NCBI GenBank assembly: GCA_021799875.1 | Contig: JAJYZP010000011.1 | Coordinates: 1-43,767, forward strand | Origin: Actinomycetes bacterium | GTDB taxonomy: Bacteria; Actinomycetota; Acidimicrobiia; Acidimicrobiales; Acidimicrobiaceae | Length of the DNA stretch: 43,767 bases | Direction: 5' to 3' | Shown here: positions 1-43,767 of the stretch, one piece after another | How the letters are laid out: the number at the start of each line of letters is the position of its first letter | Numbering within the stretch: the first letter of the stretch is position 1 | The notes under the pieces: generated by a model | Database searches by the model: none | What the model was told of the DNA's origin: nothing | What the model saw: only the letters and a program-made list of their open reading frames with translations | Program-made: the position numbers and the translations under genes

Positions 1-195
1 GGCCCGTGGAGCGCTCATATGTTTTTGATCTTTCATCTGGGGCGGCTCGATATATGGCCGAGCGGTGATCTCGGGGTGAGAAAGGGGCTGAGTCGACTTC
101 TCGAAGCTCCTGCGATACTTGGGCCTCAAGAAACACAGCTTCACGGTGAGCGATGGAGGCCCTATCGAACGATAGCAGCGTGGTATCTCTGGCGT

Positions 196-708
196 CTAGC
201 TGATGGTGGTTGAGCGCCTGGCTCGAGTCAGCATGCATTGCATGAGCGCAATGTCGATCCACTGGCCGAACTTGCGGCCCACTTCTTGTTCAATGCCGAC
301 GAGCTGAAATCCACAGCTTCGATGGAGTTCTAGCGAGGCAGACTGCGTTGCAACGACCCGTGCCATGCAACTATGAAATCCGAGTGTCGCTGCGGAGTTC
401 AAGAGTCCAGTCAGTAGGAGGCGTCCTACCCCGAGCCGACGAGCATCTCTATGCACGTAGATTGAGTTCTCAACCGTCGATGAGTAGCCAGGGCGAGGTC
501 GGTACGGACTGAGGGAGGCGAAGCCGATGACGACTCCCTCTGAAACGCAGACCAAAGCGGTGTGGATTCCGCTGTGCTCCTGCATCCACTGGTCTTGAGC
601 CTCTCGAGAGCGAGGAACGAGGTCTAAAGTCGCAACGGAACCTCGCACCTCGTGGTTGTAGATCTCTCTGATCGCTTCGGCGTCGTTGGGCTCGATCCCG
701 CGTACCAT
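196..708 (-). CDS. GNAT N-acetyltransferase, phosphinothricin/methionine-sulfoximine acetyltransferase-like
   Basis: This is a single-domain GNAT enzyme of about 170 residues that should transfer acetyl from acetyl-CoA to a small amine. The acetyl-CoA loop is visible as RRLGVGR near residue 90, preceded by the YVHRDAR strand. It is followed by the SLELHRSCGF helix-strand and a C-terminal GRKFGQWID segment. That combination is typical of the PAT/Bar subgroup (established family knowledge), whose members acetylate phosphinothricin, methionine sulfoximine or related amino-acid analogues; the actual substrate is not predictable. A GTG lies one codon upstream at 711, but AGGT sits about 6 bases before the ATG at 708, so the ATG is preferred. 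The gene is divergent from the tRNA-Thr gene and has no evident operon partner. Confidence 0.85.
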   Translation of the reverse strand: MVRGIEPNDAEAIREIYNHEVRGSVATLDLVPRSREAQDQWMQEHSGIHTALVCVSEGVVIGFASLSPYRPRPGYSSTVENSIYVHRDARRLGVGRLLLTGLLNSAATLGFHSCMARVVATQSASLELHRSCGFQLVGIEQEVGRKFGQWIDIALMQCMLTRARRSTTIS

Positions 709-778
709 CACGACCTAAGTGTAGAGGTAAGCGGAAGCAGGGGCAGGCGATTCGACGAAGACCGAAGAGTGTACGAAC

Positions 779-806
779 TTGACCCTTTGAAACGCTACAC
801 TACTAA
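779..806 (+). promoter_or_regulatory. Putative promoter of tRNA-Thr/tRNA-Met
   Basis: TTGACC (779-784) is a near-consensus -35 hexamer. A 16-bp spacer leads to a weaker -10 candidate, TACTAA (801-806). Transcription would start a few bases before the tRNA-Thr 5' end at 815. The -10 is poor, so this is a tentative call from pattern and position only. Confidence 0.35.
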
Positions 807-814
807 GGTCTGTT

Positions 815-890
815 GCCCCCTTAGCTCAGTAGGCAGAGCACAGCCATGGTAAGGCTGGTGTCGTCGGTTCGATTCCGACAGGGGGCTCCA
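815..890 (+). tRNA. tRNA-Thr (anticodon GGU)
   Basis: A complete cloverleaf can be folded by eye. The acceptor arm GCCCCCT pairs with AGGGGGC, the anticodon stem CAGCC pairs with GGCTG around loop ATGGTAA (anticodon GGT), and the T arm is GTCGG/CCGAC with a TTCGATT loop. The 3' CCA is encoded. It reads ACC (and ACU by wobble) codons. It lies one base upstream of tRNA-Met, so the two are almost certainly one transcript. tRNA-Thr and tRNA-Met before rpmG is an arrangement known from other actinobacteria. Confidence 0.95.
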
Positions 891-891
891 T

Positions 892-968
892 GGCGGCGTA
901 GCTCAGCTGGTCAGAGCACACGGCTCATAATCGTGGGGTCGTCGGTTCAAGTCCGACCGCCGCTACCA
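892..968 (+). tRNA. tRNA-Met (anticodon CAU), elongator type
   Basis: The cloverleaf has acceptor GGCGGCG pairing with CGCCGCT (first pair G-U), anticodon stem CACGG/TCGTG with loop CTCATAA (anticodon CAT), T arm GTCGG/CCGAC, and an encoded CCA. It lacks the initiator hallmarks: the 1-72 position is not a C-A mismatch and there is no run of three G-C pairs next to the anticodon loop. Elongator tRNA-Met is therefore the best call. A lysidine-modified tRNA-Ile2 also carries a CAT gene anticodon and cannot be fully excluded. Confidence 0.9.
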
Positions 969-1014
969 TGTTCGAGGTTGATAGAGGGTCTCTGAGGTTG
1001 CTGCCGTCGGTTGT

Positions 1015-1063
1015 GGTCTCCTCAGGCGATGCTCGATGTAAAACGTGCTAAACTCAGGAGACC
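1015..1063 (+). promoter_or_regulatory. Possible rpmG promoter framed by an inverted repeat
   Basis: An extended -10 element (TGC followed by TAAACT, 1046-1054) lies about 50 bases before rpmG. It sits between perfect 8-bp inverted arms, GGTCTCCT (1015-1022) and AGGAGACC (1056-1063). No good -35 is visible, as expected if the extended -10 carries recognition. The arms could be an operator or an RNA stem in a transcript continuing from the tRNAs. Function is inferred from position. Confidence 0.25.
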
Positions 1064-1102
1064 TTTCGAACGTCGTGGACGTCTGAGTAACGGAGTTGAA
1101 CT

Positions 1103-1267
1103 ATGGCGAAGAATGAGAAACGAGTCAAGGTTACGCTCGCTTGTGAGGACTGCAAGCGACGAAACTATATCACGACGAAGAATAGGCAGAATGATCGAGA
1201 GCGAATCGAGATGAAGAAGTTCTGTCAGTGGGATCGTCGCCACACCTTACATAAAGAGACAAGGTAG
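1103..1267 (+). CDS. rpmG: 50S ribosomal protein L33
   Basis: This 54-residue protein is a component of the large subunit near the E site. Its sequence follows the L33 pattern: a basic N-terminus, CEDC at residues 14-17, the NYITTKN turn, and an ending of [15 protein letters not shown]. Three cysteines (14, 17 and 41) are present; the fourth ligand of a classical CxxC...CxxC zinc ribbon is missing. The ATG is preceded by CGGAG at a suitable distance. The gene follows tRNA-Thr and tRNA-Met, the usual actinobacterial context for an rpmG near secE-nusG. Confidence 0.93.
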
Positions 1268-1275
1268 TAGCGAAC

Positions 1276-1893
1276 GTGGTGCGGGAGATCAATTCCAGCG
1301 ACCACGTATCGGAGGACCGAGCAGCATGTGATGAGCTTGAGAGTCAGCCGGAGCACAACTTTGACGAATTGGTTCGCAGCACCTATAAGTCGAGCTTAGC
1401 GCTCGCTGTTCGGTTGGTTGGGAATCTCGAAGACGCCTCTGACGTGATTCAGGATGCATATCTCAAGGCGTATCGAGCAATCGGTAGTTTCCGCGGAGAG
1501 GCCTCCTTCGAAACCTGGTTTCATCGAATCGTTTCGAATACCGCTTTCAGTTTTCGGCATCGGCGAGGGCGACGTAGCGCAAGAGAGTCTGCTTCGATGG
1601 TAGAGGCGGCTCATGAGTGGACCGGTGTATTAGAGAGTGACACTGTCTCGGTCGTGAGCTCGGCAAAAATCGATCTTGAGCGAGCTCTTGCTAAGTTGCC
1701 CAGCCGTCTGACCTCGGTAATCATTCTGAAAGATCTCTATGGCCTTTCTCATCGGGAGATAGCGGAAAAGCTCCAGATTACGGAAGCTACGGCCAAGGTG
1801 TGGTTGCACCGAGGTCGAAAACGCCTTGGCGAGCTGGTCGGAGACCACGAGCGAGGGCAGGAGGATGATCCGGATCATCGCAGTGCGGCCTAA
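1276..1893 (+). CDS. ECF-type RNA polymerase sigma factor, orphan
   Basis: This 205-residue protein has the two-domain ECF layout. Region 2 (about residues 30-100) contains GNLEDASDVIQDAYLKAY and the FETWFHRIVSNTA helix that engages the -10 element. Region 4 (about 135-190) contains LPSRLTSVIILKDLYGLSHREIA and a helix-turn-helix ending in WLHRGRKRL. Region 3 is absent, as is normal for the group. The start is GTG 8 bases after rpmG. The next feature is tRNA-Trp, so no co-transcribed anti-sigma factor exists here and its signal is unknown. An ECF gene between rpmG and tRNA-Trp/secE is unusual in my knowledge of actinobacterial gene order. Confidence 0.9.
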   Translation: MVREINSSDHVSEDRAACDELESQPEHNFDELVRSTYKSSLALAVRLVGNLEDASDVIQDAYLKAYRAIGSFRGEASFETWFHRIVSNTAFSFRHRRGRRSARESASMVEAAHEWTGVLESDTVSVVSSAKIDLERALAKLPSRLTSVIILKDLYGLSHREIAEKLQITEATAKVWLHRGRKRLGELVGDHERGQEDDPDHRSAA

Positions 1894-1981
1894 GGCAGCG
1901 GCCTTCGTCTCCGGCTGCACTGATGTCGTGAGCGAGGGCTTCACGTTTACTCTTCTGAGGGAGGTTTGACCAGATCCCCTT

Positions 1982-2006
1982 GCTCTTGCACCAGAGCCTT
2001 TTCTTT
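1982..2006 (+). terminator. Weak candidate terminator after the sigma factor gene
   Basis: GCTCT (1982-1986) pairs with AGAGC (1993-1997) around a 6-base loop, followed by CTTTTCTTT. The tail is T-rich but the stem is only 5 bp, so this is a tentative call. It falls between the sigma gene and the tRNA-Trp -10 element. Confidence 0.25.
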
Positions 2007-2013
2007 CGAATCC

Positions 2014-2022
2014 TGCTAGTAT
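2014..2022 (+). promoter_or_regulatory. Extended -10 element upstream of tRNA-Trp
   Basis: TGC followed by TAGTAT (hexamer at 2017-2022) forms an extended -10 that would start transcription about 8 bases before the tRNA-Trp 5' end. No clear -35 is seen at the usual spacing. It would drive tRNA-Trp and probably secE-nusG. Confidence 0.3.
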
Positions 2023-2036
2023 TCTTTGGTTGACAT

Positions 2037-2109
2037 AGGGTAGTAGCTCAATTGGTAGAGCACCGGTCTCCAAAACCGGGTGTTGGGGGTTCGAGTCCCT
2101 CCTGCCCTG
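2037..2109 (+). tRNA. tRNA-Trp (anticodon CCA)
   Basis: The acceptor AGGGTAG pairs with CTGCCCT, the anticodon stem CCGGT/ACCGG encloses loop CTCCAAA (anticodon CCA), and the T arm is GGGGG/CCCTC with a TTCGAGT loop. The discriminator is G. The 3' CCA is not encoded, unlike in the two upstream tRNAs. It lies 29 bases before secE, the conserved tRNA-Trp-secE-nusG order of actinobacteria. Confidence 0.95.
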
Positions 2110-2138
2110 CTGGAATGACGGCGAGATAGAGGTAGGAC

Positions 2139-2438
2139 GTGAATCGCGAGACGAAGCGTATGATGCAGCGCCAAGGTCAGCTCGACGAGAGCGGGCAGCC
2201 CGCCACGCAGCGGACTGCGTCTGGACCGACGCGTCGGAGTGTTCCCGAGGGCCAGAGGCGAGGTATTCGAGAGTACTTCAAGAATGTCCGGAGTGAACTG
2301 CGGAAGGTCAATTGGCCGTCTCGAAGTGACGTCTTGAACTACTCCTCAGTCGTGATGATCTCGCTGATCGTAGTGATATCGTTGATCTTTGGGTTGAACT
2401 ACATCTTCTCCAAGGCCGTGTTTTTCCTCTTCAAGTAA
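2139..2438 (+). CDS. secE: Preprotein translocase subunit SecE
   Basis: SecE clamps the two halves of SecY in the plasma-membrane protein channel. This 99-residue form has the single-span architecture of Gram-positive SecE: a hydrophilic N-terminus, an amphipathic segment, the conserved RSELRKVNWP motif at 51-60, and one transmembrane helix at about 68-90. The start is GTG after AGAGGTAGG. The gene is followed 17 bases later by nusG. Confidence 0.96.
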   Translation: MNRETKRMMQRQGQLDESGQPATQRTASGPTRRSVPEGQRRGIREYFKNVRSELRKVNWPSRSDVLNYSSVVMISLIVVISLIFGLNYIFSKAVFFLFK

Positions 2439-2455
2439 GGGTGCAAGCTAGTTAG

Positions 2456-3184
2456 ATGGTGGTAGCAGTGGAGGATCAGTTCGATTCAGGAGAGTCTGTG
2501 GAGAACGATGAGGAGGTCGCGCCTGTCGACGAGACTCTAAGAGAGGACGGAGACCTCGGCGAAGATTCGTTGGCTGGTGTGCTCAGTGAGGACGACTCCT
2601 TTGAGGAAGAGTTTGAGTTCGAGGAAAGCCCCTTTGATCGTCCGGGAGACTGGTACGTCATCCATTGTTACGCTGGCTACGAGAACAAGGTAAAGTCCAA
2701 CATCGCAGCCGTAGCGAAATCACGTGATATGGAAGACTTGATCTTCGAAGTGGAGATTCCGGTCGAAGACGTAACCGAGGTTAAAAACGGTAAGAAGGTA
2801 ACCCTTCAAAAAAAGGTCTATCCAGGCTACATCATGGTCCGGTGCTACATGGATGATGATGTTTGGTCGGCTATCCGGAATACTCCGGGTGTGACCTCAT
2901 TTGTCGGATTGGCTTCGCAGCCGACTCCGCTCCCTCGTCAAGAGGTGGAGTCAATGTTTGGCTACGTGGTCGGTCGGCCGTCGAACACGGAGCCAAGGAA
3001 GGTCAAGCCTAAGGTCGACTTTGAGATCGGAGAAACTATCCGAGTTAAAGAAGGTCCGCTCGCAGACTTTTCTGGTCAAATATCTGAGATCAATGATGAT
3101 CAACTCAAGTTGAAGGTACTCTTTAACATTTTTGGTCGAGAAACTCCGGTCGAATTGGAGTTCTCTCAGGTCTCGAAGCTGTAA
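2456..3184 (+). CDS. nusG: Transcription termination/antitermination factor NusG
   Basis: NusG binds the RNA polymerase clamp, modulates pausing and links polymerase to Rho or to ribosomal S10. The NGN domain starts with [15 protein letters not shown] near residue 65 and contains the [10 protein letters not shown] core. The KOW domain occupies about 189-242 and contains [12 protein letters not shown] 64-residue acidic N-terminal extension rich in Glu and Asp precedes the NGN domain; such extensions are known in actinobacterial NusG but are absent from the E. coli protein. The ATG has a weak Shine-Dalgarno, and an in-frame GTG at 2468 is a possible alternative start. Confidence 0.96.
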
Positions 3185-3219
3185 TCTCGTAAGGTTATCT
3201 TTTTGGAAGTGAGTCAGTA

Positions 3220-3654
3220 ATGGCAAAGCGGCGCGTTACCGCAATAGTTAAAATCAATCTTCCAGCGGGTTCGGCCACACCGGCACCGCCGGTTGGTACG
3301 GCTCTTGGGCCTCACGGAATCCAGACCATGGAGTTTGTGAAGCAGTACAACGCTGCGACTGAGTCTCAGCGTGGCCAAGTGATACCGGTTGAAGTGACGA
3401 TCTACGATGATCGCTCTTTTACCTTTATACTGAAAACTCCTCCAACGCCGGTCTTATTGCGGCAGGCTGCGGGGGTGGAGAAGGGTTCGGCGACGAACGC
3501 TGTTGTGACAGTTGGTACTGTCACAAGGGATCAGATCGCCGAGATCGCTAAGACCAAGTTGCAGGACTTGAATGCTTACGATCTTGATGCCGCTATTCGT
3601 CAGGTGGAAGGTACCGCCCGTTCGATGGGAATCAAGGTCGCGAGCAACGACTGA
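3220..3654 (+). CDS. rplK: 50S ribosomal protein L11
   Basis: L11 forms the stalk base and GTPase-associated centre with 23S helices 43/44, the thiostrepton site. The 144-residue length is normal. The N-terminal domain carries the proline-rich [12 protein letters not shown] loop and GPHGI. The C-terminal RNA-binding domain includes GVEKGS and the final [12 protein letters not shown]. The ATG follows GGAAGTGAG. rplA follows about 30 bases later, the standard L11-L1 pair. Confidence 0.97.
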
Positions 3655-3683
3655 CTGCTGAATGATTGGGAGATCGTAAAGAT

Positions 3684-4421
3684 ATGACTACGAATACGAA
3701 GGCCCGTAAGGCCCAAGATGCTCTCATTGAGCACGATAAGCTCTATTCCCCGACTGAAGCGGTGCCTCTGGTCAAGAAGGTTGCACGGGCTAAGTTCGAT
3801 GAATCCGTCGAGCTCTCCGTTCGTCTGGGCGTTGATCCCCGGAAGGCGGATCAAATAGTTCGAGGCACCGTTGGTTTACCAGCTGGGACTGGTCGCACGG
3901 TGCGTGTGGCCGTTTTTGCTGCCGGTGATGCCGCTGCGGCGGCTCGTGACGCCGGCGCGGATGTGGTCGGTTCTGACGATCTGGTTGCGCGAATCGAGAA
4001 GGAAGGCTTTCTCGATTTTGATATAGCAATCGCGACACCGGACCTCATGGGTCAGGTCGGTCGCTTAGGTAAGGTTCTTGGGCCACGTGGGCTTATGCCG
4101 AACCCGAAGACGGGTACCGTCACCACCGACGTTGCGCGGGCGGTCTCTGAGTTCAAGGCGGGCCGAGTTGAATATCGGACCGACAAGGTAGGCATTGTCC
4201 ATCTACCGATTGGCAAGGTCTCATTCCCACCTGCTGATCTTGCGCGAAACTTTCGAGCAGCTATTGAGGAGCTTCAGCGAGCGAAGCCTGCATCAGCGAA
4301 GGGTCGGTACCTTCGATCGGTTTCGATCTGTTCGACTATGGGTCCTTCTATCAAGATCGATACGAACCATATTCGTCTCACAGACGAAGATCTTGCTCTT
4401 TTAGGCGAGCAGACTGCTTAA
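3684..4421 (+). CDS. rplA: 50S ribosomal protein L1
   Basis: L1 forms the mobile stalk that helps release deacylated tRNA, and in many bacteria represses its own operon by binding mRNA. The 245 residues include the [16 protein letters not shown] strand, the [10 protein letters not shown] signature and GTVTTDVA. The frame is open from a TTG at 3666, but TTGGGAG at 3666-3672 is better read as the Shine-Dalgarno for the ATG at 3684, which also gives a normal N-terminus. No extension or truncation is evident. Confidence 0.96.
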
Positions 4422-4568
4422 TTAGCTAAAAAAACGACTAGCGTCACAGCGTTCTACTTTTCTTGGACTTGCTGAAGAGATCCGGTGCTCATTGAGCTTA
4501 AAGGAGTGATCCGCCCGAGGAAGCGGTCTCTCCGGGTCGAGTGAGTAGTTCCCTTGCACTCGAGGAGA
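4422..4568 (+). promoter_or_regulatory. Structured rplJ leader (candidate L10-type autoregulatory leader)
   Basis: The gap before rplJ is far longer than most gaps in this cluster and is rich in complementary segments. TCGAGTG (4537-4543) pairs perfectly with CACTCGA (4557-4563), and the second arm runs into the rplJ Shine-Dalgarno GAGGAG (4562-4567). A small hairpin GCTC-ATT-GAGC and a CCGC/GCGG pair lie further upstream. L10-L12 binding to leader RNA is known to regulate rplJL in other bacteria. Assigning that role here is inference from position and from the stem that reaches the ribosome binding site. Confidence 0.4.
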
Positions 4569-4571
4569 ATG

Positions 4572-5111
4572 ATGGATAATCCAAGACCTGAAAAGGTCGC
4601 AATTGTAGATGACTTGAAGAAGAGGCTGGCAGAGAGTTCGGCGGTGCTGATCTCTGAGTATCGTGGCTTGAAGGTTTCCGAGCTTGAAGCGCTGCGACGA
4701 GATCTTCGGGCAAAAGGCGCAGAGATCAAGGTCTTCAAGAATACCTTGGTGAGAATAGCTGCGAGAGAAGGTGGCCATGAGGTAATCGAGCCACTTCTTG
4801 AGGGGCCAACGGCTCTGACTTTTGTCTCTGACGATGCTGCGGTCGTTGCAAAATCCCTTCGGGAGTTTGCACGTACTCAGCCAGCTCTCGTTATCAAGGG
4901 TGGCCTGTTAGGTGGCAAGCGCTTAGGCGTGGAGGAAACGCTGGCTCTTGCGGATCTCCCCTCTCGCGAAGTTCTGCTCGCGAGGTTGGCTGGAGGTTTC
5001 GCTGCGCCGCTACAGAGCTTCGCCGGCTTGGTGAAGGCGCTTCCGCAGAACTTCGCCTATGCACTATCTGCACTTGTGGAGAAGCGTCAGGGCGATTCGT
5101 CGACCGAATAA
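4572..5111 (+). CDS. rplJ: 50S ribosomal protein L10
   Basis: L10 anchors the L7/L12 dimers to the ribosome through a long C-terminal helix. The 179 residues begin MDNPRPEKVAIVDDLKKRL and contain the LISEYRGLKVSEL and KVFKNTLVRIA segments typical of the family. Two adjacent ATGs exist (4569 and 4572). With GAGGAG at 4562-4567, the second has the better spacing. A TTG at 4554 also opens the frame but would place the Shine-Dalgarno inside the gene. rplL follows after 74 bases. Confidence 0.96.
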   Translation: MDNPRPEKVAIVDDLKKRLAESSAVLISEYRGLKVSELEALRRDLRAKGAEIKVFKNTLVRIAAREGGHEVIEPLLEGPTALTFVSDDAAVVAKSLREFARTQPALVIKGGLLGGKRLGVEETLALADLPSREVLLARLAGGFAAPLQSFAGLVKALPQNFAYALSALVEKRQGDSSTE

Positions 5112-5185
5112 GCATCTTGTTCGTTGGGTCAAGGTTTTGATGTCATAGCCCGGAGGGGCAAAGTAGAAAAAGGAGAAAGTTGATC

Positions 5186-5572
5186 ATGGCAACCACAGAA
5201 GAGATTTTGGAGTCGATCTCGTCGATGACCGTTTTAGAGCTTTCCGAGCTCTTGAAGGCCTTCGAAGAGAAGTTCGGTGTCACGGCTGCGGCTCCAGTCG
5301 CAGTAGCTGCACCTTCCGCTGGTGGCGCTGGTGGAACCGATGCTCCGGCCGCCGAGGAGCAGGACGAGTTTGATGTCATCCTCGCCAGTGCGGGAGAGAA
5401 GAAGATCCAAGTTATCAAAGAAGTACGCACCTTGACCAGCCTCGGTCTCAAGGAGGCGAAGGATCTTGTCGATGGTGCACCGAAGCCTGTTCTCGAGAAG
5501 GTCTCGAAGGAAGACGCAGAGAAGGCGAAGGCTGCACTCGAGGGTGCAGGCGCTACAGTCGAACTCAAGTAG
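5186..5572 (+). CDS. rplL: 50S ribosomal protein L7/L12
   Basis: This 128-residue stalk protein recruits and activates translational GTPases. The N-terminal dimerisation helices (about 1-33) lead into an Ala/Pro/Gly hinge (about 35-60). The C-terminal domain contains [20 protein letters not shown] and [13 protein letters not shown], the factor-binding surface. The start is the ATG after AAAAAGGAGAAAG; a TTG two codons earlier is less likely. A strong hairpin follows at 5595-5619. Confidence 0.97.
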
Positions 5573-5594
5573 TTTTACGTTCGCAGTTCTTACG

Positions 5595-5623
5595 GCCGGA
5601 GATCCAAGGGATCTCCGGCTTTC
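5595..5623 (+). terminator. Intrinsic terminator/attenuator between rplL and rpoB
   Basis: GCCGGAGATCC (5595-5605) and GGATCTCCGGC (5609-5619) form a perfect 11-bp stem with a 3-base loop, followed by a short TTT. Partial termination between rplL and rpoB is known in E. coli, where it keeps polymerase subunits well below L7/L12 levels. The short T tract suggests partial rather than full termination. The next 165 bases before rpoB contain no gene and no convincing promoter. Confidence 0.75.
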
Positions 5624-5790
5624 AGGTGTCCCCGCGGCATGGACGTGTAGCTGAACGTCTATGCTGGTATTGTCGTGCGCAGTTTTCCTTCATTGGTCCC
5701 GAATGCCGGAACTTCGTCGCGCCATCTCCCAGTGCGGTTTCTAACAGTTGTATCGACGTACCCTAGTTCTAATAAAGGAGTTTCCCGTTG

Positions 5791-8700
5791 ATGTCTCGTT
5801 CAAGGTCTCCGGAGCGGTTCTCATTTGCCAATGTCGATGAAGTATTGCCGCTTCCCGACCTTATCTCGATTCAAAGAGAATCGTTCGATTGGTTTTTGAA
5901 GGAGGGGCTCGTCGAGACCTTCCGGGATATTTCGCCGATCACAGACTTCAGCGGTCAGCTTACGTTAGATCTCGAGTTCGATCCAGAAGACCCCGATCTC
6001 CGTCCACTGCCGAAGTTCACTGTTGAGGAGTGCAAGGAGCGGGACATGACGTACTCTGCTCCGATCTTCGTGCGGGCACGCTTCTTCAACCAGGCCACTT
6101 TTGAGATCAAAGAGCAGACCGTCTTCATGGGCGACTTTCCGATGATGACCGATCGTGGCACGTTCATTATCAATGGTACGGAACGTGTGGTGGTGTCACA
6201 ACTTGTGCGCTCCCCAGGAGTGTTGTTTCAAGAGGGCCGTGATCCTAAGGTCATCGTCACCGGAACGATCAATCCGTATCGGGGTGAGTGGATTGAGTTT
6301 GACGTGGAGGCCAAGCCCGGACGTGACATCAATGCTGGCGGAAGAGTTGCCCGTAAGAGGCGAGTCTCGCTCTTCACGCTGCTACGCGCGCTCGGATATA
6401 CCGATCACGAGATGCTGGATCGATTCGTTCGACATTTTGACTTCCTAGAGAATCAATGGCAGAAAGAGCGGAATGACTTTGAGACCGAAGATCTCGCTCT
6501 TCTTGAGGTCTATAAGAGAGCCCGTCCGGGTGAGCCACCGAGTGTCGATGCGGCTCGTAGCTACTTCGAGCAGGCCTTTTTCCAACCGAAACGGTATGAC
6601 CTGACCCGTGTTGGACGTTACAAACTCTCTCGGAAGCTCGGTCCTGAGCTCGTAAAGCTTTCCGAGATTTTGGGAGTTCCGCTGGAGGCGGATCCCGTTC
6701 ATCCTCATGTACTTTCGCGACCAGAGATCCTTGCTACTGCATCGTACATGTTGCACTTAGCCTCTGGAGTACCGGGCTATCGCTTTGACGATCAAGACCA
6801 CTTTGCGAATCGTAGGGTGCGTAGCGTTGGAGAGCTCATTCAAAATCAGCTGCGACTCGGGCTTTCAAGGCTCGAGCGTTTGGTCCGAGAGCGTATGACT
6901 ACTCAGGACGTTGAGGCCATCACGCCCCAGACGTTGATTAATATCCGTCCGGTTGTGGCTGCTATCAAAGAGTTCTTTGGTACGTCTCAGCTCTCGCAGT
7001 TCATGGATCAGAACAACCCGCTCTCTGGTCTTGCGCACAAGCGTCGTCTCTCCGCTTTGGGGCCTGGCGGTCTCTCTCGGGAGCGAGCCGGTTTTGAGGT
7101 TCGAGACGTGCACTCATCGCACTACGGGAGAATGTGTCCAATCGAGACTCCGGAAGGCCCAAATATCGGATTGATCGGTGCCTTGGCCTCCTACGCACGG
7201 GTGAATGAGCATGGTTTCATCGAGACGCCGTATCGAAAGGTTCACCAAGGCAGGGTCTCGGACGAGGTCGTGTATCTCGCCGCTGATGAGGAAGAAGAGT
7301 TCATCATCGCGCAGGCCTCGGCCAAGCTCGACGGCGAAGGTAACTTCGTCGAGGACAGAGTCCTCGTTCGCCGAGCGCCGCAAGGAGCGGTAGTCCGAGT
7401 AGGCGCCAACGCGGTCTCTTACGGTTCTACGTCAGAAGTGGATGTAGTGGCGCCATCGGAAGTAGACCTTATGGACATCTCGCCGAAACAGATCATCTCG
7501 GTTTCGACGTCGTTGATACCCTTTATCGAGCATGACGACGCAAACCGTGCTCTTATGGGTGCGAACATGCAGAAGCAGGCCGTTCCGCTTGTAGCTCCCG
7601 AAGCACCATATATTGGCACCGGTGTGGAGGCGCGCGCTGCTCAAGATGCCGGCGACGTACTCCTAGCCGAAGGAGTCGGCACGGTTGTTGATCTCAGCGG
7701 CGACGCAATCACGGTTGAGTATGAGGCCGGACAGACCGATCGTCTAGGCACTCCACTAGGCCGGAAGATCTACCGTCTTTCGAAGTTCAAGCGGTCAAAT
7801 CAGAATACCTGTTTGAACCAGCGAGTGCTTGTGGATCTCGGGCAGAGTCTGCAGGCCGGTGATCTTCTCGCCGATGGGCCGGCAACGCATAACGGGGAGC
7901 TGGCTCTTGGAAAGAATCTTCTCGTTGCCTTCATGCCGTGGGAGGGCTACAACTACGAAGACGCAATCATTTTGTCAGAACGTCTCGTTCGTGATGACGT
8001 CTTAACCTCGATCCACATTGAAGAGTACGAGACCGACGCACGCGACACCAAGCTCGGCGCCGAAGAGATCACTCGTGATATACCGAACCTCTCTGAGGAG
8101 ATCCTTGCAGATCTCGACGAGCGAGGTATTATTCGTGTTGGAGCAGAGGTCAGCGCTGGTGACGTCTTAGTCGGTAAGGTAACGCCAAAGGGCGAGACCG
8201 AGCTAACTCCCGAGGAGCGCCTCTTGAGGGCGATCTTTGGCGAGAAGTCTCGTGAAGTACGAGATACTTCTCTCAAGGTTCCGCACGGCGAGTCTGGGAA
8301 GGTCATTGACGTCAAGGTCTTCACCCGTGAGGACTCGGCGGAGTTGGCACCGGGAGTGAACGAGCTCGTTCGGGTCTACGTTGCGCAACGGAGGAAGATT
8401 ACTGAGGGCGACAAGCTAGCTGGGCGACACGGCAACAAGGGCGTCATCTCGAAGATTCTTCCAGTGGAAGATATGCCGTATCTTTCAGACGGTTCTCCCG
8501 TGGATATCATCTTGAATCCATTAGGTGTTCCATCCAGAATGAACGTTGGCCAGGTGCTCGAGTCCCATCTGGGCTATGCAGCTCGTTGGGGTTGGGCTGG
8601 CAACCCCGTTGCTCATGAGCCGATTCGAGGTACTGAGACCAAGACTCGTCCTAGGACCGAGCCGTCTACCTGGGTTGCGACTCCGGTGTTCGACGGTGCA

Positions 8701-9351
8701 CACTGGGATGAGGAAGAGAAGGCAGGTCGTCATATGACGATGAAGCGGATCTTCGAGAACTTGAACCCCGACTCCGCAAACGGTACTCATCAGGTTGGGG
8801 TCGATGGCAAGGTGACGCTCTACAACGGTCGAACTGGCGAACCATACGACAACAAGATCTCCGTCGGGTACGTCTACATCTTGAAGCTTGCGCACCTTGT
8901 CGATGACAAGATTCACGCACGTTCTACCGGTCCATACTCGATGATCACGCAGCAGCCACTCGGTGGTAAGGCTCAGTTCGGTGGTCAGCGCTTTGGAGAG
9001 ATGGAGGTCTGGGCGCTCGAGGCGTACGGTGCGGCCTACGCTCTCCAGGAGCTGCTAACCATCAAATCTGACGATATTGCGGGACGAGTTAAGGTCTACG
9101 AATCAATCGTCAAGGGTGAGAACATTCCTGAACCTGGGATACCAGAGAGCTTCAAGGTGCTCATCAAGGAGATGCAGTCGCTCTGTCTCAATGTAGAGGT
9201 CTTGTCGAAGTCCGGTGAAGAGATTCAGATCCGTGAGCTCGACGAGGAAGCATTCCGTACTGCAGAGGAGCTCGGTATCGATATTTCGAGGCCCGAGAAA
9301 GGGTCAGACCTTGACGACCAAATGCGTAAAAACGAGAGGGGTAGGTACTAA
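5791..9351 (+). CDS. rpoB: DNA-directed RNA polymerase beta subunit
   Basis: The beta subunit forms one side of the active-site cleft and the rifampicin pocket. The 1186 residues begin with [17 protein letters not shown] and include the rifampicin cluster at about 397-430 ([26 protein letters not shown]). C-terminal sequence includes [24 protein letters not shown], which packs against beta'. The residue equivalent to E. coli Thr525 is Ala here (LAHKRR); the Asp516, His526 and Ser531 equivalents are intact. AAAGGAG lies upstream, and an in-frame TTG directly before the ATG (5788) is equally compatible with it. rpoC begins immediately after the stop codon. Confidence 0.98.
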
Positions 9352-12300
9352 GTGTTGGATTTAAACAACTTTGATCAACTGCGTATCGGACTAGCTACTG
9401 CAGGAGATATCCGTACCTGGTCGCATGGAGAGGTCAAGAAGCCCGAGACGATTAACTATCGAACGCTTCGTCCCGAGAAGGACGGACTCTTTTGTGAGAA
9501 GATCTTCGGCCCTACTCGGGATTGGGAGTGTTACTGCGGCAAGTACAAGAGGATTCGTTTTAAGGGTATTATCTGCGAGCGTTGTGGCGTCGAGGTAACT
9601 CGCTCGAAGGTGAGGCGAGAACGGATGGGCCATATCGAACTCGCAGCTCCAGTAGTTCATATCTGGTATTTGCGTGGAACGAGATCGTGGCTTGCGTATC
9701 TCCTCATGGGCACCTCGCCGAAGGACGAACTCAAGGCGAAGCAGCTTGAGAAGGTCATCTATTTCGCTGCCAATCTGGTCTCGTACGTCGACGTGGATCG
9801 TCGTCACGAAGATCTTCCTAATCTTGAAGCCGAGTATCTCATCGAGCGCAAGGAGCTCGAGGATCAGCGTGACATTCAGATCGAGCAGAGAATGCAGGCC
9901 TTCGAAGCCGAGGTGGCCGAACTCGAGGCAAATGGCACAAAGGAATCCGATATCAAGGCGCGCCAGCGAATCTTTGATAAGGAGATATCGGTCTTTCGCG
10001 ATCGGTTAAACAGTCGTATTGAACTCCTCAGACGTGCTTTTGACGAGTTTCGCGACCTTCACGCCCGGATGATTATCGAAGATGAGCTTCTTTGGCGTCA
10101 GCTCAAAGATCGCTACGGCGAGTACTTTGAAGGAGGCATGGGTGCCGAGGCCATTGCGCGACTCATTGAGCGAATCGATCTTGACGAGGAAGAAGTCAAG
10201 CTTCGCGAGATGATCGAGCCTGTCGAGGCAAAGCGACCACTCTCCGCACAACGTCGCCAGAAGGCTATCAAGCGACTCAAGATCGTGTCCGCCTTTAACT
10301 CTCGGGACGAGAACGGTCAGCGTGTTAACGATCCGCGTGCGATGATCTTGGACCTTGTTCCAGTCATTCCACCGGATCTTCGACCGATGGTGCAGCTCGA
10401 CGGCGGTCGATTCGCCACCTCTGACCTGAACGATCTCTATCGGCGTGTGATCAACCGTAATAACCGTCTCAAGCGACTGTTGGATCTCGGAGCTCCTGAG
10501 ATCATCGTCAATAACGAAAAGCGAATGCTCCAAGAGGCGGTCGACGCTCTCTTCGATAATGGTCGGCGTGGCCGTCCAGTTTCTGGGCCTGGAAACCGAC
10601 CGTTGAAGAGCCTCTCTGACATGCTGAAGGGCAAGCAGGGTCGATTCCGCCAGAATCTTTTGGGGAAGCGCGTGGACTACTCCGGACGATCGGTGATCGT
10701 CGTAGGACCAAACCTCAAGCTTCATCAATGTGGTCTTCCGAAGCAGATGGCTCTTGAGCTGTTCAAGCCGTTTGTGATGAAGAAGTTAGTCGACCTCGAC
10801 TATGCACAGAACATCAAGTCAGCGAAGCGAATGGTGGAACGTCGGCGACCACAGGTCTGGGAGGTTCTCGACTCGGTGATCAAGGAGCATCCAGTTCTTC
10901 TGAATCGTGCTCCGACACTGCACCGACTCGGCATCCAGGCCTTTGAACCGGTCTTGGTTGAAGGTAAGGCCATTCAGATTCATCCGCTCGTCTGCACTGC
11001 GTTTAACGCTGACTTCGACGGTGACCAGATGGCAGTGCATCTCCCGCTCTCGCCGGAAGCGCAGGCGGAAGCTCGGATTCTCATGCTCTCAGCCAATAAT
11101 ATTTTGTCTCCGGCTACCGGCCGACCAATCACTGTTCCGACTCAGGACATGGTTTTTGGTATCTACTACCTGACGATGGCCGTTGATGGTGAGCCCGGCG
11201 AGGGCCGTACGTTTCGGCATCTTTACGAGGTCGAGCAGGCCTATGAGAATGGTGAAGTCGGGCTTCATACGAAGATCCATCTTCGACGTGAGACCGGTGT
11301 CGACGACGATGGTTTGGCGATCTACGAGGAGATCGATACAACCGTCGGTCGTGTGATCTTCAATACGGCGCTTCCTGAGGGATTTCGATTCGTCAACGAG
11401 CTGGTTGGCAAGAGAGCGCTTCCGATTAGCGCCATCATTGAGGAGATCGCCAATCACTATCGTAAGAGCGAGGCGCAGGAGTCGCTCGATAAGATCAAGG
11501 CGCTCGGTTTTCGTTACGCCTCTCAAAGTGGGTTGACGATCTCGATCGCTGACGTCTCTACGCCTGCCTCAAAGGGTGAGATCTTGGAACGCCATGAGCG
11601 TGAGGCGGAGAAGGCAGAGCAGCAATTCAAGCGTGGAATCATCACTGATGATGAGCGGAAGCAGAAAGAGATCGAGATCTGGACCTCTGCGAACTCTGAG
11701 GTCGGCCGCGCTATGGATACGATGTTGGCGTCTGAGGCGTTCAACCCGATCAACATGATGGTCGATTCAGGTGCTCGTGGAAATGCTCAGCAGGTTCGTC
11801 AGATATCTGGCATGAAGGGTCTGGTGTCGAACCCCCGTGGTGAGATGATTCCTCGACCTATCGTTTCCTCGTTCCGAGAGGGTCTGAGCGTCTTGGAGTA
11901 CTTTATCTCCACTCACGGCGCACGGAAAGGCCTGGCGGATACGGCGTTGCGTACAGCGGACTCTGGCTATCTGACTCGTCGGTTGGTTGACGTCTCCCAG
12001 GAGATGATCGTTCGAGAGCACGATTGCGAGACGTCACGAGGAATTTGGCTCGAGGATATCGTTCCGGATCAAGCTGGTCGACGATCCTATCTTGAAACTC
12101 GGGCCTATGGGCGTGTTCTCTCCGAGGGCGTTGAGCTTTCCGATGGCACCGTTATGGAGGCAGGAACCCTCCTCACCGATGAACTTGTGGGCGTTCTCCG
12201 GGATGACCCTGCGGTAAATCGGGTGAGGGTGCGTTCGGTGCTGACTTGCGATACCGAGCACGGCGTTTGCTCTATGTGCTACGGTCAGAGTCTCGCTGGA

Positions 12301-13347
12301 CCGGGTTTTATTGAACTCGGCGAAGCCATCGGCGTTGTTGCGGCCCAATCAATCGGTGAGCCAGGAACACAGCTGACCATGCGTACCTTCCACCAAGGTG
12401 GTATTGCGGGACAAGACATTACCCACGGACTTCCTCGAGTCGTGGAGTTGTTCGAAGCCCGGACGCCAAAGGGAGCTGCGATCCTCTCTCATATAGCTGG
12501 AGTCGTCCGTGTTGACGAGGAAGAGGCGGGTCGTCGGGTAACGGTCGTAGGAAACGATGGTACCGAAGAGTCGTACTACCTCTCGCTGCGAGTACATCTC
12601 GAGGTTGCGGACGGTCAAGAGGTTGAGGCAGGCGATGCTCTTGTCGAGGGCCCGAAAGATCCGAAGCAGTTGCTTGAGATTAAAGGCGTGCGAGAGACGC
12701 AGCAGTACATCGTGGAAGAGGTTCAGAAGGTCTATCGTGACCAAGGTGTTCCGATCCACGATAAGCATATTGAGCTCATCGTGCGGCAGATGCTGCGCAG
12801 GGTAACGGTTGCAGAGCCGGGAGACTCCGCGTTTCTTCCGGGTGAACGTGTTGATACCCGGCGCTATGCGGATGTCAACCGTGAACTTCGGGCTCGTGGC
12901 CTACGCTCCTCGGAGGGCCGCCCTGAGTTGATGGGTATTACGAAGGCGTCGCTCGCCACGGAGTCCTGGCTATCGGCCGCTTCGTTCCAAGAGACGACCA
13001 GGGTGCTGACCGAGGCTGCTATCGAAGGAAAGTCCGACGGGCTCATGGGACTCAAGGAGAACATTATTATTGGCAAGCTCATCCCTGCCGGTACGGGTAT
13101 GAAGGAGTACCGATCGTTCAACGTCGTGGCTCCCGATGCTAAGCCGCTCTCCTTTTGGAGCTCTCAGGAGTATGAGGAGTACAACGGCTTCGGTCACGAC
13201 AGTTCCTACGGAGGATATTCGTTCGACCCTTCCATTCCCGAGTCCGAGATCGCTGATGATGAGGATTTTCTGCTTGGAGTTGCCGAAGAGGCGGAACCTG
13301 TCGTTGACGACTCGCCTGGTGATGAGGCGATTGCCAGCGAAGGTTAG
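9352..13347 (+). CDS. rpoC: DNA-directed RNA polymerase beta' subunit
   Basis: The catalytic beta' subunit is 1331 residues. The N-terminal zinc site is C60, C62, C75 and C78, in CYCGKYK and CERCG. The active-site magnesium motif NADFDGDQM lies at 552-560 (D554, D556, D558). The second zinc site is visible in [13 protein letters not shown]. The trigger-loop region and the [19 protein letters not shown] helix are intact. The start is GTG directly after the rpoB TAA, implying translational coupling. The C-terminus ends in an acidic tail. No inteins or insertions were seen. Confidence 0.98.
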
Positions 13348-13364
13348 TAGGTAGTTGAGGGTTG

Positions 13365-13392
13365 ACGGGAGTGTGCAGGAGCATGCTCCCGT
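13365..13392 (+). terminator. Hairpin between rpoC and rpsL, no T tract
   Basis: ACGGGAGTGTGC (13365-13376) and GCATGCTCCCGT (13381-13392) pair over 12 bp (two G-T wobbles) around AGGA. No T run follows, so it does not meet the intrinsic-terminator pattern. It may be a processing or stability element, or mark a factor-dependent end of the rpoBC transcript before the str operon. Confidence 0.5.
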
Positions 13393-13476
13393 AGCGGTAG
13401 TATGTAATTTCGGTTAAGTGAGCCTTGCATTGGTGGGGCCACCATCTGTTCAACAATTTTCCAGGAGAGGATGAGC

Positions 13477-13848
13477 GTGCCCACGATTGCTCAGCTAGTG
13501 CGCAAGGGACGTGAGACCAAAAGGTCGAAGACGAAGACACCCGCGCTGAAGGGTTCACCGCAGCGTCGCGGTGTCTGCACGAGGGTGTACACAACCACCC
13601 CTAAGAAGCCGAACTCTGCACTTCGCAAAGTAGCGCGTGTGCGCTTAAGTTCAGGTGTCGAGATCACTGCGTATATTCCAGGAGTAGGACACAATCTCCA
13701 AGAACACTCCATCGTGCTTGTTCGAGGCGGTCGAGTCAAGGATCTTCCTGGTGTTCGATACAAGATTATTAGAGGAACGCTTGACACAGCAGGCGTCAAG
13801 AATCGTAAGCAAGCTCGTAGTCGCTACGGCGCCAAGAAGGAGAAATAG
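13477..13848 (+). CDS. rpsL: 30S ribosomal protein S12
   Basis: S12 sits at the decoding centre and contributes to tRNA selection. It is the classical streptomycin-resistance locus. The 123 residues start [11 protein letters not shown] and contain [16 protein letters not shown] and [12 protein letters not shown]. The GTG at 13477 is chosen over the ATG at 13471, because S12 proteins almost universally begin MPTI and because AGGAGAGG (13463-13470) abuts the ATG but is well spaced from the GTG. rpsG starts 3 bases after the stop. Confidence 0.96.
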
Positions 13849-13851
13849 TCG

Positions 13852-14322
13852 ATGCCACGCAAGGGCCCAGTCGAGCGTCGTGAGCTCGCTCCCGATCCGA
13901 TCTATCACTCAGTCTTAGTGACTCAGTTCATCAACAAGATCTTGACACGCGGGAAGAAGACTCTCGCGCAGGGCATCGTGTATGGAGCGATGGACGAGAT
14001 CCGAGAGCGCACCGGTAGTGATCCACTAACTGTGCTGAAGCGCGCAGTCGATAACACGAAGCCAGAGCTCGAGGTTCGATCCCGTCGTGTCGGAGGTTCG
14101 ACCTACCAAGTTCCGATCGAGGTAAAGTCCCGACGGTCAATGACACTATCCATTCGTTGGATCGTGAGCTACTCCCGCAATCGTCGTGAGCGAACGATGG
14201 TGCTTCGCCTCGCAAACGAGATTCTCGATGCGTCGTCAGGTATTGGCGCCTCTGTGAAGCGTAAGGACGATCTTCACAAGATGGCGGAGTCGAATAGGGC
14301 TTTCGCGCACTATCGCTGGTAA
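13852..14322 (+). CDS. rpsG: 30S ribosomal protein S7
   Basis: S7 nucleates folding of the 16S 3' major domain and lines the E site. It is 156 residues, the standard length. It starts [16 protein letters not shown] and includes KFINKI-type helix [25 protein letters not shown] and the C-terminal FAHYRW. In E. coli S7 represses the str operon; whether it does so here is unknown. A 10-bp hairpin lies just downstream, before fusA. Confidence 0.97.
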
Positions 14323-14336
14323 AGAGAGTTTCGGTT

Positions 14337-14370
14337 CGCCGTGGTTGGAGCGCTTGTTCTAACCACGGCG
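14337..14370 (+). terminator. Hairpin between rpsG and fusA, no T tract
   Basis: CGCCGTGGTT (14337-14346) and AACCACGGCG (14361-14370) form a perfect 10-bp stem. The 14-base loop can shorten by three more inner pairs. The following sequence is not T-rich, so full intrinsic termination is doubtful. In E. coli the S7 target lies between rpsL and rpsG, not here. Confidence 0.45.
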
Positions 14371-14458
14371 CCCTTATGTGGTCGGAAATTTGATGTGGTG
14401 TTCTCGGAGTCCAAGAGTGGCTTCGAGATGGTGACTTAAAGACGAGGATGACGGTTCA

Positions 14459-16546
14459 ATGGTGACGAAGCGGGAGTATCCCCTAGAAAGGATACGCAAT
14501 ATCGGTATTATGGCGCACATCGACGCCGGTAAAACGACGACCACCGAGCGTATCTTGTACTACACGGGTAAGAACTACAAGATCGGTGAAGTGCACGAAG
14601 GTGCAGCGACGATGGACTGGATGGCGCAAGAGCAAGAGCGCGGTATCACCATTACCTCGGCGGCGACTACCTGCTTCTGGAAGGACCACCGTATCAATAT
14701 CATCGATACTCCTGGGCACGTTGACTTCACAGTTGAAGTCGAGCGATCCTTGCGGGTGCTCGACGGTGCGGTTGCGGTCTTTGACGCAGTGGCTGGGGTA
14801 GAGCCGCAGACGGAAACGGTGTGGCGCCAAGCTAACAAGTATCACGTTCCTCGTATGTGCTTCGTCAACAAGATGGATCGAGTTGGGGCCGATTTTACGC
14901 GGTGTGTCGAGATGATTAAGGATCGGCTCGACGCTGTTCCGGCAGTGATTCAACTTCCCATCGGGAGTGAAGGCGATTTCGTTGGGATCGTTGACCTCGT
15001 GGAGATGAATGCGAAGGTCTGGCACGAGGGCTTGGGTGAGGAGTATGCGACACAGGAGATCCCTGATGATCTCCGAGATGCTGCGGACGTGGCTCACCAG
15101 GAACTGATTGATGTTTTGTCGAACTTTGATGACGAGCTCATGGAGCGCTACATCGCAGAAGAGGAGATTACGGGCTCGTTGCTGAGAAGGGCGATTCGTA
15201 AGGCGACCTTGGCCGCCCAGATCGTCCCAACGCTCTGTGGTTCTGCCTTCAAGAACAAGGGCGTTCAGCCAATGCTCGATGCGGTGGTCGACTTTCTTCC
15301 TGCTCCGTCCGATCTACCTGATACCGAGGGAACATCGATGTCGGGCTCGGAGACGTTGACACGTGAGGCTTCCGATTCAGCACCATTTTCGGCGCTGGCC
15401 TTCAAGATCATGACGGATCCTTTTGTTGGAAAGTTGACCTACTTCCGGGTTTACTCTGGCTCCCTGGAAAAAGGAGCTACGATTTTGAACTCGACCAAGG
15501 ACAAGAAAGAGCGTCTTGGTCGGTTGCTTCTCATGCACGCGAATACGCGAGAAGATATCGACACCATCTATGCAGGAGATATTGTTGCCGCCGTCGGTTT
15601 GAAGAATACAACGACTGGGGACACTCTCTCGGCGGTGGATGCTCCGATCGTCTTGGAGGCTCTCGAGTTTCCTGAGCCTGTGATCCATGTTGCGGTTGAG
15701 CCAAAGACGAAGGCCGATCAAGACAAGATGGGGCGTGCCCTCTACGCCCTTTCCGAGGAGGATCCGACCTTCCGAGTCCGCTCTGATGAGGAGACCGGTC
15801 AAACCGTTATCTCGGGTATGGGCGAACTCCACCTGGAGGTTCTCGTTGATCGAATGCTGCGGGAGTTCAAAGTTGACGCAAACGTCGGCAAGCCGCAGGT
15901 AGCGTATCGCGAGACGATACGAAAGTCTGTGGAGAAGATCGAAGAACGATACGTCCGTCAGTCGGGTGGTCGTGGACAGTATGGACACGTAGTGATCAAT
16001 CTGGAGCCCTCAGGCCCAGGAGGTGGATACGAGTTCGTTGACAAGATCTCTGGTGGAGTGATTCCACGAGAGTACATTCCAGCCGTCGATGCTGGAATTC
16101 AAGAAGCTTTGCAGTCAGGTGTGTTGGCCGGATACCCAACGGTAGACGTTCGTGTCACGTTGGTCTTCGGTTCATATCACGAGGTCGACTCGTCCGAGAT
16201 GGCGTTTAAGATCGCCGGATCGATGGCTGTGAAGAAGGCTGCGCGAGCGGCGAGCCCTGTGCTCTTGGAGCCGATTATGTCGGTTTCGGTGGTTACACCT
16301 GAGGAGTACATGGGTGATGTCATTGGCGATCTCTCCTCAAGGCGAGGTCGGGTCGAGGGAATGGATCAGGTCGGCAATAGCCAAGTCATACGAGCGCAAG
16401 TTCCGCTCTCGGAGATGTTTGGTTACGCAACTGATCTACGTTCTCGGACTCAAGGTCGTGCAACGTACTCGATGCAATTTGGGTCGTATCAAGAAGTACC
16501 TGATTCGATCGCAAAAGATATCGTAGCGCGTGTTCGTGGTGAGTAA
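14459..16546 (+). CDS. fusA: Translation elongation factor G
   Basis: EF-G is the GTPase that drives translocation and, with RRF, ribosome recycling. The 695 residues carry G1 [14 protein letters not shown]2 [11 protein letters not shown]3 DTPGHVDF and G4 NKMDRVGAD. Domain III-V landmarks include [23 protein letters not shown] and the C-terminal [12 protein letters not shown]. Length and motifs fit canonical FusA rather than the EF-G2 paralogue. The ATG follows GACGAGGATGACGG. It lies 136 bases from rpsG, with a hairpin in the gap, and 67 bases before tuf. Confidence 0.98.
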
Positions 16547-16613
16547 ACTATTTCAGCCTGTAGTAGTCCAGTAGCGTCGTAGGGCGCAGTTAGGTTAACG
16601 GAGCAGTAAAGAC

Positions 16614-17801
16614 ATGGCCAAGCAAAAGTTCGAGCGGAGTAAGCCTCACTTGAACATCGGGACCATGGGTCATATTGACCATGGTAAGACCACTCTCACT
16701 GCGGCGATCACGAAGACGCTCGCCGAGAGGAACCCCAATGTCAAGTTCAAGCCTTTCGATCAGATCGATAATGCGCCCGAAGAGCGCGCACGAGGTATAA
16801 CCATCTCGATCTCTCACGTGGAGTATGAGACGGAGAACCGTCACTACGCGCACGTTGATATGCCGGGGCACGCTGACTATATCAAGAACATGATTACGGG
16901 TGCGGCGCAGGTTGACGGCGCAATCCTCGTCGTCAGCGCAACGGACGGTCCTATGCCTCAGACGCGTGAGCACGTACTGCTCGCACGCCAGGTTGGCGTT
17001 CCTTACATCGTCGTTGCGTTGAACAAGTCGGACATGGTCGATGACGAAGAGCTTTTGGACCTCGTCGAGCTGGAGGTTCGTGAGCTCCTCAGTGAGTACG
17101 ATTTCCCGGGTGACGATACGCCGATCGTTCGAGTGTCTGCGTTGAAGGCTCTTGAGGGCGATGCAACTTGGGCTGAGAAGATCATCGAGCTCATGGCAGC
17201 GGTTGACGAGTATGTTCCGGTTCCGGAGCGTCCGATTGACCGTCCATTCTTGATGCCGCTTGAAGACGTGTTCACGATCCAAGGTCGTGGTACCGTTGTG
17301 ACCGGTAAGGTCGAGCAAGGTATCATCAAGGTGGGCGAAGAGATCGAGATTGTTGGTCTGCGTGACACGCAGAAGACCGTCTGCACCGGCGTGCAGATGT
17401 TTAACAAGCTCCTCGATGAAGGTCGTGCGGGAGACAATATCGGAGTTCTCCTTCGAGGAACGAAGAAGACCGACGTGGAGCGGGGCCAGGTGCTTTGTAA
17501 GCCCGGTTCGATTACTCCGCATACTGTCTTTGAGGCGAATGTCTACGTTCTCTCGAAAGAAGAAGGTGGGCGACACAAGCCTTTCTTCAACCAGTATCGG
17601 CCGCAGTTCTACTTCCGGACAACGGACGTAACCGGTAGCATTACGCTTCCTGAAGGCACCGAGATGGTTATGCCGGGAGACAATATCACCATGACAGTTG
17701 AGCTGCAGAAGCCGATTGCTATGGATGAAGGTCTCCGCTTCGCTATTCGCGAGGGTGGCCGAACCGTCGGTGCTGGAGCAGTTACCAAGGTTATCAAGTA
17801 A
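16614..17801 (+). CDS. tuf: Translation elongation factor Tu
   Basis: EF-Tu delivers aminoacyl-tRNA to the A site as a GTP ternary complex. The 395 residues carry [14 protein letters not shown], the switch I segment [28 protein letters not shown] and SALKALEGD. Domains 2 and 3 end with [11 protein letters not shown]. Small departures from the E. coli sequence are DMPGH for DCPGH and ISISHVEY for INTSHVEY. Upstream AACGGAG gives a fair ribosome binding site. A 13-bp hairpin follows before rpsJ. Confidence 0.98.
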
Positions 17802-17814
17802 GGATCGTTGTTGT

Positions 17815-17844
17815 ATTGGGGCTCGGCGTCTGCTGGGCCCCAAT
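17815..17844 (+). terminator. Strong hairpin between tuf and rpsJ, no T tract
   Basis: ATTGGGGCTCGGC (17815-17827) pairs with GCTGGGCCCCAAT (17832-17844) around GTCT, giving 13 bp with two G-T wobbles. No T run follows and rpsJ begins 23 bases downstream. It could be an RNase site, a 3' stabiliser of the abundant tuf message, or a partial terminator that lowers rpsJ relative to tuf. Confidence 0.55.
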
Positions 17845-17867
17845 CGTAGTAAAGGTGATGTACGTAC

Positions 17868-18194
17868 ATGGCTGATGTAGGGAAACAGAAGATTAGGATC
17901 CGGCTCAAGGCATTTGACCATGAGATCATCGAGACCTCTACGAAGAAGATCGTCGATACGGTGGTCCGCACCCAGGCGAAGGTCGTTGGTCCAGTGCCGT
18001 TGCCGACGGAGATCCATCGATACACCGTAATTCGCTCTCCGCACAAGCACAAGGACTCGCGAGAGCACTTCGAGATGAGAATTCACAAGCGAATGCTCGA
18101 TATTGTCGACCACTCTCCGAAGACGGTCGATTCGCTGCAGCGGTTAGATCTCCCTGCCGGAGTCGATATCGAGATAAAAATTCAATCTGTTTAA
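17868..18194 (+). CDS. rpsJ: 30S ribosomal protein S10
   Basis: S10 is a head protein of the small subunit and the NusE partner of NusB/NusG in antitermination. It is 108 residues with [24 protein letters not shown] and the long loop [19 protein letters not shown]. Its place is notable: it lies 66 bases after tuf, as the last gene of the str operon, and is separated from rplC by about 190 bases holding a terminator. The weakest point is the start: ATG after AAAGGTG is well spaced and accepted. Confidence 0.97.
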
Positions 18195-18236
18195 GGTATG
18201 TTCGGCTCCTGGTGCGCAGTTGCGTAGTGAGAGCCC

Positions 18237-18340
18237 TATACTTCTATAGGTTCTAAATGAGGTCCGTTTGAGCCCCGATTGCGGGGGACCTTGCGGCAAG
18301 AAGTTTTCGCTCCGCCTCAGTCTGCATGGCGGAGCATTTT
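18237..18340 (+). promoter_or_regulatory. rplC leader: tandem hairpins ending in an intrinsic terminator
   Basis: A -10-like TATACT (18237-18242) is followed by a bulged hairpin (GGTCC 18261-18265 with GGACC 18286-18290, inner CCCG/CGGG around ATTG). Next comes a small CTTG-CGG-CAAG hairpin. Last is GCTCCGCC (18309-18316) with GGCGGAGC (18328-18335) and the tail ATTTT. The layout resembles an attenuator leader for the S10 operon. In E. coli L4 controls the operon from such a leader, but upstream of S10. A control role is inferred; the final terminator hairpin is seen. Confidence 0.5.
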
Positions 18341-18384
18341 GTGTTCGGCGGTTAACGCTACGTAGTTGAATGAGGGCTGTACTG

Positions 18385-19026
18385 ATGACGGCGAGAGCAA
18401 TTGTTGGCGAGAAGGTCGGGATGACCCATGTCTGGGATGAGCAAAATCGCTTCATTCCGGTGACGGTTATCCGCGTGACGACCATGAGGGTTCTCAAGGC
18501 TAAGACGACAGAGAGTGACGGCTATAGCGCTCTGCAGGTCGCGTATGGCTCGAAGAAGCGGTCGAAGCTGACCAAGCCAGAGCTTGGTCAATTTGATAAG
18601 GCCGGCATTGAGCCGGGTCGTGGAATCATCGAGTTTCGTTTAGATGATGTCTCGAGTTTTAACGTCGGTGATGAGCTGAAGGCGGACGTCTTGGCTGCCG
18701 GCGAGTTCGTGGATGTGACTGCAATCTCGAAGGGACACGGTTTCTCGGGAGGTATGAAGCGCCATAACTTCAAAGGGCAAGGTGGCGGTCACGGTAACCA
18801 CAAGCATCACCGTGCTCCTGGCTCGATTGGGGCCTGTGCTACACCTGGCCGCGTCTTCAAAGGTACGAAGATGGCCGGTCAATACGGTGGCGTCAAGGTG
18901 ACAACGATGAACCTCGAAGTGGTTCAGGCTGACGCTGAGCGCGAGCTTGTTCTCGTGAAGGGCTCGGTTCCAGGACCCAAGGGTGGTCAAGTTGTGATTC
19001 GAAGCGCAGTTAAAGGTGGTAAATAG
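18385..19026 (+). CDS. rplC: 50S ribosomal protein L3
   Basis: L3 is an early assembly protein whose loop reaches the peptidyl transferase centre. The 213 residues include IVGEKVGMTHVW at the N-terminus and the central GQGGGHGNHKHHRAPGSIG with GTKMAGQYGG. The open frame begins at ATG 18370, but GAGGG at 18372-18376 is well placed for the ATG at 18385, which also matches family N-termini better. The last base of its TAG is the first base of the rplD GTG. Confidence 0.95.
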   Translation: MTARAIVGEKVGMTHVWDEQNRFIPVTVIRVTTMRVLKAKTTESDGYSALQVAYGSKKRSKLTKPELGQFDKAGIEPGRGIIEFRLDDVSSFNVGDELKADVLAAGEFVDVTAISKGHGFSGGMKRHNFKGQGGGHGNHKHHRAPGSIGACATPGRVFKGTKMAGQYGGVKVTTMNLEVVQADAERELVLVKGSVPGPKGGQVVIRSAVKGGK

Positions 19027-19778
19027 TGGCTCGATTTGCTAGAGCAGAGGAGTTCACCTCCAGGACGGCTCCTGTCGTCGATTTCACGGGCGCTCGCCTG
19101 CGGGAGGTGGATCTCGAACCGTCGGTCTTTGGCCGTCGACCGAATGTGGCCTTGATTCATCAGGTCGTGGTCGGTCAGCTTGCTGGGGTGCGGGCCGGTA
19201 CGCAGTCAACCAAAACTCGATCCGAGGTTCGCGGTGGCGGTGCGAAGCCGTATCGTCAGAAGGGGACTGGTCGTGCCCGGCAAGGCTCAACCAACGCGCC
19301 GCAGTTCTCTGGTGGCGGCGTTGCCCTAGGGCCAAAGCCTCGAAGCTACGCGCAGCGTACACCGAAAAAGATGATCGCTCAAGCTCTCTACGGTAGCCTC
19401 TCCGATCGAGCTGAGGCAGGTGCCGTCTTCGTACTCGGGGGCTTCGATCTCACCACCCCGTCGACTAAGGCGGCGCAGCGTTTTATCGACGCCATGAAGT
19501 TCGAGTCCTCTGTGCTCGTTGTAGTTGAGCCAGGGGACGAGACGCTGGCCAAGAGTCTACGGAACCTGCCGAACGTCGAAGTTGCGTTCCCTTCCAACTT
19601 GAGTGCCTATCTCGTTCTGGTGAACGATGCAATCGTTTTCACTGAAGGTTCACTACCTCGCAGTCAGGCGGGAGAATCACTCGTCGTGGAAGGCCGTACG
19701 GTTGCGCCGGTCGACGGCAACGTTGTAGAGGCTGCGACGACGGAGGAGACTGAGGTTGTAGAGGAGGGTCTGGACTGA
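19026..19778 (+). CDS. rplD: 50S ribosomal protein L4, acidic C-terminal tail
   Basis: L4 lines the exit tunnel with its basic loop and in some bacteria autoregulates the S10 operon. The loop region is seen as TRSEVRGGGAKPYRQKGTGRA. The globular domain ends near residue 210 (LVLVNDAIVFTEGSL). A roughly 35-residue acidic, probably disordered tail follows (ATTEETEVVEEGLD at the end). The start is GTG, overlapping the rplC stop by one base. The stop overlaps the rplW ATG. Confidence 0.96.
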   Translation: MARFARAEEFTSRTAPVVDFTGARLREVDLEPSVFGRRPNVALIHQVVVGQLAGVRAGTQSTKTRSEVRGGGAKPYRQKGTGRARQGSTNAPQFSGGGVALGPKPRSYAQRTPKKMIAQALYGSLSDRAEAGAVFVLGGFDLTTPSTKAAQRFIDAMKFESSVLVVVEPGDETLAKSLRNLPNVEVAFPSNLSAYLVLVNDAIVFTEGSLPRSQAGESLVVEGRTVAPVDGNVVEAATTEETEVVEEGLD

Positions 19779-20074
19779 TGTCGGGCGCGAATGCATATGA
19801 GGTAATCCGTCGGCCGCTCGTTTCAGAGAAGAGCTACAAGGCAATGGACGAGGGTGTCTACTCCTTTATTGTCGACCCTCGGGCTACGAAGGTCGATATT
19901 CGATTTGCAGTCGAGAAGCTCTTTGACGTGCACGTGGTGGATGTCAATACTCTGAACCGCAAGGGAAAGAGGAAGCGCAATCGGCGAAGTGGTGTCTGGA
20001 CTAACGGACATAACGAGAAGCATGCCATGGTCCGCCTCCGCGCAGGTGAGTCCATAGAGATCTTTGAGAAGTAG
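19778..20074 (+). CDS. rplW: 50S ribosomal protein L23
   Basis: L23 sits at the tunnel exit and is the docking site for trigger factor and SRP. The 98 residues start with [17 protein letters not shown] and contain [20 protein letters not shown] and the basic [12 protein letters not shown] loop. It overlaps rplD by one base (TGATG) and precedes rplB by 8 bases. Length and motifs are ordinary. Confidence 0.96.
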
Positions 20075-20082
20075 GAGTTAGC

Positions 20083-20919
20083 GTGGCAGTTAGAAAACGA
20101 AAGCCGACAAGCGCAGGACGGCGATTCCAGAGCGTCTCGGACTTCTCAGATGTTACGGCTACTCGTCCAGAGAAGTCGCTTCTTGAGCCTGCGAGCTCGT
20201 CAGGTGGTCGTAACGCGTATGGGCGCAAGACAGCACGTCATCGCGGTGGCGGGCACAAGCGCCAGTACCGTGTGATCGACTTTAAGCGTAATAAGGACGA
20301 GGTTCCAGCGAAGGTCGCCACGATCGAGTACGATCCCAATCGCAACGCTCGGATCGCGCTTCTGCACTACCTGGACGGTGAGAAGCGCTATATCTTGGCT
20401 CCGGCCAAGCTCTCGGTCGGAGACATGGTGGAGTCTGGGCCCAAGGCCGACATCAAGACGGGTAACGCTCTGCCGTTGAGAAATATCCCCGTTGGTACGA
20501 CGGTCCACAATGTTGAGATGCGACCGGGACAGGGTGGCAAGATAGCTCGAAGTGCAGGGATGTCTGTTCAGCTCGTTGCTCGAGAAGGCGACTATGCAAC
20601 GCTGCGCCTTCCTTCGACCGAAATGAGGCGAGTACCGATCGATTGTCGAGCCTCGATCGGAGAGGTAGGAAACTCGGAGTTCGAACTGCTCTCGGTTGGC
20701 AAGGCTGGACGTTCTCGTTGGAAGGGAGTTCGACCACAGACACGAGGCGTCGCTATGAACCCGGTCGACCATCCGCTCGGTGGTGGTGAAGGCAAGACCT
20801 CAGGTGGTCGGCATCCAGTGTCGCCATGGGGTAAGCCCGAGGGCCGAACTCGCTCGAAGCACAAGGATTCAGATCGTTTGATAATTCGTCGTCGGAGAGC
20901 TCGCGGAGCTCGGAGGTAG
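20083..20919 (+). CDS. rplB: 50S ribosomal protein L2
   Basis: L2 is essential for subunit association and peptidyl transferase assembly. The 278 residues contain [37 protein letters not shown] and the C-terminal [15 protein letters not shown], which includes the invariant histidine near the catalytic centre. The C-terminus is very basic ([10 protein letters not shown]). The start is GTG after AGGAG. Confidence 0.98.
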
Positions 20920-20927
20920 GTCGGCCC

Positions 20928-21209
20928 ATGCCGCGTAGTTTGAAAAAAGGCCCCTTCGTGGATGATCACCTTCTCAAGAAGGTCGATACGCAGAACGAGA
21001 GTGGTGACAAGAAGGTCATTAAGACGTGGTCGAGGCGTTCGACCATCATCCCCGATATGGTTGGGCACACGATTGCGGTGCACGATGGTCGCAAACATGT
21101 TCCGGTCTATCTCACGGAGTCCATGGTGGGCCATAAGTTAGGTGAGTTCGCACCGACGAGAACCTTCCGATACCATGCCGGACAAGAGCGTGCCGGGAGG
21201 AGAAGGTAA
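20928..21209 (+). CDS. rpsS: 30S ribosomal protein S19
   Basis: S19 lies in the 30S head and contacts S13 and the A-site finger. The 93 residues start [19 protein letters not shown] and contain [22 protein letters not shown] and [19 protein letters not shown] lies in the end of rplB as its ribosome binding site. The TAA overlaps the rplV ATG by one base. Confidence 0.97.
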
Positions 21210-21880
21210 TGGCTGTGGCTGAGCTTGAATCGGTTCCTCAAGGACGAGCCGTACTTCGGGGCTATCAAATGTCTGCCTCAAAGGTACGAGAGGTACTCGA
21301 TCTGATCCGCGGGAAGTCGGCGGTCGCAGCGATGGAGACCCTGTCGCTTGTTGAGCGTGGCGCGGCAGAACCCGTTGCAAAGCTGCTCCGCTCTGCGGTT
21401 GCAAACGCTGCTCATCTTCACGGTCTTGCGCCAGATGAGGTCTATGTTGCCGTCACGTTTGCTGATGAGGGTACGACGCTGAAGCGCTTCCGACCTCGAG
21501 CTCGCGGGCGGGCTGGCCGGATTCGCAAACGCACGAGTCACATCACGATCATCGTGGAGCGTCTGCCAGAGGCTCGCTTAGCAGTGATACGTGCGAAGCG
21601 TCGGGGTGAAGAGGCAAACCGTCGGGCCAGACGGGTGCGAAGCTCGCGCGGTGAAAGTGTATCGACTGCGGCTGAAGCGGCCTTAGAAGCTAAGGATCGA
21701 GACGAAAGCGCTGTGCAAACTCCGTCTAACGATATCGCTATCGAAGATACCGAAGTGTCGGTCGAGCCTGAAGTGATCGAGATGGATTCTGAGGAAGTGG
21801 CTGCCACTGACGTCTCTGGCGGGGGTGTCGAGGAAGTGGCTGACGTCGTTACCGAGGCCGAAGAGGAAGAGAAGAACTAA
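21209..21880 (+). CDS. rplV: 50S ribosomal protein L22 with long acidic C-terminal extension
   Basis: L22 forms part of the exit-tunnel constriction. The core (about 1-130) shows [20 protein letters not shown] and the hairpin [21 protein letters not shown] (split here as [10 protein letters not shown] then [11 protein letters not shown]). After it a roughly 90-residue tail rich in Glu, Asp, Ser, Val and Ala extends the protein to 223 residues, about twice the usual bacterial length of around 110-130. The tail is likely disordered. The stop overlaps the rpsC ATG by one base, so the extension is genuine in this sequence rather than a frame artefact. Confidence 0.95.
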
Positions 21881-22812
21881 TGGGTCAAAAAATCAATCCT
21901 TACGGTTTCCGTCTCGGAGTCACTACCGATTGGAAATCTCGGTGGTTCGATGAGAAAAACTACAAAAAGTGGGTAATCGAGGACTACGCAATTCGATCGT
22001 TCTTGATGAACGAGTTGGAGACCGCAGCGGTCTCTCGGGTTGAGATCGAGCGTACGCGAGATCGAGTCAAGGTCGATATCCATACCGCTCGTCCAGGTAT
22101 CGTGATCGGGAAAAAGGGTTCAGAAGCTGATCGGTTGCGCAAGGCGCTGGTGGAGATCACGCACAATCAGAAGGTGCAGATCAACATCGAAGAGATCAAG
22201 CAACCCGAGCTCGATGCCGCTCTCGTCGCCCAAGGTATCGCCGATCAGTTAGCTCGTCGTGTGAGCTTTCGACGGGCTATGAAGCGTGCTCTGCAGATGG
22301 TAGAGAAGGCAGGCGGCCAAGGCGTCACGGTTATGTGCTCCGGTCGACTTGGCGGCGCTGAGATGGCTCGTAAAGAGTCCTATCGTGAGGGCCGTGTACC
22401 TCGTCACACACTACGTGCCGATATTGACTACGGCTTTCGTGAGGCGCGGACTACCTTCGGTCGCATCGGCGTGAAGGTCTGGATCTATAAGGGTGACATC
22501 CTGCCCTACAAGGTTGTGCCCGGTGCTGATGAGCGTGGAGTGAAACCCGCAGCTCCGGCGGCCAATGCAGCTCGGAGAGTGATTACCGCTGGTGGTGGTC
22601 GGCGACGTGCTGAAGGTACGACGTCAGCTTCCGAGGTTGAGAATCCTTCAACTGAGGAGACCGTAGTAGCAGGTTTGGTTCCGAACGCTTCGGTCGTCAA
22701 CGCCCCAGAGGGGGACGACTTGGAGCGATTGCTCGCTGAAGAGGAAGAGATTGAGCGTCGTACCCGGGAGTCCGGACATGAGGCTCCTCACTTTAAAAAG
22801 GAGGTTGACTGA
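21880..22812 (+). CDS. rpsC: 30S ribosomal protein S3 with long C-terminal tail
   Basis: S3 surrounds the mRNA entry pore and takes part in helicase activity with S4 and S5. The type-2 KH domain is visible as [20 protein letters not shown] (GKKG loop), and the C-domain includes [20 protein letters not shown] and [12 protein letters not shown]. The conserved part ends near residue 215. About 95 further residues, partly acidic, bring it to 310, longer than the roughly 210-240 of many bacteria though long S3 tails are known in actinobacteria. The rplP ribosome binding site lies inside its last codons. Confidence 0.95.
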
Positions 22813-22813
22813 G

Positions 22814-23248
22814 ATGTTGATGCCTCGTAAGGTACGGTACCGGAAGACGCAGCGAGGCCGCATGAGCGGCATGTCTCGATCCGGGAACGATATTCATTTT
22901 GGCGATTTCGCTATTCAGGCGCTGGAGCCCGGCTGGATCTCAGCTCGGCAGATTGAAGCGGCTCGTCGAGCGATGACTCGTCACATCCGCCGTGGCGGTA
23001 AAGTCTGGATCCGGATCTTTCCTGACAAGCCAGTGACGAAGAAGCCGGCCGAGACCCGTATGGGTTCGGGTAAGGGTAACCCTGAGTTCTGGGTAGCTGT
23101 GGTGAAGCCAGGGCGAATCATGTTTGAGCTCGCTGGGGTCTCTGAGGAGCTCGCTGCTGAAGCGATGGCGAGGGCCATCCAGAAGCTGCCGATTCGGGCA
23201 AAGTTTATTGTACGTGAGGATGCTGTAGCTACGGAGGTTGCGAAGTGA
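22814..23248 (+). CDS. rplP: 50S ribosomal protein L16
   Basis: L16 organises the A-site side of the peptidyl transferase centre. It is 144 residues: [19 protein letters not shown] at the N-terminus and [18 protein letters not shown] in the centre. The frame is open upstream to 22751, but the ATG at 22814 has AAAAAGGAGG just upstream and gives the invariant MLMPR start. Its TGA overlaps the rpmC GTG by 4 bases. Confidence 0.97.
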
Positions 23249-23463
23249 CCAAGGCAGTAGAGCTTCGTACTCTGGCCGATCATGAACTTGCGGATCGTCT
23301 CGAGGAGAGTCGGCGGGAGCTGTTCAACCTGCGCTTCCAGTTAGCTACCTCTCAGTCGACGAACACGGCGAGACTCAAGACCCTGAAGAAGGAGATCGCA
23401 AGGGTTTTGGCGATCCAGACGGAGCGCGCGTATGACGTGCTCATCAGTGAGGTGGATAAGTAG
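23245..23463 (+). CDS. rpmC: 50S ribosomal protein L29
   Basis: L29 is a small two-helix protein beside L23 at the tunnel exit. The 72 residues show [27 protein letters not shown] and then the [19 protein letters not shown] helix. The start is a GTG in a GTGA overlap with rplP, with GGAGG upstream. rpsQ follows with no gap. Confidence 0.95.
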
Positions 23464-23832
23464 ATGTCAGAGAATGTTGATGTGGTCTCGGAAGAGTCTG
23501 AGGTAGCTCAGGCCGAAGAGACGGTAGCGGAGCCATCTCAGGTCGGTTCGTCGGTGCTGGATGAGGGTAACGACGAGAAGGCTCGGGCATCTCGCAAGTT
23601 TCGTGATGGTGTGGTCGTCTCGACCGCTATGGATAAAACGATCGTCGTTGCGATTACTGAGCGTGTTCGACATCGTCGCTACCAGCGGACGGTGCAGCGG
23701 ACCAAGAAGCTCTATGTCGATGACCAAGAAGGATCGGCAAAGTTGGGAGACTCGGTTCGCGTCGTAGAGACTCGTCCGTTGTCGAAGTTGAAGCGGTGGC
23801 GTCTGTTGGAAGTGTTGGAGCGTGCGCGATGA
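23464..23832 (+). CDS. rpsQ: 30S ribosomal protein S17 with acidic N-terminal extension
   Basis: S17 binds 16S helices 7 and 11 in early assembly. The core starts near residue 43 ([21 protein letters not shown]) and contains [19 protein letters not shown] and [18 protein letters not shown] 40-residue acidic N-terminal extension precedes it, giving 122 residues against about 85 in E. coli. No better start lies at the core boundary, and the ATG directly abuts the rpmC stop. The end overlaps rplN by 4 bases. Confidence 0.94.
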
Positions 23833-24197
23833 TACAGCAGGAATCGCGACTTCGTGTCGCTGACAACTCTGGAGCTAAAGAGGTCTTGTGCATTAAGGTG
23901 CTCGGCGGGTCGCGGCGACGTTACGCAAGCATCGGTGACGTCTTTGTAGCTACGGTCAAAGATGCTATCCCCGGTGCCGCCGTTAAAAAAGGCGACGTCG
24001 TGAAGTGTGTTGTAGTCCGGGTGAAGAAGGAGAAGCGTCGTCCAGACGGTAGCTATATCCGCTTCGATGAGAACGCTGCGGTGCTGATCAATGATTCACT
24101 GCAGCCCCGAGGCACTCGTATCTTTGGCCCTGTCGGGCGAGAGCTGCGAGATAAAAAGTTCATGAGGATTATCTCCTTAGCACCGGAGGTGTTGTAA
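23829..24197 (+). CDS. rplN: 50S ribosomal protein L14
   Basis: L14 lies at the subunit interface and forms bridge B8. The 122 residues start [18 protein letters not shown], as in nearly all L14 proteins, and end [16 protein letters not shown]-like ([16 protein letters not shown]). The ATG at 23829 is chosen over the upstream open frame because of this start, the ATGA overlap with rpsQ and GGAG just upstream. Its TAA overlaps the rplX ATG. Confidence 0.97.
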
Positions 24198-24502
24198 TGC
24201 ACGTTCGTAAAGGTGACAAGGTTCGGGTGATCGCGGGTAAAGATCGTGGTCATGAGGGCGAGGTCGTTCGGGTTATCCCTGGACGAGACAGGGTTGTAGT
24301 AGCAGGAGCTAACGTAGCGAAGCGTCACACGAAGGCGACCTCTGCGACGACGCAGGGTGGCATTATCGACAAGGCGATGCCGTTGCATGTATCGAACGTG
24401 GCTCTCGTGTGCTCGAAGTGTGGAGTGACACGAGCCGGGGCGCGATTCGATAGTGACGGTCTGAAGGTACGGACCTGTGCGAAGTGTGGTGGAGATCTAT
24501 GA
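24197..24502 (+). CDS. rplX: 50S ribosomal protein L24, zinc-ribbon type
   Basis: L24 initiates 50S assembly and sits at the tunnel exit. The KOW motif is at the N-terminus ([20 protein letters not shown]). The C-terminus has two CxxC pairs, CSKC and CAKC, forming the zinc knuckle seen in many Gram-positive and thermophilic L24 proteins. It is 101 residues. It overlaps rplN by one base and rplE by four. Confidence 0.96.
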
Positions 24503-25071
24503 GTGAGGCGACAAAGGTGCGGCCGCGCCTAAAGGTGAAGTATGACACCGAGGTGAAGGCAGCGCTGAAAGAATCGTTGGGGCTATCCAACGTCATGCAG
24601 GTTCCAACGCTGGAGAAGATCGTGATCAATGTTGGCGTTGGGCGTGCCACGCAACAGCAGTCTTTGATAGAGAATACGGTTCGAGACATCGAGATCATCG
24701 CAGGCCAGAAGCCAGTGGTTACTCGTGCTCGTAAAGCTATCGCAGGATTCAAGCTCCGTGCCGGTAATCCTATTGGAGTACGAGTAACTCTGCGAGGCGA
24801 TCGCATGTGGGAGTTTTTCGATCGCCTGGTTGCTGTAGCGATTCCTAGGATCCGAGACTTCCGAGGTCTGAACCCGAAGTCGTTCGATGGTCACGGGAAC
24901 TATACCTTCGGCGTGACTGAGCAGCTGATCTTCCCGGAGATCGACTACGACAAGGTCGATGCGACCCGTGGTATGGATATTACGATCGTGACCACTGCAC
25001 GGTCAAACGAACATGGTCGAGCGCTTCTTAATGCCTTCGGCTTTCCATTCAAGAGAGAAGGGGCACAGTAG
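24499..25071 (+). CDS. rplE: 50S ribosomal protein L5
   Basis: L5 binds 5S rRNA in the central protuberance. The 190 residues include [22 protein letters not shown]-type [22 protein letters not shown], and [10 protein letters not shown] with the closing [10 protein letters not shown]. The ATG at 24499 is preferred over the upstream frame opening because it forms an ATGA overlap with rplX and follows GGTGGAG. Confidence 0.97.
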
Positions 25072-25074
25072 AAG

Positions 25075-25260
25075 ATGGCAAAGAAGGCTCTAATTGCCAA
25101 AGCGCAGCGGACCCCGAAGTTTCGCGTCAGGGCGTATACGCGTTGCCAACGATGTGGCAGGCCCCACGCAGTGTTTCGTAAGTTTGGACTATGTCGTATC
25201 TGTCTTCGGGTGATGGCTCACGCTGGTGAGCTTCCAGGCGTGACCAAGGCGAGCTGGTAG
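25075..25260 (+). CDS. rpsZ: 30S ribosomal protein S14 type Z (zinc form)
   Basis: This 61-residue short S14 has the C-x2-C-x12-C-x2-C zinc motif (CQRCGRP, then CRICLR). It begins with [24 protein letters not shown] and ends in PGVTKASW. The zinc type in the spc operon is typical of Gram-positive and actinobacterial genomes. Actinobacteria often carry a second, zinc-free copy elsewhere that Zur controls, but none is in this window. Confidence 0.97.
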
Positions 25261-25273
25261 GGAGTTGAAGTAG

Positions 25274-25678
25274 ATGAGCATGACTGATCCGATTGCGGAC
25301 ATGCTGACCCGTATTCGAAACGCGAATACAGCGAAGCACGATGTCGTCAAGATGCCAGGTTCGAAGGTAAAGGTCAATCTGGCCAAGGTACTCGAGCGAG
25401 AGGGATACATCGCGGGTTACGAGCTAGGGGAGGCCGAGGGCCGACCCGGTACTTTGTTGACCCTTACCCTCAAGTACTCCGGGGACCGTGAGCGCACGAT
25501 TTCGGGCATTCAGAGAGTTTCGAAGCCAGGTCTTCGCGTGTATTCGAGAGCGGAGAGCATCCCGCGTGTTCTCGGAGGGCTCGGAGTGGCGGTCTTGTCG
25601 ACCTCGAAGGGCCTGATGACAGACCGTGAAGCGCGTAAGGCAAATATTGGTGGCGAAGTCCTGTGCTACGTGTGGTGA
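25274..25678 (+). CDS. rpsH: 30S ribosomal protein S8
   Basis: S8 binds 16S helix 21 and in E. coli represses the spc operon. It is 134 residues: [14 protein letters not shown] at the N-terminus and [27 protein letters not shown] at the end ([11 protein letters not shown] is the signature). Two in-frame ATGs at 25274 and 25280 are both possible; the second gives the commoner MTDPIADM start, the first has the better Shine-Dalgarno spacing. Confidence 0.96.
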
Positions 25679-25699
25679 TCCGAGAGAAGGAGAGAGACT

Positions 25700-26242
25700 G
25701 TGTCTCGTATTGGTAAGGTCCCCGTAGTCGTACCTGCCGGTGTCGACGTAGAAATCAAAGATGGTAGGCACGTAGCGGTCAAGGGTCCGAAGGGCTCTCT
25801 GTCGCGTTCTCTGCCTGGCTCGATTACTGTTCGCCGTGACGGAGAGTCCCTAGTTGTGGAACGTCCAGATGACTCGAGGGAATCTAAGGCGCTGCACGGT
25901 CTGTGTCGGACTCTGGTCTCCAACATGGTGGTAGGTGTTACCGAGGGGTACGTTCGTAACCTTGATATTGTGGGGGTCGGCTACCGGGCTGCCGCAAAGG
26001 CTTCGACACAGCTCGAGCTAGCGCTTGGGTTCTCGCATCCGGTCGTCGTCGACGCTCCGAGTGGAATTGCGTTCGAGACACCGACGCCGAATCGTATCTC
26101 GATCAACGGGATCGATAAAGAGCTCGTGGGTCAAGTTGCTGCGAATATTAGGAAGTTGAAGAAGCCCGAGCCTTACAAGGGTAAGGGCATCCGCTACGAA
26201 GGCGAGAAGGTCCTTCGTAAAGTCGGCAAAGCCGGTAAGTAG
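25700..26242 (+). CDS. rplF: 50S ribosomal protein L6
   Basis: L6 lies near the factor-binding site beside the sarcin-ricin loop. The 180 residues have the duplicated L6 fold, beginning [18 protein letters not shown], with the C-terminal signature [16 protein letters not shown]. The start is GTG after GAAGGAGAGAG. It sits 21 bases after rpsH. Confidence 0.97.
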
Positions 26243-26269
26243 CCGAGAGAGATTCTGCAGGAGTTACGT

Positions 26270-26635
26270 ATGTCCGATTCATCCCATATCTCTGTTAAGC
26301 GGAGACAAAAGCGTCACACGCGAGTTCGAAAGTATGTCGTCGGTAAGACGAGCCGTCCGCGGCTCTGCGTCTTCCGCTCGAACCGCCACATCGTCGCTCA
26401 GATCATCGATGATTCAACAGGCCGCACCCTTGCGGCCGCGTCATCGCTTGAAGCTGCGATTCGTGGAGAGGGTACTGGAAATACTGCCTCGGCACAACGC
26501 GTTGGGGCTTTGCTCGCTGAGCGGGCTAAGGCCTCGGGAGTCGAGGTTGTTGTTTTTGATCGTGGCGGATTCCGTTACCACGGTCGAGTTGCTGCCTTGG
26601 CTGAGGCCGCACGAGCGGGAGGACTTGAGTTCTAA
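26270..26635 (+). CDS. rplR: 50S ribosomal protein L18
   Basis: L18 brings 5S rRNA into the central protuberance with L5. The 121 residues include [28 protein letters not shown] (basic N-terminus), [17 protein letters not shown] and [20 protein letters not shown]. The ATG follows CAGGAG. The TAA overlaps the rpsE ATG by one base. Confidence 0.97.
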
Positions 26636-27183
26636 TGGCAGAGCAACAGTATGAAGAGCGGACGATCAAGGTAAATCGTGTCGCGAAGGTAGTTAAGGGT
26701 GGTCGGCGTTTCTCGTTCACCGCTCTCATGGTGGTTGGAGATGGCCAGGGCAAGGTTGGCCTGGGTTATGGTAAGGCCAAAGAGGCGGGCCTTGCGGTTC
26801 AAAAAGGTATCGAAGAGGCCAAGAAGGCGATGTTCGATGTACCCCTGGCTGGCTCAACGATTACTCACCCGACCCTTGGTGAGTCCGGGGCAGGACGAGT
26901 TCTGCTCAAGCCAGCAGCTCCTGGTACTGGTGTGATTGCCGGTGGTGCGGCTCGGGCGATTTTGGAGCTAGCGGGCATCAAAGATATCGTCGGAAAGTCG
27001 CTCGGCTCGTCGAACGGTATTAATATCGCTCATGCGACGATCGCAGGCTTGAAGTCACTGAAGCGTCCCGATCAGATAGCTGCGCTGAGGGGTAAGGCTG
27101 AAGATGAAGTCACTCCGGCTGGAGTGTTGCGGGCCTATCACGAGTCCCAGAAGCATGTCGAGAGCGGATCGAGGGAACGATGA
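26635..27183 (+). CDS. rpsE: 30S ribosomal protein S5
   Basis: S5 acts in decoding fidelity and mRNA helicase function. The 182 residues include the S5 double-stranded RNA-binding domain [20 protein letters not shown], the loop [15 protein letters not shown] and the C-terminal [16 protein letters not shown]. It overlaps rplR by one base and rpmD by four. Confidence 0.97.
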
Positions 27184-27377
27184 GTGGTGAAAAGACTCTT
27201 TGTGTGACTCAGATTGGGTCTGATATCGGTACGAAGCCGAAGCATCGCGGGACCATTCGAGCACTTGGTCTCCATGGTGTTGGAAGTTCGAATACGCTTC
27301 CGGATCGTCCAGAGATTCGGGGCATGATCGCTCGTGTGCCTCACCTGGTGAGCGTCGAAGAGTTGGACGGAGAGTAG
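27180..27377 (+). CDS. rpmD: 50S ribosomal protein L30
   Basis: This short protein of 65 residues carries the L30 pattern: [29 protein letters not shown] and then [17 protein letters not shown]. It begins in an ATGA overlap with rpsE and ends 4 bases before rplO. The three genes rpsE-rpmD-rplO are the standard order. Confidence 0.95.
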
Positions 27378-27381
27378 TAGC

Positions 27382-27882
27382 ATGCTGCATACACAAGATT
27401 TAAAGCCAGCGGCCGGATCGAAAAAGGCTCGTAAGCGAGTCGGTCGAGGAATCGGTGGTAAGGGTGGTAAGACAGCTGGTCGTGGTACCAAGGGTCAGGG
27501 CGCTCGAGATACCATCCCAATCGGGTTTGAGGGTGGTCAGTTGCCGATGGCACAGAGACTTCCCAAGCTCAAGGGATTCAATAACCCATTCCGGGTCTCA
27601 TTCTCGATCGTAAATTTGGATGCCATCGAGATGCTAGCGAACGAAGGCGTGGTCGTAATCGACCCTGACGTTCTCTATGCGCATGGTCTCGTCCATAAGG
27701 GTGAGCTAGTTAAGATCCTTGCCAATGGCGAGCTTTCCAAGGCGGTCACGGTCTCCGCGCACGCATTTTCGCAGAGTGCCGCAGAGAAGATCCGTGCACG
27801 TGGGGGATCTGCTGTAGTTGTTGATCGACCAAATGGCGGGCGTCGAATCCCTCCTTTGGGTAACGCTTTGATGAACCGCTAG
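27382..27882 (+). CDS. rplO: 50S ribosomal protein L15
   Basis: L15 has a long glycine-rich N-terminal arm reaching the 23S core. It is visible here as RKRVGRGIGGKGGKTAGRGTKGQGA. The globular part has KGFNNPF and, near the end, KIRARGGSAVVVDRPNGG. The 166 residues are slightly longer than the E. coli form. The ATG follows GGAGAG. A 96-base gap with no clear hairpin separates it from secY. Confidence 0.96.
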   Translation: MLHTQDLKPAAGSKKARKRVGRGIGGKGGKTAGRGTKGQGARDTIPIGFEGGQLPMAQRLPKLKGFNNPFRVSFSIVNLDAIEMLANEGVVVIDPDVLYAHGLVHKGELVKILANGELSKAVTVSAHAFSQSAAEKIRARGGSAVVVDRPNGGRRIPPLGNALMNR

Positions 27883-27978
27883 TAGTCGTAGCCTGAAGCT
27901 AGGATGGTTACATCGGCCACTCGTGTTGAGTTTGGCGTTGACTGATGGAAGTAATCGTGGTCGTAAGGAGCTCACAAG

Positions 27979-29271
27979 TTGTTATCTAGCCTGAAGAACA
28001 TCTTCAAGGTCCCGGACCTTCGGAACAAGGTCTTATTTACCTTGCTCATGATCGCCATCTATCAGCTCGGTGCCAACATACCGGTTCCCGGAATTGACTT
28101 CAGTCAGATTCAGAAGCTCGAGGGAGAGGTGAACGGAGGGGTCTTTGGATTCCTCAGCCTCTTCTCTGGCGGCGCGATATCCCGTGCCGCCCTTTTCGGT
28201 CTCGGCATTATGCCGTACATTACTTCCTCGATCATCATTCAACTGTTGACGACCGTGATACCAAAACTCGAGGAGTGGCGTGACCAGGGAGCGGTAGGTG
28301 ATCGCAAGATCACGCAAACGACTCGTTATCTGACGATGGTCCTTGCGGTCATGCAGGCTACCGGACTGGCCTTCATCTTCCACAATGGCGGCGCAGGTCT
28401 TTTGGCTACCGGTCAGGCCGTCAATCTGATTCCGAACTTTACGGTTCCAAATGTCTTGTTCATTGTCCTGACGTTGACTGCTGGCACGGCGCTGGTGATG
28501 TGGATTGGTGAGTTGATTACTCAGCGAGGGATCGGTCAAGGCATGTCGATCGTTATCTTCGCGAACGTGGTGGCCGGACTCCCTTCAGCGGGTCGTATTA
28601 TCCTGGCCGACGCGGGTGCATTCAAGTTCACCGTGATCGTGATTCTTGCGATCGCTATCGTGGTGGCGATCGTCTTCGTGGAGCAGGGTCAGCGTCGAAT
28701 TCCTGTGGTCTTCGCACGCCGGATGGTAGGTAAGCGTATGTACGAAGGCGGCAATACGTTCATACCGCTGAAGGTCAACCAGGCGGGTGTTATTCCGATT
28801 ATCTTTGCTTCGTCGATCCTCTACTTCCCTGTTCTGTTGACCAATATCATCCCCTGGACAGCGTTTCGTTCCTTCGTCAACAATCATCTGGTCTCCTCGA
28901 CGTCGTTCTTCTACATCACGATCTATGGGATCTTGATCATCATGTTTACGTTCTTCTATGTCTCGGTGACCTTTGATCCTCATCAGCAGTCAGAGATCAT
29001 CCGGAAACAAGGGGGCTACGTGCAAGGAACGCGACCGGGACCTGCTACCGAGCGGTATCTTGCGCAGATCTTGAACCGTATTACGCTTCCCGGCGCGCTT
29101 TTCCTCGCCGCTGTGGCCTTGATTCCTGCGATATTGTTGGCCCTGTGGCACGTCAACAACGTTCCATTTGCCGGTACTACCTTACTGATTGCCGTCGTGG
29201 TGGCATTGGAGACCATGAAACAGATTGACTCACAGTTGACCATGCGCAACTATGAGGGATTTCTGAAGTAG
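27979..29271 (+). CDS. secY: Preprotein translocase subunit SecY
   Basis: SecY is the ten-helix channel of the general secretion pathway in the plasma membrane; SecE is at 2139 in this window. The 430 residues begin LSSLKNIFKVPDLRNKVLFT and show helix-rich sequence throughout. The plug and loop landmarks are GVFGFLSLFSGGA, GIMPYITSSIIIQLL and VKVNQAGVIPIIFASS-like LKVNQAGVIPIIFASS. The start is TTG at 27979, supported by TAAGGAG 8 bases upstream; there is no ATG at the expected place. Confidence 0.97.
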   Translation: MLSSLKNIFKVPDLRNKVLFTLLMIAIYQLGANIPVPGIDFSQIQKLEGEVNGGVFGFLSLFSGGAISRAALFGLGIMPYITSSIIIQLLTTVIPKLEEWRDQGAVGDRKITQTTRYLTMVLAVMQATGLAFIFHNGGAGLLATGQAVNLIPNFTVPNVLFIVLTLTAGTALVMWIGELITQRGIGQGMSIVIFANVVAGLPSAGRIILADAGAFKFTVIVILAIAIVVAIVFVEQGQRRIPVVFARRMVGKRMYEGGNTFIPLKVNQAGVIPIIFASSILYFPVLLTNIIPWTAFRSFVNNHLVSSTSFFYITIYGILIIMFTFFYVSVTFDPHQQSEIIRKQGGYVQGTRPGPATERYLAQILNRITLPGALFLAAVALIPAILLALWHVNNVPFAGTTLLIAVVVALETMKQIDSQLTMRNYEGFLK

Positions 29272-29287
29272 GCTAGTCTTCCGTCAT

Positions 29288-29959
29288 ATGGTCGTTGCAA
29301 CGCGCCTAGTGATCCTAGGGAAACAGGGAGCTGGGAAGGGAACTCAATCCACCCGGCTCTCCCATCACTTTGCTATTCCTCACATCTCGACGGGAGATAT
29401 GCTTCGTGCGGCGGCAAAGTCTGGAAGTGAGTTCGGTCAGATGGCAAAGCGCTGTATGGACCAGGGTGAGCTAGTTCCCGACGAGGTAATAACCGGCGTG
29501 GTCGGTGAGCGTCTCCATGAGCGAGATGCCTTGAACCGGGGATTTCTCCTTGATGGCTTCCCCAGGACTACAGGACAGGCCGACTCCTTGGAGGCTATCC
29601 TTGCTCCGTTCGATCTCGATCTAGTGATCGATCTGGAGGTGCCCACGGAGCTCGTTTTGAAGCGTCTTGCCTCGAGAAGGGTGTGTACCGTCTGCGGTGC
29701 GAACTACTCCTTGGTGCAGCGCCCAAAACACGATTGGATCTGCGATGTCTGTGGCGGGGAGGTCGTGCAGCGTGAAGACGATACGGAGCAGGCCATTAAG
29801 AGGCGACTAGATCTGTACGAGTCAGAGACCGCCCCACTCGTTGCCTACTACGAAGATCGTGAGAAACTGGTCAGCGTCAATGGTGTCGGTGAGCCCGAAG
29901 AGGTGATGGCGCGATTGATTAATGTCATTCACCGTCGCCGTGGTGGCCATAGTGGGTGA
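29288..29959 (+). CDS. adk: Adenylate kinase, zinc-binding LID
   Basis: The enzyme interconverts ATP + AMP and 2 ADP. The 223 residues show the P-loop GKQGAGKGT (11-19), the AMP-binding HISTGDMLR and LLDGFPRTTGQ segments, and a long LID. The LID has four cysteines (C133, C136, C152, C155) in CTVCG and CDVCG, the structural zinc site known from Gram-positive enzymes. It sits between secY and map, the classic spc-distal order. Confidence 0.97.
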   Translation: MVVATRLVILGKQGAGKGTQSTRLSHHFAIPHISTGDMLRAAAKSGSEFGQMAKRCMDQGELVPDEVITGVVGERLHERDALNRGFLLDGFPRTTGQADSLEAILAPFDLDLVIDLEVPTELVLKRLASRRVCTVCGANYSLVQRPKHDWICDVCGGEVVQREDDTEQAIKRRLDLYESETAPLVAYYEDREKLVSVNGVGEPEEVMARLINVIHRRRGGHSG

Positions 29960-29968
29960 GGTGTTGCG

Positions 29969-30715
29969 GTGATCCGTTCTCGTGAAGAGATAGCAAAAAT
30001 GCGTCGGGCGGGACGAGTGGTGGCGGAGATCCACGAGAAGACACGCGCGATGATTCGGCCGGGTATCACGACCGCTGACATTGACGCAGTGGCGCGAGAT
30101 GTGCTCCGACTACGAAATGCTCGGTCGAACTTCTTGAACTACCACGGTTTCCCAGCGACAGTCTGTACCTCGCCGAACTCCATGATCGTTCATGGAATAC
30201 CCGATGATACGGTCTTGAACGATGGCGATATTATCTCGGTCGACGCCGGTGCGATTATTGAGGGTTATCACGGAGATGCGGCCTATACGGTCGGGGTCGG
30301 TGAGATCTCTGAGGAGGCGGCTCGACTCATAGAGGTGACGGAGCAGGCGCTTTGGAAGGGTATTGAACAGATGTACCCGGGTAACTTCCTGCACGAGATC
30401 GGTAGGGCGGTTCAGAATCATGCGGAGGGCGCAGGATACTCAGTCGTTCGTGAGTACGTCGGTCATGGTATCGGTACCGCAATGCACGAGTCTCCCTCGG
30501 TGCCGAACTATTGGCCAGGCTCTAAGGGTCCAAAGATGAAGGTGGGCAATGTCTTCGCAGTCGAGCCCATGGTCAATGTCGGCGATTGGCATACCCGGAC
30601 CCTCGATGATGGTTGGGGGGTTGTGACCGTCGATGGTGAACTCTCGGCTCACTTCGAGCATACGATTGTGATTGGGCCAGATGGCCCCGAGGTCCTGACG
30701 GTTGCGGAGGGTTGA
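29969..30715 (+). CDS. map: Methionine aminopeptidase type I
   Basis: This enzyme removes the initiator methionine from nascent proteins. The 248-residue pita-bread fold shows the metal ligands in order: Asp in ISVDAGAI, Asp in GYHGDAAYT, His in VGHGIGTAMHE, Glu in AVEPM, and the final Glu in FEHTIVI. It lacks the N-terminal zinc-finger/SH3-like extension of MapA paralogues, so it is a class Ia-like short form. The start is GTG after GTGAGG. Confidence 0.96.
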   Translation: MIRSREEIAKMRRAGRVVAEIHEKTRAMIRPGITTADIDAVARDVLRLRNARSNFLNYHGFPATVCTSPNSMIVHGIPDDTVLNDGDIISVDAGAIIEGYHGDAAYTVGVGEISEEAARLIEVTEQALWKGIEQMYPGNFLHEIGRAVQNHAEGAGYSVVREYVGHGIGTAMHESPSVPNYWPGSKGPKMKVGNVFAVEPMVNVGDWHTRTLDDGWGVVTVDGELSAHFEHTIVIGPDGPEVLTVAEG

Positions 30716-30769
30716 ATCGAGAAGTTTCTTTCGATGGTTGGATCGTTCGCAGGTATGACTATACTGACC

Positions 30770-30800
30770 ATTCGGGTGATTTTTCGCCTGAATACCTTTT
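30770..30800 (+). terminator. Possible attenuator hairpin between map and infA
   Basis: ATTCGGGTG (30770-30778) pairs with CGCCTGAAT (30785-30793) over 9 bp with two G-T wobbles around ATTTTT. It is followed by ACCTTTT. The T tract starts three bases late, so termination would be partial at best. It lies 80 bases before the infA start. Confidence 0.4.
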
Positions 30801-30880
30801 CGGTGCGATCAAAGATGATTTACGGAAGTTGTGCGTGTCTTTGTCTCTCACCGGAGGCATCGATACCGTAGGAGGAGAAA

Positions 30881-31105
30881 CTGTCACAACCTAAAGAGGA
30901 CGTCATTGTCGTCGAAGGTAAGGTCATCGAACCACTTCCGAACGCTATGTTTCGGGTGGAGCTTGAGAATGGCCACAAAGTCCTAGCGCATAGCTCTGGA
31001 AAGATGCGGATGCATCGAATACGAATTCTTCCAGGAGACAAGGTTCAGGTGGAGTTCACTCCTTACGACCTCAGTCGCGGTCGAATTACCTATAGGTATA
31101 AGTAG
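30881..31105 (+). CDS. infA: Translation initiation factor IF-1, apparent CTG start
   Basis: IF-1 is the S1-fold factor that blocks the A site during initiation. The 74 residues are fully conserved in pattern: [46 protein letters not shown] and [12 protein letters not shown]. The reading frame has a TAG nine bases before the CTG at 30881, and no ATG, GTG or TTG occurs in frame until codon 23, inside conserved sequence. TAGGAGGAGAAA just before the CTG is an excellent Shine-Dalgarno at good spacing. CTG initiation is therefore the best reading; a single-base sequencing error (ATG read as CTG) is the alternative. Confidence 0.92.
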
Positions 31106-31122
31106 TACGAGTGGTTAGGGAG

Positions 31123-31158
31123 CCTAGGGAGACCTAGGTCGATGAGTGGCGAGAGCCA
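31123..31158 (+). promoter_or_regulatory. Two GNRA-capped hairpins upstream of rpmJ
   Basis: CCTAGG-GAGA-CCTAGG (31123-31138) and TGGC-GAGA-GCCA (31147-31158) are consecutive small stems, both closed by the GNRA-type tetraloop GAGA, 8 bases apart. They sit between infA and rpmJ, where an alpha-operon leader would be expected. In E. coli S4 regulates from a pseudoknot before rpsM; any such role here is inference. Confidence 0.35.
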
Positions 31159-31182
31159 TAAGGGTGAAGGTGGCGTCTTCGG

Positions 31183-31296
31183 ATGAAAGTACAACCGAGC
31201 GTAAAGACCGTGTGTGAAAAGTGTAAGGTCATTCGACGACATGGGCGGGTTCTCGTGATCTGTGAGAATCCTCGACACAAACAGCGACAAGGGTAG
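31183..31296 (+). CDS. rpmJ: 50S ribosomal protein L36, zinc form
   Basis: This 37-residue protein stabilises 23S rRNA near helices 89-97. The sequence starts [19 protein letters not shown] and carries C11, C14, C27 and H32, the C-x2-C-x12-C-x4-H zinc knuckle of the C+ type. It ends in RHKQRQG. It is two bases upstream of rpsM and shares its transcript. The start has only a weak Shine-Dalgarno (AAGGTGGCG). Confidence 0.95.
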
Positions 31297-31298
31297 TC

Positions 31299-31679
31299 AT
31301 GGCAAGAATTTCTGGTGTAGATATCCCACGTGATAAGCGTCTCGAGGTCTCGTTGACGTACATCTACGGAGTGGGCGTTACGACGGCTCAAAAGATCTGT
31401 CGAGAGACGGAGGTGAGCCCCGAGACGCGTGTGAAGGATCTCACCGATGACGAGGTGATGAGACTCCGTAACTACATCGAGCAGAATGTTCAAGTAGAGG
31501 GTGACCTACGGCGCGAGATCGATCAAGATATCAAGCGCAAGATGCAGATCGGCTCCTACCAGGGGATCCGACATCGCCGTGGTCTGCCTGTTCATGGGCA
31601 GCGGACACACACCAATGCGAGGACTCGTAAGGGTCCGAAGAAGACTGTGGCTGGTAAGAAGAAGGCCGCACGTAAGTAA
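31299..31679 (+). CDS. rpsM: 30S ribosomal protein S13
   Basis: S13 forms intersubunit bridges B1a/B1b and contacts the P-site tRNA. The 126 residues start [20 protein letters not shown] and include [12 protein letters not shown], the [19 protein letters not shown] signature and a lysine-rich tail (KKKAARK). It is two bases after rpmJ and 49 before rpsK; the latter gap holds a small CCAG-CTTG-CTGG hairpin. Confidence 0.97.
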
Positions 31680-31728
31680 GTGCACTCGTAGCCAGCTTGC
31701 TGGTTGATTTGATTGGAGAGATGAGCTC

Positions 31729-32127
31729 ATGGCGAAGCCCCGAGCTGGTGGTCGACGTCCTCGACGCCGGGAGAGAAAAAACGTAGCGTACGGTGTGGCG
31801 CATATTCACTCGTCGTTCAATAACACGATCGTGACCATTACGGACACTGCCGGTAATGTGCTGGCGTGGGCTAGTTCTGGAAACGTTGGCTTTAAGGGTT
31901 CGCGTAAGTCGACCCCATTCGCTGCTCAGGTAGCGGCGGAGACCTGTGCAAAGCGTGCGCAAGAGCACGGAGTTCGACAGGTCGAAGTGTTGATTAAAGG
32001 GCCAGGGTCTGGACGAGAGACCGCTCATCGGGCGATCGCCAGCGCAGGTATTGAGATCATCTCGATTAAAGACGTTACGCCGCTTCCTCATAACGGTTGC
32101 CGTCCGAAGAAGCGACGAAGGGTCTAA
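31729..32127 (+). CDS. rpsK: 30S ribosomal protein S11
   Basis: S11 lies on the 30S platform near the mRNA exit. The 132 residues include [34 protein letters not shown] and the C-terminal [18 protein letters not shown], where the Asn-Gly site of isoaspartate formation known in E. coli S11 is present. The ATG follows TTGGAGAG. Confidence 0.97.
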
Positions 32128-32138
32128 GGAGAAAAGAA

Positions 32139-32765
<627 letters not shown>

Positions 32766-32782
32766 ACCTCCAAGGAGCACGT

Positions 32783-33721
32783 GTGTTATTTATTCAACGT
32801 CCGAAGATCGAGGCACTCGGCGAGGTTGTCAACAACCGCCAACAGTTCTCTATCGCTCCGCTCGAGCCTGGCTTTGGTCATACGCTTGGGAGCTCCATTC
32901 GTCGTGTTCTTCTCTCGTCGATACCAGGTGCTGCGATCACGCAGGTGCGTTTTGATGATGCGCTGCATGAGTTCAGCACACTGCCAGGTGTGAAAGAAGA
33001 TGTGACGGACCTGATCTTGAACCTGAAGGACATTGTCTTCCGGAGCTACTCTGAGGAACCGGTGACAATTCGACTTGATGTCCGTGGTCCGGTGGTCGTA
33101 AGAGCTGAAGACTTTAGTCTCTCCTCTGACGTCGAGATCGTCAATCCCGATCTTCACATCGCAACGTTGTCGGGTAAGGGTCGCCTTGCACTCGACGCTG
33201 TGGTGGAACAGGGGCGTGGTTATGTCTCTGCTGAGCGAAATAAGCGGACCTCGACGATCGGCATCATTCCTATCGATTCGATCTTCGCACCGGTTCGGAG
33301 AGTTGCGGTCTCCGTTGAGCCGACGCGTGTCGGTCAGGCGACCGACTACGACGCCTTGATCCTTGATATCGAGACCGATGGTTCGATCTCTCCAGCTGAG
33401 GCGCTTGCCTCTGCCGGTGAGACGCTGAGGAACCTAACCTCCTTGATTGCAGAACTCTCTGAGAGCGCACAGGGACTAGAGTTGTCCGAGGCGGAGATCG
33501 TCGAAGAACACTCACCAGATCTGGACCTCGCCATTGAGGAGCTAGATCTCACTGAGCGTCCCCGGAACTGTCTCAAGCGTGCTCAAATCAATACGATTGG
33601 AGAGCTCATCTCGCGCACACCGGAGGACCTCCTTTCGATCACAAACTTTGGCCAGAAGTCGCTCGATGAAGTTATCGAACGACTTGAGGGTCGTTCGCTA
33701 GCGTTGAGGAGCAAGGACTGA
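32783..33721 (+). CDS. rpoA: DNA-directed RNA polymerase alpha subunit
   Basis: Alpha dimerises to start polymerase assembly and contacts promoters and activators. The 312 residues have the N-terminal domain ([21 protein letters not shown], the dimer and beta/beta' contact region), a linker around 230-245, and the C-terminal domain starting [17 protein letters not shown]. The arginine in CLKR corresponds to E. coli R265, which binds UP elements. The C-terminal helix ends [12 protein letters not shown]. The start is GTG after CAAGGAG. The TGA overlaps the rplQ ATG. Confidence 0.98.
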
Positions 33722-34077
33722 TGACACCAGGTAGACCGAAGCAGGGACAGAGGCTCGGAGGCTCGGCATCGCACCATCGAGCGATGGTAGCCAACCTCGC
33801 AGCGTCGTTGATTGCCGCTGAGGCGATCTTGACGACGGAGACAAAGGCCAAGACGCTGAAGCCGGTAATTGAGAGATTGATCACCAAGGCGAAGCGTGGG
33901 GGAGTACACAACCAGCGACAGGTCGTTGCTTTCCTGCGAGATAAGGACATGGCGCATAAGCTGTTCTCGGAGATCGGTCCTCGCTATGAGGAGCGTCCGG
34001 GCGGCTACACGAGGATTCTCAAGCGTGGTCCTCGACACGGTGATAATGCACCTATGGTCGTTATAGAACTCGTGTGA
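33721..34077 (+). CDS. rplQ: 50S ribosomal protein L17
   Basis: L17 is located at the tunnel exit surface next to L22 and L32. The 118 residues are of bacterial length: [21 protein letters not shown], then [16 protein letters not shown], and [19 protein letters not shown] near the end. It overlaps rpoA by one base. A textbook intrinsic terminator lies 21 bases after its stop. Confidence 0.97.
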
Positions 34078-35075
34078 GTTTGAAGAGGCGTACGTACGGC
34101 GGAGAGGATGATGAGTCCTCTCCGCTTTTCGTTTTCGATGACCCAAGTGCTGAGGACGGTCCAGGATCTCTGAGCTCGGACGGTGACTCCGTAGGGGTCC
34201 CTGAGGTCCTTCCAGCTCCATCTCCTTTCGGTGCTTCGGGGGATGAGCTGTCGAACTGGCGGGCGATTCTGTCTTACGTCGGGACGAACTACCATGGCTT
34301 TGCAGCTCAAGATGGTCTTGCTACGGTGGCTGGCGAGCTGACGAGTGTCTTGAGTCGGGTGTATCAGTCACCTATCGTGCTGACCTGTTCTGGAAGGACC
34401 GATGCGGGAGTTCATGCGGTGACCCAGGTCGTCACCTTTCGAGCACCGGTTCCACAACGTCGCTCTTCGATCTTAAGGTCTGTAAACCAGCTGCTTTCTA
34501 GCTCTATTCGAGTTCGTACCATTGAGCAATGTAGTTCAACCTTCGATGCTCGACACGACGCTAAGTATCGAGGTTACGTCTATCGGTTGGCCTCTGAGGA
34601 ACTACCGTCGGCGTTGACCGTTGGGCGCGCCTGGGCTCCGCCTGGACCTCTCGATGTGGGTACGATGCGCAATGGCGCGTATGCCTTGATCGGAGAGCAC
34701 GATTTCGTCGCGTGGTGTAAGTCCTCTCGTGGAGCTGAGCGCCCGACGAGACGTCACGTTTACGATGTGTCGTTTCGACCGAGCGAGATGGGGCTCGACA
34801 TTGCGATCTGGGCGAACTCATTCTGCCAACAGATGGTTCGATCTATCGTTGGTTCTCTCGTCGAGGTTGGACGAGGTCGACGGAGTGGTTCGTACTTACG
34901 GGATCTGATTGTAAGCCAAGATCGTCGAGCGATCGGCTTGATCGCCCCACCTGAGGGGCTCTACCTCTACGAGGTCGGTTTTCGAGATTTCGATGGCTCT
35001 TCAGTAAGGCGATGGGAGAGCAATGGGTTCGATCCTCTTCGAGGTGGTATGGGGTTATGGACCTTCCCTGTATGA
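34074..35075 (+). CDS. truA: tRNA pseudouridine synthase A (start uncertain, probably CTG at 34248)
   Basis: TruA makes pseudouridine at positions 38-40 of the tRNA anticodon arm. The conserved core begins [18 protein letters not shown] and contains the catalytic Asp in [11 protein letters not shown]. Later elements are KYRGYVYRL and [19 protein letters not shown]. The only canonical in-frame start is the GTG at 34074 (or TTG two codons on), which lacks a Shine-Dalgarno and adds 58 low-complexity acidic residues over a strong terminator. The CTG at 34248 follows GGGGGATGAG and gives [10 protein letters not shown], with the catalytic Asp at residue 52, a normal family position. The frame is drawn from the GTG because that is the longest canonical reading, but I favour the CTG. 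Confidence 0.9.
34099..34135 (+). terminator. Strong intrinsic terminator after rplQ (inside the annotated truA frame)
   Basis: GCGGAGAGGA (34099-34108) and TCCTCTCCGC (34116-34125) form a perfect 10-bp stem with loop TGATGAG, immediately followed by TTTTCGTTTT. It is the most convincing terminator in the window and marks the end of the alpha operon. It lies within the first 21 codons of the longest truA frame, which argues that this part of the frame is not normally translated. Confidence 0.85.
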
Positions 35076-35088
35076 TTGATAGCTGTGT

Positions 35089-35108
35089 CTTGAGCCAGAT
35101 GGCTCGAG
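35089..35108 (+). terminator. Hairpin between truA and rplM, no T tract
   Basis: CTTGAGCC (35089-35096) pairs with GGCTCGAG (35101-35108) around AGAT, 8 bp with one wobble. The following sequence is TAGTTCGTTG, so it is at most a partial terminator. It sits 25 bases before the rplM start. Confidence 0.35.
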
Positions 35109-35132
35109 TAGTTCGTTGAAGTGGTGAGGTAG

Positions 35133-35585
35133 ATGAAGACTCTGGCGACCAAGCAGTCGGAAGTGACGAGGCAGTGGTTTGTGATAGACGCCACCGATAT
35201 GGTTTTGGGCCGGCTCTCTACGGTAGCTGCCTCGCTGTTGAAGGGGAAGCACAAGCCTTCGTTCGCGCCGTATCTTGACTGTGGTGACCACGTCGTGATC
35301 ATTAACGCTGATAAGGCCGTATTGACGTCGGATAAGGCCGATAAGAAGTTTGCTTATCGCCACTCGGGCTATCCAGGAGCGTTGCGTGCAACGGTCTATC
35401 GGGAGCTGATGGTGGATAAGCCAACCTTCGTGGTTGAGAAGGCGATTAAGGGAATGCTCCCTAAAGGACCCCTAGGACGGCAGATGGGTCGTAAGTTGAA
35501 GGTCTACGCTGGCCCCGTGCACCCGCACGCCGCTCAGCAGGTAGTAGAGTTCGATATTCCAGAAGCTCGTCGAGCTTCTCGATAG
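35133..35585 (+). CDS. rplM: 50S ribosomal protein L13
   Basis: L13 is one of the earliest 50S assembly proteins. The 150 residues include [35 protein letters not shown] and the [20 protein letters not shown] signature. The ATG follows TGGTGAGG. It pairs with rpsI 20 bases later, the invariant L13-S9 operon. Confidence 0.97.
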
Positions 35586-35605
35586 AGTAAGGTGACGAGG
35601 ATTCA

Positions 35606-35998
35606 ATGACAGCTCTTCTCAATCAATCGACTGGCCGTCGTAAAGAGGCCGTCGCTCGAGTTCGCGTTCGTGACGGTGAAGGCAAGGTGACCGTCAATGG
35701 TCAACCGATCGAGACCTACTTGCCATCGATGGCGTCAAGGAATCTTGCAACCGATGCTCTTCGTATCACAGGATTAACGTCCACGTATGACATTGATGTC
35801 ACCGCCACTGGTGGTGGTTTGGCAGGTCAGTCCGGAGCAATTCGTCTTGGAATCGCCCGGGCGCTCGTTGAACTCGATCCTGATCTTCGACCTGCGCTGA
35901 AAAAAGCCGGGTTGCTAACTCGGGATGCACGCGAGAAGGAGTCGAAGAAGTACGGTTTGAAGAAGGCTCGAAAGGCCCCGCAGTACTCGAAGCGTTAA
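35606..35998 (+). CDS. rpsI: 30S ribosomal protein S9
   Basis: S9 reaches the P-site tRNA through its C-terminal tail. The 130 residues begin TGRRKEAVARVRV and include GGGLAGQSGAIRLGIARAL. The end is DAREKESKKYGLKKARKAPQYSKR, whose terminal KR touches the P-site anticodon loop. The end is intact. Confidence 0.97.
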   Translation: MTALLNQSTGRRKEAVARVRVRDGEGKVTVNGQPIETYLPSMASRNLATDALRITGLTSTYDIDVTATGGGLAGQSGAIRLGIARALVELDPDLRPALKKAGLLTRDAREKESKKYGLKKARKAPQYSKR

Positions 35999-36013
35999 GG
36001 CTCATCGAGACCC

Positions 36014-37360
36014 ATGGTGGAGTTTGGCACAGATGGTATCAGAGGTGTCGCAAATCGTGAGCTGACGCCGGAGTTGGCTCTGGCGTTGGGAAGAGCGGTG
36101 GGAGAGTCGATAGGATCTCCTAGAGTGCTCGTCGGCACCGATACTCGTCGCTCTGGGTCAATGCTGAAGGCTGCGTTTACCGCTGGCGTTATGTCTGCGG
36201 GTTGCGATGTCGTTGAGCTCGGTGTCTTCCCGACCGGAGGTATTGCGTATGTTGCTCGGTCGGAGAATCTCGTCGCCGCAGTAATCTCGGCGTCGCACAA
36301 CCCCTTTCAAGACAACGGTATCAAGATCTTCGGTCGAGGCGGGCGCAAGCTCACCTCGGACCAAGAGGTACTGCTGGAGCGGCGTACCCTCGAGCTTTTG
36401 GAAGGGTCTGCTCCGATAGGCGCTGAGGACGTGGGTACTCTTGAGGTGCGAGATGCGACTTCGGAGTACCTTGAGTTCTTGGTCGGCTCGGTCGGTCCAG
36501 CAGTGGGTGGTACTCGTCGGTTAGGTGTGGTGATTGACTGTGCTCATGGCTCGGCTTTCGCTCTTGGCCCCTTACTCTTCGAGCGTCTTCAGTGTTCCGT
36601 GCTCGCTGTGGTCGGGGCATCTCCTGACGGTAGGAATATCAATAAAGGATCCGGCTCCACGGATCTGACCTCCCTCGTGGAGGCCGTTCGATCGTCGGGT
36701 GCCGATCTCGGGCTCGCCTTCGACGGAGATGCTGATCGGCTCCTCGCAGTTGACGAAGAGGGTCGTGTCGTTGATGGCGACGCCTTGCTAGCACTCTTCG
36801 CCGTCGACATGGGGGATCGTAAGGTTCTGCGAGGCGATGGGGTCGTCGCTACGGTGATGAGCAATATGGGCCTGGAAGTCGCGTTGAAGGCTCGATCGGT
36901 TGAGCTCGTGCGAACGCAAGTTGGGGATCGACACGTCGCTGATGCCCTCGAGCGTCTTGGATACTCTCTTGGCGGGGAGCAGTCGGGACATATTATCTTT
37001 GCTGATACTGCCTCGACCGGTGACGGGTTATTGACGGCGGCTCGCTTGGTGGATCTCGTCCGCAGAGACGGACGGGCGCTTGGAGAGATGGTGCAGTCGT
37101 GCTTTCGTCGCTCTCCGCAGGTGCTGCGATCGATACCGGTAGCGGATCCGAAGTCCGTGGTTGCCGAGGCCTCAAAGGATCAGCTCATTGCTCAGGTCCG
37201 AGATGATCTCGGCGAAGCCGGACGTGTGGTGATTCGAGCCTCTGGAACCGAGGCGTTGATCAGGGTGATGGTGGAGGCAGAGACTCAGACTCAGGCCGAG
37301 GCGGCGGCGGGTCTGATCTGCAAGATGGTTGGGGAGTTAGCTGCGTCTGTGGCAGACTGA
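36014..37360 (+). CDS. glmM: Phosphoglucosamine mutase
   Basis: GlmM converts glucosamine-6-phosphate to glucosamine-1-phosphate on the way to UDP-GlcNAc and peptidoglycan. The 448 residues carry the phosphoserine loop SASHNP (S94), the magnesium loop DGDADR (D237, D239, D241), GGEQSGHI in domain 3 and the phosphate-binding RASGTE near 407. It lies 15 bases after rpsI and 20 before glmS, so GlmS product can flow to GlmM; this order after rpsI is common in actinobacteria. Confidence 0.97.
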   Translation: MVEFGTDGIRGVANRELTPELALALGRAVGESIGSPRVLVGTDTRRSGSMLKAAFTAGVMSAGCDVVELGVFPTGGIAYVARSENLVAAVISASHNPFQDNGIKIFGRGGRKLTSDQEVLLERRTLELLEGSAPIGAEDVGTLEVRDATSEYLEFLVGSVGPAVGGTRRLGVVIDCAHGSAFALGPLLFERLQCSVLAVVGASPDGRNINKGSGSTDLTSLVEAVRSSGADLGLAFDGDADRLLAVDEEGRVVDGDALLALFAVDMGDRKVLRGDGVVATVMSNMGLEVALKARSVELVRTQVGDRHVADALERLGYSLGGEQSGHIIFADTASTGDGLLTAARLVDLVRRDGRALGEMVQSCFRRSPQVLRSIPVADPKSVVAEASKDQLIAQVRDDLGEAGRVVIRASGTEALIRVMVEAETQTQAEAAAGLICKMVGELAASVAD

Positions 37361-37380
37361 GAGAAGGTCGAGTAGGGCTC

Positions 37381-39219
37381 ATGTGTGGAATCATTGGTGT
37401 CTGTGGCGTCGGATCCTCTCTCGACGTGGTGGTTCAAGGCCTTGAGCGACTTGAGTATCGCGGGTACGACTCTGCGGGTCTCGTCTCTCTTGAGAACTCG
37501 GGCTTTGTCGTCTCGAAGTTCGCTGATGGCGTCTCCTCCGTCTCTAGCCTGGCAGCGTGGGTCCGCAATCGGGACCTAGAGGATGCTCCTCATCAAGTAC
37601 GCCTCGCTCTCGGTCATACCCGTTGGGCTACACATGGTGGAGCAACGAAGGAGAACGCCCACCCTCATCTCGATTGCACGAATCGGTTTGCCGTTGTGCA
37701 CAACGGAATCGTCGAGAACTACCGTGTGCTTCGGTCTGAGTTGATGGAGCGTGGGCATCACTTTCGATCAGAGACCGATACCGAGGTCATTGTGCACCTT
37801 GTGGAGGAGCGTTTCCGACTCTCACTTGACCTTCGTCAAGCGGTCGAAGAGGCGTTTAGTCGACTCGAAGGAGCGATGGCGATCGTGGTCAGCTCGGTCG
37901 AGGAGCCCGATCTCCTTGTTGGAGCGCGGCGAATATCTCCACTCGTTGTTGGCTTTGGTGAGAGTATGGCCTTCTTCGCCTCCGATATTCCAGCGTTGCT
38001 AGGTGAGGCCGCGCGCTTCTACCATCTCGAGGAGGGCGAGGCGGTAGCGCTTCGAGGTGACGATCTTGGACCTACGAACGGAGCTCTCGTTGAGATGGAG
38101 GTGTCGTGGGATCTCCAGTCAGCGCAGCGCGATGGCTACCCAGACTTCATGTCGAAAGAGATTCAGGAGCAAGCGCGAGCGGTAGCGGACACTGTAGCTG
38201 GGCGGGTAGGAGACGACGGTTTGGTGATCGTTGACGAGCTGCGTCTCGATCCCGAGATTTTGCGAACCGTAAACAAGGTCTTTATGGTGGCCTGTGGCAC
38301 GAGCTACCACGCGGCGATGGTAGCGAAGTACTTTTTTGAGCACTACTGTCGCATTCCAGTCGAACTCGATATCTCCTCTGAGTTTCGCTATCGGGATCCG
38401 ATTGTCGACGCGCAAACGCTCGTCATCGGAGTCTCTCAGTCCGGAGAGACCATCGATACGCTGGTGGCGTTGCATGAGGCGAAGGCAGCCGGGGCACGGG
38501 TTATGGTCATCTGTAACGTTGTTGGATCGTCCATGGCTCGCCTTGCCGATGTGGTGCTTTATACGAGGGCTGGTCCCGAGATCGGCGTGGCGGCGACGAA
38601 GACCCACGTTGCACAGATCGCTGCGCTTCAGATAGCGGGGCTCTACTTTGCCTCTCTCCGCCGGAATCTCTACCCTTCCGATGTCGAGGAGCTCATGGCA
38701 AAACTCAGCGAGATCCCTCCTGCCATCGCTACGGCGCTTGCATCGTGGAAGAGCTTCACCGACGTCGCGCATGAACTCGTGGACTACCGGAGGTTCTACT
38801 TTCTCGGTCGCCACGTGGGATATCCAGTCGCACTCGAAGGTGCCTTGAAGCTCAAGGAGTTGAGCTATCTCCCCTCCGAAGGTTACGCCGGTGGTGAGCT
38901 GAAGCACGGTCCGATCGCCATGATCGATGATAAGGCTGTGGTCGTGGCGATAGCAACGAAGACGAGACTGTACGACAAGCTCATGTCGAACGTGGAAGAG
39001 GTGCGAGCGCGTGGTGCTCGTATCGTGCTGGTGACCAACGAAGGACTTGGCGAACCGCAGCGAGCAGATCTGCGTTTTGAGGTCCCGAGGGTCTTCCCGC
39101 TCTTCTCTCCGATGGTCGATGTACTTCCTCTTCAAGCCTTGGCGTATGAGCTAGCCGTTGCGCAGGGTCTCAATCCCGATAGGCCGCGAAATCTTGCGAA
39201 GACGGTCACCGTCGAGTAG
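37381..39219 (+). CDS. glmS: Glutamine-fructose-6-phosphate aminotransferase (isomerising)
   Basis: GlmS makes glucosamine-6-phosphate from fructose-6-phosphate and glutamine, the first step of hexosamine synthesis. The 612 residues start MCGIIGVCG, where Cys2 is the glutaminase nucleophile after Met removal. The N-terminal glutamine amidotransferase domain contains LGHTRWATHG and HNGIVENY. Two SIS isomerase domains follow, with ACGTSYHAA, SQSGETIDT and the C-terminal RNLAKTVTVE. No leader ribozyme-like element is possible in the 20-base gap before it. Confidence 0.97.
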   Translation: MCGIIGVCGVGSSLDVVVQGLERLEYRGYDSAGLVSLENSGFVVSKFADGVSSVSSLAAWVRNRDLEDAPHQVRLALGHTRWATHGGATKENAHPHLDCTNRFAVVHNGIVENYRVLRSELMERGHHFRSETDTEVIVHLVEERFRLSLDLRQAVEEAFSRLEGAMAIVVSSVEEPDLLVGARRISPLVVGFGESMAFFASDIPALLGEAARFYHLEEGEAVALRGDDLGPTNGALVEMEVSWDLQSAQRDGYPDFMSKEIQEQARAVADTVAGRVGDDGLVIVDELRLDPEILRTVNKVFMVACGTSYHAAMVAKYFFEHYCRIPVELDISSEFRYRDPIVDAQTLVIGVSQSGETIDTLVALHEAKAAGARVMVICNVVGSSMARLADVVLYTRAGPEIGVAATKTHVAQIAALQIAGLYFASLRRNLYPSDVEELMAKLSEIPPAIATALASWKSFTDVAHELVDYRRFYFLGRHVGYPVALEGALKLKELSYLPSEGYAGGELKHGPIAMIDDKAVVVAIATKTRLYDKLMSNVEEVRARGARIVLVTNEGLGEPQRADLRFEVPRVFPLFSPMVDVLPLQALAYELAVAQGLNPDRPRNLAKTVTVE

Positions 39220-39226
39220 AGGGAAG

Positions 39227-39250
39227 GGTCTCCACTGAGCGATGGGGACC
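39227..39250. terminator. Hairpin between convergent glmS and glycosyltransferase genes
   Basis: GGTCTCCA (39227-39234) pairs with TGGGGACC (39243-39250) over 8 bp with one G-T wobble and an 8-base loop. The flanks lack T runs on either strand, so a bidirectional terminator is suggested by position only. Confidence 0.3.
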
Positions 39251-39267
39251 GAAGTTGGGGTGGTGTG

Positions 39268-40338
39268 TCAACCCTGGCGAGGCTCTGAGGAGAGAGAGAT
39301 GCACCGCTTGAGGTGGTATCGGAGGCTTGCCATGGAGCGTTCGAAGGAGAAGCGCTCCCAGCTCTCACTGCGTTGCTGTGTACTTCGTCGCTCGCTCTGT
39401 GCGAGGACCTCGAGGGACCGCGCAAAGCTCTCAGGGTCGTCAACGTCGACTGCGTGCGCGCCTGCGCTAATGAGCTCTTGGAGACCGCCGGCTGAGGAGC
39501 AGGCGGTAGGCACGCCGAGAACGAGCGCCTCGGCGGGGACGAGTCCGAATCCCTCTGGTTCCGTTGATGGGGTGATGACGCCCGCAGAGCGCCCGTAGAG
39601 GGCGGCCGTCGCTCGAGGAGTGCTAGCTGGTGGTAGGAGAGCGGCCCGGGGGTGGGCGTTGATCAGCTCCACGAGCGCTCTCTGCTCTCGATCAGGTTCG
39701 AAATTCGGTGAGAAGTTGGACACGAAGTCGATCGCAAGTGTTGGGTCCTTGCAGTGATCGAGCGCCCGAAGGGTCGCTTCGACCCCTTTCTTGGTCATGA
39801 TCCGATTCGGAAAGAGCAGCCGTCGGTGTTGAGGAGCGGGCGGTGTTGGTTGGAGTGCGAAGATCGGATCGACGTACGGGGGAAGGTGGCCCACTACATC
39901 CGATGGAAGTTGGAGCTCGTCTTGGACGTGATGGAGGAGAGGTAGTGATACACCAAGATAGAGAAGACCAGTGCGATGGAGCTCCGCGCTGTCGGTTGGG
40001 TAGGCTTCGTAAGGAGATCTCCACGCGGTGGAGTAGTTGTGCAAGATGACGATCGTTGGTTTTGAGAGATACTTGACCCATGTTGGTCTGTTGTGGAGGA
40101 GTACGGCTCGAGCATCGGTGGCGTGGGCGAGCTCGTCGATCTCGTAAGGAGAGTCGATCCAGGCTCGCAGGTTGGCGGATTCATCGTCGGCGAGGAGGTC
40201 GCGATGGTGAGTGAAGGTCCCAAGAACGACTCGTTCGTTCTGTGCAAGGCCGAGAGCCCAACCGAGAGCGAGGCGTTCTAGTGCGCCGTGATGTGTTGAG
40301 ACCGGAAGGATCTCGTTCGAGACAACGAGAACGGTCAC
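39268..40338 (-). CDS. Family 4-type glycosyltransferase
   Basis: This is a 356-residue GT-B fold enzyme that should transfer a sugar from a nucleotide-sugar donor. The N-terminal domain opens VLVVSNEILPVSTHHGALERLALGWA. The C-terminal domain has LLFPNRIMTKKGVEATLRAL and the donor-site E-x7-E motif PSTEPEGFGLVPAEALVLG (E262 and E270), then SAGGLQELI. Donor and acceptor cannot be read from sequence; a cell-wall or lipid glycoside is plausible only by family habit. It converges on glmS. The GTG start lacks a clear Shine-Dalgarno. It is preceded by the APC permease gene on the same strand, 148 bases upstream. Confidence 0.82.
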   Translation of the reverse strand: MTVLVVSNEILPVSTHHGALERLALGWALGLAQNERVVLGTFTHHRDLLADDESANLRAWIDSPYEIDELAHATDARAVLLHNRPTWVKYLSKPTIVILHNYSTAWRSPYEAYPTDSAELHRTGLLYLGVSLPLLHHVQDELQLPSDVVGHLPPYVDPIFALQPTPPAPQHRRLLFPNRIMTKKGVEATLRALDHCKDPTLAIDFVSNFSPNFEPDREQRALVELINAHPRAALLPPASTPRATAALYGRSAGVITPSTEPEGFGLVPAEALVLGVPTACSSAGGLQELISAGAHAVDVDDPESFARSLEVLAQSERRSTQQRSESWERFSFERSMASLRYHLKRCISLSSEPRQG

Positions 40339-40378
40339 GACTCGGGGAAGGCGTGAGCGTCAAGGAGAGAGCGATCGG

Positions 40379-40401
40379 GATCTGGAGCTTCGCTCCAGAT
40401 C
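40379..40401. terminator. Perfect hairpin between permease and glycosyltransferase genes
   Basis: GATCTGGAGC (40379-40388) and GCTCCAGATC (40392-40401) form a 10-bp perfect stem around TTC. It lies downstream of the minus-strand permease gene and upstream of the minus-strand glycosyltransferase gene. No T tract follows on the minus strand, so termination may be partial. It suggests the two genes are not a simple operon. Confidence 0.4.
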
Positions 40402-40486
40402 GGACTTGAATCGTGGCGATCCTCGCTTACTACCTGTTCGCAGACCGGAAGGTTCGTTGTGCTCGATCGTTCGCAATCTCCGAGCG

Positions 40487-41932
40487 TCACCGAGGTGTCG
40501 CTGCGGTGAGCTCGGACCCGTGCTCGTCGAAGTGCACGGTCTCTCGGGTTCGCTTCTTGGTCCACCATGCGAAGGCGAATCCACAACCGAGCAGTGCTGC
40601 TAGCGTCTCGTCGATACCGTTCCCGATCGCCGTTGGGCCGAAGATGAAGAAGGCTATGAGAAGAGCGGCCATGACGACCGAGGAGAAGATCGCACCGACG
40701 AGCAGGAGGCGGTGCTGATGAGGTTGAAGCGACATCTCAGGCATCCGTCGATGACCAACGGAGAGGAAGATGACTCCTGTCACGGAGTCTAATAAAAACT
40801 CCGCAAGGAGAAAAAATCCGGCCCCAGAGAGGACGAGATTGAAGAAGGATCCCAGCGAGGTGACGAAGAGTTGCAGAGAGACGACGACTCCGGCCGTTCC
40901 AAGCGCAGCTAACACTGCGACGTGTGGGACGTGGTTGCGATTGAGCTTGGCGAAAGAGGCAGGGATCAAACGTTCTCGCCCCATGGCGTAGAGCGCTCTG
41001 GTGAGTATGAAGCTCGTGAGCCATAGCCCACCTGCGGTTGAGAGCAGGATCGGAATGAGCATGATCCAAGGCGCCGATGGGACGAGACGTTGTGACCAGA
41101 CGGCGAGAGGGTCGGTTGAGTTTGCAAGAGCGTGCAGTGGGGTCTCACCGAGCATCAGTGGATAGAGAATGGCGTAAAAGAGCAGCGCACCGAAGGCGCC
41201 GATGATTCCTCCGATGCCCGGATCCTTCCTCGGCTTCTCGGACTCCTCCGATGCATAGCTATCGATCTCCCAGCCGTCGAGGATCGTGGCGGCGATGACC
41301 GCTACGATCAGAATACCGCCGATCGGTGCCTTGCCGAAGTGGATCGGCACCGAGAGACGATGCCAGCTCAACACGCCGACGACCGCGAATCCGAAGAGCG
41401 CAACCATCTCGACCAAGAAGAAGAGCTGGGTGATGCGAGCCGTTGGCTTTGAGCCAAGCAGGAGCGGTATAGCGGCGAAGAACAGCCAAAATACTGTGAC
41501 TGAGAACTCTAACAAGGACGATGGATGACTATGAGGAGCTAGGAGTGCAAGGGTGTAGGAGCCGGCTGGGATTGCAATGGGGGGGATGGAGAGGAAGTAG
41601 GCAAGGATCAGAATCCAGCCCTGGTAGCGCGAGACCCCTTTGCCAATGATTCGAGCCGACCAGTGGTATGAGGCGCCAGCGTGAGGAAAGTGTTGATTCA
41701 AGAGGCGAAAGACAAAGCTTGAGATGATGAACGGGACCGCCAAAATTGCGATGGCCGGTAGGGTCCACCAACCCGCCTGGGCGGCCATGACTCCTCCCGT
41801 TGCTGCGACGGAGAACATCGGTCCGACGCTCGAGACCGAGAGCGGTATGAGGTCCCAGATGTGCAGAGTGGGCCGTAGGCGGCGATCGCTGGGCTCTGTT
41901 ATCTGCTCAGTTGGTTGGAGATCGCTGCTCAT
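40487..41932 (-). CDS. Amino acid permease, APC superfamily
   Basis: This is an integral membrane transporter of 481 residues with about 12 hydrophobic helices. It opens with the APC-type first segment (LIPLSVSSVGPMFSVAATGGV) and carries the helix-6-like GWEIDSYASEESEKPRK, a hallmark of amino acid/polyamine permeases, then LTSFILTRALYAMGRERLIP. The substrate is not predictable. The open frame extends upstream to 42226, but the ATG at 41932 follows GAGGAGCTCTC and starts the conserved region sensibly. It is divergent from a LysR-type regulator gene, with a large palindrome between them. Confidence 0.88.
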   Translation of the reverse strand: MSSDLQPTEQITEPSDRRLRPTLHIWDLIPLSVSSVGPMFSVAATGGVMAAQAGWWTLPAIAILAVPFIISSFVFRLLNQHFPHAGASYHWSARIIGKGVSRYQGWILILAYFLSIPPIAIPAGSYTLALLAPHSHPSSLLEFSVTVFWLFFAAIPLLLGSKPTARITQLFFLVEMVALFGFAVVGVLSWHRLSVPIHFGKAPIGGILIVAVIAATILDGWEIDSYASEESEKPRKDPGIGGIIGAFGALLFYAILYPLMLGETPLHALANSTDPLAVWSQRLVPSAPWIMLIPILLSTAGGLWLTSFILTRALYAMGRERLIPASFAKLNRNHVPHVAVLAALGTAGVVVSLQLFVTSLGSFFNLVLSGAGFFLLAEFLLDSVTGVIFLSVGHRRMPEMSLQPHQHRLLLVGAIFSSVVMAALLIAFFIFGPTAIGNGIDETLAALLGCGFAFAWWTKKRTRETVHFDEHGSELTAATPR

Positions 41933-42029
41933 GAGAGCTCCTCGGTGGTCGGTGAACGAAACGATAAGGGGGCGACCTGTGGAGACCAGTTCTTCGATGG
42001 GTTCAAATCCATGGTGCCAGCTTACCCCA

Positions 42030-42069
42030 TACATGCGAACTACTCGCAAAGACGAGGAGTTCGCATGTA
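42030..42069. promoter_or_regulatory. Large palindrome between permease and LysR genes (candidate operator)
   Basis: TACATGCGAACTACTCG (42030-42046) is the inverted complement of CGAGGAGTTCGCATGTA (42053-42069), with one mismatch in 17 pairs and a 6-base centre CAAAGA. The left arm holds a shorter dyad, TGCGA-N5-TCGCA, and the right arm repeats most of it. It lies 98 bases before the permease ATG and about 57 before the regulator start, in the only shared upstream region. LysR proteins bind dyads in such divergent regions; an RNA hairpin is the alternative. Confidence 0.6.
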
Positions 42070-42125
42070 GCTGAGGAGAGATCGAGCAGTGGTTGAGCTC
42101 GAGATGTGGTCGGCCGAGTCCTTTG

Positions 42126-43079
42126 ATGCCTAGGCTGAACAGCGTGGTCACGTCGTTGCATAATCTCCGTCGAGTGAACGCCGACTCCCTCATCATCTTG
42201 GTGGTGGTGGCCGAGACGGGAAGCATCTCTCAAGCGGCCGAGCTCATGGGATTCTCCCAGTCAGCGATCTCGCAACAGCTCAAAGCGCTCTCGATTGCGG
42301 TCGGTGAGCGTCTCCATGAGCGGAGCTCCCATGGAACCGGACTCACCTTCGCCGGCCAGCGTCTCGCCCTTGAAGCAGCTCCGTTGCTCCGAGGATATCG
42401 CGCTGTGTTGGAGTACCTCGCTTCTCTAGAGAGCGGCGATGCCGGTATCGTGTCGATCGCGGCGTCGAATACCGTGGCAGCACACGTGCTGCCGGGCTGG
42501 TTGATAGCGTATCGACACCGATACCAGGGTGTTCGCCTCCGTGCCCGCTCGGCCAACTCGGAGGCCGTCTTAGAAGCCCTCCGTCTCGAGGAGGTAGAGA
42601 TAGCCTTAATCGAGACGCCCACCCCCTACGACCGCTCCGGTCTCGACGTGGTCGATGTCGGAGGCGATGAGCTGGTCTTGGTCTGTTCCCCACGACTGAG
42701 GAGTTTTGCGAGTAGCTCGGTGGCGTGGAGTGAGATTAGCGACCTGCCAATGGTCTGGCGCGAACTAGGTTCAGGCGTTCGTGCGACCGTGGAGCTAGCT
42801 ATGCAGCGATGTGGGTACCACGTCGACCAACTCTTCGAGCTGGCGGGCTCTGAAGCGGTGAAGGAGGCGATCGTTGCCGGGCTTGGAGTCGGGTTTCTCT
42901 CGTCGCTCGCCACGACTCGAGAGCTCGAGGAAGGTCTACTGGTTCGCTTGGAACTTGAAGACCTCGGGTCTCTGCCGCGTCGTTTCAGCCTGGTCTCTGT
43001 ACAACCAGAGTTACTCTCGGTACCCGCGAGGAACTTCCGAGATCTCGTAGAACGTTCCTTGGAGGCGGTGGGTGGCTGA
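42126..43079 (+). CDS. LysR family transcriptional regulator
   Basis: This is a 317-residue regulator with a typical LysR plan. The N-terminal winged helix-turn-helix reads ETGSISQAAELMGFSQSAI followed by SQQLKALSIAVGERLHERS. A substrate-binding domain of two alpha/beta lobes follows (DVVDVGGDELVLVCSP, GSEAVKEAIVAGLGVGFL). The effector is unknown. ATG 42126, TTG 42156 and GTG 42174 are all possible starts; the ATG is drawn because it is the only ATG, although LysR proteins often begin closer to the helix-turn-helix. It is divergent from the APC permease, which it likely controls (inference). Confidence 0.85.
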   Translation: MPRLNSVVTSLHNLRRVNADSLIILVVVAETGSISQAAELMGFSQSAISQQLKALSIAVGERLHERSSHGTGLTFAGQRLALEAAPLLRGYRAVLEYLASLESGDAGIVSIAASNTVAAHVLPGWLIAYRHRYQGVRLRARSANSEAVLEALRLEEVEIALIETPTPYDRSGLDVVDVGGDELVLVCSPRLRSFASSSVAWSEISDLPMVWRELGSGVRATVELAMQRCGYHVDQLFELAGSEAVKEAIVAGLGVGFLSSLATTRELEEGLLVRLELEDLGSLPRRFSLVSVQPELLSVPARNFRDLVERSLEAVGG

Positions 43080-43497
43080 ACACAACGATCGGATCCCGTT
43101 GCCGATGCAGATCTTGGTTGGTGTCGATGTTGTAGCGATCGATCGTTTCCGAGAGGTGCTCGCTCGCCACCCAAGGGTCGTTGAACGACTCTTCTGTGCG
43201 AGCGAGCAGCGATGGGCAGCATCCCAGTCAGATCCAGTCCCTTCCTTAGCCGCCCGCTTTGCCGCCAAGGAGGCAGTGATGAAGGTCCTTGGTAGAGGGA
43301 TTGGCGCTCTCCGATTTCGAGATATCGAGATTGAGCGCTCACCAGAGGGGCGTCCAATCGTGGTGCTCCACGACTCAGCAAGAGATCGAGCGGCTCAACT
43401 GGGGGTAGCGAGGGTCGACTGCTCCCTTTCACATGCTGCAGGTGTTGCTCTGGCGCAGGCGGCCGCACTGAGTATGGTTGATCAAAGAAGTACCTGA
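43072..43497 (+). CDS. acpS: Holo-[acyl-carrier-protein] synthase
   Basis: AcpS transfers 4'-phosphopantetheine from CoA to a serine of acyl carrier protein, activating fatty-acid synthesis. The 141 residues carry VGVDVVAIDRF (metal-binding Asp19) and ARFAAKEAVMKVLG (Glu67), and the C-terminal CSLSHAAGVALAQA. The start is GTG 43072 overlapping the LysR stop, with GGAGG at 43061-43065. An ATG at 43105 would give a shorter, more usual N-terminus but has a poorer ribosome binding site. The next gene follows at once. Confidence 0.93.
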   Translation: MAEHNDRIPLPMQILVGVDVVAIDRFREVLARHPRVVERLFCASEQRWAASQSDPVPSLAARFAAKEAVMKVLGRGIGALRFRDIEIERSPEGRPIVVLHDSARDRAAQLGVARVDCSLSHAAGVALAQAAALSMVDQRST

Positions 43498-43527
43498 GAT
43501 GGACGTTACCGTAAAGGGGGGACGACG

Positions 43528-43767
43528 CTGAAGGCGATCGCAACAGTACACGATGTTCTCGCGCTCGACGCACAGTTAGAAGGTCAGGGATTGACCGAGG
43601 CCGTGGTGAGGAGCGTGGGTGCTCGTGTGGCTCAGCAAGCGATCTCGCTCCTGGGTGGATCCTACGGGAAAAGGGTGGTGCTCGAGGTCGGTCCGGGCAA
43701 CAATGGTGCTGATGGCCTAGCCTGCGCAGCAGTCCTCACTGGCCGTGGTGTGACGGTCGACATCGTG
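43528..43767 (+). CDS. NAD(P)H-hydrate epimerase/dehydratase, YjeF N-domain, partial (apparent CTG start)
   Basis: The first 80 codons of a YjeF N-terminal domain are present before the right edge. The domain epimerises damaged NAD(P)HX; fused C-terminal dehydratase domains are common, but the rest is outside the window. The signature GPGNNGADGL is visible, preceded by VHDVLALDAQ, the usual N-terminal helix, and SYGKRVVLEV. In frame upstream lie only GAT GGA CGT TAC CGT AAA GGG GGG ACG ACG after the acpS TGA, so no ATG, GTG or TTG is available before conserved sequence. CTG at 43528 follows AAAGGGGGG at good spacing. The symbol nnrD or nnrE depends on the missing C-terminus. Confidence 0.85.
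   Translation, partial: MKAIATVHDVLALDAQLEGQGLTEAVVRSVGARVAQQAISLLGGSYGKRVVLEVGPGNNGADGLACAAVLTGRGVTVDIV

Follow-up and report, generated by a model that had tools for sequence, protein, structure and literature searches.

Background

In E. coli, L4 controls the S10 operon through a leader that carries an attenuator hairpin and upstream L4-binding elements, according to the passages of PMC10931766 on this system. An L4 ribosomal protein leader (r-leader) has been predicted for rplC, rplD, rplW and rplB in the Archaeoglobi (Eckert and Weinberg 2020), and is rated as borderline by its authors (PMC7247131, Table 1). The relevant parts of the same survey count 35 earlier and 20 new r-leaders and treat mimicry as not required of an r-leader. 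Such leaders are an established form of regulation. An rpsJ motif of Peptostreptococcaceae is mentioned in a passage of PMC11109978. A bacterial leader that starts at rplC is absent from Table 1 of PMC7247131 and goes without mention in the passages of PMC11109978, PMC6429828 and PMC2965389. No paper on leader control of the S10 operon in actinobacteria was found in the open-licence literature, and the supplements of surveys may hold an unnamed raw prediction.

The window analyzed here (the whole stretch of DNA, a contig of 43,767 bases from a 2.47-Mb draft genome) contains NCBIfam profile matches to rpsL, rpsG, fusA, tuf and rpsJ and, across a gap, to rplC, rplD, rplW, rplB and rpsS. When the window was scanned with Rfam 15, only three tRNAs were found, all of them elsewhere than the gap. 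The gap alone gave five hits and 12 related loci gave one, all far below the gathering threshold. Judged from sequence comparison, the gap is best read as holding a new r-leader that serves the rplC-rplD operon. We consider it probable that it consists of a promoter and a cis-acting r-leader for the operon that begins rplC-rplD-rplW-rplB, with S10 outside, and that it works by the mechanism proposed below.

Results and discussion

Organization of the rpsJ-rplC gap

An earlier note on this DNA had described a gap of about 190 bases between rpsJ and rplC, with a -10-like TATACT and an 8-bp stem with a T-rich tail about 45 bases before rplC. The gap was confirmed as positions 18195-18384 (190 nt), both flanking genes being identified by NCBIfam, and TATACT lies at 18237-18242. 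The 8-bp stem (GCTCCGCC, 18309-18316, with GGCGGAGC, 18328-18335) is followed by ATTTTGTG, and stem and tail stand about 45 nt 5' of the rplC start codon. Candidates for the bulged and small hairpins of the same note are 18260-18297 and the stretch around TATACT. The features are as follows.

17868..18194, + strand: rpsJ (S10), NCBIfam TIGR01049 (rpsJ_bact); last gene 5' of the leader, outside the proposed control
18204..18235, + strand: possible irregular hairpin, GGCTC (18204-18208) with GAGCC (18231-18235); seen in the sequence, just 5' of the -10 box and outside the conserved alignment
18237..18242, + strand: -10-like hexamer TATACT, putative leader promoter from the excess of TANNNT in relatives
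18260..18345, + strand: conserved structured leader RNA, matching models R1 and R2
18262..18297, + strand: P1, with G18262-C18297, unpaired U18263, CCGU (18264-18267) with GCGG (18293-18296), two U.U mismatches and G18270-C18290
18271..18289, + strand: internal loop (A18271 and G18272 / G18287, A18288 and C18289) and P2, the latter CCCC (18273-18276) with GGGG (18283-18286) and loop 18277-18282
18309..18335, + strand: P3 hairpin, GCUCCGCC / GGCGGAGC; letters almost invariant in the alignments; the terminator stem of the earlier note
18336..18343, + strand: U-rich tail ATTTTGTG directly 3' of P3; reads with P3 as an intrinsic terminator
18385..19026, + strand: rplC (L3), NCBIfam TIGR03625; first gene 3' of the leader
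19026..19778, + strand: rplD (L4), NCBIfam TIGR03953; second gene 3' of the leader

The rplC ATG is at 18385, with a further in-frame ATG at 18370. The window leader scored 48.1 bits with R1 (E 5.7e-10), its row being part of the R1 training alignment. Its P1 has just four contiguous pairs, with the two U.U mismatches above them. By eye, the conserved core runs from A-N-G-U through the first arm of a stem, N-N-G-C-C, a loop and G-G-N-A-C-N to the second arm, which is followed by C-A, a short linker and GCUCCG...CGGAGC. In many relatives, CAAYCG often stands directly 5' of this core and the linker that follows P1 again holds CAACCGA, as a possible repeated recognition motif. The GU at the P1 base and the AC of the internal loop, both invariant, were also seen to be complementary.

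Some observations were made on the neighbouring genes. A scan for gene-end stems listed a stem ending in GCCCCAAT between tuf and rpsJ (window 17802-17867), and this stem may give rpsJ some insulation from tuf as well. The L4 of the window scores under the cut-off of the NCBIfam family 'L4, sunset domain variant', and L4 is much longer in some relatives (about 331 aa in L153 and 309 aa in L193).

Single-sequence evidence for the gap was weak. When positions 9000-28000 were scanned, neither promoter-like sites (7 vs. 8.3 ± 3.2) nor terminator-like sites (10 vs. 13.8 ± 3.3) were in excess; TATACT was not listed, and of P3 only the inner part was. Folding of the whole gap gave z = -2.04, and the likely transcript (18249-18384) folded no better than its shuffles (z = 0.09). 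P1 was absent from both minimum-energy folds, and in that of the gap AGGUCC pairs with GGACCU around P2, in place of P1. This alternative pairing was rejected as a class-wide structure (38/50 cells in the window's family and 159/240 elsewhere, mainly of invariant letters, against 56/70 and 325/336 for P1 when counted on the alignment A1 described below), though it may form in the window's family. The region stands above chance because of the comparison with relatives, namely compensatory change, the constant position ahead of rplC and the TANNNT hexamer found 5' of the leader.

Covariation in the leader

The structure was drawn on A1, a sequence-only MAFFT alignment that kept 58 of 97 cores after dereplication. 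Left out beforehand were L042, L043, L046, L057, L067 and L105, whose P3 matches were poor or doubtful, and also L021, L025, L031, L032, L050, L100 and L106, which yielded no P3 motif. The structure comprises 8 pairs in P1, 7 in P2 and 13 in P3. Double compensatory changes were observed in 20 of these 28 pairs (P1 8/8, P2 7/7 and P3 5/13), and 0/500 shuffles reached any of five measures, the contrast in this and all other shuffle controls being inflated by the relatedness of the sequences. Standard pairs occupied 92.5 % of 1528 cells, against 32-47 % when the partners were slid by 1-3 columns. P3 is mostly fixed in sequence and is thus supported more by conservation than by covariation. In the same alignment, P1 was weaker in the window's family (56/70 cells paired) than in the other rows (325/336).

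Two further alignments were examined. The first (A4, MAFFT) was composed of 47 of 48 loci, mostly from other families, with one near duplicate dropped. When RNAalifold was applied to it with no structure given, the same three helices were obtained and 12/18 pairs were doubly changed, on loci that had been found with R1 and are thus not wholly independent. The second (A5) was limited to P1/P2 and included divergent family members (58 sequences hand-picked from 90 dereplicated, of 96). In this P1/P2-only alignment all 12 pairs were doubly changed, among them 8/8 in P1.

The presence of conserved structure in relatives bears on the earlier note, which had named its absence as a ground for refutation; on this count the note stands. 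The predicted secondary structure of the leader is backed by covariation, and P1/P2 is, from the alignments, its most informative part.

Another alignment (A3) took 88 of 91 sources, its cut-off being set so as to exclude antisense or partial matches. The internal-loop letters G, A and C were found in 88/88 rows. In a separate count of P1 and P2 cells, G.U was observed 70 times vs. 15 for A.C. Since G.U is far above A.C, the selected molecule is the rplC-sense RNA. The same figures weigh against the idea that the conserved stems are DNA operator sites, that is, inverted repeats for a transcription factor beside the promoter. P3 would suit such a role, being a near-perfect inverted repeat with nearly fixed letters. 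In P1/P2, however, the letters vary freely while pairing is kept, with the 70 to 15 excess of G.U over A.C; moreover, the loop has its invariant letters on one side only and the distance to the hexamer is variable, and we regard the operator explanation as barely credible.

Position before rplC and separation from rpsJ

In a class sample, R1 matched 124/296 genomes, and 120 of these 124 had a single match. Among the match places that were fetched, 39/40 sit 13-162 nt 5' of the rplC match; the exception (L161) is a weak second match. All of the 88 R2 source matches sit 7-196 nt before the rplC start.

Positions of rplC, rpsJ and R2 matches were taken from the same draw of 90 genomes that were at least 90 % complete, and distances were measured from match to match, not from stop to start. 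Of these, 83 were usable (six had no rplC match, and G094 was left out for a partial match at a contig end). The leader was found in 44/83 Acidimicrobiia genomes, always on the rplC strand and 15-164 nt 5' of the rplC match. In 42 of the 44, rpsJ was on the same contig and strand at a distance of 193-9428 nt, and the leader was between rpsJ and rplC in all 42; in the other two, the rpsJ match was on another contig (G120) or was not found (G171). When no leader was matched, rpsJ was within 63 nt of rplC, or overlapped it, in 34/39 genomes. Longer distances without a leader match were observed in G082 (110), G118 (136), G001 (185), G080 (216) and G163 (341). G001 does carry P1/P2 (R2 19.4 bits; E 1.3e-4 with R3, a P1/P2-only model), and nothing credible was found in G082, G118, G080 and G163 (110-341 nt).

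Nineteen R1-negative genomes with rplC were also analyzed. Ten of them have a gap of at most 51 nt and lack the leader. The other nine have a long gap, or rpsJ lies off the stretch, and once R2 was applied to each locus by itself, the leader appeared before rplC in 8/9, with weak matches in three of these eight (E 0.01-0.5). At L187, with a 384-nt gap, no credible leader was found with R2 on the locus alone or with R3. Among the rplC loci from named records, rpsJ was 5' on the same stretch in 69/80 (gaps 140-2324 nt, four above 700) and absent from the fetched stretch in 11/80. A cultured organism that carries the leader is Ferrithrix thermotolerans DSM 19514 (locus L068), whose genus NCBI assigns to Acidimicrobiaceae, class Acidimicrobiia. 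In the window's family, rpsJ is directly 5' of rplC in 30/30 loci (the window's own counted) with a gap of 140-216 nt. As far as the sequences of this class are concerned, presence of the leader and the rpsJ-rplC split go together, and that S10 would lie outside the control of the leader is supported.

When one open reading frame per interval was analyzed in ten of 13 intervals, each of the ten genomes gave a different Pfam family for the gene that separates rpsJ from the leader. The split is thus old or recurrent, and the leader stayed with rplC. The genes were HipA, SDR, AI-2E transporter, carboxylesterase, PGA_cap, pentapeptide repeat, DUF2142, PIN, lipase and DUF2079 (loci L145, L146, L149, L153, L157, L158, L165, L167, L168 and L172), and the space between rpsJ and the leader appears to be an insertion hot spot inside a classic ribosomal cluster.

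A separate trans-acting small RNA gene that stands before rplC by chance would account for an own promoter-like box and for a distance of up to 196 nt to rplC. It is highly improbable, as the strand and the downstream neighbour are constant in 44/44 genomes while the upstream neighbour changes.

In a tree of 67 L3 proteins (56 with the leader, 10 without and one unassigned), two changes of state were counted (1-3 over bootstraps) vs. 9.5 when shuffled. One origin of the leader is possible on this tree. S10 is also the antitermination factor NusE. A wider scenario, which we offer tentatively and hold to be possible rather than probable, is that Acidimicrobiia gained the r-leader on one or a few occasions and that it assumed control of the L3-L4 operon from a place within the former S10 operon. 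This would have freed S10 from feedback and from its neighbours, so that rpsJ could drift up to 9.4 kb away. The P1/P2 loop would then be a new, non-mimicking binding solution for L4, or the element would be an L3 leader.

Promoter-like box

The TATACT of the window has counterparts in the relatives. Within 150 nt 5' of the leader, TANNNT was present in 87/87 relatives vs. 44.4 ± 3.8 in dinucleotide shuffles, a contrast that relatedness inflates (87 of 88 rows were used, one having too little upstream DNA). Hexamers with at least 4 matches to TATAAT were found in 57 relatives vs. 28.9 ± 3.7, and those with at least 5 in 24 vs. 9.6 ± 2.6; exact TATAAT showed no excess (2 vs. 1.3 in the 87 relatives). 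The best hexamer was more than 100 nt 5' of the leader in 8/87 relatives, in some of them inside rpsJ, and thus not every hexamer is a promoter. In the window, transcription would start near 18249, and the leader would be transcribed together with rplC.

One group of related loci, L051, L064, L084 and L104 among them, has a GC-rich hairpin between the rpsJ stop and the promoter-like box, with a loop of the TTTGC type. It is possibly the end of the str transcript.

Spread outside the class

Across the phylum, R2 matched 33/396 genomes, of which 30 belong to Acidimicrobiia and three lie outside (E 4e-4 to 9e-4). The three out-of-class matches were rejected as copies, as none of the seven genes searched was found on the 2.5-4.2 kb stretches that hold them, and by eye they follow open reading frame ends like terminators. 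R3 matched 10/396 genomes of the phylum, all within the class and all at places already found with R1 or R2. A credible copy of the leader outside Acidimicrobiia was thus not found with R2 and R3 in the 396 genomes of the phylum, a result in which faint relatives could be missed because of the stricter filters of Infernal and because R3 misses most R2 leaders. Weak second leader-like matches (L161:3063-3139 and L205:2035-2120) were observed in two genomes of one genus (G103 and G095). L205 looks like a terminator that follows a tRNA-like 3' end, and at L161 a hairpin resembling a terminator separates two reading frames.

Off-target matches bear on the explanation in which P3 is merely a terminator and the rest a plain promoter, with no regulation. 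The P3 of the window does have a U-rich tail, and four of the five off-target model matches (L202-L205) look by eye like ordinary terminators, three following open reading frame ends and one a tRNA-like 3' end. We nevertheless consider this explanation very unlikely. P1/P2 covary strongly, the RNA stays with rplC though rpsJ may be kilobases off, and P3 is 3' of the promoter-like box, so that a terminator there would end the rplC transcript too.

Proposed mechanism, output and ligand

Under the r-leader reading, transcription would start some 10 nt 5' of the leader. Under rRNA shortage, an operon protein in excess (most likely L4 by precedent, with L3, L23 and L2 also possible) would bind P1/P2, of which the invariant loop would form part of the binding domain, and binding would lower expression of the operon. 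P3 would most likely serve as the output, either by pausing transcription or as a weak terminator, with a canonical U-rich tail in the window's family. S10, encoded 5' of the promoter, would escape the feedback.

The earlier note had suggested a control point between rpsJ and rplC. That proposal gains from the conserved leader-type element, the promoter-like box before it, the position of S10 upstream and the class-wide association, and it loses generality at P3, a hairpin that is itself conserved throughout the class. The U-rich tail (at least 5 T of 8) was found in 7/58 rows, all from family f1, which is that of the window (7/10 there and 0/48 elsewhere). Attenuation at P3 may operate in the window, but is weakened as a general mechanism since none of the 48 rows outside the family has such a tail. 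The commoner tail after P3 is close to [GA]-U-Y-N-G-Y-G-U-G. In an underpowered test of whether P3-type tails mark ordinary terminators in these genomes, the tail motif was found in 0/42 gene-end stems and in 17/591 coding stems, which if anything speaks against it.

In the family members L021, L031, L186 and L188, P3 is replaced and P1/P2 are kept (the loss of P3 was judged partly by eye), which fits a sensor with an exchangeable output. Simple masking of the SD sequence was rejected, as the SD window pairs with P3 at a mean probability of 0.009 and with the whole core at 0.126 in 82 leaders. Given this low pairing and a spacer of 7-196 nt, we infer that a transcriptional output is likelier than SD masking.

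Mimicry of 23S rRNA was suspected first, at the domain I site of L4, and was rejected as R2 and R3 searches gave nothing credible. The 23S sequences were complete for G001 and G150 and partial for G000, G043 and G044. With R2, the best matches (17.7 and 15.1 bits) lay in the flanks and the best sense-strand match inside 23S had 5.5 bits; with R3, the best sense-strand match inside had 12.9 bits (E 0.53). The absent mimic neither excludes nor supports L4, because mimicry is not required according to the relevant part of PMC7247131. When L4 C-termini of loci with and without the leader were compared by eye, no hint of the ligand was seen. By analogy, L4 is the favoured candidate ligand.

Metabolite sensors often recur before several operons. 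The leader might sense something other than an operon protein, such as NusA, a different trans factor or a small molecule, and so tune ribosome synthesis. An invariant loop would suit any ligand, and no rRNA mimic was found in the 23S searches. Against such a sensor, the element usually occurs as one copy per genome (120/124), before rplC, and precedent favours an r-protein, so that we consider it unlikely.

Comparison with known systems

Ribosomal feedback is classically illustrated by the S10 operon, and the leader gives a testable control point for much of Acidimicrobiia. Natural contrasts exist in the class (S10 is split off where the leader is present and attached where it is absent), and through these it can be tested directly whether S10 needs to be regulated together with the rest of the operon proteins. 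The leader also offers a new RNA for how r-proteins may recognise their messages without a visible copy of rRNA.

The actinobacterial r-leaders for L31 and L17 (PMC7247131, Table 1), compared through the Rfam scans, come from the same phylum and belong to other genes (rpmE and rplQ). The Firmicutes S10 r-leader, compared by its description in part of PMC7247131, concerns the same gene cluster in another phylum and is named for, or placed at, rpsJ. The Archaeoglobi L4 r-leader, also compared by its description in that survey, shares the operon genes and L4 as the predicted ligand, but is archaeal. The E. coli S10 leader, with L4 (uL4), is alike in being a structured leader of an operon with rplC-rplD-rplW-rplB, as described in the passages of PMC10931766. 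It precedes the whole S10 operon, S10 included, whereas the Acidimicrobiia element follows rpsJ (compared by description, with the Rfam scan as the only search). Finally, the E. coli leader is an attenuator of the terminator type, whereas in Acidimicrobiia a U-rich tail was seen only in the window's family among the 58 aligned rows.
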